The translations under genes were made by a program, and so were the position numbers. 64,000 nt of DNA from Rhizophagus irregularis (lineage: Eukaryota > Glomeromycota > Glomeromycetes > Glomerales > Glomeraceae), in the NCBI RefSeq assembly GCF_026210795.1, contig NC_089430.1, positions 5,518,001 through 5,582,000 of the forward strand, given 5' to 3'. Positions 1 to 64,000 of the stretch are shown here, piece by piece (position 1 is the first letter of the stretch; each line of letters begins with the position of its first letter). The notes below the pieces were generated by a model. It saw only the letters and a list, made by a program, of their open reading frames with translations. It ran no database searches and was not told the origin of the DNA.

Positions 1-568
1 AAGATTAACCATTCAATAGAATAAACAAATGTGGGAAAGTAGGGTTAGGTTTTGTTTCTTTTTCTCGCCGGAAAAGAGTATGGGATAACCTAGTCAAGTG
101 AAATGGGAAATCTTTGCCTAGTATCGATTACATTTCCATCGAACGAACGAAGTTTAATTTGACTATACTTTTCTGATATTTCACTTTTTTTGATTGAATT
201 TATATATTTAATATTTTTGTGTTCACCTTAATGGGATTGTAATAATAGGAAAATAGTTAGTAATTGCATTATTAATGGAAATACACAAATTTCTGGGATT
301 ACGTTAATATAGCAAATAAATTTTTAGAAAAAATGTAGTCCATAGTATAAAATTAATAAGTAGTAGGCGTAGGCCGTAGGCGCCCTACTTCCGTTAATAG
401 ATAGAATAACCTGGTGTATATTAGTGTTATGCTTACTGTATTTTTTTTTCTTTATAAATGTATTCTCATTCTTGAATTCCATTATAATAAAAGGGAAATG
501 CGCGTTACTAACAAAAAAAATCGTCTTTGTATTAATATCTGAGTTATGCTTACGCTATATGGATATGT
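1..568. other. AT-rich gene-less left flank
   Basis: No supportable reading frame. The stretch is A+T-rich apart from a short GC-richer patch near 361-392 built on a repeated GTAGGCG motif. About 45 bases around 520-562 resemble 36445-36500, the DNA beyond the 3' end of kinase gene B, so this edge belongs to the flank of the A/B duplication. Confidence 0.5.
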
Positions 569-1017
569 GTGAAAAATAATGGTGTCACTGAAATGGCTTT
601 ATTAAAAGAAAGTATCAATAAAGTGTTGTCCGATGATTTGAATGTCAACGAAGCGGCGAATCAACGTCCTGAATTTGAAGAACCAATTTTGGATGAAGCA
701 TCAACTAAATCTAACATAATGACCACGGCGGAAGGTTTAGTTAGAGAATTGACGAGAGGACTAATCAACGAAAATGGCTCAGAATATGTAAGACTGGTAG
801 TGAAAAATCATTGCTGAGATTGGTTCTGGACGAATACTTGACAAATATTCAAAAATTGATATGGATGGAACGATGCAACGAAACAATAGAATTAGAAAAA
901 CAAATGGGAATTTTTAAATATCTAGAGAGAAAAAAGAAGGGAGTTAAAGGTAGTAGTGACGAAGGAGAGAGAGATTTAGATAATATTGAAAATATTGAAA
1001 AACAAAAAAAAGAATAA
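569..1017 (+). pseudogene. Small hypothetical frame broken by a frameshift
   Basis: Two overlapping open frames, 569-817 (82 codons; an internal Met at 593 is the better start) and 811-1017 (about 68 codons, no ATG), together look like one gene broken near 805-815. The first part is acidic and has no recognisable domain. The second has the pattern W-x-x-R-C-x(4)-E-x-E-x(3)-G-I followed by a Lys-rich tail. That loosely matches the C-terminal end of the LINE polyprotein at 60092-63169 (IWIPRCSHLKEFERSMGL). It may therefore be a retrotransposon tail fragment rather than a host gene. The segment is not present in the matching flank of gene B. A spliced gene with an unseen intron is also possible. 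Confidence 0.3.
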
Positions 1018-1389
1018 AAAAAAAACATTTTAAAAATAGATTTAGCAGGAAAAACAAAGGAAGACGTATTTAGATTAGGCAATTCAGATCGATTTAAAAT
1101 AGCAAATCAGGTACATGTAATAGGTATTTAGTAAATACTTAGATTTATTTAGTTTATACTATATTAAAATCCAGGTGGATGTGTCTAAATTTTTTTAAAT
1201 ACTTTCTAATATGTAAATATATATATGAAGTTCAATGTATTAATTATAGTGACAAAATTTTCTTTTTGAAAAAAAAAGAATAATTTTATAATTAAACTTT
1301 GATATGATATACTATCAGCAAAAAATTAAATAAAGATATATAATTTAAAAAACAATACATTAATTACGGATGAAAACTGAAACGTTAAG

Positions 1390-1800
1390 TTAACTATTTT
1401 CATTAACGTTAATATTCAATTGAGAAATATTGATTTGTAAGGATTCTATTTAATAAATTAAGGCTTATTGTTAGTAATTGTGAACTAAGAGTATTTTAAA
1501 AATCGTTATATTTACCATTTTCATTAATATTCAATTGAGAAATGTTGATTTGTAAAGACTCTATTTAATAAATAATACTTTATATTATTAGTATTTTATA
1601 AACTAAGTGTTTTAAAGTCATTATATTTACCATTCTCATTAGTACTCAATTGAGAAAGATTACGCCGTAAAGATTCTATTTAATAAATTAATATTTTATT
1701 ATCAGTATTTATAAACTATGTATTTTTAAAGTTATACCACAGGTAAAATATTTACCATTCTTATCAATATTCAATTGAGAAAACCTAAGTTGTAAAGATT
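1390..1800 (-). repeat. Four tandem phase-1 microexons, gene A tail
   Basis: Exons 1800-1756, 1675-1631 and 1560-1516 are each exactly 45 nt; 1445-1390 is the terminal copy with the stop TAA at 1392-1390. Each is preceded by TTATTAAATAG and the first three end in AATG before GTAAATAT. Read after the EEFSG codon split they encode ESLQLRFSQLNIDKN, ESLRRNLSQLSTNEN, ESLQINISQLNINEN, and a last copy ending NVNENS. Both borders are phase 1, so any number of copies keeps the frame. Reading through the first donor instead gives a stop seven codons later. Confidence 0.75.
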
Positions 1801-4800
1801 CTATTTAATAAATTGAAGTTATTATTAGTATAATATTAACTAAATATATCTACAAAGTAACAATTAATAAATTGCTTTATTAATACCTGAAAATTCCTCG
1901 CTTATTATATTATCATTTTTCTCATAATAATCATCAGAATTTTTTGGTTCGGGAAGATTATTGAAATCAAGCGATCTACTTGTATAAATAGCTTCCGAAT
2001 GTGTTTTGTATGATAATCCTAATATAGTCTGCGTATTTTCAGTTAATAAAATATTATTTATTGCATCTGTTTTTTCAATTTGTCTTCGTAATTCTGTATC
2101 ATACAATAATTGAGATGGGTCTAACTTTTCATAGATTTCTTTTGCTGTTGGTCTATTTAATGGGTCTGCGTCTAAACATCTTTTAATTAAATTCACGATT
2201 AACTCGGGTACCTTAATATTAAATCTTGGTCTTAGCCCGTGACAAATTTTTATTGCTAAATGATTATTATGGCTCACATCATAATATGGAGGTAATCCAG
2301 AAATTACTTCGTACACTATTATACCAAAACTATAAATATCAGCAGCTTTAGTATAGTAATTCCTTCCTCTTAAAATTTCAGGAGCTATATAAGGTAAAAC
2401 ACCGTATGCACAGTTTTTTGTATTTTTTGATGCATTATAATTTGCAGGTTTACATAATCCCATATCAGTTATTTTTATGTATTTATTATTTACTAGTATA
2501 TTGCCAGTATGCAGATCTCGATGAATTAGTTCATTTTCATGAATGGTTCTAAGCCCAAATGCAATATCACATAAATATGTAATCTTATTGAACCAGCTTA
2601 ATTCATTAAATCTTGTATTTAAAAAATGCCGCAAACTTCCACTGTCTGCATATTCCAAAACCATAATATAATTTTTTGTTTCTGGATCTTGAGTTATTCC
2701 ATAAAATTTTATAACAATACCTCCACCTACTTTATTATGTAATTTAATCTATATATAGTGTTAAATAAAATAGTATTTTAATTATAGATAATAAATTAAA
2801 TTAGATTAAATATATGTACTATACCTCATTCATAAATTCCGATGTAACATTTTTTGAATTATTTAAACTTTTCAGAGCTACAAACATATTCTGATCTTCT
2901 CTTTTCCAATTTTGATTTTCATTATCCCATCTATTTCGGTACCTTATACATCCATCAATCCAATTTGCTTTATACACTTTACCAAACCCACCTTTTGCAA
3001 TATATTCAATATCATAAAATCTATTGTATGGTATCCATTCTATTACACTATATGTACGATTATGAGCTAACAACTGACTATCTTGAATGAATTTGTCAAT
3101 ATCATCATTACCACTAGTCCAATCTATGAATTTATGTTGAAAGTATATTGTATCACATATACTGTTACACTTTTTACATTTACTATTTGAAACTATTGCA
3201 TAATTTTTTGTTTTTGGATTTTGAGTTATTCCATAAAATTCATGATCAACTTTAATCTACAAATATATAATATTAGTAAATTTAAAAATTTCATAATTCT
3301 CATTAAATAATAAATTACCTTATTCATAAATTCTATTGATACATTTTTTGGATTAATTAAACTTTCTAAAGTTACAAACATATCCTGATTTAGTCTTCTC
3401 CAATTTTGACATTTATCATCCCATTTATGTATATATCCATCAATCCAATTTGCTCTACATACTCCAATTTTTCCAATATATTTAATACCATAAAATCTAT
3501 CATAAGGAATCCATTCTAGTGCATGTGATATTTCATCATCTTTATGGGTTGTTAGTTGAGTATCTTGAATAAATTTATCAATATCTTTATCACCACTAGT
3601 CCAATTTTCAAAATTTCGTTGAAAATGCATTGCATTACATGTATAATTGCATTTTTTACATTTATTATTCAAAACCATCATATAATTTTTTGTTTCTAGA
3701 TTTTGAGTTATCCCATAAAATTCATGATCAACTTTAAACTACAAATATATAATATTAGTAAATTTAAAAATTTCATAATCCTCATTAAATAATAAATTAC
3801 CTTATTCATAAATTCTATTGATACATTTTTCGGATTAATTAAACTTTCTAAAGTTACAAACATATCCTGATTTAGTCTTCCCCAATTTTGATATTTATCA
3901 TCCCATTTATATATTTTTCCATCAATCCAATTTGCTCTACAAAGTCCAATTTTTCCAATATATTTAATATCATAAAATCTATCATAAGGAATCCATTCTA
4001 ATGCATGTGATATTTCATTATCTTCATGAACTGATATCTGAGTATCTTGAATAAATTTATCAATATCTTTATTACCACTTGTCCAATCTATGAATTTATG
4101 TTGAAAGTGTATTGTGTTACATATATTGTTACACTTTTTACATTTATTATTTAAAACTATCATAAAACTTTTTGTTTCTGGATTTTGAGTTATTCCATAA
4201 AATTTATGACCAATCTACAAATATAATATATTAGTAAATTTAAAAATTTTATAATTCTTATTAAAAAATAAATTACCTTATTCATAAATTCTATTGATAC
4301 ATTTTTTATATTAATTAAACCTTTTAAAGTTACTAACATATCCTGATTTAGTCTTCTTAAATTTTGATATTTATCATCCCATTTATATATATATCCATCA
4401 ATCCAATTTGCTCTATATACTTCCATTTTTTCAATATATTTAATATTATAAAATCTATTATAAGGTATCCATTCTAATGCATGTGATATTTCATTATCCT
4501 TATGAACTGATAACTGAGTATCTTGAATAAATTTATCAATGACATTATTACTACTAGTTTAATTTTTAAAATTTTGTTGAAAATGTATTACATCACATAT
4601 AGAATGGCATTTTCTACATTTATCACTTAATACAACCATGTAACTTTGTGTTTCTGGATCCTGAGTTAAACCATATAGTTTAGGATTTCTTTTTATCTAT
4701 ACATATAATATAATGCATGTTAGTAAAAATTAAGTATGTAAAATTTTATTAAAATAAGGTTTTTACCTTATTTATTATAAATTCTAATGTAATTGCTTTT

Positions 4801-7800
4801 GAATTATTTAACCTTTTTATAGTCACAACCATATTTTGATTACATCTATCCCAATTTTGACTGTAATCATTCCATTCATCTATAAATCCATCAATCCAAT
4901 TTGCCCTATATACTCCAATTTTTTCTGCGTATTTAACATTATAAAATCTATCATAAGATATCCATTCTAGTGCATGTGATATTTCATCATATTTATGGAC
5001 TGATAACTGAGCATCTCGAATAAATTTATCAATATCCTTATTGCCACTAGTCCAATTTATGAAATTTTGTTGGAACTGTATTGCATAACATATGTGATTA
5101 CATTTTTCACATTTATAATTAAGAATTAACATATAATATTTTGTTTTTGGATCCTGAGTTATTCCATAAATTTCATGATCTTTTCTTATCTACAAGTAAA
5201 AAAAATGTATCAATAAAACTAAAATTCAAAATTTTCATTTTAATATGGTAATAACTAAATAAATCATAATATACCTCATTTATGAATTCTATTGTGATTC
5301 CTTTTAAAATAATTAAACTTTTTACAGTTACAAATGCATTTTGATTATACCTTGCCCAATTTTGAACATAATCATCCCACTCGTCTGTATATCCATCAAT
5401 CCAATTTGCTTTATATATTTTACCAAATTTATCTTCTGCAATAAATTCAATATTATTTAATCTATCATAATATATCCATTCTAATGCACCCAATAGTCCA
5501 TAATCAGTATGTGCTGATAGCTGCGTATCTTGAATAAATCTATCAATATCTTTATTACCGCTAGTCCAATTTATGAAATTTTGTTGAAAACGTATTGCAT
5601 TACATATGTAATCACATTTTTCACATTTATAATTCAAAACTATCATGTAATATTTTGTTTCTGGATTTTGAGTTATTCCATAAACTTCGTTATCTTTTTT
5701 TATCTACAAATATAATATATGATGTATTAATAAACTAAAATACAAAATTTTCATTTAATAATTAAATTAATTATACTGACTTCATTCATGAATTCTATTG
5801 CAATTTCTTTTGAATTATTTATACTTTTTATGGTCACAATCATATTTTGATTATATCTGCCCCAATTTTGATATTTGTCATCCCATTTATATATATATCC
5901 GTCAATCCAATTTGCTATATATACACCAATTTTTTCATTATATTTAATATTATAAAATCTATCATAAGATATCCATTCTAATGCTTTGCTCACATAATGA
6001 TGGGCTGATAACTGAGTGTATTGAATAAATTTATCAATATCTTCATTACCACTAGTCCAATTTATAAAATTTTGTCTAAAATGTATTGCATTACATAAGT
6101 AATTACATTTTTCACATTTATAATTCAAAGCCATCATGTAATATTTCGTTTCTGGATCCTGAGTTATTCCATAAATTTCATGGTCTTTTCTTATCTATAA
6201 ATATAATATCATAGTGTATTTATAAACAAAAATTCAAAATTTTCATTTAAAATTAAATTAATTATACTGTACCTCATTTAAGAATTCTATTGTAATTTCT
6301 TTTGAATTATTTAACTTTTTTATAGTTACAATCATATTCTGATTATGTCTGTCCCAATTTTGATTATAATTATCCCATTTATATATTTTTCCATCGATCC
6401 AATTTGCTCTATATACTTCAATTTTTTCAACATATTTAACATTATAAAATCTATCATAAGGTATCCATTCTAATGCTTTGCTCACATAATGATGGGCTGA
6501 TAGCTGAGTATCTTGAATAAATTTATCAATATTTTTATTACCACTGGTCCAATTTTTAAAATTTTGATGAAAATATATTGAATTACATATATATTCACAT
6601 TTTTTACATTTAGAATTCAAAACCATCATGTAATATTTTGTTTCTGGATCCTGAGTTATTCCATAAATTTCATAATCTTTTTTTATCTACAAATATAGTA
6701 TTATGTAATTATAAAACTAAAATAATTTTCATTTAATTATTAATAAACTAATTATACTGTACCTCATTTAAGAATTCTATTGTAATTTTATTTGAATTAT
6801 TTAAACTTTTTATAGTTACAATCATATTTTGATTATATCTATTCCAATTTTGATTATAACTAACCCATTCATGTATTTTTCCATCAATCCAATTTGCTCT
6901 ATATATCCCAGTATCTTCAATATAATTAATATTACAAAATCTATTATAAGGTATCCATTCTAATGCATGTGATATTTCATTAGCATTATGAACTGATAGC
7001 TGAGTATCTTGAATAAATTCATCAATTTCATTATTGCCACTAGTCCAATTTCTAAAATTTTGTTGAAAAAATATTGCATTACATATATTATACCATTTTC
7101 TACAGTAATCACCTGATACAACCATATAACTCTGCGTTTTTAGATCCAGAGTTATTCCATAAATTTTGTGATCTTTTCTTATCTACAAATATAGTATAAT
7201 GTATTAATAAAACTAAAATTTAAGAATTTCATTAGTAATTAAATTAAGCAAACTATACCTCATTCATGAAATCTGTTGTAATTTCTTTTGAATTATTTAA
7301 ATTTTTCATAGTTACTACCATGTTTTGATTAAATCTGTCCCAATTTTGATTATAATGATTCCATTTCAATATAAACCCATCAATCCAATTTGCATTAGTT
7401 TTATATATTTTACCAAACCTATCTTCTGCAATAAATTCAACATTATGGAATCTATTATAAGGTATCCATTCTAATATATCTGATGATCCATGATCAGTAT
7501 GTGCTGATAATTGAGTATCTTGAATAAATTTATCGATATCTTTATTACCACTAGTCCAATTAACAAAATTTTGTTGGTAATATATTGAATTACATATATG
7601 GTTACATTTTTCACACCTATTATTCAAGACCATCATATAATTTTTTGTTTCTGGATTTTGAGTTACTCCATAAAATTTATGATTAACTTTAATCTACAAA
7701 TATAATATATTAGTAAATTTAAAAATTTCATAATTCTCATTAAATAATAAATTACCTTATTCATAATAAATTCTATTGATACATTTTTTGGATTAATTAA

Positions 7801-10633
7801 ATTTTCTAAAGTTACAAGCATATCCTGATTTAGTCTTCCCCAATTTTGATATTTATCGTCCCATTTATGTATATATCCATCAATCCAATTTGCTCTATAT
7901 ACTCCAATTTTTTCAATATATTTAATATTATAAAATCTACTATAAGGTATCCATTCTAATGCATGTGATATTTCATTATCTTTATGAACTGATAGCTGAG
8001 TATCTTGAATAAGTCCATCAATTTCATTATTACCACTAGTCCAATTTATGAAATTTTGTTGAAAAAATGTTGCATTACATATATTATACCATTTTCTACA
8101 GTAACTGCTCAATACAACCATATAACTTTGTGTTTCTAGATCCTGAGTTATTCCATGAATTTTGTGATCTTTTCTTATCTATAAATATATATAGTATAAT
8201 GTATTAATAAAATAATTATATATTATAATTCAAGACTTTCATTAATGATTATATTAATCATACATACCACATTCATGAATTCTGTAGTAATTTCTTTTGA
8301 AATATTTAAATTTTTTATAGTTACAACTATATTTTGATTATATCTGTCCCAATTTTGATTGTAATCATTCCATTTCAATATAAACCCATCAATCCAATTT
8401 GCTTTATATATTTTGCCAAACCTATCTTCTGCTATAAATTCAATATTATAACATCTATCATAAGGTATCCATTCTAATGCATCTGATGATCCATGATCAG
8501 TATGTGCTGACAGCTGAGTATCTTGAATAAATTTATCAATATCTTTATTACCACTAGTCCAATTATCAAAATTTTGTTGAAAATATATTGAATTACATAT
8601 ACAATTACATTTTTCACATTTATTATCCAAAACTATCATATAATTTTTTGTTTCTGGATTTTGAGTTATTCCATAAAATTTATGATAAACTTTAATCTAC
8701 AAATATAATATATTATTAATAAATTTAAAATTTCCATATTTTTCATTAAATAATAAATTACCTTATTCATAAATTCTTTTGATACATTTTTTGGATTAAT
8801 TAAACTTTCTAAAGTTACAAACATATTCTGATTTAGCCTTCCCCAATTTTGACATTCATCATCCCATTTATATATTTTTCCATCAATCCAATTTGCTCTA
8901 TATACTCCAATTTTTTCAATATATTTAATATCATAAAATCTATCATAAGGTATCCATTCTAATGCATGTGATATTTCATTATATTGATGAACTGATAGCT
9001 GAGTATCTTGAATAAATTTATCAATATCTTTATTACCACTAGTCCAATTTATGAATTTATACTGAAAATGTATTGCATTACATATATAATTACATTTTTT
9101 ACATTTATTATTAAAACCATCATGTAGCATTTTGTTTCTGGATCCCGAGTTATTCCATAAATTTCATGATCTTTTCTTATCTATAAATATCATAATGTAT
9201 AAATATAGTAGTATAATGTATTAATAATTTTATTAATTATACTGTACCTCATTCATGAATTCTGTTGTAATTTCTTTTGAATTATTTAAATTTTTTATAG
9301 TTACAATCATATTTTGATCATATCTGTCCCAATTTTGATCATAATCATTCCATTTATATATTTTTCCATCAATCCAATTTGCTCTATATAATCCAATTTT
9401 TTCAATATATTTAATGTTATAAATCCTATTGTAAGGTATCCATTCTAATACATCTTTTATTTCATAGATTGAATGTGCTGATAACTGAGTAACTCGAATA
9501 AATTTATCAATATCTTTATCACCACTAGTCCAACTTATAAAATTTTGTTTAAAATGTATTGCATTACATATGAAAATACATTTTTCACATTTATAATTCA
9601 AAGCTATCATGTAACATTTTGTTTTTGGATCCTGGGTTATTCCATAAATGACATAGCTTTTTCTTATCTAAATGTATAATATATTAGTAAATTAAAACAT
9701 TAAAATTTTTTTCATTATATAATAAAATAGTTACTATACCTCATTTATAAATTCTGTTGTAGTAATTTCCTTTGAATTATTTAAATTTATTATAGTTACA
9801 ACCATATTTTGATTATATCTGTCCCAATTTTGATTATTATCATTCCATTTACTTATAAATCCATCAATCCAATTTGCTTTATATATTTTGCCAAGTTTAT
9901 GTTCTGCAATAAATTTAATATTGTTAAATTTATCATAAGATATCCATTCTGGTGCATTTGATGTTCCATATTTGGTATGAACTGATAGCTGAGTATCTTG
10001 AATAAATTTATCAATAACTTTGTTACCACTAGTCCAATTATCAAAATTTCGTTGAAAATATATTGAATTACATATATGGTTACATTTTTCACATATGTTA
10101 TCCAAAACCATCATATAATTTTTTGTTTCCGGATTTTGTGTTATCCCATAAAATTTATGATCAACTTTAATCTACAATAATAATATATTAGTAAATTTAA
10201 AAATTTCATAATTTCACATTAAATAATAAATTACCTTATTCATAAATTCTATTGATACATTTTTTGGAGTAATTATAACTTCTAAAGTTACAAGCATGTC
10301 TTGATTTAGTCTTTCCCAATTTTGATATTTATCATCCCATTTATATATTTTTCCATCAATCCAATTTGCTCTATATACTCCAATTTTTTCAATATATTTA
10401 ATACCATAAAATCTATCATAAGGTATCCATTCTAATGCATGTGATATTTCATTATCTTTATGAACCGATATCTGATCATCTTGAATAAATTGATCAATAT
10501 CTTTATTACCACTGGTCCAATTATCAAAATTTCGTTGAAAATATATTGAATTACATATACGATTACATATTTCACACATATTATTTAATTCTTCACTAAT
10601 GTAAGATAGCCTGATTGGTTTTTCCTTATCCAT
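1390..10633 (-). CDS. Giant kinase gene A: 16 tandem N-lobe exons plus one catalytic lobe
   Basis: Exons, 5' to 3': 10633-10235, 10171-9740, 9667-9248, 9180-8762, 8696-8268, 8178-7756, 7693-7259, 7182-6763, 6686-6273, 6194-5781, 5703-5275, 5189-4767, 4696-4277, 4214-3801, 3738-3319, 3256-2825, 2748-1887, 1800-1756, 1675-1631, 1560-1516, 1445-1390. The start is the ATG of MDKEKPI, matching MDKKKPI in gene B. Each repeat exon encodes beta4-beta5 (FYGITQDPETK), a Cys head, the NWTSGN...FIQDTQ linker, and LEWIPYDRF...ANWIDG with beta3 and alphaC. Repeats 1-15 have damaged glycine loops. Exon 16 plus the 862-nt exon form a full TKL-like Ser/Thr or Tyr kinase. Two lesions break the frame: a 1-nt deletion in exon 4 and a TAA in exon 13. 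The gene is therefore a pseudogene, a shorter gene using downstream exons, or is rescued by exon skipping, which stays in frame. Splice sites are by eye. Confidence 0.72.
1887..3256 (-). other. Intact kinase catalytic domain of gene A
   Basis: Exon 3256-2825 ends with an intact loop (AKGGFGKVYKANW), beta3 VALKSL with the ATP-binding Lys, and the alphaC Glu (SEFMNE). Exon 2748-1887 continues with beta4-beta5, hinge LEYADSGSL, catalytic loop HRDLHTGNIL, DMG in place of DFG, and VLPYIAPEIL for the activation-segment end. The tail carries the family signature EPKNSDDYYE and ends EEFSG at a phase-1 donor. HRD Asp, the loop Asn and DMG Asp are all present, so activity is plausible. Confidence 0.85.
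4559..4561 (-). other. In-frame stop in exon 13 of gene A
   Basis: The TGG of the near-invariant N-W-T-S motif reads TAA here, in the correct exon frame. Two base changes are needed, so a single sequencing error is an unlikely cause. The exon is 420 nt with phase-0 borders, so skipping it would leave the frame open. Confidence 0.8.
9113..9116 (-). other. 1-nt homopolymer deletion in exon 4 of gene A
   Basis: Exon 9180-8762 is 419 nt, the only unit in genes A, B and C whose length is not a multiple of three. A run of four A on the + strand replaces the run of five seen at the same place in sister units with the same context (for example near 40731). Everything after it in the exon is shifted. 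A homopolymer indel can be an assembly error. Confidence 0.75.
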
Positions 10634-10689
10634 TAATTTTATACTGAAATTTTTATAAAGGATATATTTGCAAGAGAAACCAAAATAAG

Positions 10690-12512
10690 AAAAAAATTAT
10701 TTATTTTTATTTATATTTATTTATTTATTTATTTTATTTTATGTAAAGTCGGAAGGACTATTCTAAGAGAGCATTAATTACAATAATTACGCCCAACATT
10801 TAGTCCATCATCTACCCATGGGCAGACCCAAACTAATTATTATATTCCATAGACTACTCCGACAACACGACCGATGAAGGAGCAGGACTGAGGAAGAAAT
10901 GACAATTAAATGACAAGCACCAATCCGTATCTTTCTTTCAGCCTACAAGGCTGCCACCTGTAAATACTGTAAGAGGTGGAATGATTTACACTATTTTAAG
11001 TTGTTAAAAATCTAACGTAAAAAACGAACTAAAATGCTAATAAGCATGTACAGATAGAAACTAATATATTAATAAATCGCTATATAAAAATTTGACTAAC
11101 GAGTACTTAGATAGTACGAGCAGACGAACTATTTCCTAAATCCTTCAAGGCGGATAATATACGAACCTTTTTATTTTTATGATAACTATAATGAGTATCT
11201 AAATTGCCATTATCACTGGCACGTCGTTTAAGCGGTCTGTCGTCCATAATGGCACAAGGCTGAAATGCCAAACCGATTTCACCCCTATAAGTTGACGGTA
11301 AAAATATTATCGTAAATGTTAACCCAAGAGCGTAACTCTTCTAAGATTTCAGTATCTTCAAGTTTTTTCCGTTCAATATCCTGTAATATTTGTAATCGAC
11401 GCTTTTCACGTTTTTTGCGTTCGCATTGTTTAAGTGGTCCAGATACGGTAGGTAATTCGGGTATTACTTGGGATGAGATTTCAAGTAATTTCATCTCATA
11501 ATTGTACTGAGCGTTGGTGACTTCCATTACACGATTACAAAGATCTTCCCGGTATTCGCCTTGATCGGGAGTGGTATCCCATTGTATTCCAGCATTAATT
11601 CTTCCTTGTTCATATTTTATCGTTGATACGTGATCATCATAGATCTCTTTCATGAGAGCAAGCCAGCCATCACTGCCAACTGCAAGTGGTTGTAATTTCT
11701 TTTTCGAAACTTTATGACGAGAAGGTTGATTCAATCGACCACCTTCGTAAACTGCATACTGAGGAATTAACGGAATATAATGTTCAGGTACATTCTCCCA
11801 ATTGTCAGTATTAGCTGGGGATATAGGATTATCATTCGATGTAGATGCGACAGAGCTAACGTTACAAATTGTCTCCACTAAAACAGGTACAGATACAGTC
11901 GTAGGTTCAGGAAATGGGATCGGAAAGGTGTAATAACCTTGTGATGGTTCGATGAATTTTTTCTTGTATCGAAGGTGTTTGACAGGAGTGGTGAATCTTT
12001 GATTTTCTTGAAATAATAATTTGTGACGTCGTGCAGCTCGGAGTTTATCTTCCGTTAGCGCATTATCATCCAGCTTGGCGTTATGAAAAGTATGCCTAAC
12101 CAAAGCATTAAAACGAGCTTCTTGTCTTTTTTTCACCTTTGGAGACGAACTGGGAGTAAATTGAAGATTCCCATATTTTTTGCCATAAATAAAATCAAGT
12201 CCTTTTGTAGTGACGACATTAGTGTTATACGCATGGTATGATGTGGTGAAAGAAATTCCTAATCGGTTCGAAAAATTCTGATGTATCTTCTTCTTAGCCC
12301 ATCTATTGTAGAGGCGGGTTGCGTGAAAATTTTTAAATGTTTTGCAATGACTGACGTCAGGAATTTTGTTATCCTTCGAGATGAAATATAGGGCTAGATT
12401 CTTATGGTGAATAATACAGGCATGACGGTGATTTGACATTATGAAAGGAACCGGAATGGAACAGGTCGCAATAGTATTGGAATTTATTTTTATTTATTTA
12501 TTTATTTATTAG
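10690..12512 (-). mobile_element. Insertion carrying a 384-aa ORF, flanked by TTTA repeats
   Basis: The element lies between two ATTT/TTTA-repeat tracts (10690-10741 and 12481-12512). On the minus strand it starts just after one (AAATA)n tract, encodes one ORF, has a ~540-nt 3' region, and ends in another (AAATA)n tract, like a retroposon tail. The DNA upstream of gene B matches that upstream of gene A on both sides of this block but lacks the block itself (empty site near 48275-48325). That is direct evidence for insertion, or for precise loss in B. No terminal inverted repeats are visible. Confidence 0.55.
11285..12439 (-). CDS. 384-aa basic protein of a fungus-specific repeated family
   Basis: A single open frame with ATG at 12439, about 75 nt downstream of the AAATA tract. 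It is GC-richer and less repetitive than its surroundings. The N-terminus is rich in His, Lys and aromatic residues (HRHACIIHHKN), with a basic stretch to about residue 165, a Ser/Pro-rich middle (about 175-215), and a strongly charged, probably coiled C-terminal part around residues 338-372. No catalytic motif is recognisable. I recall similar proteins annotated repeatedly in Rhizophagus genomes, possibly as a DUF8211 family; this is unverified memory. Its setting suggests a mobile-element gene, perhaps a nucleic-acid-binding ORF. A host gene is the alternative. Confidence 0.6.
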   Translation of the reverse strand: MSNHRHACIIHHKNLALYFISKDNKIPDVSHCKTFKNFHATRLYNRWAKKKIHQNFSNRLGISFTTSYHAYNTNVVTTKGLDFIYGKKYGNLQFTPSSSPKVKKRQEARFNALVRHTFHNAKLDDNALTEDKLRAARRHKLLFQENQRFTTPVKHLRYKKKFIEPSQGYYTFPIPFPEPTTVSVPVLVETICNVSSVASTSNDNPISPANTDNWENVPEHYIPLIPQYAVYEGGRLNQPSRHKVSKKKLQPLAVGSDGWLALMKEIYDDHVSTIKYEQGRINAGIQWDTTPDQGEYREDLCNRVMEVTNAQYNYEMKLLEISSQVIPELPTVSGPLKQCERKKREKRRLQILQDIERKKLEDTEILEELRSWVNIYDNIFTVNL

Positions 12513-14296
12513 AAGGTTGGTTACCGATGCATAGTCACGTGAAATGTGTAACCATTGATCGAATTTTGAACCTCAATAATTTTATATCTTATAATGGAAA
12601 AAAATTGGTAGATGTATTAATTATTATTTAATGTGATTTAAGATAAAAAATTTCATATCTAACAAACGAATCACTAATTAGCATATCTGTTTTCATTTCT
12701 ATTAATGATAAACAAGATGTTTGAGAAATAATTAAATTAGCTTATTTGATGGAGCTTATGTTACCGAAATGAATTCATTATTTTAGTACATAATATTGAT
12801 GTTGAACAATGCTGCGATTTCAATAATTCCGACGACTTCTAATGGATTCGATTTTCGACTAAATTTGATTTTAGTAGAATTACTTCCAATAGATAATAAT
12901 TTAAGTTGAACGACCAAATGTTACTCTAATGTGACATAGTTTTTATTGTTGCCACCTTTGATCTACAGAACACTTAGGCATGCATCAATTTATTTGATTT
13001 CACTATATATCAAAATAAATTCTTTTTAAGAAATTATTGTTTACTTATTATAATACGTATTTCAAAAAAAAAAGGTCATTGTAAATTTTCCAAATAAGTT
13101 TAGTAATTTTACGCCAAAATTTTACACCATAAAATTAGCCATTTGTAAATCTTTCCAAATAAGTTTAATAGAATGGGTTTACCTGATTTAGGATTTGCAA
13201 TCATAGTAATGCTGGCCGACATTAAATTTGGCCGGAATTTGCACGTGACCAAATTTTTGCAGATCACATCCAAAAATAGATAATAAAATTTACCGAAAAA
13301 GTATAATCAAACCCTTTACTTTTTTTGCAAGTTTACTTAGAAAAAAAATGGAGATTTTAAATATAATAATAAAATCAACTTTATTATAGAACTTAAAATG
13401 GCATTGAGTTATTCATTCAAATTTTCGATAAACTAACCTATCCATTTTTAGATATGATCGGCAAATTGAAGATCCTTCCTTTTTTCAACAATCCAGGCGA
13501 AATTACGTAATTCTCGCCCTGATGAAATAATAGTAAATATGTGCCGAACTACAAATTTTCATCAAGTATATTATTGCACAAGTACAGTATATTGCCCGGA
13601 AATAAGTCACCAGTCACCTACAAAGTATTATGATTATTGCGCAAATATTCCCCTATGTAAACTTTTTTTTATTATTTATTAACTTATCTTTTGTGATTAA
13701 GTAAATGATCCTCAAATTCAATTGCAGCCACTATTGTTATAATTAAGATTTAATAAACTTTGTTTTTTAATAAAATTATTTGTCATAATGTATATTGTAT
13801 TATTATATACTGTAAGTTAAGGAAAATATTTATTATCTATTAATTGTAATAAATTATTAAACTAAAGAACAAATTATGATCTTGAAATTTGGTTATGATT
13901 AAAAGTTTTAAATCTTCAAGTAATTTTTTTTTCTAAAAAAATTTAGATCGGATTTAAAAAATTGGTAAAAATAATCTGCAAAATGACCGACAAGCCAGTT
14001 AAGTCTTGCACAACGTGCTAATTATTTCTCTGGTTTTTATGATAGATAAATAAAATAAATAAAAATACAACCTAATTATAATTTTACTAACTGAATAATC
14101 TGACATTTGATTTGTTAATATTATTTGATCAACACAGAGTTATGATTAATCAATAATGAAACTTTATATGAGTAACTGCGTATCTTTTCCATTTGTGTCA
14201 TCATATATTTTTTTTTATTCCGGAGTTAAAGTTTTACTTCCACAAAGTTTATCTGTTATAGTAAAACGCGTATATTAATTTTCACCAAAAAAAAAA
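12513..14296. other. Shared upstream region of gene A (-) and BTB-TLDc gene (+)
   Basis: No gene seen. From about 12528 to 13300 the sequence matches 48320-49330 upstream of gene B in the same relative order: a TCACGTG motif, a conserved GCATGCATCAAT-like patch near 12977, and a GGCCGGAATTTGC motif near 13230. CACGTG occurs at 12536 and 13242. The rest, 13300-14296, is A+T-rich with no feature I can support. Confidence 0.5.
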
Positions 14297-15823
14297 ATGA
14301 CAACAACTTTTTATCCTAGTCTTTCAAATGACTTTTCCTTAATATTAAATGATAGTGATGATTTTAATGTCATTATTCAAGTTGGTGAAAACCAAAATAT
14401 GAAAGAATTCCAAGCACACTCAACAATTTTACGTGCTCGTTCTCCTTATTTTAAAAGTGCTTTATCAACTAGATGGGTTACAAAGAAGAATAATATAATT
14501 ATGTTTTATAAACCAAATATCACTCCAATAGTTTTCGAGATGATTTTAAAGTAAGTTACTGTATATATCTTTAAGGTTTTTTTAAAATTAAGTTGATTCC
14601 TAAATTTCGTAATTTCTCTTTTTTTTAAAAGATATATTTATACAGGTGTGCTTGATTTATCAGAACAGTTATGTGAAGATATTCTTGGACTTTTAGCAGC
14701 ATCTGACGAATTACTTCTTGAAGAATTAGTAGAATATTTACAAGATTACTTAATTGGACAAAAAAAAAATTGGGTTCAACAAAATTCCGTTTTGATTCTT
14801 AATAACTTTGCGAGATGCAAGAAATTACAAAATTTTTGTTTTGAAACTATTTGTGAAAATTCTCAGCCATTTATTACCTCAAAAACCTTTTTCTCATTAA
14901 ATAAAGATATTCTCTATAGTTTACTTGAACGAGATGATTTTCAGATTGAAGATGATGTCGCTTGGGATTGTTTAATTAAATGGGGTATTGAACAAACACC
15001 CGGTTTGGGAAATGAAAATAGTGTTAAATCCAATTGGAATGATGAAAATTTTGAGGCATTAAAAAAAACTTTGAATCAATTTATTCCTCTTATTCGATTT
15101 GTAGGAATCTCTCATATTGACTTTTTAAATAAAGTCCAACCTTATAAAGATATTTTTCCTGATAATATTTATAAAGAAATTGAAGATTTTTATTTTAAGG
15201 GTGTTTTACCAAAAATAACAATTTTACCACCTAGAATAGGAATATTTGAATCAAAGATTATCAAGCCAAAACTTGCCAATATAATCGTTAATTGGATTAA
15301 TAAAAAAGATTATCGTACTATAAATGATTCTTATTATAAGTTCAAACTTATTTATCATAATACATATCATAATAGAATTAATAATCATTCATTTAAAAAT
15401 AAATGTAATGGACAAGTAGCAAGTTTAGTTTTGATTAAACCTTTGTTTTCGAATAGAGTCTTTGGTGGGTATAGTTCTGTTGGATTTAACTCAATAGGAG
15501 ATAATAATTTTATATTAAAAGATGATGATGATGAGTATTATTATTCATCAGATAACTTTATTTTCTCATTTAAAAATGGCGAGGATACTCAAAATATGAA
15601 AATAAGTCGTGTATTAAATCATTCTAAAGCTATATTGGATGAATATAATTGTGGATTTAATTTCGGTGGTTCATTATATATGAAAAATGGTAATTTATGT
15701 GTTAATAATAAGTGTGGTAATTATAAATATAATTTAGATGGTAATGGAAATTATACGATTAAGGAAATTGAAACATTTATTGTAGATAAACAGTTCATTC
15801 ACTTATCGTTATTGAATCAATAA
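14297..15823 (+). CDS. BTB-BACK-TLDc protein
   Basis: Two exons, 14297-14550 and 14632-15823, joined at a phase-2 GTAAGT...AG intron, give 481 aa. The junction rebuilds the BTB motif ILKYIYTGVLDL, which supports the splice. The BTB/POZ domain spans about residues 20-105 (DDFNVIIQVGE, FQAHSTILRARSPYF) and a BACK region about 130-210. A TLDc domain runs from about 291 to the end (SLVLIKPLFSNRVFGGYSS, and FNFGGSLYM near the C-terminus). BTB-BACK proteins usually act as Cullin-3 substrate adaptors; TLDc domains are linked to oxidative-stress response and V-ATPase regulation. The combination is greatly expanded in Rhizophagus. Start at 14297 follows a poly-A leader. The segment AILDEYNCG is the usual TLDc core. 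Looks complete. Confidence 0.88.
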
Positions 15824-16523
15824 TAATATTATAACAATGCAATGAAAATTGTAAATTGTAATTTATCTGCAGTAATCTCAAATTAGAAAAGTTCGCGATT
15901 ATTATTAATATTATTATTATTAATAATCAAAAAAATTAATTTTAAAAAGGAATGGCTGCATGTAACAAGTATGTAACAGATAGTGTGGATTTCGCTACTA
16001 AAATCGAGAAAATTTTATAAAATAATTTTTCCATTTATACTATGATTTGCTCAGTATATGTTAAAAAAATATTAAATTGATAGTCATAGAAAAGAAATGA
16101 AAGCTATTGTACAAGTTAAACAACCAATGATTTTGCGTAGAAAACTGACGCTAATAATCTTATTATATCTTCCGCTTGTTTGAAATAATATCCTCTTTTT
16201 TTAATATTGTATATAAGATTATGTCAGTAAAAATATTGTTCCCATAATATAATCAATAATTAATTTTTGATAATGTTGATAAATCCTAATAGTTTTATAT
16301 TGATTTCACATATTATTTTAAACTGAATAAAATCTAAAAAAAAATTTGTACTGTATTTATTTGTTTCAATATCATGAAAAATACTGCGGAAATCATCTAT
16401 TTAATTTTTTACGAATAGAAAAATATTTTTACAAAATTTCAAAATTGTTATGTTATAATGTTTATAACTATACATAATGATAAATTGTCACGTTAGTATT
16501 TATATTCTATGAAAATTCTTATA
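15824..16523. other. Gene-less AT-rich spacer
   Basis: 3' flank of the BTB-TLDc gene. Only A+T-rich sequence and a short ATT/AAT repeat near 15900-15928 are seen. Confidence 0.5.
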
Positions 16524-16531
16524 GTGGAAGT

Positions 16532-16955
16532 TAGGGATGGCAACGGTCACGGTCATTAACCGGTTATGACCGGTCATGACCGTGACCGATATCGGTCGGT
16601 CAAAGACCTCTGACCGACCGTTTGACCGACCGGTTTGACCGACCGGTTAACCGACCGTTTGACCGACCGTTTAACCGATCCTGAAAACGTTTGCGAAACG
16701 TAATTTAATAAAAAAAATGTTTCGCAAACGTTTTTTTAATTATTTTAATAGAAAACGTTGCGAAAACGTTTTTTATTAAGTATTTCAATTAAATTACGTT
16801 TCGCAAACGTTTTCAGGATTGGTTAACCAGTCGGTCAAACGGTCGGTTAACCGGTCGGTCAGACCGGTCGGTCAAACGGTCGGTCGGTCGGTCAAAGGTT
16901 CTTGACCGGTTATGACCGACCGATGACCGACCATGACCGACCGTTGCCATCCCTA
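16532..16955. mobile_element. hAT-type MITE with 8-bp target duplication
   Basis: A 424-bp element begins TAGGGATGGCAAC and ends with its inverse GTTGCCATCCCTA. It is flanked by identical 8-bp duplications GTGGAAGT at 16524-16531 and 16956-16963. The arms are arrays of GACCGACCGGTT-like subterminal repeats. The centre contains long inverted copies of a motif around CGTTTGCGAAACG, so the whole element can fold into a hairpin. The 8-bp duplication and TAGGG ends fit the hAT superfamily. There is no transposase gene, so it is non-autonomous. Confidence 0.85.
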
Positions 16956-16963
16956 GTGGAAGT

Positions 16964-17949
16964 ACTTGAGTAATTACTTTTTCTAAGTTTATATATTTGA
17001 ACTTTTCTACGAAGAGAAACATTCTCATACGAATTATTACTGCGCATGCGCCATTCATAACGATTTCTGAAGTCAATCGAATGCGAACTTGTGATTTTTT
17101 TTTCATTAATTGCGTTGATTTATTACGTTGATTTATTATATTGTTAAAATTATTAATTATTATTCAAATAGAAAGAATAAAAAAATTTGAAACAAAATAA
17201 TTTGTTCAACAAATTGTTTGTCGAACCAATTTAGGTATGACCGAGACTCGAATTAAATTTTATAATTTTATTGTACATCGTCTTATTAACAATACACGAA
17301 TATCAAACATAATAATACGGCAACATAGTAAAGAACATCTAAAAAAAGAAATTTTATAAAAAGGTTCGGATAACAGAATTTTGTAATGGTATTGCGCTAT
17401 AAAAAGTTTCAACAAAGAATGTATTTATATTACAACAATCAAATATTCAACCAAAGAATAATGTATTCCTTGTTAAATTGTTGTATTAAATTAATTGTCA
17501 AGAACTACTATTTTTTAGTCTATTTTTGGATTAATTTGATATAATTCAAAAAAAAAATTTTAAAAGCCTATATTCTTTATAAAATTACCATTTATCATTG
17601 AGAAAAAACCTGAAAATAAATTTCCTCAAAATAAATTTCTCATTATTAAATTATTGTGGCTGAGGTCCAATTTTTTAAGCAAAAAGAACATATAAATTAA
17701 AATTGGCAAAAAATTTGCATGCATTGCAACGCATGTGGAGCATATGGAATATAGCGTAACGCCGTAACGATCGAAAAAGGATGGTTTTCTGCGGATAATG
17801 ATATCATATTATAAATTTTAGGTTATATAAAGATTTCAAAAATTATTATTATACTTCGAAGAAAAAAAAGAAAAAAGAAAAAAAAAGAATTTTTTATAAG
17901 GATAGAAAATGATCAACCGATGAAGAAAATTTTTTAAAAAATAGTTTAT
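16964..17949. other. Gene-less AT-rich spacer
   Basis: No gene seen. Ordinary A+T-rich sequence with a purine-rich run near 17862-17892. Confidence 0.5.
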
Positions 17950-18740
17950 TAATAAAAGGTTTTTATCATAAAATCATTGAAATTAATACATTTTAATAAT
18001 TTTGAAACCATTCTAAATGAATGGATAAATAATAAATTTGAAAATGATTATAAAAATCCAAAAATTATTTTAAAAATAATGAAAAATGATCATGAAAAAA
18101 GTAAAATTTGGTTCTCAAGTTTAATTGGTTTAGGTTGTGATATTAATAAAAAACTAACTTTAGACTTTTACCTTTTGGCTATTAATAATGAGATTGAAAT
18201 TGATAAATTATACCGAAGTTTCAGATAGTTTTGGTATAATTATATATGAAGTAATTTCTGGATTACCTCATATCAGCCATGATCAATATTTGGCAATAAA
18301 AATTTTTCAAGGACTTAGACTAAGGTTTAAGATTAAAGTACTCAATTTATTGTTAATTTGCTTAGATACAAACCCATTAAATCGACAAACAGCAAAAGAA
18401 ATTTATAAAATTTTTGACCTATGGAGTTTATAAACAGGATTACGAGAACAAATTAGAAAAACGGTCGGAATAAACAACAATTGATCAAATAATAGAATAC
18501 CTTAGGATTATCGGATTATACTATAAAATACATTCGGAAGCCGTTTATGAAAGTCATTAACTGAGAAATTCTGATGATTATTATGAACGAAATGATAATA
18601 TAATTAGACATTAATTAACACGAAATTGCCAGGTATTAATTAAGCACTTTTAATATTATAATTTATAATAATCATACTAATAATTAAATTTTAATTTATT
18701 AAACAGAATATTTACAAATTAATATTTCTTAATTAATAAT
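17950..18740 (+). pseudogene. Chimeric relic: Sel1-type linker joined to kinase C-lobe
   Basis: The 5' part (about 17977-18225) reads HFNNFETILNEWINNKF...WFSSLIGLGCDINKK...FYLLAINN, the sequence usually found before Sel1 repeats in Rhizophagus proteins. It then runs, with a frame change near 18215, into SFGIIIYEVISGLP and LNRQTAKEIY, the C-terminal part of a kinase C-lobe. Stops follow from 18431, but decayed matches continue to the kinase tail, including a GCCAGGTATTAATTAA donor-like site near 18629 and a decayed microexon near 18705-18735. The HRD and DMG parts are missing. It is best read as a deletion joining two family members; no function is expected. Confidence 0.7.
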
Positions 18741-20394
18741 AATTAAAATGGTTATATAATATCTTTAATTTATTTTTCTTTCATACTTGAATGTTAAAAT
18801 AGCGAATATTATGCAAAGAAAAATCTTAGAATAAAATTATAATTTTCTATTAGGCTATTCCCAAATATTTTTTATTGGCAAATTTGTTGTTAAATCAAAA
18901 GTTAAATGAGTAAATATACCAAAAAAGCCGTATTTACAAATAGAAGAAAAACTATAAATTATTATATTTTATTGCTAGAATTTCTTAATTTACAGAGTGT
19001 TCATACACATATCACGTGACTTTATAAAATAATTTATGTAAAAAATTTTTTAATAAATATAATTTTAATTTTAAATGAAACATATGATATGTGTATTTTG
19101 TTCTGCGAGTTTACTTAAAGCGTCAAAGTCGGTTTAAATGATCTGGTTTTTCGTTAATTTAACTGTTAATGCGATTTATAACTGCCCAACATTAAATGAT
19201 CAGCATAGAAAATTTACTTTTTGTGTTTGAAACACCCCGAAATCGATAAATACACGTTCATGCTAGTATATTATAAACTAGTATTTTAAGTTAATAAATA
19301 AAATCATGTGTTAATTGTGTTACATGATCAATAAAATTTCAATCTTTTCACGAATGAGTATTTCTTTTATTATTATTAATCTTACCATCAACGTCAGTAT
19401 ATCATCGAGTTGACCAAGGCTGATAAATTCTTTTTTGAAGTAAAAAAGATAAAATTCACATAGAAATCTAAAATTAATGATGTTTGTTTTATTTTATTCT
19501 ATTTATTTATTTATTATTTTTTTTTCCTTTTTTTTTATGACGTTAATTAGATGAAGGCGAAGTGGATATCAGGGCTTTTTAGGAGGTTCTGTTTTTTTTT
19601 TAATCTAGTTTTTTTTTGGTCAGCCTGCTGTGAGTCATGTATACACACGAACCATGACTTAAATTACTATGTCATCAATTTTTTATTGATATATTATGAG
19701 TAGGTGATAGGGATGGAAAAAGCTCCAAATGGAGTGATTTTCGAGGGCAGAACAGCTCAAGTGGAACGAACGGCTTGACGACTCTGAAAGCTAAGCCGGT
19801 CACGTGACGTTATAGAAATTCCAAAAAAGGAAATTTTGCACAGATCATATAATTCCGGCCGGAATTATGAATAACAGAACTGGTTTCTAAACTCTGCTCC
19901 AAACCAGTTTTTGGAGTCAGTTCCACAAATTTGGTTCAGTTCAACTCGTTCCGGTTCGTGGAACTGAAACCGAACCGGTGCAAAATATTCATATGTCAAT
20001 TCATTGGTAATTTTTTTTTGATACCCAATTTTCATGCTTAACATATTTTAATACATAATATTTATTCTAAAGTTTTAAATAGTTTCAGTTACTTTTTACA
20101 ATGGTTTTCACATAATTTTTTACTTTTATTTAACGTCACCCATTTTCTAATTAAATCAAGGAGATGAATATGATTGGCTCTTTTTCAAAATGATCGCCAG
20201 AAGTGATACCATTACACCGCATTTCTTTTGTTATCCGGATTTAGTTTTGTTTTACTAATATTGCATTATATATAATTAGTTCTTATGCTGAGATAAAAAT
20301 TTTTTTTCTTACTCCACTTTTTTTTTATTAGTATTTATTATTAATTACTTATTTTACTTTTAATCAATTCTTATTGAATTTCAAATGAGTCAAA
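18741..20394. other. Upstream region of gene C with one-ended MITE-like sequence
   Basis: No gene seen. A TAGGGATGG end at 19708, the same as the hAT MITE ends elsewhere, is followed to about 19985 by inverted subterminal motifs around GGAACTGAAACCGAACCGG. No matching right end was found, so this is a truncated or degraded element at best. CACGTG occurs at 19013 and 19801. Pyrimidine-rich tracts lie at 19490-19620. Confidence 0.4.
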
Positions 20395-23300
20395 ATGATG
20401 AGGAAATTATTATTGTCATTTCGTAATGACAAATGTGAAAGTTGCGGAAATGATCATTGTTATGTAAAACATTTTCAGAAAAATTTTATAAGTTGGACCA
20501 GTGGCAATGATAATATTGATAAATTTATTCAAGATACTCAGCTATCAGCTCATAATGATGTAAGGAGAGTATTAGAATGGATACCTTATGATAAATTTCA
20601 CAATATCAAACGTATTGCAAAAGGTGAATTTGGAAAAATATATATAGCAAATTGGATTGATGGACGTATAGATAAATGGGATTTTGAAAATCAAAATTGG
20701 AAAAGAGATAATCATAATATGTTTGTAAATTTGAAGAGTTTAAATACTCCAAATAATCTTACATTAGAATTTATAAATAAGGTAGAATAAAACTTATTAA
20801 CTTATTAACAAGATTATAAGTATTTTATTTTTCTAACCGAACATATTATTACATTTGTAGATTAAAATAGATCATGAATTTTATGGAATAACTCGGGATC
20901 CAAAAAAAAAAAATTATATGATGGTTTTGATTGATATATGTGGAGAGTGTAGTAAAATATGTAATTCAATACATTTTCAACAAAATTTCAAGAATTGGGC
21001 TAGTGATAATGATGATGTTGATAAATTTATTCAAGATACTCAGCTATCAGCTCATTATAATGTGAAGAAAGCATTAGAATGGATACCTTATAATGGATTT
21101 TACAATATCAAATATATTGCAAAAGATGAATTTGGCGAAATATATGAGGCAAATTGGATTGATGGAAATATACATTATTGGGATTATGTAAATCAAAATT
21201 GGAAAAGATATAATCATAATATGTTTGTAAATTTGAAAAGTTTAAATATTCCAGAAAATCTTACATTAGAATTTATAAATAAGGTATGATAAACTTATAA
21301 CTTGTTAACAAGATTATAAGTATTTTATTTTTCTAACATATTATTACATTTGTAGATTAAAATAGATCATGAATTTTATGGAATAACTCAGAACCCAGAA
21401 ACAAAAAATTACATGATGGTTTTGAATAATATATGTGAAAAGTGTGATGAAGTATGTAATTCAATATATTTTCAACGAAATTTCAAAAATTGGACTAGTG
21501 ATAATGATGATATTGATAAATTTATTCAAGATACTCAGCTATCAGCTCATTATGATGTAAAGAAAGCATTAGAATGGATACCTTATGATAAATTTCACAA
21601 TATCAAACATATTGCAAAAGATGAATTTGGCGAAATATATATAGCAAATTTGATTGATGGAAATATAAGTTATTGGAGTTATTGGGATTATGCAAATCAA
21701 AATTGGAAAAGAACTAATCATAATATGTTTGTAAATTTGAAAAGTTTAAATACTCCAGAAAATCTTACATTAGAATTTATAAATAAGGTATGATAAACTT
21801 ATTAACTTATTAGCAAGATTATAAGTATTTTTTTTCTAACATTATTGTTACATTTGTAGATTAAAATAGATCATGAATTTTACGGAATAACTTGGGATCC
21901 AAAAAAAAAAAATTATATGATGGTTTTGAATAATATATGTGAAGAGTGTAATAAAATATGTAATTCAATATATTTTCAACGAAATTTCAAAAATTGGACT
22001 AGTGATAATGATGATATTGATAAATTTATTCAAGATACTCAGTTATCAGCTCATAATTATGTAAAGAAAGCATTAGAATGGATACCTTATGATAAATTTC
22101 ACAATATCAATCATATTGCAAAAGGCGAATTTGGCGAAATATATATAGCAAGTTGGATTGATGGAAATATGAGTTATTGGGATCATGCAAATCAAAATTG
22201 GAAAAGAGATAATCGTAATATGTTTGTAAACTTGATGAGTTTAAATACTCCAGAAAATCTTACATTAGAATTTATAAATAGGGTATGAAAAACTTATTAA
22301 CTTATTAACAATATTATAAGTATTTTTTTTTTCTAACATATTATTACATTTGTAGATTAAAATAGATCATGAATTTTATGGAATAACTCGGAATCTAGAA
22401 AAAAATAATTATATGATGGTTTTGAATAATATATGTGAAGAGTATAAAGAGTGTAATAAAATATGTAATTCAATATATTTTCAACGAAATTTCAAAAATT
22501 GGACTAGCGATAATGATGATATTGATAAATTTATTCAAGATACTCAGTTATCAACTCATAATGATATAAATAAAGCATTAGAATGGATACCTTATGATAA
22601 ATTTCACAATATCAAACGTATTGCAAAAGGTGAATTTGGAAAAATATATATAGCAAATTGGATTGATGGACGTATAGATAAATGGGATTTTGAAAATCAA
22701 AATTGGAAAAGAGATAATCATAATATGTTTGTAAATTTGAAGAGTTTAAATACTCCAAATAATCTTACATTAGAATTTATAAATAAGGTATAATAAACTT
22801 ATTAACTTATTAACAAGATTATAAGTATTTTATTTTTCTAACTGAACATATTATTACATTTGTAGATTAAAATAGATCATGAATTTTATGGAATAACTCG
22901 GGATCCAAAAAAAAAAAATTATATGATGGTTTTGATTGATATATGTGGAGAGTGTAGTAAAATATGTAATTCAATACATTTTCAACAAAATTTCAAGAAT
23001 TGGGCTAGTGATAATGATGATATTGATAAATTTATTCAAGATACTCAGTTATCAGCTCATAATGATATAAATAAAGCATTAGAATGGATACCTTATGATA
23101 AATTTCACAATATCAAACGTATTGCAAAAGGTGAATTTGGAAAAATATATATAGCAAATTGGATTGATGGACGTATAGATAAATGGGATTTTGAAAATCA
23201 AAATTGGAAAAGAGATAATCATAATATGTTTGTAAATTTGAAGAGTTTAAATACTCCAAATAATCTTACATTAGAATTTATAAATAAGGTATAATAAACT

Positions 23301-25225
23301 TATTAACTTATTAATAAGATTATGAGTATTTTATTTTTCTAACTGAACATATTATTACATTTGTAGATTAAAATAGATCATGAATTTTATGGAATAACCC
23401 GGGATCCCAAAAAAAAAAATTATATGATGGTTTTGAATAATATATGTGAAGAGTGTAATAAAATATGTAATTCAATATATTTTCAACGAAATTTCGAAAA
23501 TTGGACTAGCGATAATGGTGATATTGATAAATTTATTCAAGATACTCAGCTATCAGCTCATAATGATGTAAATAAAGCATTAGAATGGATACCTGATGAT
23601 AAATTTCACAATATTAAACATATTGCAAAAGATGAATTTGGCGAAACATATATAGCAAATTGGATTGATGGAAATTTAAGTTATCGGAGTTATTGGGATC
23701 ATGCAAATCAAAATTGGAAAAGAGATAATCGTAATATGTTTGTAAATTTGAAAAGTTTAAATACTCCAGAAACTTTTACATTAGAATTTATAAATAATGT
23801 ATGATAAAATTTTTGACTTATTAACAAGATTATAAGTATTTTATTTTTCTAACATATTATTACATTTGTAGATTAAAATAGATCATGAATTTTATGGAAT
23901 AACTTGGGATCCAAAAAAAAAAAATTATATGATGGTTTTGAATAATATATGTGAAGAGTGTCATAAAATATGTAATTCAATATATTTTCAACGAAATTTC
24001 AAAAATTGGACTAGTGATAATGATGATATTGATAAATTTATTCAGAATACTCAGCTATCAGCTCATAATGATGTAAAGAATGCATTAGAATGGATACCTT
24101 ATGATAAATTTCACAATATCAATCATATTGCAAAAGATGAAGTTGGCGAAATATATATAACAAATTGGATTGATGGAAATATGCATTATTGGAATTATGT
24201 AAATCAAAATTGGAAAAGAAAGAATCATAATATGTTCGTGAATTTGAAGAGTTTAAATACCACAGAAAATCTTACATTAGAATTTATAAATAAGGTATGA
24301 TAAACTTATTAACTTATTAACAAGTTAAGTATTTTATTTTTCTAACATATTATTACATTTGTAGATTAGAATAGATCATGAATTTTATGGAATAACTTGG
24401 GACCCAAAAAAAAAAATTTATATGATGGTTTTGATTGATAATAAGTGTAAAAAATGCAATTATGCATGTAATGCAATACATTTTCAACGAAATTTTGAAA
24501 GTTGGACTAGTGGTAATAAAGATGTTGATAAATTTATTCAAGATGCTCAATTATCAGTTCATAAAGATGATGAAATATCACACGTACTAGAATGGATACC
24601 TTACGATAGATTTTATGGTATTAAATATATTGTAGAAAATAATATATACAAAGCAAATTGGATTGATGGATGTATAGATAAGTTGGATGATGAAAACCAT
24701 AAATTGAAAAGGTGTAATCAAAATATGTTTGTAACTTTGAAAAATTTGAATAATTCAAATAATGTCACATCAGAATTTATGAACAAGGTAATAAATATAT
24801 GCTATTATTTAATAAAATTCATTTTTACTAATATATTATATTTTTAGATTAAAATAGATCATGTGTTTTATGGAATAACTCAGGATGCGGAAACAAAAAG
24901 TTATATGATGGTATTGGAAGATATATGTGAAAAATGTAATTATGTGTGCAATGCAATAAATTTTCAAAGAAATTTCAACAATTGGACTAGTGGTAATAAT
25001 GATATTGACAAGTTTATTCAAGATACTCAGCTATCAGCACATTATAATACTGAAGCATTAGAATGGATACCTTATGATAAATTCCATGATATCAAATATA
25101 TTGCAAAAGGTGGACATGGTAAAGTATATAAAGCAGTTTGGGTCGATGGAAAATATCAAAATATGCTTGTAGCTTTAAAAAGTATAAATAATTCAAAAAA
25201 TATTACATTTGATTTTATGAATGAG
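20395..25225 (+). repeat. Tandem N-lobe exon array of gene C with a four-unit higher-order repeat
   Basis: Ten units of ~500 bp. Units 1-4 pair with units 5-8 at about 2.0 kb spacing. Unit 1 and unit 5 end in the same residues. Units 2 and 6 share the MMVLIDICGECSKIC head. Units 3 and 7 share the extra SYW insertion. Units 4 and 8 share NINHIAK. The intron between units 1 and 2 is almost identical to that between 5 and 6. Unit 9 is different: its KCKKCNYACNAIHF head and DDEISH linker are of the gene A/B type. Confidence 0.8.
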
Positions 25226-26476
25226 GTATTACAATGTATTCATTTTTTTGATTTGAATATTTAAAATTTAATTTCCAATTGACATTTTTTTTTATACTTA
25301 GATTGCAATACATAGTAAATTTAGTGATTTTGAAAATTTTACTATCGGGTTTTATGGAATAACTCAAGATCCAAATACAAAAGATTATATTATGGTTTTA
25401 AAATATGCGGATGATGGAAGCTTACGAAATTACTTAAATACAAATTATAATAAATTAAATTGGAATAGAAAAATTAGTCATTTACTTGAAATTGCACGTG
25501 GACTTGATTATATTCATGAAAATAAATTTATTCATCGAGATTTACATAGTGGAAATATTCTAATGTCTATAATTAAGGTATGGATAGCTGATATGGGATT
25601 ATGTAAACCAGCAGATTATAATCCATCGGAAGGTGCAAAAAATAACATATATGGCGTTTTGCCTTATATTGCTCCTGAAATTTTAAGAGGACAAAATTAT
25701 ACAAAAGCTTCAGATATCTATAGTTATGGTATAATTATGTATGAAATAATTTCTGGATTACCTCCATATCATGATATTGGTCATGATGAAAATTTAGCTA
25801 TAAAAATTTGTAAAGGACTCAGACCGAGGTTTAATATTAAAGTACCTCAATTGATTGTTTATTTAATTAAAAGATGCTTAGATGCAAATCAGATAAATAG
25901 ACCAATGGCAAAAGAAATTAGCGATATTTTATACAAATGGCAGTATAAAAGAAGTGATAGTCAAACAGTTGAATTACAAAAACAAATTAAAGATGCAGAA
26001 GGAATAAATAACAATTCAACAAAAGATAGTATTCCTTTGACTAATTTAGGATCATCATATAAAACACATTCCGAAGCGATTTATACAAGTAGACTACTTA
26101 AGTTTAATAATCTTCCCGAACCAAAAAATTCCGATGATTACTATAAACATACTGATAACATAATAAGTTTAGAATTTTCAGGTATTTTTAACGAAAAAAA
26201 AAATATTTAGAATAATTATTAAAGAATGTTACTAAAATATTACTTATTATTAAATAGCATCGTTGTCTCAACAAATTGATGTTTCTCAATTGAACATCAA
26301 TGATATTAATCATAAATCAAAAGATTTTAATTTTGAACAAAATGATGACATAACGAGCATGGAATATTCAGGTATTAATTTAATACTTACAAATTAGTAA
26401 GATTTATAAATACTAACCTAATTTTATTTTGTTAATTTGTTAAATAGAATCATTACAAATTGATATTTCACAATAA
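20395..26476 (+). CDS. Giant kinase gene C: 10 tandem N-lobe exons plus one catalytic lobe
   Basis: Exons: 20395-20781, 20861-21283, 21356-21787, 21860-22282, 22356-22787, 22866-23288, 23367-23798, 23872-24294, 24365-24787, 24848-25225, 25302-26181, 26258-26371, 26448-26476. They join into an open frame of 1733 codons including the stop. Repeat introns are phase 0 and 60-79 nt. They run from GTATGATAAACTT-like donors to ACATTTGTAG acceptors. Units 1-8 keep partial loops such as AKGEFGKIYIANW or AKDEFGEIYIANW and mostly retain the beta3 Lys (VNLKSL); unit 4 has Met instead. Unit 10 is intact (AKGGHGKVYKAVW, VALKSI). The start is uncertain: an ATG at 20385 opens MSQNDEEIIIVIS but meets a stop, so the ATG at 20395 was taken. 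Role inferred: TKL-like signalling kinase with an N-terminal pseudo-N-lobe string, probably cytosolic (no signal peptide or membrane segment). Confidence 0.8.
24848..26181 (+). other. Intact kinase catalytic domain of gene C
   Basis: Exon 24848-25225 carries the complete N-lobe (GGHGKVYKA loop, VALKSI, alphaC DFMNE). Exon 25302-26181 carries FYGITQDPNTK, hinge LKYADDGSL, HRDLHSGNIL, IADMGLCKP, VLPYIAPEIL, DIYSYGIIMYE, and the tail EPKNSDDYYK, ending LEFSG at a phase-1 donor. All core catalytic residues are present. The N-lobe exon is shorter (378 nt) because the insert between ANWIDG and beta3 is reduced. Confidence 0.85.
26258..26476 (+). repeat. Two terminal exons of gene C related to the microexons of A and B
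   Basis: Exon 26258-26371 (114 nt, phase 1 on both sides) encodes ASLSQQIDVSQLNINDIN and then a stretch ending DITSMEYSG, echoing the LEFSG end of the preceding exon. Exon 26448-26476 encodes ESLQIDISQ and stops at TAA 26474-26476. Acceptors are TTAAATAG as in A and B. The longer middle exon looks like a microexon fused to a duplicated piece of kinase tail. Confidence 0.7.
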
Positions 26477-27500
26477 GATACTAACGATGATTATGCGATA
26501 TAAAATAAAATACTACTGATATAAGACATTTGTTTTTATTTTTTATTTAGTCTCGTTATTTTTAATTTTTTTCTTTTTATTTTCGTTATTTGTTTTATTT
26601 TTTTATTTTTGTTATTTTTTACCTTGTTATTTTTTTTCCTACTTTCTTATTTTGTCATTTTTTTTTTATTTCATGTATTATTTTTAAGAATTTTTTTCAC
26701 ATTATAATTTGGTTCTATTTAACGTTTAGTTTTTCTTACAAAAAATTGTGATTTTAAATATTTTTTTATTCTTTATTGCAAACTAAATTAGAGGAATGGC
26801 TATTGAAGAAGAAAGATATAAGAGTAAATTAAAAATTTCAATTTAAATTCGTAATTGTAAAATATGATTATACGAACTTGAAAGTAACTTGAAAGTGACA
26901 TGTGTATGCAATGATTTCACTTTCATTACATCTGTCATCCAATCTTTATCCTATGAACAATATGATTCCATAATATCAGTAGGAATCTAGTAACTTTAAA
27001 TCTTATTTCAATAAAATTCCTCCATCCTTTAGGAACACCGTTTTCAATAGTATTATGTCGATTTTTGCGGACTATTTTTCTGTGGTACAGTATATTATAA
27101 TTAATAGGAAGGGTATTTTTGATTTGAATAGGTTAAAAAGATTAAACCAGATTTCATAAAAAATATTTGTTGCATAGTAAACAATAAAATCATTTTTTTT
27201 TTCCTTTAGAAACATATTAAAGTTTAGCTGACTGTACAGTACAGTTTATCTATCTACCTCGTAAAAGGAGACTAAATTCAAATTAAATTAAGAGGAAAAA
27301 AATACTGAGGTCATAATTATAAAAAAAAAATTCTTACATTAATAGATAATAAAATATATTAATATTTACTAGAAAATTTTTGCGTAAAACACGTCTTCAG
27401 TTGGAGATAAATTATCGATAACCTATAAAAGGCATACTGACGAAATTATTTCAGCTAATCATAACTCATTGTATACTTTTCAAATTTTTTTATTTAACAT
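26477..27500. other. Gene-less spacer with T-rich low-complexity block
   Basis: 26520-26700 is a pyrimidine-rich run of TTATTTT-like words. GTACAGTACAG motifs occur near 27233, and again in opposite or repeated arrangement near 27786-27820 on the other side of the next element. No gene seen. Confidence 0.45.
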
Positions 27501-27512
27501 CTAACTACCCTA

Positions 27513-27728
27513 GCGTTACCGGCCATTACCCCACTGGTGGCGGAATTATGCGCTGTCACGTGAACAGTACGGTGACAAATAATGTGTGACGAATAAGTTT
27601 TTACCAACTCAAAAAAAACGTCCCTCAGATAAATATAAACAATGAAAACACTGAGGAGTGTGACGGATGTGATGATTTTTTACATGGGCACGTGACCAGT
27701 GCTTTTTTTGGGGAAACGCCGGTAACGC
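27513..27728. mobile_element. Short inverted-repeat element (possible MITE)
   Basis: GCGTTACCGGC at 27513-27523 is matched by its exact inverse GCCGGTAACGC at 27718-27728. Further matches inside each arm include a CCCC run, ACTGG and a CACGTG copy (27557 and 27689). No clear target duplication was found, so the true ends are uncertain. No coding capacity. Confidence 0.45.
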
Positions 27729-27898
27729 CGGTATCAAATTTTTTTATTTATCGTACAATAAAATCTGATTGGTGAGTTATCACTTTGTACAGTACAGTTT
27801 AGCTAACCGTACAGTACAGTTATATGTATACTCCTTTTTACGTGATATTGTTATTTTTTTTTACTGGCAACATCAGGAAATTTTACAGGTGATATATA

Positions 27899-28302
27899 TA
27901 GGGATGGGAAAGTAACGGTTAATTATAAATTTGGTTAATTAACTGGTTAATTAACGGTTAATTAACGGTTAATTAACCTATAGTTAACTAATATATTGAT
28001 TTTTTATAAATAATAAAATAAAACAATGAAATTTATTTATTTATTAAAATGATTATAATAAATCTTATATATTTTATTTATTCTTCATCATCTAAACTTA
28101 TTACATTTGATTCAAATTCAAGTATAGTACTATTATCACTATCACAGACTATACCATTTTTTACCAATAATTATCAAATTATAATTAAAATCACATGACT
28201 TAAATTCTGCATTTTTATTGGTTGATTTAAAGTAACGGTTAATTAACCATTTTAAACTAATTATAAGTAACATAATTAACGGTTAATTAACGCCCATCCC
28301 TA
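27899..28302 (-). mobile_element. hAT-type element remnant with 8-bp target duplication
   Basis: A 404-bp element begins TAGGGATGGG and ends CCCATCCCTA, flanked by GATATATA at 27891-27898 and 28303-28310. Subterminal arms repeat GGTTAATTAAC. Inside, on the minus strand, a short acidic frame ends ...EFESNVISLDDEE then TAA at 28080-28078. This resembles the acidic C-terminus of a hAT transposase, so it is probably an internal-deletion derivative of an autonomous element. Ends are similar to the element at 16532-16955. Confidence 0.8.
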
Positions 28303-28779
28303 GATATATAGCGATATATATCACTTTATCGATATATATCCCATTTATTTATAAAATGTGATATATATCGATAATAATCGCACTCGTCGATTATTAACGA
28401 TGTGATTAAATCAACAACTATCGATCATCACTAACGATTATTATCTTATGGTAAAATAATGTTAGATTATTTATTGTATTAAATAACAATATATTATTTA
28501 TTGTTAGATAACATTAAATTACTTTATTGTTAAATGTGGTTCAGTTTTATTATCATATCAATAAAATACATTTGAATTCTATGCTAAATCTATACTAAAT
28601 TCTATACTAAAACTATACAAATCTATTATGTATCTAATTGGATCCCAATGATACCCTACTAATCTTATTGTAATATCGTTCATTTATAAAGGTCTGAACC
28701 CACCTACAAAACGTTTTGATAAAAGAAATAGTACATTACCAACTCTTTTCTACCTTTACTGAAATCCACCTCTAGAGAT

Positions 28780-29330
28780 TTGATGTACCGATCACCTAAA
28801 AAAGAAAAGTAACGAAATGTTAATAATCATTTCGTTAAAAGGATATAACTTTTTTTAAAAATATAAAAACTGATATCCACCTTAAATCATCACAAATTAT
28901 AAAGTTTCACCGATGTTCATTGACAAATTGGTCTCGTGATTGTGGCAAATTGTAATTAATATTGATAATAGGTCTTTCATCCTAACAAAAATCCACATCC
29001 AAGGGGATTCGAGAAACTGGTCTCCTAAAAAAAAGAAAAATAATGAAACCTTAATATCGTTTCATTAAAAAAAAATATTTTTTTAAAATGAAAACCCGAT
29101 ATCTACCTTGAGATCTGATGAACCTGATCACGATCACATGAAAAAAAAGAAAATAATGAAATAATAATGATCGTTTCATTATTTTTTAAAAACAAATCTG
29201 ATAACTACCTTAAAAAAAATACTGATACCCTTCCTTCGAAATCCAAAGAACTGACCTTCTACAAAATAAAGAAAAAGAACTGTTAGTAAAGTTCGCTAAA
29301 ATAATAAAAAAATTAAAATAAAAAAAAACA
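28780..29330. repeat. Diverged tandem repeats with ATCGTTTCATT motif
   Basis: Four or five degenerate units of roughly 100-130 bp. Each combines CTGATATCCACCTT-like sequence, a CTAAAAAAAAGAAAA run and an inverted pair around AATGAAAC...GTTTCATT. Similar CTGACCTACAAAAAGAAAAG words recur inside the element at 50317-51852. Confidence 0.5.
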
Positions 29331-29559
29331 ATTGTCTTTATACCAAAATGGTGAGTCTAAGGAAATTCAAAGGCAAAAGATTTACCAGTGAGTTGAATAT
29401 TGCGATAAGGGATACTTCTGTCGAGTACACCTTCATATTGGGGCCCAAATATTTCTTCTTCAATGGTAAATGGAACACACGGAGGGGTGTTATTAAATCT
29501 TTCTGATTCTATTAGTAATTTTTGACCGGAATGTGCATCTAAAGAGACCGAAGAATGCC

Positions 29560-30520
29560 TAGAAAAAGGGAAAGGGAGGAAGAGAGAAGGAGCAAAGAGA
29601 AAGGAAGACGAGTAAGAGAGGGATATGGGAAAAAAGGAAAGAAAGGGAGGGGAAAAAACGAAAAAGGGAAAGGGAAAAAATGAAAGAAAGGGAAAGGGAA
29701 AAGAATGAAAAGGAAAAGGAAAAGGAAAATTTACGAAAAAAAGTTTAAACTAAAAAAAGCTTAAGCTTTAATGCTAAAATAATCAAACTGCCAATAAAAA
29801 AAAACAGAAAAAAATGAAATGAAATGAAAGGTGAAAATGAAAAAAAAAGAAAAGGGAAAGCGTAAAAAGGGGTGAAGTGGGTGAAAGGGAAAGTGTAAAA
29901 GAAAGATGGGTGAGAGGGGGAAGGAAAAAGAAGGGTAGAAGAATGTGAATGGGAAAGGGCGAAAGTAATGTTTAATTAAACTTTTAAAAAAAAGTTTAAA
30001 AAAATAAACTTATCGCGTCGCGTTTTAGTAGTTAATCAATGGAAAGTTGTGTCACATGATATGATACACGTGATTGTTAAATAGCCTCGTAGTAACTTAT
30101 TTAACTTATTTTTAATTAATTATAATATTATGTTACACTAACAATGGAGTAATGGAAAGTAATAGAGGAAACAAAAAGGAGAAATAGGACATGATGAGAG
30201 ACGAAAAGAAGTGATGAGAGACAAAAGGGAGTGATGGGAGACGAAAAGAAATGATGGGAAACAAAAAGAAATGATGGGAAGATGAAGAGAAGGTGAAAAT
30301 GAAAAAAAAAGAAAAAAGAAAGCGTAAAAAGGTGAAGTGGGTGAAGGGAAAAAGAAGGGTAGAAGAGTGTAAATGGGGATGGGCGAAGGAAATGGTTAAT
30401 TAAACTAAAAAAAAAGTTTAAAAAAAATAAACTTATCGTCGCGTCTTAGTAGTTTAACTAACGGAAAGTCGTGTCACATGATATAATGCACGTGATTGTT
30501 AAATAATCTCGTAATATAAT
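29560..30520. repeat. Polypurine tract and ~220-bp direct repeat
   Basis: 29560-29960 is almost pure purine on the + strand (GGGAAAGG/GAAAAGG words). A direct repeat covers about 29835-30090 and 30295-30520. Both copies have the AAAGCGTAAAAAGG start, GGTGAAGTGGGTGAA, AAACTTATCG, the GTGTCACATGATAT patch and a CACGTGATTGTTAAATA end (CACGTG at 30067 and 30489). A further purine stretch with AGTGATGGGAGAC words lies between them. No gene. Confidence 0.65.
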
Positions 30521-30524
30521 ATCA

Positions 30525-31149
30525 TGTTACATAACGCAAATCTATACAGGATTGATAAATTATCACTACAGAAATTTATTGATAAAATTAAACATGCATT
30601 TAATATCGATATTTATCCTCCAAAAAAATTTCCCGATGAAATAAATTAAATTAATTTAGAAAAATTCCACTTATTTACACTATCGTATTTGATTTTGTGA
30701 TGTTGCTATTTTTTTTCTTTTTTTTTCTTTTTTTTTTTGAAAAATTGCCGCATTTCTTTTTTGAATATTTATTGTTTTATCATTAGTTTAAGATTAAAAA
30801 AAAAATTATTTTCTAAAAAAAGGAATGAGTTTCCTTCTTTGCTAATAATAATAATTATAATTATAATAATAAAAAATAATAATAATATAAAATAAATAAT
30901 TTCTTGTATCAATTATCAAAAAAAAAAAAATGTAGTACTTAGTACAAGAATGAAAAAAAAAATCTATTTATTTACTTTTAAAATGAAAGATAAAAGTATG
31001 AGACACATAAAATCATACGATGCGGTAAAAATTTATAAATCATTACATCATTGATAAAAAATTATTATATCAATACCACGTACTTTATTTTGACAAAATA
31101 TATTTTAAATCATAATGTTCACCACCTCGTAAATAAAGCTAACTCAATT
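30525..31149. other. Gene-less AT-rich spacer
   Basis: A+T-rich with AAT/ATA microsatellite near 30844-30900. No gene seen. Confidence 0.5.
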
Positions 31150-31485
31150 AATTATGTCAAAAAATACAATCCTCAGGTTGCATTGCTGGATGATTGACAA
31201 TTGATTGAATTTCACTTTCTGTAATGCCAGTTATAGCGTTATATAAATCTGGATGGAAATTCTTGTTATTAATATCTTGAGGACGACGTATTTAGAATAC
31301 AAGTTAATATGACGTGTAATTGTGAATCTTGCAGCTTTAATTAGTAATCTTTTCCTGCTGCTTGCATGAAACCAAGAATAATACAAGCTGCTGGTGCTCT
31401 AATTCTTCTTTAGTCAATTTTGCCTGACCAAGCTTGCAATTCTTTTATTAAAGTTATATTACTATCCATCTCAAACATACTGTAG
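31150..31485 (-). pseudogene. Decayed coding fragment, family not recognised
   Basis: On the minus strand, protein-like segments lie in more than one frame: MFEMDSNITLIKELQAWSG at the 5' end, KEELEHQQLVLFLVSCKQQ in the middle, and NFHPDLYNAITGITESEIQS near the 3' end followed by a stop. The joins need frameshifts and a stop at 31377-31385 is crossed, so no intact protein results. Residue content is better than chance, but I do not recognise the family. Confidence 0.4.
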
Positions 31486-32423
31486 ACATTTATGATTAAA
31501 AAAAATATTGCTATAAAATGTCACGAGAGGGCACGTATTGTATGGACCGATAAAATAGAGTATAGGCCGCAATAAAACTAGAAAATTGAAACCGTTGAGT
31601 CCGAAGCGATAAATTCTATTATCTTATTTATCTGTATATCACAAATTTTATTTTTTATTTTATCTTAGTTATATTTTTTTTATTGATGTAGCTCAAATAT
31701 CAAGTGATGTAATGCATCCGGACAAACGGACTTCGCAACACATAAGCATAATTATATAGACCTTCAGATAATAATATTTTTCACAATTCTCACCCCAGTA
31801 TTTAGTATTTTGCGTGTTTTTCCACATAATATTGCTTTATTGTAGTTTATTCTACTATTTTATTACTTTATTTTGTTGTAAAAAATAAAAACGAGTTTTT
31901 ATATATTAAATATAAATTTTTAAAAATTTTTTGCAACCTTGAAAGTATAAAGGTGAACTATCAAGTTTTGAAAGAAGAATTTCATTATAAAAATTATCTT
32001 TTTATTAACAATTATTACATAGTTAATATAAAGATTTATTTCTAAAATTAGTACAAATAATTTATTTTTTTAAAAAAAAAACCAAACCGTTAAATTTTAT
32101 AAAGTAAAAAGAATTATATAAAATATTTTAAATAAACGTTTCTTTGCAAATATTTTTTCAAGATAAATATCTCTTGCTCTATTATTTCTCTTAAAACAAA
32201 ACTACAAATTTTTCTAAGACAAAAATCTAAAATTTTTTGTGACGCAGCAAATATTATACGTCTTTTTTTTAAAAATCAAATAAGGAAAAGTTGGCGTGAT
32301 AAATAGACAAATATAGCAATTTTTCAGAATTTGTTCGTGATAATCACAAATAAACAATCTCTTTAGAAATTCAAGAAAAATTTTCTATCCTCGAAAATCT
32401 TTGAAATATATTGAGATAAAAAT
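31486..32423. other. Upstream region of the GIN1-like gene
   Basis: No gene seen. The last ~100 bases before the ATG (AACAATCTCTTTAGAA motif near 32354) are repeated before the truncated copy at 56614, so upstream DNA was duplicated too. Confidence 0.5.
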
Positions 32424-34793
32424 ATGAAAGATGATACAATCACACCGGATGAAGGAAATCTTCGTTCATCTAGAGCTAGTGGAAGTGAAATTTTAAACAA
32501 TATTAATTCAGGTATTATTATTGTTATCATTTATTATATTATTATTACGATATTTTTTTTTTTTTTTATAAATATTTATAAAGTTTAAACATATCTTTAA
32601 TATTTTTTTTTCAATTTTACTACAATAAATCGACTAGTACTGAGAAATAGACAACGTCAACCTTCTGTACAATCTCAACCTACTGTTTATAACCAATTTA
32701 TTATACAAATTGATCAATATAAACACAAAATATATACTTACGGAAAATTACCATTTTTGATTATTTTAATTCCCGTAATAGCATATGTAAGTAATTATTC
32801 TTGATACGCGAAAACTTTAATAATAGTTCGTATTAATTTTCATTAATAACTGATATATTTGAATTTACCTCAAAGATATTTTACAGATTCAACACCCCGA
32901 AGCCGTCTCAATTACCATTATCGGATATTAACGCACCAGCCATACTCTTAATCGGAAAAGCGGGTATGCCTTGATATCATTGTCTTTCTTTTCAATGAAT
33001 TAACTTTTTTTTTAATTGAAAATATACTTTACATTTGCTTGAAAGGCGCTGGCAAAAGTACATTAGGAAATTTATTGTTGGGAACCTATGAAGATGAAAA
33101 ACCGACTTTCAATTTCTCTGATAGCTTTGTAAGTAAAAAAAAAAATGTATTCGAGTTTAAATAATTTCATTTACATTAGTTTCTAATTTTAAATGATTAG
33201 TCAACGGTTACTCAGAACTCTAGCTTTGCGAGGATTCAAATTGGTGATGAAAATTATAACATTGTCGATACGCCAGGAATTTTTGACACTGATAACCCCA
33301 ACGAAGTTGTCCTAGAAAAAATTTCTCGAACCATCCAAAAATGTGCTTATGGGATTAAAGCCATATTATTTGTAATTGGTGTGTGAGAATATAGAATATA
33401 CATAATTGCATTCATGATAGAGAGTATAATATATTTAAAATATTTAAAATGTTGTTTATATAGAAGCAAAACGGTTCACGATAGAACAAAAGGAAATGGT
33501 CGACAGAATAAAATTATTTCTAGGAAAAGAGTCTCTCCAATACATGATTTCTGTCTTTTCCCATTGTAGTCGTAAGCAGACCGAAGATCTTGAGTATTTT
33601 AAAAAGTTTTCTTGGAATCAGGAAATAAAGGCTTTCGTCAATTCCATGGGTAGTCGGTGGGCCATTTCTCCGAATCCAGAAAGTTACCCACCTAATAATC
33701 CTGTACGTAAGCAACGCCTCGAAGATTTAAAAAATCATATCGTCTCTATAGATGGAAAATATACGAATGAATTGCTCGAAAAGGTACGGGAAAAACAAGA
33801 AGAAAATGAAAGAAAAACGAGAGAAGAGGAAGTGAAACGACAAAAAGAATACGATGAAAGTAAAAAGAGAGAAGGCGAAGCTATTGCAAGGAAAAATTAT
33901 GAGAAGCAGAGAGCAGAAGATGAGAGAAAAGCAAATGAAAGACGAAAAATGGAAATAAAAAATATTAAGGATACTTTACTTATACAAATAAATATCCTAA
34001 GTGAGAAGGTGGCTAATCTAACCAAGGATAATGAGAGCCTTAATGAGAAAGTGGCTAATCTTACCAAGGAACACGAAAGGGGAGAACACGAAAAGGCTGA
34101 ACACGAAAAGGCTAAAGAGAATCAAAATTGTTTTGGGCTTGAGACACAAGTCGAACTTGAATCAGGAAGGATTATTCAAATGTCAGAACTTAAAACAGGA
34201 GATCGGGTGTTATCAAACATAAGAAATGGTATTGCTGAATACTCTGAAGTTTGTCTTATTGCTCATATTGGTAAACTCGAACATGAAGAGGAATTTGCTA
34301 AAATCAGCTTTACTAGACCGGATGGATCTAAAGGCATTTTATTTATTAGATTTATTGTGATTTACTAAAGAATAAATTGTTTACTTATTTTATCCATTTT
34401 CACATTTTTTAGGTCAATTACGGCTTACAACTACTCATTATGTCTTTGATGAAAATTTATCGATCATACTTGCCAAAGATCTGCGTCCCGGAGAAACAAA
34501 AATATTGGTATCAAATGATAACAATAAGCTAGTTTCAGTCTTTGTGGATGATGTAACAATCGTAAGTTTTAATCTATTTTTAAAATTATTAATACTGTAA
34601 AAGTTATTAATCACCTTGATATTTTAAACAGGAATTGCATGATAAGTACATTCGTTTCCACACACGAGCTGAGTCAGTTATCGCCGATGGTGTACTTTGT
34701 TCCTGTTATGACCAATGTCCACCGTCTCAAACGCTCATGGATTTGGTTTTTTTACCGATACGTTTGTGGACTTATTTTATACCAACCAAGTAG
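32424..34793 (+). CDS. GIN1: GIN1-like protein: AIG1-type GTPase, coiled coil and hedgehog-like Hint domain
   Basis: Eight exons: 32424-32511, 32638-32786, 32876-32963, 33046-33128, 33201-33378, 33464-34333, 34413-34561, 34632-34793; total 588 aa. A hydrophobic segment (about residues 66-79) could be a membrane anchor. The G domain has a P-loop across an exon junction (GKAGAGKS, 106-113) and DTPG (159-162), the AIG1/GIMAP type. Residues ~300-415 are a charged coiled coil with the repeat EKVANLTK. The Hint domain starts at Cys418 (CFGLETQVELESG), has the TxxH motif (TTTH, His494), and ends near ADGVLCSCYD. Hint domains self-splice or self-cleave, with the first Cys as nucleophile. The architecture matches GmGIN1, described from a mycorrhizal Glomus with hedgehog-like C-terminus. 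Exon 6 needs a GC donor; otherwise the protein ends within the Hint domain at 34368. Confidence 0.85.
34334..34412 (+). other. Proposed GC-AG intron in the Hint coding region
   Basis: No GT donor in the right phase lies before the stop at 34366-34368. AAG|GCATTT gives phase 1 and joins to TTTTTTAG|GTCAATTACGG. The result reads DGSKGQLRLTTTHYVF, which rebuilds the TxxH block. Its 79-nt length fits the other introns. Confidence 0.6.
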
Positions 34794-36960
34794 AACGACT
34801 TCATCCATATGTTAAATTCTTTGAGACTATATACCTTTCATTTATAAGTTATGGAAAAAGGCAAACGAACTTATTAAATACTAGATCTAGATTAGGAGGA
34901 TCAAAAATATAAATAGATTTAGTTTAGATGATAATATTTTCTTTATTAGAATAAGATAACCTGTTTAACCTACAAAATGAACTAAATAATGATATTTTGT
35001 CAATAAATTGGGAATAATTTGGTTTATTATTGATAGTAAGCAGCTCCTATATAAATAAAATAGAAAAGACTTTATTAAATACGTCGTAAAATTTAGTAAA
35101 TGTATCATCTATCATATTCCAAATTAACCGGGTGAATCTGATTATGTTGATTTGATATGCCGAAATCACAATAAATGGCTTGTTAATCATGATGATAGTG
35201 TATTAATTATTAAAGTACTTATTATAGCCTCTGAGCCTTGGCAAAAAAAAAATAACGTGTGTATTTAATTAATAAATATGATAATCAAAAACTTGTAATT
35301 TATATAAAACTCGATGATGAACTAAATAATGTACTAAATAATTATTCCTTTTGAGTGTTAAAAATGATTAAAGTTGTTAACTAAGAAATTTTAATCGACT
35401 CAAAAAGTTGAGTTCGTGATCGATCAAAATTCAAAAATCGATTAACCTTGATTGATCACGTACAATCGATTTTTTACTCAATTTAAACGATTGAACATTG
35501 AAAACGTTGCACATTTTTACAATAATTAATTTATTTTATTATAATATTTTTTATTAATTCATTATTTTATTCATTTACTATAATCAAAGTATCTTCTATA
35601 CCTCTTCTATACAGATTTATTTATGTACCATATCATGATCGATCGTTCAATTTTAATCGAGGCCAAATTGTTTGATTGATATCAAATCAATGATTGATAG
35701 TTAATTGGTTCAATTAAGAACCTTATGCTAGAATTGAAAACATAACTTAAAAGAAGAGTAGTTAACAATATCATTATATTTTCCGTGATCATCTATATTA
35801 TATTATACATCTGAATTTTGTTCCAAAGATGTTTTCACATTATGTGCAAACACGTTTCTTCCTTTATTGATATTTTTACGAACGTCGTCTAGATACCAAA
35901 AAGTTTATGATCAGTAGATTGGAATTATTTTTAGGATGTTAGTTTCAGTACAAAGCACAGGTCAGCCTTGATCTATCATCACGGCTCTGTCGTAGTAATT
36001 CAATAAAAAAGAAGGAAGAAAAAAAAATATGCGATGGTAATAAATAAGAATTAATTTTACTTTTATCAGAGGTTAATTTAAAATTAATTCACCAAAGGTG
36101 AATTTAAATTTTTTATTGTTTATTTTTAGTACTAACGTATTACTCAATTTCGGAGCAATCACGCTATCAGTAATAATTTGGAAAAATAGATTGAAGTCAC
36201 CATTTTAAATACAAGTAAATTAATACATTTGCATTTTTTAAAGGTTAGTCAGTAAGATATCTTTTTTATGCATTTCTGATTTTAATCAATTTAAATGTAC
36301 TAAATTCATCTTTTTTCATTCTATATCAGTATTTTAATAACAACAGTTTCTAAAGAACTTCTTAAATCATCAGATAATTGCATTCGTTAATAAAAAAATA
36401 TTACAATCGTAAGATATCACCAAGTTAATTTATAAATTTGCAATAATAAATCGTCTTTGTATTTATGCTATCTGGGTTATGTTCACACTACATGGAATTT
36501 TATTATTTTATCACACTCCTTTAAAATTTTAAATCGTTATTTATTTGAAAAAAAAAAAAAATTGATGCAAACATAAATATGAAATCATTACAACTTAAAA
36601 TTCTACCTAACATTATTCCCAGTTTCCCATCTATTTTTAACCATATATATAAAAACAAAAAAAAAATTGCAATTCAAATAACTATAGAAAAGCAAAAAAA
36701 AAAAATCATTTAAAAATAATTAGACCCGTCCATCTGGATTTTAAGGTTAAGCAGAATTTTAAATTGTAATAACAAAAAGAGTAATTTTATAGTAAAACTT
36801 TGATATAGTAGCAGAAAGATATATAATTATACTATTATTCTAATCTAATCTTCTAATCTAATTTTTTTTCTTTTACCTTCAGCTTCGTTATTTTGACCTA
36901 AGAAAAAAATAATACATTAAATTACAAATGAAAACTGAAATATAAAGTTATTATATAAAA
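34794..36960. other. Gene-less spacer with an inverted-repeat-rich block
   Basis: 35390-35710 is rich in GATCGATC and TTGATTGAT words in both orientations and may be a decayed MITE; no clean ends were found. 36720-36760 contains, inverted, a sequence also present at 1160-1200 (AAAATCCAG followed by GTCTAA). From about 36765 the sequence matches the 3' flank of gene A. No gene seen. Confidence 0.45.
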
Positions 36961-37367
36961 TTAATATTTACTATTTTCATTAATATTCAATTGAGAAATA
37001 TTGAGTTGTAAAGAATCTATTTAATAAATTAAGACTTATTGTTAGTATTTATGAATTAAGAATATTTTAAAGTCGTTATATTTACCACTCTCATTAATAT
37101 TCAACTGAGAAATGTTGATTTGTAAAGACTCTATTTAATGAATAAATATTTATTATTTGTATTTTATAAACTAAGTATCTTAAAGTTATTATATTTACCA
37201 TTCTCATTAGTACTCAATTGAGAAATATTACGCCGTAAAGATTCTATTTAATAAATTAATATTTCATTATCAGTAATCATAAACTAGGTATTTTAAAGTT
37301 ATACCACAAGTAAAATATTTACCTTTCTTATTAATATTCAATTGAGAAAACCTAAGTTGTAAAGATT
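36961..37367 (-). repeat. Four tandem phase-1 microexons, gene B tail
   Basis: 37367-37323, 37243-37199 and 37130-37086 are 45 nt each; 37016-36961 is terminal with TAA at 36963-36961. They encode variants of the 15-residue repeat: ESLQLRFSQLNINKK, ESLRRNISQLSTNEN, ESLQINISQLNINEN, and DSLQLNISQLNINENSKY. Copy number and order match gene A, so the microexon amplification came before the A/B duplication. Confidence 0.75.
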
Positions 37368-40300
37368 CTATTTAATAAAAAGTTTATTATTAGTATAATA
37401 TTAACTAAATATATTTACAAAAGTAACAATTAATATATTGCTTAACGGTAATACCTGAAAATTCCTTGCTTATTATATTATCACTTCGCTCATAATAATC
37501 ATCAGAATTTTTTGGTTTGGGAAGATTATTAAAATTAAGCAATCTACTTGTATAAATAGCTTCCGAATGTGTTTTATATAATAATTCTAAACTAGTCTGC
37601 GTATTTTCAGTTAATAATTTATTATTTATTACATCTGCTTTTTCAATTTGTCTTTGTAATTCTGTATCATATGATAATTGTGATGGGTCAAAAATTTCAT
37701 AAATTTCTTTTGCTGTTGGTCTATTTAATGGGTCCGAGTCTAAACATCTTTTAATTAAATGCATAATTAACTGTGGTACCTTAATATTAAATCTTGGTCT
37801 AAGCCCGTGACAAATTTTTATTGCTAAATGATTATTATGGCTCACATCATAATATGGAGGTAATCCAGAAATTATTTCGTACACTATTATACCAAAACTA
37901 TAAATATCAGCAGCTTTAGTATAATAATTCCTTCCTCTTAAAATTTCAGGAGCTATATATGGCAAAACACCATATGCACAGTTTTTTTTATTTTCTGATG
38001 CATTATAATTTGCAGGTTTACATAATCCCATATCAGTTATTTTTATGTAATTATTATTTATTAGTATATTGCCAGTATGCAGATCTCGATGAATTAGTTC
38101 ATTTTCATGAATGGTTCTAAGCCCAAATGCAATATCACATAAATATGTAATCTTATTGAACCAATTTAATTCATTGAATCTTGTATTTAAAAAATGCCGC
38201 AAACTTCCACTGTCTGCATATTCCAAAACCATAATATAATTTTCTGTTTCTGGATCTTGAGTTATTCCATAAAGTTTTATAATAATACCTCCACTTACTC
38301 TACTATGTAATTTAATCTATATATAAATGTAAATAAATAGTATTTTAATTATTAATAATAAATTAAATTGAATTAAATAAATGCACTATACCTCATTCAT
38401 AAATTCCGATGTGACATTTTTTGAATTATTTAAACTTTTCAGAGCTACAAACATATTCTGATCTTCTCTTTTCCAATTTTGATTTTCATCATCCCAACTA
38501 TTTCGGTACATTATACATCCATCAATCCAATTTGCTTTATACACTTTGCCAAACCCACCTTTTGCAATATATTTAATATCATAAAATCTATTATACGGAA
38601 CCCATTCTATTACATTATATGTGCGATTATGAGCTAACAACTGGCTATCTTGAATAAATTTGTCAATATCATCATTACCGCTAGTCCAATCTATGAATTT
38701 ATGTTGAAAGTGTATTGCATTACATATATTGTTACACTTTTTACATTTATTATTAAAAACCAACATATAATTTTTTGTCTCAGAATCCTGAGTTATTCCA
38801 TAAATTTCATGATCTTTTCTTATCTACAAATATAGTATATTTATTAATAAACTAATTAAAAATTTCATTTAATAATTAAATTAAAAATACTGTACCTCGT
38901 TCATGAATTCTATTGTAATTTCTTTTGAATTATTTAAACTTTTTATATTTAAAACCATCTTCTGAATTTTTCTGTTCCAATTTTGATACTTATCATCCCA
39001 TTTACATATTCTTTCATCAATCCAATTTGCTCTATATACTCCAATTTTTTCAATATATTTGATATTATAAAATCTATCATAAGGTATCCATTCTAATGCA
39101 TGTGATATTTCATTATCTTCATGGACTGATAGCTGAGTATCTTGAATAAATTTATCAATATCCTTATTACCACTGGTCCAATCTATAAATTCATGTTGAA
39201 AATGTATTGTATTACATATGTAATCACATTTTTTACACTTGTTGTTAAAAATCATCATGTAATATTTTGTTTCTAAATCCTGAGTTATTCCATAAATTTC
39301 ATGATCTTTTCTTATCTACAAATAGTATAATTATTAACTAAAATTTAAAATTTTCATTTAAAAATTAAATTAATTATACTGTACCTCATTCATGAATTCT
39401 ATTGTAATTTCTTTTGAATTATTTAAACTTTTTATATTTACAACCATTTTCTGAAAATTTCTGTTCCAATTTTGATATTTATTATCCCATTTACATATTC
39501 TTCCATTAATCCAATTTGCTCTATATACTCCAATTTTTTCAATATATTTGATATTATAAAAGCTATCATAAGGTATCCATTCTAATGCATTTGACATTTC
39601 ATTATCTTTATGAACTGATAGCTGAGTATCTTGAATAAATTTATCAATATCTTTATTACCACTGGTCCAATCTATAAATTTATGTTGAAAATGTATTGTA
39701 TTACATATGTCATTACATTTTTTACATTTACTATTAAAAACCATCATGTAATATTTTGTTTCTGGATTCTGAGTTATTCCATAAATTTCATGGTTTTTTC
39801 TTATCTACAAACGTAGAATAATTATTAATAAACTAAAATTCAAAATTTTCACTTAATACTAATAATAATTAATTATACTTTACCTCATTCATAAATTCTA
39901 TTGTAATTTCTTTTGAATTATTTAAACTTTTAATGTTTACAACCATATTTTGATTATATCTGTTCCAATTTTGATATTTATCATCCCATTTATATATTTT
40001 TCCATCAATCCAATTTGCTCTATATACTCCAATTTTTTCAATATATTTGATATTATAAAATCTGTCAAAAGGTATCCATTCTAATACTTCTTTGAATACT
40101 TCATCATTATTATGCATTGATAGCTGAGTATCTTGAATAAATTTATCAATATCTTTATTACCACTAGTCCAATTTTTAAAATATTGATGAAAATATATTA
40201 AATTACGCATGTATTTACATTTTTCATATATATAATTCAAAACCATCGTGTAACATTTTGTTTCTGGATTCTGAGTTATTCCATAAATTTCATGATTTTT

Positions 40301-43300
40301 TCTTATCTACTAACATAGTACAATTATTAGTAAACTAAAATTCGAACTTTTCATTTAATAATTAAATTAATTATTCTGTACCTCATTCATGAATTCTATT
40401 GTAATTTCTTCTGAATTATTCAAACTTTTTATATTTACAATCATATTTTCATATCTGTTCCAATTTTGATTATAACTATTCCATTCATATATTTTTCCAT
40501 CAATCCAATTTGCTCTATATTCTCCAATTTTTTCAATATATTTGATATTATAAAATCTATCATAAGGTATCCATTCTAATGCATTTAACATTTCATTATT
40601 TTTATGAACTGATAGCTGAGTATCTTGAATAAATTTATCAATATCATCATTACCACTGGTCCAATCTATGAATTTATATTGAAAGTATATTACATTACAT
40701 ATGCTACTACATTTTTTACATTTATTATTAAAAACCATCATGTAATATTTTGTTACTGGATCCTGAGTTATTCCATAAATTTCATGATCTTTTCTTACCT
40801 ACAAATATAGTACAATTATTAATAAACTAAAATTCAAAATTTTTATTTAATAATTAAATTAATTAAACTGTACCTCATTCATGAATTCTATTGTAATTTC
40901 TTTTGAATTGCTTAAACTTTTTATATTTACAACCATTTTTTGAACATTTCTGTTCCAATTTTGATATTTATCATCCCATTTACATATTCTTCCATCAATC
41001 CAATTTGCTCTATATACTCCAATTTTTTCAATATACTTGATATTATTAAATCTATCATAAGGTATCCATTCTAATGCATTTGATATTTCATTAATGTTAT
41101 GAACTGATATCTGAGTATCTTGAATAAATTTATCAATATCATCATTACCACTAGTCCAATCTATGAATTTATATTGAAAGTATATTGCATTACATATGCT
41201 GTTACACTTTTTACATTTATTTTTAAAAACCATTATGTAATATTTCGTTTCTGGATCCTGAGTTATTCCATAAATTTCATGGTCTTTTCTTATCTACAAA
41301 TATAGTATAATTATTAATAAACTAAAATTCGAAATTTTCATTTAATAATCAAATTAATTATACTGTACCTCATTCATGAATTCTATTGTAATTTCTTTTG
41401 AATTATTTAAACTTTTTATATCTACAACTATATTTTGATTACATCTGCTCCAATTTTGATTATGATTATCCCATTTAAATATTTTTCCATCAATCCAATT
41501 TGCTCTACATGCCCCAATTTTTTCAATATATTTGATATTATAAAATCTATCATAAGGTATCCATTCTAATGCATCTTCAAATACATAATTATAATGTGTT
41601 GATAGCTGGGTATTTTGAATAAATTTATCAATATCTTTATTACCACTGGTCCAATCTATGAATTTATATTGAAAGTATATTGCACTACATATGCTATTAC
41701 ACTTTTTACATTTATTATTAAAAACAATCATGTAATATTTTGTTTCTGGATCCTGAGTTATTCCATAAATTTCATGGTCTTTTCTTGTCTGCAAATATAG
41801 TATAATTATTAATAAACTAAAATTCAAATTTTTCATTTAATAATTAAATTAATTATATTATACTGTACCTCATTCATGAATTCTATTGTAATTTCTTTTG
41901 AATTATTTAAACTTTTTAAACTTACAACCATATATTGAACATTTCTGTTCCAATTTTGATATTTATCATCCCATTTACATATTCTTCCATCAACCCAATT
42001 TGCTCTATATACTCCAATTTTTTCAATATATTTTATATGATAAAATCTATCATAAGGTATCCATTCTAATGCATGAAACATTTCACTATCTTTATGAACT
42101 GACAACTGAGTATCTTGAATAAATTTATCAATATCTTTATTACCACTGGTCCAATCTATAAATTTATGTTGAAAATGTATTGCATTACATATGTAATTAC
42201 ATTTTTTACATTTATTATTAAAAACTATCATGTAATATTTTGTTTCTGGATCCTGAGTTATTCCGTAAATTTCATGATTTTTTCTTATCTATAAATATAG
42301 TATAATTATTAATAAACTAAAATTCGAAATTTTCACTTAATAATTGAATTAATTATATTGTACCTTATTCATAAATTCTATTGTAATTTCTTTTGAATTG
42401 CTTAAACTTTTTATATTTACAACCATATTTTGATCAAATCTACACCAATTTTGATTATTTCCTTCATCCCATCCTTCTATTTTTCCATCAACCCAATTTG
42501 CTTTATATACTCCAAATTTTTCAATATATTTGATATTATTAAATCTATCATAAGGTATCCATTCTAATGCATTTGACATTTCATTATTATCATGTGCTAA
42601 TAACTGAGTATCTTGAATAAATTTATCAATATCTTTATTACCACTGGTCCAATCTATAAATTCATGTTGAAAATGTATTGTATTACATATGTAATCACAT
42701 TCTTTACATTTATTATTGAAAACCATCATGTAATATTTTGTTACTGGATCCTGAGTTATTCCATAAATTTCATGATCTTTTCTTATCTACAAATTTAGTA
42801 TAATTATTAATAAAATAAAACTCAAAATTTCATTTAATAATTAAATTAATTATATTGTACCTCACTAATGAAATCTATAGTAATTTCTTTTGAATTATTT
42901 AAACTTTTTATATTTACAACCATATTTTGATCATATCTGTCCCAATTTTGATTATGGCTATCCCATTCATATATTTTTCCATCAATCCAATTTGCTCTAT
43001 ATTCTCCAATTCTTTCAATATATGTGATATTATAAAATCTGTCAAAAGGTATCCATTCTAATACTTCTTTGAATACTACATCATTATTATGCATTGATAG
43101 CTGAGTATCTTGAATAAAATTATCAATATCTTTATTACCACTGGTCCAATCTATGAATTCATACTGAAAATATTCTGTATAATATATGTAATCATATTTT
43201 TCACATTTATAATTAAAAACCATCATGTAATATTTTGTTTCTGGATCCTGAGTTATTCCATAAATTTCATGATCTTTTCTTATCTATAAATATAGTATAA

Positions 43301-46300
43301 TTATTAATAAAATAAAATTAAAAATTTTCATTTAATAATTAAATTAATTATACTGTACCTCATTCATGAATTCTATTGTAATTTCTTTTGAATTATTTAA
43401 ACTTTTTATATTTACAATCATTTTCTGAACATTTCTGTTCCAATTTTGATATTTATCATCCCATTTACATATTCTACCATCAACCCAATTTGCTCTATAT
43501 ACTCCAATTTTTTCAATATATTTTATATGATAAAATCTATCATAAGGTATCCATTCTAATGCATGAAACATTTCACTATCTTTATGAACTGACAACTGAG
43601 TATCTTGAATAAATTTATCAATATCTTTATTACCACTGGTCCAATCTATAAATTTATGTTGAAAATGTATTGCATTACATATGTAATTACATTTTTTACA
43701 TTTATTATTAAAAACTATCATGTAATATTTTGTTTCTGGATCCTGAGTTATTCCGTAAATTTCATGATTTTTTCTTATCTATAAATATAGTATAATTATT
43801 AATAAACTATAATTCAAAATTTTATCTAATAATTAAATTAATTATACTGTACCTCATTCATAAATTCTATTGTAATTTCTTTTGAATTATTTAAACTTTT
43901 TATATTTAAAACCATTTTCTGAACATTTCTGTTCCAATTTTGATATTTATCATCCCATTTATATATTCTTCCATCAACCAAATTTGCTCTAGATATTCCA
44001 ATTTTTTCAATATATTTGATATTATAAAATCTTTCATAAGGCATCCATTCTAATGCATTTGGCATTTCATTATCTTTATGAACTGATAGCTGAGTATCTT
44101 GAATAAATTTATCAATATCTTTATTACCACTAGTCCAATCTATGAATTCATGTTGAAAATGTATTGTATTACATATATAATCACATTTTTTACATTTATT
44201 ATTAAAAACCATTATATAATATTTTGTTTCTGGATCCTGAGTTATTCCATAAATTTCATGATCTTCTCTTATCTACAAATATAGAATAATTATTAATAAA
44301 TTAAGATTCAAATTTTCACTTAATACTAATATTAATTACTGTAATTATACTTTACCTCATTTATGATCCCTATTGTAATTTCTTTTGAATTATTTAAACT
44401 TTTAAAATTTACAATCATATTTTCATATCTGTTCCAATTTTGATTATAATTATTCCATTCATATATCTTTCCATCAATCCAATTTGCTCTATATACTCCA
44501 ATTTTTTCAATATATTTGATATTATAAAATCTATCATAAGGTATCCATTCTAATGCATTTGACATTTCATTATTTTTATGAACTGATAGCTGAGTATCTT
44601 GAATAAATTTATCAATATCATCATTACCACTGGTCCAATTTATAAATTCATGTTGAAAATGTATTGTATTACATATGCTATTACATTTTTTACATTTACT
44701 ATTAAAAGCAATCATGTAATATTTTGTTTCTGGATCCTGAGTTATTCCATAAATTTCATGATCTTTTCTTATCTACAAATATAGTATAATTATTAAATAA
44801 ATTAAATTCAAAATTTCATTTAATAATTAAATTAATTGTACTGTACCTCGTTCATGAATTCTATTGTAATTTCTTTTAAATTATTTAAACTTTTTAAATT
44901 TACAATCATTTTCTGAACATTTCTGCTCCAATTTTGATATTTATCATCCCATTTATATATTCTTCCATCAGCCCAATTTGCTCTATATACTCCAACCTTT
45001 TTAATATATTTGATATTATAAAGTTTATCATAAGGTATCCATTCTAATGCATTTGATATTTCATTATCTTTATGAACTGATAGCTGAATATCTTGAATAA
45101 ATTTATCAATATCATCATTACCACTGGTCCAATCTATGAATTTATATTGAAAGTATATTACATTACACATGCTATTACATTTTTTACATTTATTATTAAA
45201 AGCAATCATGTAATATTTTGTTTCTGGATCCTGAGTTATTCCATAAATTTCATGATCTTCTCTTATCTACAAATATAGAATAATTATTAATAAACTAAAA
45301 TTCAAAATTTTCATTTGATACTAATAATAATTAATGATACTTTACCTCATTTATGAATCCTATTGTAATTTCTTTTGAATTATTTAAACTTTTTATATTT
45401 ACAACCATATTTTGATAATATCTGCACCAATTTTGATGATAATCCCATTCACACATTTTTCCATCAACCCAATTTGCTATATATACTCCAATTTTTTCAA
45501 TATATTTGATATTATAAAATCTATCATAAGGTATCCATTCTAATGCTACCTTAAATACATCATCATAATCATGTGCTAATAACTGAGTATCTTGAATAAA
45601 TTTATCAATATCTTCATTACCACTGGTCCAATCTATGAATTTATATTGGAAGTGTATTGCATTACATATGTAATCACATTCTTTACATTTATTATTGAAA
45701 ACCATCATGTAATATTTTGTTTCTGGATCCTGAGTTATTCCATAAATTTCATGATCTTTTCTTATCTACAAATATAGTATAATTATTAATAAACTAAATT
45801 CAAAATTTTCATTTAATACTTAAATTAATTATACTGTACCTCGTTCATGAATTCTATAGTAATTTCTTCTGAATTATTTAAATTTTTTATATTTACAACC
45901 AAATTTTGGTAAAATCTACACCAATTTTGATCATACCATTCACACATTTTTCCATCAACCCAATTTGCTCTATACACTCCAATTTTTTCAATATATTTGA
46001 TATTATAAAATCTATCATAAGGTATCCATTCTAATGCTACCTTAAATACATCATCATTATTATCATGTGCTAGTAACTGAGTATCTTGAATAAATTTATC
46101 AATATCTTTATTTCCACTGGTCCAATCTATAAATTCATGTTGAAAATGTATTGTATTACATATGTAATCACATTTTTTACATTTATTATTAAAAATCATC
46201 ATGTAATATTTTGTTTCTGGATCCTGAGTTATTCCATAAATTTCATGATCTTTTCTTATCTACAAATATAGTATAATTATTAATAAATTAAAATTAAAAA

Positions 46301-48213
46301 TTTTCATTTAATAATAAAATTAATTATAATGTACCTCATTTATGAATTCTATTGTAATTTCTTTTGAATTATTTAAACTTTTTATATTTATAATCATATT
46401 TTTATATCTGTTCCAATTTTGATTATCATTATTCCATTCATATATTTTTCCATCAATCCAGTTTGCTCTATATACTCCAATTTTTTCAATATATTTGATA
46501 TTATAAAATCTATCATAAGGTATCCATTCTAATACATATGATATTTCATTATCTTCATGAACTGATATCTGAGTATCTTGAATAAATTTATCAATATCTT
46601 TATTACCACTTGTCCAATCTATGAATTCATGTTGAAAATGTATTGCATTACATATGTAATTACATTTTTTACATTTATTATTAAAAACCATTATGTAATA
46701 TTTTGTTTCTGGATCCTGAGTTATTCCATAAATTTCATGGTCTTTTCCTATCTACAAATATAGTATAATAATTAATAAACTAAAATTCAAAATTTCATTT
46801 AATGATTAAATTAATTATACTGTACCTTATTCATGAATTCTAATGTAATTCCTTTTGAATTATTTAAACTTTTTATATTTATAACCATATTTTTATATCT
46901 GTGCCAATTTTGATTATAATTATTCCATTCATATATTTTACCATCAATCCAATTTGCTATATATACTCCAATTTTTTCAATATATTTGATATTATAAAAT
47001 CTATCATAAGGTATCCATTCTAATGCATGTGATATTTCATTATCTTCATGAACTGATAGCTGAGTATCTTGAATAAATTTATCAATATCATCATTACCAC
47101 TGGTCCAATTTATGAATTCATGTTGAAAATGTATTGTATTACATATGTAATTACATTTTTTACATTTATTATTAAAAACCATTATGTAATATTTTGTTTC
47201 TGGATCCTGAGTTATTCCATAAATTTCATGGTCTTTTCTTATCTACAAATATAATATAATTATTAATAAACTAAAATTCAAAAATTCCATTTAATAATTA
47301 AATTAATTATACTGTACCTCATTCATGAATTCTAATGTAATTTCTTTTGAATTATTTAAACTTTTTATATTTATAACCATATTTTTATATCTGCTCCAAT
47401 TTTTATAATAATTATTCCATTCACATATTTTTCCATCAATCCAATTTGCTCTATATACTCCAATTTTTTCAATATATTTGATATTATAAAATCTATCATA
47501 AGGTATCCATTCTAATGCATTTGACATTTCATTATCTTTATGAACTGATATCTGAGTATCTTGGATAAATTTATCAATATCTTTATTACCACTGGTCCAA
47601 TCTATGAATTTATATTGAAAGTATATTGCATTACATATGCTGTTACACATTTTACATTTATTATTAAAAACCATCATGTAATATTTTGTTTCTGGATCCT
47701 GAGTTATTCCATAAATTTCATGGTCTTTTCTTGTCTGCAAATATAGTATAATTATTAATAAACTAAAATTCAAATTTTTCATTTAATAATTAAATTAATT
47801 ATATTATACTGTACCTCATTCATGAATTCTATTGTAATTTCTTTTGAATTATTTAAACTTTTTAAACTTACAACCATATATTGAACATTTCTGTTCCAAT
47901 TTTGATATTTATCATCCCATTTACATATTCTTCCATCAAGCCAATTTGCTCTATATACTCCAATTTTTTCAATATATTTGATATTATAAAATCTGTCATA
48001 AGGTATCCATTCTAATGCACTTGATTTTCCACATTTGGTATGATCTGATAGCTGAGTATCTTGAATAAATTTGTCAATATCTTTATTGTCACTGGTCCAA
48101 TTTATGAAATTTTGTTGAAAACGTATTGCATAACATATGTAATTACATTTTTCACATATATTATTTAATTCTTTATTAATATAAGACGGTTCAATTGGTT
48201 TTTTTTTATCCAT
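36961..48213 (-). CDS. Giant kinase gene B: 20 tandem N-lobe exons plus one catalytic lobe
   Basis: Exons: 48213-47815, 47734-47318, 47242-46826, 46751-46335, 46259-45840, 45765-45346, 45266-44847, 44772-44356, 44272-43853, 43778-43359, 43283-42861, 42786-42364, 42288-41869, 41788-41369, 41293-40874, 40798-40382, 40306-39884, 39804-39385, 39315-38896, 38823-38392, 38316-37455, 37367-37323, 37243-37199, 37130-37086, 37016-36961. All 20 unit exons are multiples of three and the splice gives 3146 codons with no internal stop. The start is MDKKKPIEPSYI. Units 1-19 read YIEKIGVYRANW where a glycine loop should be, yet every unit keeps the beta3 Lys (NIKSL or SLKSL). Unit 20 is intact. The catalytic exon (862 nt, same length as in A) and four microexons follow. 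Likely a TKL-family signalling kinase; the string of pseudo-N-lobes may be a scaffold, sensor or regulatory arm. No signal peptide or membrane segment in exons. Confidence 0.85.
37455..38823 (-). other. Intact kinase catalytic domain of gene B
   Basis: N-lobe exon 38823-38392 carries AKGGFGKVYKANW and VALKSL. Catalytic exon 38316-37455 carries LEYADSGSLRHFL, HRDLHTGNIL, ITDMGLCKP, VLPYIAPEIL and DIYSFGIIVYEIISG. It ends KEFSG at a phase-1 donor. It is very close to gene A over the same stretch. Catalytic residues are complete. Confidence 0.88.
38392..48213 (-). repeat. Tandem array of 20 N-lobe exon units, gene B
   Basis: Unit spacing is about 490-500 bp including a ~65-80-nt intron. Most heads start IRKDHEIYGITQDPETKYY, then a C-x2-C-x3-C head (KCKKCNYIC), the IDWTSGNKDIDKFIQDTQLS linker, LEWIPYDRF and ANWIDG. 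Homogenisation is visible: units 10 and 13 have the same head through WNRNVQ; units 1 and 13 have the same tail including the intron start; units 2 and 14 share an unusual TCTGCAAAT acceptor region. All exon lengths fall in 399-432 nt. Confidence 0.9.
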
Positions 48214-50159
48214 TGGATTTATATAGTAATTTTATAAAGCATCGATGTATTTGTAATAAAAACCAAGTATAAAAAATTTTTTTTTTTTTTCAGCCCGAGA
48301 CGATTAAATGAACAATATTAATGCACAGTCACGTGATAAGCGTAATAGTGTCACTACTATCACGTGACTTATAATATAACTAAACGATCGTTGATTGAAT
48401 TTCCTTTCTGAAAATTAGTGTAACATTGTGTAACTAATTCGGATAAAATTTCTTTTTTGGAATTGTGTAAAAGTCACGTGATATAAACAAAGTTGACACG
48501 GTAGAATTTAGTAATTCAGGCCGGCATTATAGTTTCGATTTTTTTATTCGATAATCGAGTAAAATCGATTCTGATTCAATTCGATTTTGGTAGAATCAAC
48601 TCCAATCCCTATGCATAATATTTATGTTGATCAATGCTTTTTTAGCAATTTCAATAATTCTGACGTTACTTTAACAAGTTATGGAACATAATAATCGATT
48701 CTAATGGATTAGAATGCTTCCAATCCCTATTTCGAATAGTTAATTGATCTACATTTACATATCGGTATTCTTCAAATATTGTTGTATCGAAGGTTGACTA
48801 CTGTAGATCTCATCTTTCTATTTAAAAAATTCTTTTATGTAATCAATTCAGAGACTTACACTAAATAAGGCTTAGATATTAATTTGAATGGCCAAATGTT
48901 ATTCTAACCCAACAGGACGCTTAAGTATGCATCAATATATTTGATTCCACTCTATATAATAAAAATAAATTTATAATTTTTATTCAATATAAAATTATTA
49001 TTTACTCATTATAACATAAGAAGTTCTTAGAATTAATAATAAAAACTTTGATACAAGTATAATACGTATTTCAAAAAAATAGATTTCTACAATGCATTGT
49101 AAATAAGTCTAGTAATTTTGCGCCACAGAATAATAAATTAAATACAAAAATATAAATTGGATTTCGAGAAATATACAAACAGGTAATAATAGAGTTTGTG
49201 TGGAATGATTTTGCGTCACAGAATTTCACGGGAAATCGCAATCATCGTAATGCCGGCTGACATAAATTTGGCTGGAATTTGCGAATTGTAATGTTGGCTG
49301 ACCATGTACAAATCACAGAATTAACTTTTATTACTGACAGAACTCGTCCCTAATCTGTCCAAAAATAATGTGTAGATCCTTTAATAATTTGGTTTTTTTT
49401 TGTCAGCTCGTGAGCTAAAGTAAATAATTTGAGCCAAATTGCGTACTATTATTGACCCATGTTAACAATATTTAGGAATTTAAGTCTGAAATAACCTAAA
49501 CTGTGACTAATAATTTTGTTTGAAAAAGTGGATGAACAATATTGCTTAAACAAGATATTTTTGGATGAAAACATTATTTATACAAAATAAACTCGTAATT
49601 TAAGTCGCAAACTTTGCTATGAGATTATACTATTTGACAAAGAAAGAGTATCGCGAGTGTACGATTAAGTGGATGATTACAATTCTGATATTGGGAAAAA
49701 TTAATCGGATTAAAAATATGACATGGATTAACAAACGATCAACATTATTTTTTTAAAATAATTTTTTTTTTAAATTAACTAGATTCTTCAGTCATACTTA
49801 ACCATAGTTAAGTTTAGCAATTTTTATGCATCATGAAATAATTAACATGACAAAATAATCATTTTAATAAACTTTTCATAGTACTTTTATATATAAACTT
49901 TTTTAAACTGTTATTAAAAAAGCTAAACAATAATACGGCTATTGAAATAATCTGCGCCACAAAGTGACACAAAAACTGTATAATTTTTATCAACATTCCG
50001 TGCAAAAAAAAAAAATTATTTGTTACACAATTCGGAAAATGCATATTTTAGGTTATTCAGCTGCCTTTTTTACTTATTCTACTAACCTGAATTCATTATA
50101 ATTTAAAGATTTTAATGGATTTTTACACCAAAGATATTAATCTAATTAAGTCATCATAC
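48214..50159. other. Upstream region of gene B
   Basis: No gene seen. 48320-49330 matches the region upstream of gene A (12528-13300). Two copies of CCAATCCCTAT near 48601 and 48722, with TCGATT/AATCGA words between, suggest a decayed short element. GGCCGGCATTA lies near 48522 and a related GCCGGCTGACAT near 49253. Confidence 0.5.
48330..48480. promoter_or_regulatory. Cluster of three CACGTG palindromes upstream of gene B
   Basis: CACGTG at 48330-48335, 48361-48366 and 48475-48480, the last two as TCACGTGA/C contexts, 120-270 bp upstream of the gene B ATG. The first corresponds to the copy at 12536 upstream of gene A. CACGTG is the classic bHLH (Cbf1/Pho4-like) core. Function here is inferred only. 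Confidence 0.4.
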
Positions 50160-52050
50160 GTCGATGAGAGTTGTAAAAATGTAATTATACATGTAACGCA
50201 ATACATTTTTAGAAAAATTTTGAAAATCGGATTATTGGTAATAGTGATAATGATGATGAATTTATTCAAAAAACTCAGCTATTAACTCATTTATATGATG
50301 TAAAAGAAGTATTAGACCCTATAAAAAAATTGGATACATTTTTTATAAAGTTTTTATACGATTTTTTTTCCTTAGAAATAACGTATCATAATAGGATACG
50401 GAAAAATGCACAATTCCGTATCACTAAAAATATGGTTTGGATACGGAATTTGCACGGGATTTATATGGAATTTACATGATTTGATCACTGATTTTATCAC
50501 GAAATTTATACGATTTGGTCACTGAATTTACTATTTGTATTACAGTTTACTATAATTGTATTTACATAAATCTAATTTTACTTTGTTTATTTTTTATTTT
50601 TTTATTTAATTTAATAAAGTACAAATACATTATGAAAATTCCCTCCTTATTAAAACCACCTATTGCAACCAAAATTATCTATAAGTTCAGATTCATTTGG
50701 AGTCAAACAACCTAAAAGAACAAAAAAAAAAATTGGAAACAAAACCCCCATATAGTATCTGCAATCGTCCAAGTCACCAAAGGTCAGCATTCCTACAAAA
50801 AAAGAAAGAGAACTCCAGAATGTCTGACCTACATAAAAGAAAAGAATTATGAGGCGTCTAATGAAAAGAAACCAAAACAACAAAATAAATCCAAAACTGA
50901 CCTACAAAAAGAGAAGACTCTGAAGCAACAAAACTGAAACAACCTACATAAAGAAAAGAATCTGAACCCAACTTACAAAAAAAAGAAAATTTGAACTGAA
51001 CTAAAAAAAGAAAAAAAATCCTGAATCATCCTACAAAAAAAAGGACTCCCAAACTGATCTACAAAAAGAAAAAAGTAACTGAATATTCTCACAAAAAAAA
51101 ATCTGCTGGCCTATGAAATTAAATATAAATAAAAAAGAAAGGGGAATAAAGAATAAACCAAAAAAAAACATTTTTTTAAAAAGAGGGGTAACGAAGTTAG
51201 GAAAGTTAAAAAAAAATTTTTTTTTTAAAGGGAGGACGTCAAAGTTAGAAAAATAAAAAATTTTTTATAAAGAGGAAATAGAAATAGAAAGAAGAAATTT
51301 TTTTAAAAAAAAAGAAGAGTGGGAATAAAAGAAAAAATTTTTTTTTAAGGGAGTGACGAAAAAAAATTTTTTTTCAAAGGAGAGTGACGAAAAAAAAATT
51401 TTTTTAAAGTGAGGTACGAAAAAAAAAATTATTTTTAAAAGGGGGTGACGAAGAAAGAAGAAAAATTTAGAAAAAATAACAAAAATAAGACAAGAGAAAG
51501 AGAAAGGAAAGGAAAGACAGAAAGGAAGATCGGAAGATCAAACTCATCAAAGTAAGGGTTTATATAAAAAACAAAAAACGTATCATAACAAAACAATAAA
51601 CAATCATGTGATCTCGTGTTATGATACGGAATTTTTGTAAAATTATCTTCTAAAAATATTAAGTTTAAAAATTCCGTATACATTCCGCATGATTAATTTT
51701 TTCCGTATACATTTCTTATACATTAGTTTTTTTAAAAAATGTTCAACAATGAATTGCTTATTAAATATACGGAATTTGTATACGGAATCTATAGAAACGT
51801 ACAAAAAATGTATACAAAACGTATCCTTTCCGTATACATATTTCTTATAGGGAGAATGGACACCTTATAATAGATTTCATAATATTAAATATATTTGAAA
51901 AAAAAGGTATGAAGCAAATTGGATTGATGGATATATTATTTATTGGGATAGAGTATATCATAATTGGTAAAGGAAAGATTGTAATATGTTTGTTAATTTG
52001 AAAAGTTTAAACAATTCAAAAATATTGCATTAGAATTTATGAATGAGGTA
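50160..52050 (+). pseudogene. Relic of a kinase N-lobe exon, split by an insertion
   Basis: 50166-50316 and 51853-52048 are two halves of one repeat unit of the kinase family. The first half reaches from the Cys head (SCKNVIIHVTQYIF-like, with a stop) through EFIQKTQLLTH to KEVLD. The second starts at the W of LEWTPYNRFHNIKY and runs through ANWIDGY and NMFVNLKSLNN to an alphaC remnant and a GTATAATAAATTT donor-like site. Several stops and frameshifts are present. No catalytic lobe follows. Confidence 0.75.
50317..51852. mobile_element. 1.5-kb inverted-repeat element inserted in a kinase relic
   Basis: The element begins CCCTATAA and ends TTATAGGG, is flanked by AGA on both sides (50314-50316 and 51853-51855), and removing it rejoins the kinase unit at LEW. 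Terminal regions repeat GGATACGGAATTT and CGTATAC words in inverted orientation. The middle (about 50700-51560) is a purine-rich low-complexity tract with repeated CTACAAAAAGAAAA and GGGGTGACGAA words. There is no transposase gene. A 3-bp duplication fits several DNA-transposon superfamilies; I cannot assign one. Confidence 0.75.
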
Positions 52051-53910
52051 TAATAAATTTAATTATTTAGATGTATTGTAAATTAATGGATATTATTGTC
52101 TTTTATTAATGTTTAATACATTGTTTATTTTTTATTACGTCCAAAATACGGATTTAAAAGTTCAGAGAAAGTTTTAGTCTAACTACAAGTTGTATTACTA
52201 GTATAAATATATAATTATTAGTACTATTTTTTAAGAACTTTTTTTTTATATCATTAACGTTAGTTTTTTAACATTAAATTATACATTATTTATTTTTATA
52301 CTTATTGATTAATAAATTATTAAAATTTTAAGCAAATATAAGACGCGAAAGAACTTGAAAATTAACTCAATTTTTATTTATTATTTAAATGCGACTTGAA
52401 ATACGTAATGTTTTATTTGATCTAATTTAAAAATTAAAATCTTTTTAAAATAATTTTATAAATAAATATATTTGTGTGTTCTGGATCTTTCTAATATTGA
52501 AACTTAGTTTAATTTCTCTGACACTTAGTTGTAATCTCAATATGTTTAACGATTCATAAATAGATTCGATTTAATAATGAATTATGATCATTGTAAATAT
52601 CGCGTGAGCTCTATTGTACAGATTTAGAATAATAATTTATTTTATTTTTATTTTCATTTTAATTCTCAAAATGAACAAAGTTACAGTAAAGATTAGAATA
52701 ATAATTCATCACGCATGTTGCATTCCATAATAATTTCTAATGTAAGTCACGTTAGCTTAGTCTATTTTTCATTCCTCCAACACCAAATTTATTATTATTC
52801 AGATTTAAACGTATATAGACTTATTATGATACAAAAATGTTACAAATATTTTTTGTCAATTCTTTTTTTACCTTTTAAATGTTTACTGTTAATGATTAGA
52901 GACGAGATCAAAAATTTTAGTTTGATTCTATTATTATAATATCAACGATTAAAATATTTGAAGTGTTAATATTGTAATGGCCTAAAATATTCCATTGCAC
53001 AAAGCGGTAATTCTTATATCATATAGTGTAAATATTTTATAAATCTTTGCAGTTACTTTATTAATAATAAAAAAAAAAAGGAAATTTTTACATCGGTCTG
53101 CTGTTTCAAGCAATATTCTATAGTTTAATTTCAACGACTCGACTATCTATTAAATTAAATACGTTAGAACATTATTAATAATTTTGAAATTAAAAAAATC
53201 ATGCACAACATTTCATTGTTTTTTTTTTAAAAAAAAAATATCCTTTTTGCTTATTTAAAATACAATTTAATTATTAATTTATTAACGCGAAATTGTGGTT
53301 CTAAAATGAATTATTACTTGGTAACATGTTTATATTTGTCTTTTTCGATACTATGTCAAAAGATATATCGAAACATTAATTCACGTGATTTATAATTGAC
53401 GTCAATCGTCAAGTGTAACTCCAGTTTATTAATTTATAACTTTAAATTTTTCAAAATAAATTTTGTTCATATTTAATTTGAAGGCGTAATACATATTTCA
53501 TTAAATAAATAATCAAAATAAAGTCAAAAATTATTATTAACATTTTCTCAATTATATTACTTTAGTTTGATGTTTGAAAGGATTAATTATTTTTTTTTTT
53601 TGCCCACTGCCCACAATCATTTCCAATTAAATATATGTGGAAATTATTTTACGTAAACCGGTTGTTGTAAAGACATTGAGAAATTTCATTGGAGGGAAAA
53701 ACTCTATATTTAGTTAGCACATATTTTAGAACGTTTTCTCTTCACTGCACTAATCAGAACATCCTCTTTGTATAAATAACTAGAATATGCGATTTGCCAG
53801 GGGACTTCGTCCCCCAAACATAACATTTATAATTAAAAAAATTTTTTGATATAAATAAATTGAATTGTATGTAAAATATTACCAAATAATAAAATTTTAT
53901 TATAATTAAA
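52051..53910. other. Gene-less AT-rich spacer
   Basis: No gene seen. The only distinct item is a perfect small hairpin, GGGGACTTCGTCCCC at 53800-53814, with GCCA before and CAAACA after. CACGTG occurs at 53392. Confidence 0.5.
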
Positions 53911-54200
53911 CCTATAAAAAATCATGTTTTTAATAAGGTTTTATACAATTTTTTCTTAAAAATAATGTTTCTAATCTATATAGGGATACGGAAAAATGCA
54001 CAATTCCATATCACAAAAATGTATCATTTTGCATGATTTGACCATAATTTATGCCGAATTTATATTGATTTGATCACAGAAATTACATAATTTAAGCATA
54101 GAATTTACACGATTTGGTTAATGAATTTACTGCTTAAATTACAATTATTAATATTAGTTGCATTTATATGAATTTGATTTTAATAATATTTTACTAAATT
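53911..54200. mobile_element. Truncated second copy of the CCCTATAA element
   Basis: 53911-54200 matches 50318-50600: CCTATAAAAAAT start, GGATACGGAAAAATGCACAA, then TTTACACGATTTGGT and the tail to TTGCATTTA. Only the left end is present; no right terminus or duplication was found. Confidence 0.65.
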
Positions 54201-54339
54201 ATTAAATCAAATATAAAATCCTTAGTATCATGTGATTATAATTAGCCAATAATATAAATTAATTCTTATTATTTAAAATAATGACGTAAGTTGTAATAAG
54301 TGTTTTAAAGTTAATACAGCTACAAAAAAATAAAATTTT

Positions 54340-55645
54340 ATGAAAATTAATATTCAAGTGCTTTTAACCTGCCTGAACAACTTTCAATTAATAAATAAAG
54401 TTGATTTCATTTGTCCAAAGTGGAGATATTACGCTCTAAATTAAAGAAAAATAGAAAAGAGAGTTAATATCATCAAGAAAAATGCAATCTTCTTTAAGCA
54501 CTACACCTACATTCATGAAAATTAATATTCAAGTGCTTTTAATCTGCCTGAACAACTTTCAATTAATAAATGAAGTTGATTTCATTTGTCCAAAGTGGAG
54601 ATATTACGCTCTAAATTAAAAAAAATAGAAAAGAGAGTTAATATCATCAAGAAAAATGCAATCTTCTTTAAGCACTACACCTACATTCATGAAAATTAAT
54701 ATTCAAGTGCTTTTAATCTGCCTGAACAACTTTCAATTAATAAATGAAGTTGATTTCATTTGTTCAAAGTGGAGATATTACGCTCTAAATTAAAAAATAG
54801 AAAAGAGAGTTAATATCATTAACAAAAATGCAATCTTCTCTAAGCACTACACCTACATTCATGAAAATTAATATTCAAGTGGTTTCAACCTGCCTGAACA
54901 ACTTTCAATTAATAAATGAAGTTGATTTCATTTGTCCAAAGTGGAGATATTACGCTCTAAATTAAAAAAATAGAAAAGAGAGTTAATATCATCAACAAAA
55001 ATGCAATCTTCTCTAAGCACTACACCTACATTCATGAAAATTAATATTCAAGTGGTTTCAACCTGCCTGAACAACTTTCAATTAATAAATAAAGTTGATT
55101 TCATTTGTCCAAAGTGGAGATATTACGCTCTAAATTAAAAAATAGAAAAGAGAGTTAATATCATCAACAAAAATGCAATTTTCTCTAAGAACTACACCTA
55201 CATTCATGAAAATTAATATTCAAGTGGTTTCAACCTGCCTGAACAACTTTCAATTAATAAATGAAGTTGATTTCATTTGTCCAAAGTGGAGATATTACAC
55301 TCTAAATTAAAAAAAAATAGAAAAGAGAGTTAATATTATCAAGAAAAATGCAATCTTCTTTAAGCACTACATCTACATTCATGAAAATTAATATTCAAGT
55401 GGTTTCAACCTGCCTGAACAACTTTCAATTAATAAATGAAGTTGATTTCATTTGTCCAAAGTGGAGATATTATGTTCTAAATTAAAAAATAGAAAAGAGA
55501 GTTAATATCATCAACAAAAATGCAATCTTCTCTAAGCACTACACCTACATTCATGAAAATTAATATTCAAGTGGTTTTAACCTGCCTGAACAACTTTTAA
55601 TTAATAAATAAAGTTAATTTCATTTGTCCAAAGTGAAGATTATAA
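54340..55645. repeat. ~173-bp satellite, seven full copies and one partial
   Basis: Units start with ATGAAAATTAATATTCAAG at 54340, 54515, 54689, 54861, 55034, 55206, 55381 and 55553, a period of 172-175 bp. Copies are very similar; length differences are mostly in an A run. Two sequence variants (AAGTGCTTTTAA and AAGTGGTTTCAA) are grouped. No open frame is conserved. Confidence 0.92.
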
Positions 55646-56208
55646 TGTATTTGGAAAAGAAGTTTAATTTAAAAAAATTTTATATAAAAAAAATGTAATA
55701 TGAAAATTAAGAACTGAGTTGACAAAAATTTGAAATAACATGAATTTTAAATTAATTCTTTCATTAATTATAAATTCAAGTAGTTTAAAATAAAAATAGT
55801 AAGAAAAAATATTTTTTATGAAATATCACATTATTTTCTAAAAGAAAGTCTTATAAATTTAATTTGTAATTATGTAATATCCAAATATTTAATCTTACAA
55901 ATAGAAAAAAAATGTAAAAAAAATTTATGATGTTTTATAAAAAAAGAAAAAATTTTAAATTTTTGAAAAAAAATTTCGTCTAACACTTTTTAATTGATTA
56001 TCACAAGATCTGCATGATCATCTACACGTTTTAATTTTTTTAACGAAAAAAAGAAATATATTTGAATATTTTATTTCTTTGTAAATCAATAACGATCAAC
56101 AAAATTAAATACAAATATAAAACTTATTGCTTGATGCCGCAAGTTAATATGTAGTAAAAGTGGCACAAAAATGAATATTTTGTAATTTTATTCTAATGAT
56201 ATCAAAGA
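55646..56208. other. Gene-less AT-rich spacer
   Basis: A+T-rich; nothing supportable. Confidence 0.5.
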
Positions 56209-56346
56209 AGCAATATTGCAATATTGCAATATTGCAATAACAACGTCTATAGCTATAGCTATAGCTATAGCAATAGCAATAGCAATAGCAATAGCAATAG
56301 CAATAGCAATAGCTATAGCTATAGCTATATAGCTATATAGCTATAG
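56209..56346. repeat. Hexanucleotide microsatellite (GCAATA/GCTATA)n
   Basis: Begins with GCAATATTGCAATATTGCAA, then TAGCTA repeats, seven or eight TAGCAA repeats, and TAGCTA/TATAGC repeats again. The TAGCTA arms are self-complementary, so the block can form a hairpin. Confidence 0.9.
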
Positions 56347-56499
56347 TATAAGATTCAACTACGAAGTTCACATGGTGCATTCCCAAAAAGATGAAAATCT
56401 GCATGAAGATCAGAGGACAAACTACAAATTAAGCGAAAAAGTGAATGAATAAGGAAGGTCATGCAGGATGATCACCACTTCAAAATCATACTATCGCCA

Positions 56500-57170
56500 A
56501 TTAAATTTGTTATGCATTGGTGTAATAATTACAAATCGACAATCTCTTTAGAATTCACTTTCAAAGTATTTTATCCTTGAAATTTAATTATCTTTGAAAA
56601 TTTAAATAAAAAAATGATTCGTGAAAATATAATAATAACAGTTAGAAAAAATCTTTGTTCACCAAAAGCTAGCGGAAGCGAAATATTCGATACCCATAAT
56701 TCAGGTATTGTTATTTTGTTACTAGTATTATGATTTTATTTAGATGTATAAAGTTCAAATATACTTTTAATATAATTTTTTTCAACTAGAAACAAGAAAT
56801 CGACAACATCAACCTTCCGTACAAGCTCAACCTACAGTTCAATTGGCTAATCAAATTAGTCAAAATAAAAGTAAAATATTTACTTATGGAAAACGGTCAA
56901 TTTTAATTATAGTTATTGTTCAGTCGATTAGGAATATGTGGGATTTTACTGACCAATATTTCTATGAGACATCCAATGTTGAAATCAGTATTAGTAGCAT
57001 TAATTCCTATTAGTCACCGCAATATTCCTAATGACCGAACTATAAGTCTATAACTATTTATTATAATTCTTGTATTCAAACATGTAAGAAATTATTCTTG
57101 ATGTGATGCTCAAATTAATTTTTATTGATTAATAACTAATATCTTTAAATTTAAGTTATTTGTACAGTAT
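56500..57170 (+). pseudogene. 5'-truncated duplicate of the GIN1-like gene (exons 1-2 only)
   Basis: 56614-56701 is exon 1 (ATG ... SPKASGSEIFDTHNSG, phase-1 donor). Exon 2 starts after TTCAACTAG near 56790 (RNRQHQPSVQAQPTVQ, then IFTYGKRSILIIVI) and is interrupted by a small inverted-repeat element. The end of exon 2 and the GTAAG donor resume near 57051-57085, followed by intron-2-like sequence to about 57170. G domain, coiled coil and Hint are all absent. Confidence 0.8.
56918..57040. mobile_element. 123-bp inverted-repeat insertion in the GIN1 relic
   Basis: GTTCAGTCGATTAGGAATAT at the left is matched by the inverse of ATATTCCTAATGACCGAAC at the right, one base shorter. It interrupts exon 2 relative to the intact gene at 32638-32786. 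Flanks carry TATAGT/TATAAGT, but the target duplication is unclear. Confidence 0.6.
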
Positions 57171-57869
57171 ATCGTTGCATAATACATTAATTTAACTACT
57201 CTTTCTCTAAATATTAATATTTATTTATATGTATTGGTAACTTCTACTTCTAACTTCTGATTAAGAACCTTTACTCTTTAATAAATCAATTATTTCTATA
57301 ATCAAAATAAATTATGGCAGAAAATGTGTAGTATTTCACGTTAACCAATATAAATACAACACCGTACAATAACTGATATTTACAGATCATGCTCAATATT
57401 CAATATTGTACGCAAATAAATATCAATATTGTACGCAAATAAGCTATTAATATCAGTATTGTACGATAATTACGATAATGAAAATATCGGTCAAGTAAAA
57501 TCAACATGATCCTATAAGGCCGTGCGAGATAATATAAAATTAAAAGGTATAATATGTTAAGCACTTTTTGGAATTTCTAGCACTGCTCATATCGTACAAG
57601 TTATTATTGTATCTTGACAAATACGTAAATACACTTATTTATGGTGGGCTCAACAAGGGTGGCTGAACTTATTTATCTATTTTTAAAACTTTTATCTTTG
57701 TCATTATCATACTAATATATTGTTAAAGCAAAAGTTCGGCACTAGCCAAAGAATTCTCGATGCATATTTATTATCCCATGATTCCTAATAGTATTAACAT
57801 TCTTACGGTTGATTGATTATTTAAAAAGATGGATAAAAAAGCCTATCAATATTGGTTAAAAAAATAATG
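57171..57869. other. Gene-less spacer
   Basis: Contains three copies of an AATATTGTACG motif between 57400 and 57460. No gene seen. Confidence 0.45.
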
Positions 57870-58140
57870 GTGTAAAATGGAGCCGAATTCCTGATTGCCG
57901 ATCATCCGGACTCGGTTTAATCGCAAAAAATCCCCGGAATTCCACGACGATCTACGCCTGAGCCGGGTCCAGATCACGTTGCGGCTAATTATTTTTCGTT
58001 TAACTCCCTTACAATAAAAAATCCACCCCAGCCAAATGATCGGCATAGTTTCTAAGCTAAGTGGGCGTGCACTACATCCTAGCTTATAAACTGCCCATGG
58101 GCCAGATTAGCCCACGAGATCTGATTGGTCCAAACAACTT
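57870..58140. other. GC-richer island of unknown origin
   Basis: Clearly richer in G+C than its surroundings, with GGAATTCC-, GAGCCGGGTCC- and GGGCCAGATTAGCCC-type sequence. On the minus strand CCAATCAG and TTTATAAG lie in promoter-like order near 58125 and 58090. No convincing protein or tRNA is present. It may be a fragment of a foreign or mobile element such as a solo LTR. Confidence 0.3.
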
Positions 58141-58280
58141 ACCAACATTTAATTACAAATAAGGCAATTTTATAACTTTTGACCGGATATTTACTTATAA
58201 ACTCATGGTCAAGGATTGCATTAATGTACATTTTGTACCACCTTGTAACTATAAAAAAGGCAAAAAAATTTTCAAGGTTA

Positions 58281-58460
58281 CACATTAATTTGGCCAGAAT
58301 TAAGATAATTTCGCCCAGCAAAATTTGGCCGGAATTATAAAACGGACATAAATGTCCGTTTGCAAATTTGGCCAGAATTATAAAAACGGACATAATTTGG
58401 CCGGAATTATAAAAACGGACATTAATGTCCGTTTTTGTAAATTTGGTCAGCATTATAAAT
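58281..58460. repeat. Repeats of TTGGCCAGAATTATAA with GGACAT/ATGTCC palindromes
   Basis: Four copies of a TTGGCC(A/G)GAATTA motif are interleaved with AACGGACATAAATGTCCGTT and a near-identical palindrome. The same core (GGCCGGAATT) is found upstream of genes A and B and near 19855, so it is a dispersed repeat. Confidence 0.7.
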
Positions 58461-58479
58461 GCAAATATTATAAATTGCA

Positions 58480-58819
58480 TCAATTTATCATAATCCAGTG
58501 ATCATAGAAAAAATAAATTATAACTTGTTAGCTTTGTCTCATCAAGACATGTTAAATTGTTAAATTGTGATTTCTATCATCAATAGATGGAAAGTTATTG
58601 GCATTTGGAAATATTTAAGAATTCAAAAAAATTCTTTTCAAACAATGTAAATATCTTATTATTTATTAATCCTAAAGGTATAAAACTCCTACCATTTAAT
58701 ACATCTCAATACAATCCAACAAGCTGTGTATTATTTTTTTACAATTACTTGATAACAAGTTAATGCAATTTAACTTTTAGCAATTTGGTATATTTTAACC
58801 AAAAAAAAATTTTTTTATT
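58480..58819. other. Gene-less AT-rich spacer
   Basis: Nothing supportable. Confidence 0.5.
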
Positions 58820-59700
58820 GTAAATTTAAGTTATTTAACATTTAAAAAATGATTTTTTGTTTTTACTTTTTACTATTAAATACAAATTATTTCAAAAATG
58901 CAGAAAATTAAATCTTTTAATTATTATTTAAAAATTATGCTATTAAATAAAACATTAATTTTTTTGTTTTTTATTTACTTTTTTATTAGATCTAAAAATT
59001 GTCAGAAATTTAAATCCTTCAATTATTAATACATTACATATTTATGGAAGTTAAATAAACATACTTATTTAATGTAATTTAGCAATTAACATTGATTAAT
59101 TTTGATTTTATTAATTTTTTTTTATTTGATGATTTTGATCCAAATTATTTCAAAAATTAATAGAAAATTAAATGATTTGGCTCTTTTAATTATTAATACA
59201 TTACATATTTATGGAAGTTAAATAAATATACTTATTTATTAATCTATTTAATGTAATTTAGCAATTAACATTTTATTTTATTTTTTTATTGATCCAAATT
59301 ATTTAAAAATTAATAGAAAATTAAATGATTTATTTGGCTCTTTTAATTATTAATATATTATATATTTATAGAAGTTAAATAAACATACTTATTTAATCTA
59401 TTTAATGTAATTTAGCAATTAACATTGATTTTATTTTAATTTTATTTTATTTTTTTATTTGATCTAAATTATTTAAAATTTGATAGAAAATTAAAGGATT
59501 TGATTCTTAATTATTAGTACATTATATATTTATGGAAGTTAGATAAACATACCTATTTAATAATGGAATTTAATATTTAAAATTATTTTATTAATATAAA
59601 ACTTAATTTTTGTTTTGTTTTTATTTACAGTATTTTTTTATTTTTTTATTTTTATTTATTTTTTATTAGATACAAATTATTTTAAATATTGTTAGAAATT
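58820..59700. repeat. AT-rich ~160-bp tandem repeat
   Basis: Four recognisable copies are centred on ACATATTTATGGAAGTTA near 59035, 59202, 59358 and 59521, each followed by TAATTTAGCAATTAACATT or a decayed form. A weaker copy begins near 58870. Runs of T between copies vary. Copies decay toward both ends. Confidence 0.7.
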
Positions 59701-59721
59701 GGATCAACAAAATCATTTATT

Positions 59722-59790
59722 AAAAAAATTTGGATTTGCAAATATTGGAGTAAATGTTTATCAGTACATTTCGCAAATCCAAATTTTTAT
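59722..59790. repeat. Inverted repeat at the LINE 3' end
   Basis: AAAAATTTGGATTTGC at the left pairs with GCAAATCCAAATTTTT at the right across a ~33-base loop. The right arm runs directly into the (TTTTA)n tract that is the minus-strand A-rich tail of the LINE. Confidence 0.65.
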
Positions 59791-60091
59791 TTTTATTTTT
59801 ATTTAACAGTAATAGTTAGCGAATACAAATTTTATAAACATATCAAAAATAATGAAAAAGTAAAATAAAAAAATGAACTAAACTATCAGAAGAATCTACT
59901 TCGACGGTGGGGCAATTAAACACGAAACTATTAAAGATATAACCAACTACACCTAAAAACCATTTCTTTAATTAACCCACTACCTCCCATACACTAGCCG
60001 AAACTTGGTAAGTTGAAGCCCGCCCTGCAGAAGAAAGTAAAATTGACCTTATAAAATTATATAAATCAAACTACTAAAATCTACGATGGCG

Positions 60092-63000
60092 CTACGAAGT
60101 AAGATTAGTATAAAATTCTATTATATTTTTGCCAAAATAAATATAATTCCTAACACTATCTAAAGAATCATAATGAATAATAGTATTATTACTAGAATTA
60201 TTACTAGGTAATGAACGAACGCTTTTGAATTCTAATTTTTTCTTTCTTGTTAACCCCATAGAACGTTCAAATTCCTTCAAATGCGAACACCTTGGAATCC
60301 AAATTTCTTCAAATATTTCATTAAAAATAAACTGCCTCATTTGAACTAAAACATCTACAACGTTTTTCTTTGTTGTCCAAGAACTCAACAATTCTGAAAG
60401 TGACATAGGTATAATTCCTTTAATAAGATCGATAAAAGTAAATACGTTAGGATCATAAGATATATCCCATATATCAAGCGCCATGAGAGCATTGAAATCT
60501 TGTATATTATCATTATATTCTAATATCCAAGTCAAGAGATGATTAATAGTTTTATCTCTAATATTGTGAATGATATCATAATGACCACTACACATCCATA
60601 CGTGAGTAAAGGTTTCGTCATGTAATCCACATATAGGGCACATCCATCCATCATATAAGTCAAGCAAGGATTTCTTCATCTGTTCAATTGTAGGAATTTC
60701 TTCAATTAACAAGTGAACTTTTTGAGCTTTCGTTTTAGAAGAAGAAACAGAAGTTTCATTGTTATTTATATCACAATTTAAACAATTAAATGTGGATGTC
60801 CAGTCAACTTCTAATGTGCGATATTTAGAATTTCTATTCAAATTAATAAATTTCTCTAAACCTTTATAGTTGCATATGTTTTTCAAAAATGAGCGCAGCT
60901 TATTTTCAATAATAATTCCGTTCCAACAAGGAAGAACTTTCATCATACAAGCATCCTGTCTAAAAACTATATAGCGATCTTGATCAGTATGCGCAATTTT
61001 CGCTAAATTATCTACATAATTATTGCCCATATCATCACCATGAGCAACAACCTTAAACATTTCCACATGCAGGTTCAATGTTAATATGATTCTACATAAA
61101 ATAGCCCATAAGAAATTATTATTAGCCTTAAAGTATTCACGTGAAGTTTGAGAAAATCTTGATTTCTTTAAATTTTCAAATTGAGTAATTACGTTAAGCG
61201 AATCTGTATTAATTCTAACTTTACTATTTTTTGGAACAACGCTTAATGCTAAAAGAACAGCTAATAATTCTCCTCTATACGCAGAAGGCCATTTATCAAT
61301 AGTAAAATAAAATTCGACATGAGGTATATCAAATAAATCACTAATCTGAGCAAACGCGCAACTGATACTACACTGCTCAGTACCTAAATCTATTAAAGAT
61401 CCATCAGTGTAAAATTCAAAAATATAATAATTGTTGTTATCAAAAGGAGCTAATGTTCGTTGTATAACTAACAAGTCATTTCTTGAAGTCGAAGAATTTA
61501 ATAAATCCAAAATTATATTATCTTGCAATTGTGAAGAAATCACGTGATTTTGCGTTAACGCTTGATGTATAATATCATATTTCTTTTTTGCAAAATCAAA
61601 AATGTCAAAAATATTAAATTCTATTAAGTTAGTAAGTTGACTAGGCGCAAATTGAGAATCTGTTAACAATGGTACTAAACATTCCCAGTCAGCAGAAAAC
61701 GTACAAGGTGATCGTGTTGATAATGATGCATTAGCAGCACATCCATATTCCATACATTGATATATATAAGTATGTGTATCAGTACATCTAATCATATCAA
61801 TATGAAAATGTTTAATAATAGGTCGTTGTGTTTCATCTAGACCTTGAATTTTACCAATAACTACAGAGTTAAATTGTGAATTATAAACTGCTATTAAAGA
61901 TCTATTCTTTTTAGTAATATCATATGATCGAGTCTCTTCCACATTATCAACACGAGTGCCAAATAATTGTTTTATATTATGATTCAAATGAACACCATCT
62001 GAAGTAAGTAAATTTCTAATATCTGAATACCATTTTGTTTCTTTCCGTTGTGAAAAAATAGGAATATAAGCCTTAATAAGAATTTCTTTCCATAATAATA
62101 AACGAGATTTATCACCTGAAATAATTTGATCTAAAAATAAAATATTCTTTTCACGAAGTCTCTTCCTATGTTTAGAATAATATGCATTATCTACCACGTC
62201 TTCCAAAGGAATTTTACCTCCTTTAATTAATGGAAAAGTATTATCATCTAAAGTTTTTAACGAAATATTATTATCATAGCATAATAAAAGCATATTAAGA
62301 ATATAATTATTTTTTCGTGTATGCGGAACACGATTATAAGGAAGTTTTTCTAGCAATGGACGCGATGTCCATAGTTGATCCTGTAAGGATTTTAAACGAA
62401 TTTCAGTAACTTTTCCTAATAGACCATTGTTGTTAAGTTGAATACAAAAATCCGTAATTTTGGCTTGAAGTTGATTATCATAAAAATCTCTATATCCATA
62501 TATGTAGGGATTATCAAGTATAGCGTTAGGCGCAGAGCGAGCAAATTTCAGTTTGTTTTTAAACATCCTTCGAAAAGGAATAATTAAAGCTTCTGTCTGA
62601 GTTTTTGATAAAGCCATAACTTGAGACCAGTATTCAACTCTAGGAACGATAATTCTATTAAATATATATAAAATATGTTTATCAGTAATCTTCTTTTTAT
62701 ACATAAGATTAACTAAATGGTCTATTTCATTCTTGATCTTGAACATTAAATAATTTCCATCATGTTCAATATTAAAATACACTCCCAGGATACGCATAGG
62801 TTCGTGTGGATGTTTGGCTTTAATATTAATTACTTTACGACCAAACTTGATTGAAATTTTATCATTGTAATTATGAGAGTATTTACGCTTCTCAGTAGTA
62901 GTCCTCATCATAAGCTCAGATTTTTCTTTGTTGATTTGAATATCGTTAAGACGATAAAATGTATCAGCGATGTATAACATCTTTTCCAATTTTGATTTTT

Positions 63001-63169
63001 CATCAGTAATCCATTGAGTATTATCCATATACGCCATAATGGAGACATTTTGTTGATTAATAACACCTTCTTCTTGAACAACTGATTTTGATATGCAAGA
63101 AATATTATATCCTAATTGTTGTTTATCAATTTCTGCTAAAAGAGGATCGTAATAAATACACCAAAGCAA
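60092..63169 (-). pseudogene. LINE ORF2, C-terminal part (RT palm end, RNase H, zinc knuckle)
   Basis: 1025 codons from an internal Met, though the true frame continues upstream to about 63262 (ITAYGKTAPYDVLTGIDQGE). The RT catalytic box reads AYMDNTQW (residues 46-53), where the family has YxDD: the second Asp is Asn. RNase H residues are in place: Asp589 (FYTDGS), Glu634 (RGELLAV), Asp656 (INTDSLN) and Asp720 (YVDNLAK) with the preceding HGDDMGNN. A Cys-His knuckle, CPICGLHDETFTHVWMC, starts near residue 844. The C-terminus is IWIPRCSHLKEFERSMGL with a basic tail. Encoded enzyme would copy its RNA at a nicked target; this copy is probably defective. Confidence 0.85.
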
Positions 63170-63240
63170 CGGTGAAATTACTTCTCCTTGATCAATTCCT
63201 GTAAGAACATCATAAGGTGCAGTTTTTCCATATGCAGTGA

Positions 63241-64000
63241 TTACTTGATTTTTTCTATCTTTAAAAGTTCTAAAATGAGGGATGAAAAATCGTTAGGAAT
63301 TTTAATTCTATCCATTGCTTTTTTGAGTTGAAAGATGTTCACACGATCATAAGCCTTTTCCATATCCTGAGAGAGTATCCATAATTCATTATTATTATCG
63401 ATTGAATCTTGAATAACTTCGTTCATAATCCTTATCGGTTCAAATGTTGATTGTTTAGGCAGACCAGCGAATTGGTTTGCCTTTAATACATTATTATCTT
63501 TCAAAATAATTGCTAAACGACGATTTAGCAAGGAAATGAGTGCTTTTCGAGTGGTTTCTAAAAGAGTAATAGGGCGAGAGTTTGATAATTCACAATTAAA
63601 AGGTTTAGGTTTAGCAATAGGAAAGACCGTCGCTTCTTTCCATTGTTTTGGTAAATATCCCAATTCTATAATCTTACAAATCAAATAATATAAAATATGA
63701 TTACAATCATCACTTAAATGTTTCAACATTTCATTCGACACGCCAGAAGGTCCTGTTGCTTTTCCATTAGATAATTGTCGAATAATATCTAACCATTCAT
63801 CAAAAGATGGAGCGTCCATAATGCTAGAATATATATTTTCGTTAACATGAGGCTGTGGTTTATATTGATCTTTCCATCTGCCTTGTATTGGTTTCTTTCT
63901 ATTAACAGAGCCTGCTACAGTTTGAAAATGATGATTTGTTTCTTCCATCACCTGATACTCATCTGTAATTAAAACTTCATTACCATTATGATCTTTCTTA
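63241..64000 (-). pseudogene. LINE ORF2, N-terminal RT part, frameshifted and cut by the window edge
   Basis: The frame is open from the right edge to a stop at 63241. It carries the RT fingers and first palm motif: GKATGPSGVSNEMLKH, LPKQWKEATVFPIAKP, SRPITLLETTRKAL, and the first catalytic Asp in LSQDMEKAYDRV. It ends wrongly at LLKIEKIK; the continuation is in the next frame (KDRKNQV), so one base is missing in a T/A run near 63262-63268. The Met at 63951 is internal, with in-frame coding before it. Confidence 0.85.

What the first reader, a model, noticed from the sequence alone, without database searches (positions are those of the whole stretch)
36961..48213. A kinase gene built from 20 tandem N-lobe exons and only one catalytic lobe
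Seen: 20 homologous phase-0 exons in a row, each encoding beta4-beta5, a Cys head, the FIQDTQ linker and beta1-beta3-alphaC. They are followed by a single C-lobe exon, and the spliced frame of 3146 codons is open. Known: protein kinases normally have one N-lobe per C-lobe, and the single-copy form of this family is common in Rhizophagus. Inference: the protein is a string of circularly permuted pseudo-N-lobes ending in one active kinase, perhaps a scaffold, ligand-binding array or regulated autoinhibitory arm. I know of no described protein of this kind.
Basis: partly seen in the sequence, partly recalled or inferred. Interest (0 to 1): 0.93.

Follow-up and report, generated by a model that had tools for sequence, protein, structure and literature searches.

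The report
Kinase preceded by dead half-kinase repeats
This fungal gene would make a very large protein in which one complete protein kinase follows a string of nineteen disabled copies of half a kinase, and at least two dozen other genes in the same genome are built the same way, an architecture I found no description of.

Summary
On the minus strand, 48213 to 36961, 25 GT-AG exons join into 3,145 codons plus stop. Exons 1-20 carry a Cys head, a helix and strands b1-b3-aC; exons 2-20 also begin with b4-b5. Exon 21 is the only catalytic lobe; exons 22-25 are a small repeated tail.
Correction: only the exons are out of register. The spliced protein has the normal order, 19 head+N-lobe modules, then one complete kinase; it is not circularly permuted.
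It is a family. In 27 arrays checked (3 in the window, 24 chosen elsewhere in this genome) one catalytic lobe follows the last unit. Only that unit keeps an ATP-binding N-lobe: first Gly 27/27 against 12/242 others; VAxK Ala 26/27 against 1/242. The dead modules also lack about nine aC-b4 residues. Open frames and dN/dS near 0.64 show coding constraint.
Likely role (inferred): a multivalent, ATP-independent binding or regulatory arm on an active kinase, grown by unequal exchange of a symmetric exon. Transcription as one mRNA, the fold and the function are untested.

The parts
47815..48213 (-). Exon 1: ATG, short leader, Cys head, WTSDN/FIQDTQ helix, b1-b3-aC of module 1
38896..47734 (-). Exons 2-19: 18 fused exons (b4-b5 of one module + head and b1-aC of the next), 417-423 nt, phase 0-0, introns 69-83 nt. 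Exons at 47318-47734, 46826-47242, 46335-46751, 45840-46259, 45346-45765, 44847-45266, 44356-44772, 43853-44272, 43359-43778, 42861-43283, 42364-42786, 41869-42288, 41369-41788, 40874-41293, 40382-40798, 39884-40306, 39385-39804, 38896-39315
   Evidence: Gly loop reduced to EKIGVYRA-type, VAxK Ala replaced
38392..38823 (-). Exon 20 (terminal unit): b4-b5 of module 19, then head, intact KGGFGKVYKANW Gly loop, VALK, aC of the live kinase
37455..38316 (-). Exon 21: b4-b5 and the only catalytic C-lobe (IHRDLHTGN, DMG); Pfam PF07714 3e-41 as an exon, 5.3e-50 when joined to exon 20
36961..37367 (-). Exons 22-25: four tandem tail micro-exons (37323-37367, 37199-37243, 37086-37130, 36961-37016), 15-residue repeat, stop codon at 36961-36963
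   Evidence: related micro-exons genome-wide

Best explanation
A large (about 381 kDa, no membrane-like segment) tyrosine-kinase-like protein kinase with one competent kinase domain near its C-terminal end, preceded by 19 tandem modules of about 140 residues. Each module is a Cys head, a strongly conserved helix, and a kinase-type N-lobe that has lost its ATP-binding motifs. SHOWN by sequence: the anatomy, the one-live-N-lobe rule in 27 arrays, coding constraint, and homogenisation of internal units within each array while the terminal unit mostly stays apart. INFERRED: all exons are joined in one mRNA. The modules still fold, but they have given up both ATP (Gly loop and adenine-pocket Ala) and the aC-b4 contact that normally seats an N-lobe on its C-lobe, so they work as a multivalent, ATP-independent binding arm that recruits partners or clusters the kinase and so controls the one active domain. 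The array grew because the fused exon is symmetric (phase 0-0): unequal exchange adds or removes whole modules without shifting the frame. Origin (inferred): tandem kinase genes with the C-lobe deleted in between, fusing the start of one gene's C-lobe exon to the head of the next gene's N-lobe exon.
For: Gene model. The 19 fused units align end to end with 80% mean column identity. In 27 arrays the unit before the C-lobe (defined by position) has the first Gly in 27/27 and the Ala in 26/27; other units 12/242 and 1/242; b3 Lys 27/27 against 209/242. One C-lobe right after the last unit and none inside, in 27 of 27. C-lobe motifs: HRD in 25/27 (HQD in L003 and L019) and D(M/L)G in 27/27 (its script's own count of 23 HRD missed FHRD in L022 and L023, which its listing shows). 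aC-b4 segment 3-12 residues in fused exons (234 measurable of 242) against 15-19 in 27/27 C-lobe exons. dN/dS 0.64 within arrays, below 1 in 25 of 27, linker helix 0.32, terminal units 0.43. By lenient tests, a phase-0 donor at the end of 259/269 units and a phase-0 acceptor near the start of 238/242. Nearest relative of a terminal unit is another array's terminal unit in 17/27; of a non-terminal unit it is its own array in 184/242. Mosaic unit 13 = exon 10 (100% over its first two thirds) + exon 1 (99.3% over the last third). Best 19-residue hydrophobicity mean 1.23, inside the C-lobe.
Against: No transcript or protein evidence was available. AlphaFold2 of a non-terminal exon unit gave pLDDT 46; the terminal-exon control was equally poor (43.4), so fold retention is neither shown nor excluded. 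A domain-order module matches no Pfam family, and the unit profile matches no PDB chain convincingly. dN/dS of 0.64 is weak constraint, and 2 of 27 arrays are at 1.02-1.03. The tree without the trait columns shows no single terminal clade (14 changes), and 10 of 27 terminal units are nearest to a non-terminal unit, so the terminal/internal split is not clean. Lys is kept in 209/242, so complete loss of nucleotide contact is not proven. Val at the Ala position occurs in solo kinases L027 and L029 with intact Gly loops, and Phe but not Val there is reported to block ATP in KSR1 (passages of PMC12721161); counting Val as tolerated, 19/242 non-terminal units would pass at that site.
Confidence: 0.55

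Rival explanations
1. Splicing reservoir: the symmetric exons are cassettes that are skipped in varying numbers (or chosen one at a time, as in Dscam), so the cell makes kinases with arms of different length or with different N-lobes.
For: Exons 2-20 are phase 0-0, so any can be skipped without a frameshift. A few units carry stops or frameshifts that skipping would remove (3 of 262 near-full-length hits with a stop, plus at least two frameshifted units among the shorter hits).
Against: One-at-a-time choice would join each exon directly to the C-lobe, yet 230 of 242 non-terminal units lack the first Gly of the loop and 241 of 242 lack the Ala, so the product would probably be a dead kinase. 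Skipping of cassettes is not excluded.
Confidence: 0.15
2. Autoinhibition or lobe exchange: a non-terminal N-lobe replaces the true N-lobe on the C-lobe and switches the kinase off.
For: Modules are clear homologues of the true N-lobe (terminal unit against other units of this gene 62-72% identical) and sit in the same chain.
Against: In fused exons the aC-b4 segment is 3-12 residues (234 measurable of 242) against 15-19 in the live kinases (27/27); that segment normally packs on the C-lobe (general kinase knowledge, recalled). One such lobe would do; up to 19 are not needed.
Confidence: 0.12
3. By-product: the array is an unstable coding minisatellite. Upstream exons are neutral, or are not in the mature mRNA, and only exon 20 + 21 make the working kinase.
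For: Array length differs between close paralogues (8 against 6 units with terminal exons 93.9% identical; 20 against 16 with 91%). Internal dN/dS is fairly high. Array B in the window holds one unit with a stop and one with a frameshift.
Against: About 218 of 242 units should contain a stop if unconstrained, but 3 of 262 near-full-length hits do. Splice signals are kept by lenient tests in 259/269 and 238/242. The linker helix is at dN/dS 0.32. Decayed module pieces lie nearby and do carry stops (window about 50.1-52.0 kb).
Confidence: 0.12
4. Allosteric activator: the modules work like KSR or HER3, pairing side to side with the N-lobes of other kinases and switching those on, so one protein could activate several kinases.
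For: Replacement of the adenine-pocket Ala (by Phe) is the change used to separate scaffolding from catalysis in KSR1, BRAF and CRAF (passages of PMC12721161). Rhizophagus irregularis is reported to have 2,533 kinase genes as possible partners (passages of PMC10234402).
Against: No structure and no interface data. The modules have no C-lobe and a shortened aC-b4 segment, whereas the known allosteric pseudokinases are two-lobed (recalled). Phe is rare at the site here (3 of 215 internal units and none of 27 first units listed with F).
Confidence: 0.15

Closest known systems
Two-exon (solo) kinases of the same fungal family, e.g. loci L026, L027, L029
   Same: Same kind of head, S-G/C-N..D helix, EWI.Y motif, N-lobe exon / C-lobe exon split
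   Different: One N-lobe exon with an intact Gly loop, no fused exons, longer head with two CxxC
Kinases with a pseudokinase domain in the same chain (JAK/TYK2, GCN2; plant tandem kinase proteins)
   Same: A dead kinase-like part joined to a live kinase (recalled; TYK2 is among the PDB hits of the joined kinase; tandem kinase proteins seen only in a search listing)
   Different: There the dead part is a complete two-lobed domain; here it is only the N-lobe, in up to 19 copies, each with its own Cys head
KSR1/RAF with the adenine-pocket Ala replaced (PMC12721161, passages only)
   Same: ATP binding lost through the Ala of VAxK while non-catalytic functions can remain
   Different: Engineered single residue in a two-lobed domain; here natural, mostly to Ile, Asn, Thr, Val or Asp, with Gly-loop and aC-b4 losses as well, and without a C-lobe
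Tandem symmetric-exon arrays (Dscam exon clusters, titin; recalled)
   Same: Many homologous exons of one phase in a row
   Different: Exon borders fall inside the domain, and almost only the last copy keeps the ancestral motifs

Membership tests
Eukaryotic protein kinase (exon 20 + 21) | Match to the kinase domain model | tested here: met
   PF07714 5.3e-50, 170.6 bits against a cut-off of 23.1; PDB kinases down to 3e-29
Eukaryotic protein kinase (exon 20 + 21) | Gly loop, VAxK Lys, HRD, DFG Asp | tested here: met
   KGGFGKVY, VALK, IHRDLHTGN, DMG
Eukaryotic protein kinase (exon 20 + 21) | Catalytic activity | not testable with these tools
   needs an assay
TKL group of kinases | Placement within TKL on a kinome tree | not tested
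   no tree was built; PDB hits mix TKL (Roco4, TAK1, RIPK1) with tyrosine kinases (EGFR first, TYK2, Eph)
Pseudokinase domain (non-terminal modules) | Loss of nucleotide-binding or catalytic motifs | tested here: met
   first Gly absent in 230/242, VAxK Ala absent in 241/242
Pseudokinase domain (non-terminal modules) | Two-lobed kinase domain recognisable by a kinase model | tested here: not met
   no C-lobe between units in 27 of 27 arrays; no Pfam match of an exon unit or of a domain-order module
Tandem kinase protein (plant type) | Two or more complete kinase or pseudokinase domains | tested here: not met
   one C-lobe per gene
Mutually exclusive exon cluster (Dscam type) | Each exon alone gives a usable domain | tested here: not met
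   motif-competent units are almost only the terminal ones
Mutually exclusive exon cluster (Dscam type) | One exon per transcript | not testable with these tools
   no RNA data held

The most novel reading that the evidence does not exclude
A new class of tandem-repeat protein: kinase N-lobes without C-lobes, turned into a repeat array that diversifies by whole-exon gain and loss and in its loops. It would serve as a rapidly evolving multivalent recognition arm wired to one live kinase, in dozens of genes, a fungal counterpart of the repeat arms of immune or self/non-self receptors.
Probability: 0.3. Interest if true: 0.93.

Novelty: categorically new. Interest (0 to 1): 0.83.

Why it matters
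Protein kinases are thought of as two-lobed units, and the N-lobe has not, to my knowledge, been seen as a free-standing repeat. If these genes are expressed as predicted, half a kinase domain can be turned into a repeat module. The near-strict rule 'only the last copy binds ATP' would be a natural experiment on what an N-lobe needs for ATP and for C-lobe docking. It may also bear on why this symbiotic fungus is reported to hold 2,533 kinase genes (PMC10234402, passages). Several steps are testable at once with existing cDNA and simple protein chemistry.

Tried and rejected
Structure prediction of a non-terminal exon unit with 41 window units gave pLDDT 46. The terminal-exon control with 37 window units gave 43.4. 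Both are unusable, so no fold search was run.

PDB profile search with the unit: four weak hits at E 1.2-1.3, all RNA helicases, taken as chance. No relative in phage records or viral contigs; neither collection is expected to hold fungal genes. Other Glomeromycotina genomes were not available to search.

Rejected: separate short genes (introns of 69-83 nt leave little room for promoters, phase 0 throughout); assembly error as the sole cause (27 arrays, many with their own lesion types, on 7 contigs); Dscam-like choice. A single clade of all terminal units was not recovered by the tree.

Discrepancies and limits told. The listing stops after about 100 places and omits the 25 minus-strand matches that the same pattern has in the window, so I use its counts (112 + 179, reversed control 0) only as a rough size. 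One search scored 150 of 4,136 candidates, so the family size is a lower bound; all but three of the 150 start at query residue 8 or earlier and so span the b5/head junction. clusters only listed hits (67 clusters with at least one hit). The 24 loci were chosen because they had several hits, so they are not a random sample. Of five loci fetched as solo controls, three are solo genes (L026, L027, L029), one is itself an array (L025), and one gave only a C-lobe (L028). In one search two real but partial units were dropped: L009 at 2303 (it has an intact GGFG, but also a stop) and L012 at 3426; three dropped C-lobe exons were not units. First units cut by a locus edge (L005, L006, L007, L021, L022) stayed in the counts. 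The 242 are non-terminal units; the 242 are all units but the first listed of each array, a different set. The splice tests are lenient (a Val codon within a few residues of the domain end; an in-phase AG within a window around the start). One of the three stop-bearing hits (L019) is a first unit whose start may lie in non-coding DNA.

Literature. In the listings no title or abstract start names such proteins; the library holds open-licence papers only, and apart from two papers none was opened. PMC10234402 and PMC12721161: passages only. All others: search listing only.
Full report
WHAT IS THERE. On the minus strand an ATG at 48213 opens a frame that, after removal of 24 introns of 68-87 nt (all GT...AG), runs for 3,145 codons to a stop at 36961. 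Twenty exons of 399-432 nt are homologous; the 19 full-length ones align end to end with a mean column identity of 80%. Each ends in phase 0 after an '...EFMNE'-type end and the next begins with 'IRKDHEIYGITQ' or a close variant. The last of them is followed by one exon of 862 nt with a kinase C-lobe (IHRDLHTGN, DMG; Pfam PF07714 at 3e-41 alone and 5.3e-50 joined to exon 20). The predicted protein is about 381 kDa; its most hydrophobic 19-residue stretch averages only 1.23 and lies in the C-lobe.

THE EXONS ARE OUT OF REGISTER, THE PROTEIN IS NOT. A fused exon carries b4-b5 of one N-lobe, then the Cys head, the helix and b1-b2-b3-aC of the next (strand names by homology to kinases, not from a structure). 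When the exons are spliced, modules 2-19 read head-helix-b1-b2-b3-aC-b4-b5 in 139-141 residues. The 'circular permutation' is therefore a property of the exon borders. The inferred origin is simple. In the two-exon relatives (L026, L027, L029) the intron lies between aC and b4. Deleting a C-lobe between two tandem copies fuses the start of one gene's C-lobe exon to the head of the next gene's N-lobe exon. The result is a symmetric exon that can be gained or lost without a frameshift.

IT IS A GENE FAMILY. One unit searched against the window's own genome (146.7 Mb, 32 contigs) scored 150 of 4,136 candidates; all but three of the 150 start at query residue 8 or earlier and so span the b5/head junction. 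A DNA pattern across that junction gave 112 + 179 matches, with 0 in the reversed control (its listing is incomplete). The listed hits form 67 clusters. The genome is very probably Rhizophagus irregularis DAOM197198: size and contig number are close to GCA_026210795.1 as given in PMC10234402 (146,773,001 bases, 32 scaffolds; passages). Twenty-four clusters with several hits were fetched and added to the three arrays in the window. All 27 have one C-lobe exon directly after the last unit and none inside. A locus fetched as a solo control, L025, turned out to be a deeply diverged array (31-34% identity, four-Cys head) with the same design.

THE ONE-LIVE-N-LOBE RULE. Of 269 units in 27 arrays, the unit before the C-lobe, defined by position alone, has the first Gly of GGFG in 27/27, the VAxK Ala in 26/27 and the b3 Lys in 27/27. 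The other units have them in 12/242, 1/242 and 209/242. The lesions differ between arrays (EKIGVYRA here; SRFGETYRA, AANEYKA, KTEKYRA, KDEFGEVYR elsewhere). Two caveats: Val at the Ala position also occurs in solo kinases with intact loops (L027, L029), so counting Ala or Val gives 19/242; and the 12 with Gly are spread over a few arrays, among them the plus-strand array of the window. A third difference separates two sets of exons without overlap: between splice acceptor and GITQ there are 3-12 residues in fused exons (median 8; 234 measurable of 242, these being all units but the first listed of each array) and 15-19 in C-lobe exons (median 17; 27/27). The dead modules thus have about nine residues fewer around the end of aC and the aC-b4 loop. 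In kinases that segment helps seat the N-lobe on the C-lobe (general knowledge, recalled).

CODING CONSTRAINT. Within arrays, dN/dS of non-terminal units is 0.64 (1,117 pairs) and below 1 in 25 of 27 arrays. Between arrays it is 0.60 (4,000 random pairs), and 0.43 among terminal units (351 pairs). By segment: linker helix 0.32, b4-b5 0.51, Cys head 0.57, b3-aC 0.65, b1-b2 0.68, the two loop-rich segments 0.90 and 0.95. In this gene alone the pooled pN/pS ratio of units 2-19 is 0.73, so the constraint is real but moderate. Random placement of the observed substitutions would put a stop in about 218 of 242 units, against 3 of 262 near-full-length hits; at least two more units, one in array B of the window and one in L012, are frameshifted. 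By lenient tests, phase-0 donors are found in 259 of 269 units and acceptors in 238 of 242.

TWO COMPARTMENTS. With the trait columns removed, the nearest relative of a terminal unit is another array's terminal unit in 17/27, another array's internal unit in 6/27 and an internal unit of its own array in 4/27. For non-terminal units it is their own array in 184/242. A FastTree gave a similar picture (18, 3 and 6 of 27) but no single terminal clade (14 changes). Internal units therefore tend to evolve in concert within their array, while the terminal exon mostly stays out. Unit 13 here is a mosaic of unit 10 and unit 1. Close paralogues differ in unit number: 8 against 6 with terminal exons 93.9% identical, and 20 against 16 with 91%, the leader exon being seen in all four.

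HOW IT MOST LIKELY WORKS. Shown: a kinase with intact motifs at the end of a chain of related modules that have lost the nucleotide-site motifs and part of the aC-b4 segment, yet keep the helix and head. Inferred: the array is an ATP-independent, multivalent binding arm that recruits partners, clusters the kinase, or carries its input; the conserved helix is the shared contact and the loops the variable part. That the change of the adenine-pocket Ala fits a non-catalytic role is an analogy: in KSR1 an Ala-to-Phe change there blocks ATP and keeps the scaffolding function, while Val does not block ATP (passages of PMC12721161); here the replacements are mostly Ile, Asn, Thr, Val and Asp. Rivals are exon skipping, autoinhibition, a neutral array, and allosteric activation of other kinases.

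WHAT IS MISSING. No RNA, protein or interaction data were available. AlphaFold2 failed equally on a non-terminal and on the terminal exon unit (pLDDT 46 and 43), so it says nothing either way. The modules match no Pfam family on their own and no PDB chain convincingly; their N-lobe identity rests on clear homology to the terminal unit (62-72% within this gene). Other mycorrhizal genomes could not be searched. The kinase group (TKL) was not tested by a tree; PDB hits mix TKL and tyrosine kinases.

NOVELTY. No title or abstract start in the listings names N-lobe-only arrays; the library is open-licence only and the papers, two apart, were not opened. Dead kinase domains beside live ones are well known, but as complete two-lobed domains (recalled). 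I rate the architecture as categorically new and its function as open.

Noticed in passing
window about 1870-10700, minus strand: A second array of 16 units in the same window with its own C-lobe and an intact terminal unit. One unit (4277-4696) has an in-frame TAA and another (about 8863-9180) is frameshifted.
   Followed up: partly
window 20389-26207, plus strand: A third array of 10 units with C-lobe; several internal units keep a GEFG loop, so it looks the least degenerate of the three window arrays.
   Followed up: partly
window about 50.1-52.0 kb, and 18164-18430, plus strand: Pieces of N-lobe modules with stops, and a separate C-lobe fragment: what units look like without constraint.
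   Followed up: no
window 36961-37367, minus strand; 63 genome-wide matches with up to 3 mismatches: The 15-residue tail micro-exon (SLQLNISQLNIN type) recurs in the genome, in several places in tandem clusters of 2-4 about 115 bp apart: a second tandem-exon process in these genes.
   Followed up: partly
L025 (G000:C25:1641500-1644500): A deeply diverged array (31-34% identity) with a four-Cys head and the same dead-dead-live order, so the design is either old or arose more than once.
   Followed up: partly
window 33448-34368, plus strand: An open frame that looks by eye like an AIG1-type GTPase tail running into a Hint (intein/Hedgehog-like) start, CFGLETQVELESGRIIQMSEL; not searched.
   Followed up: no
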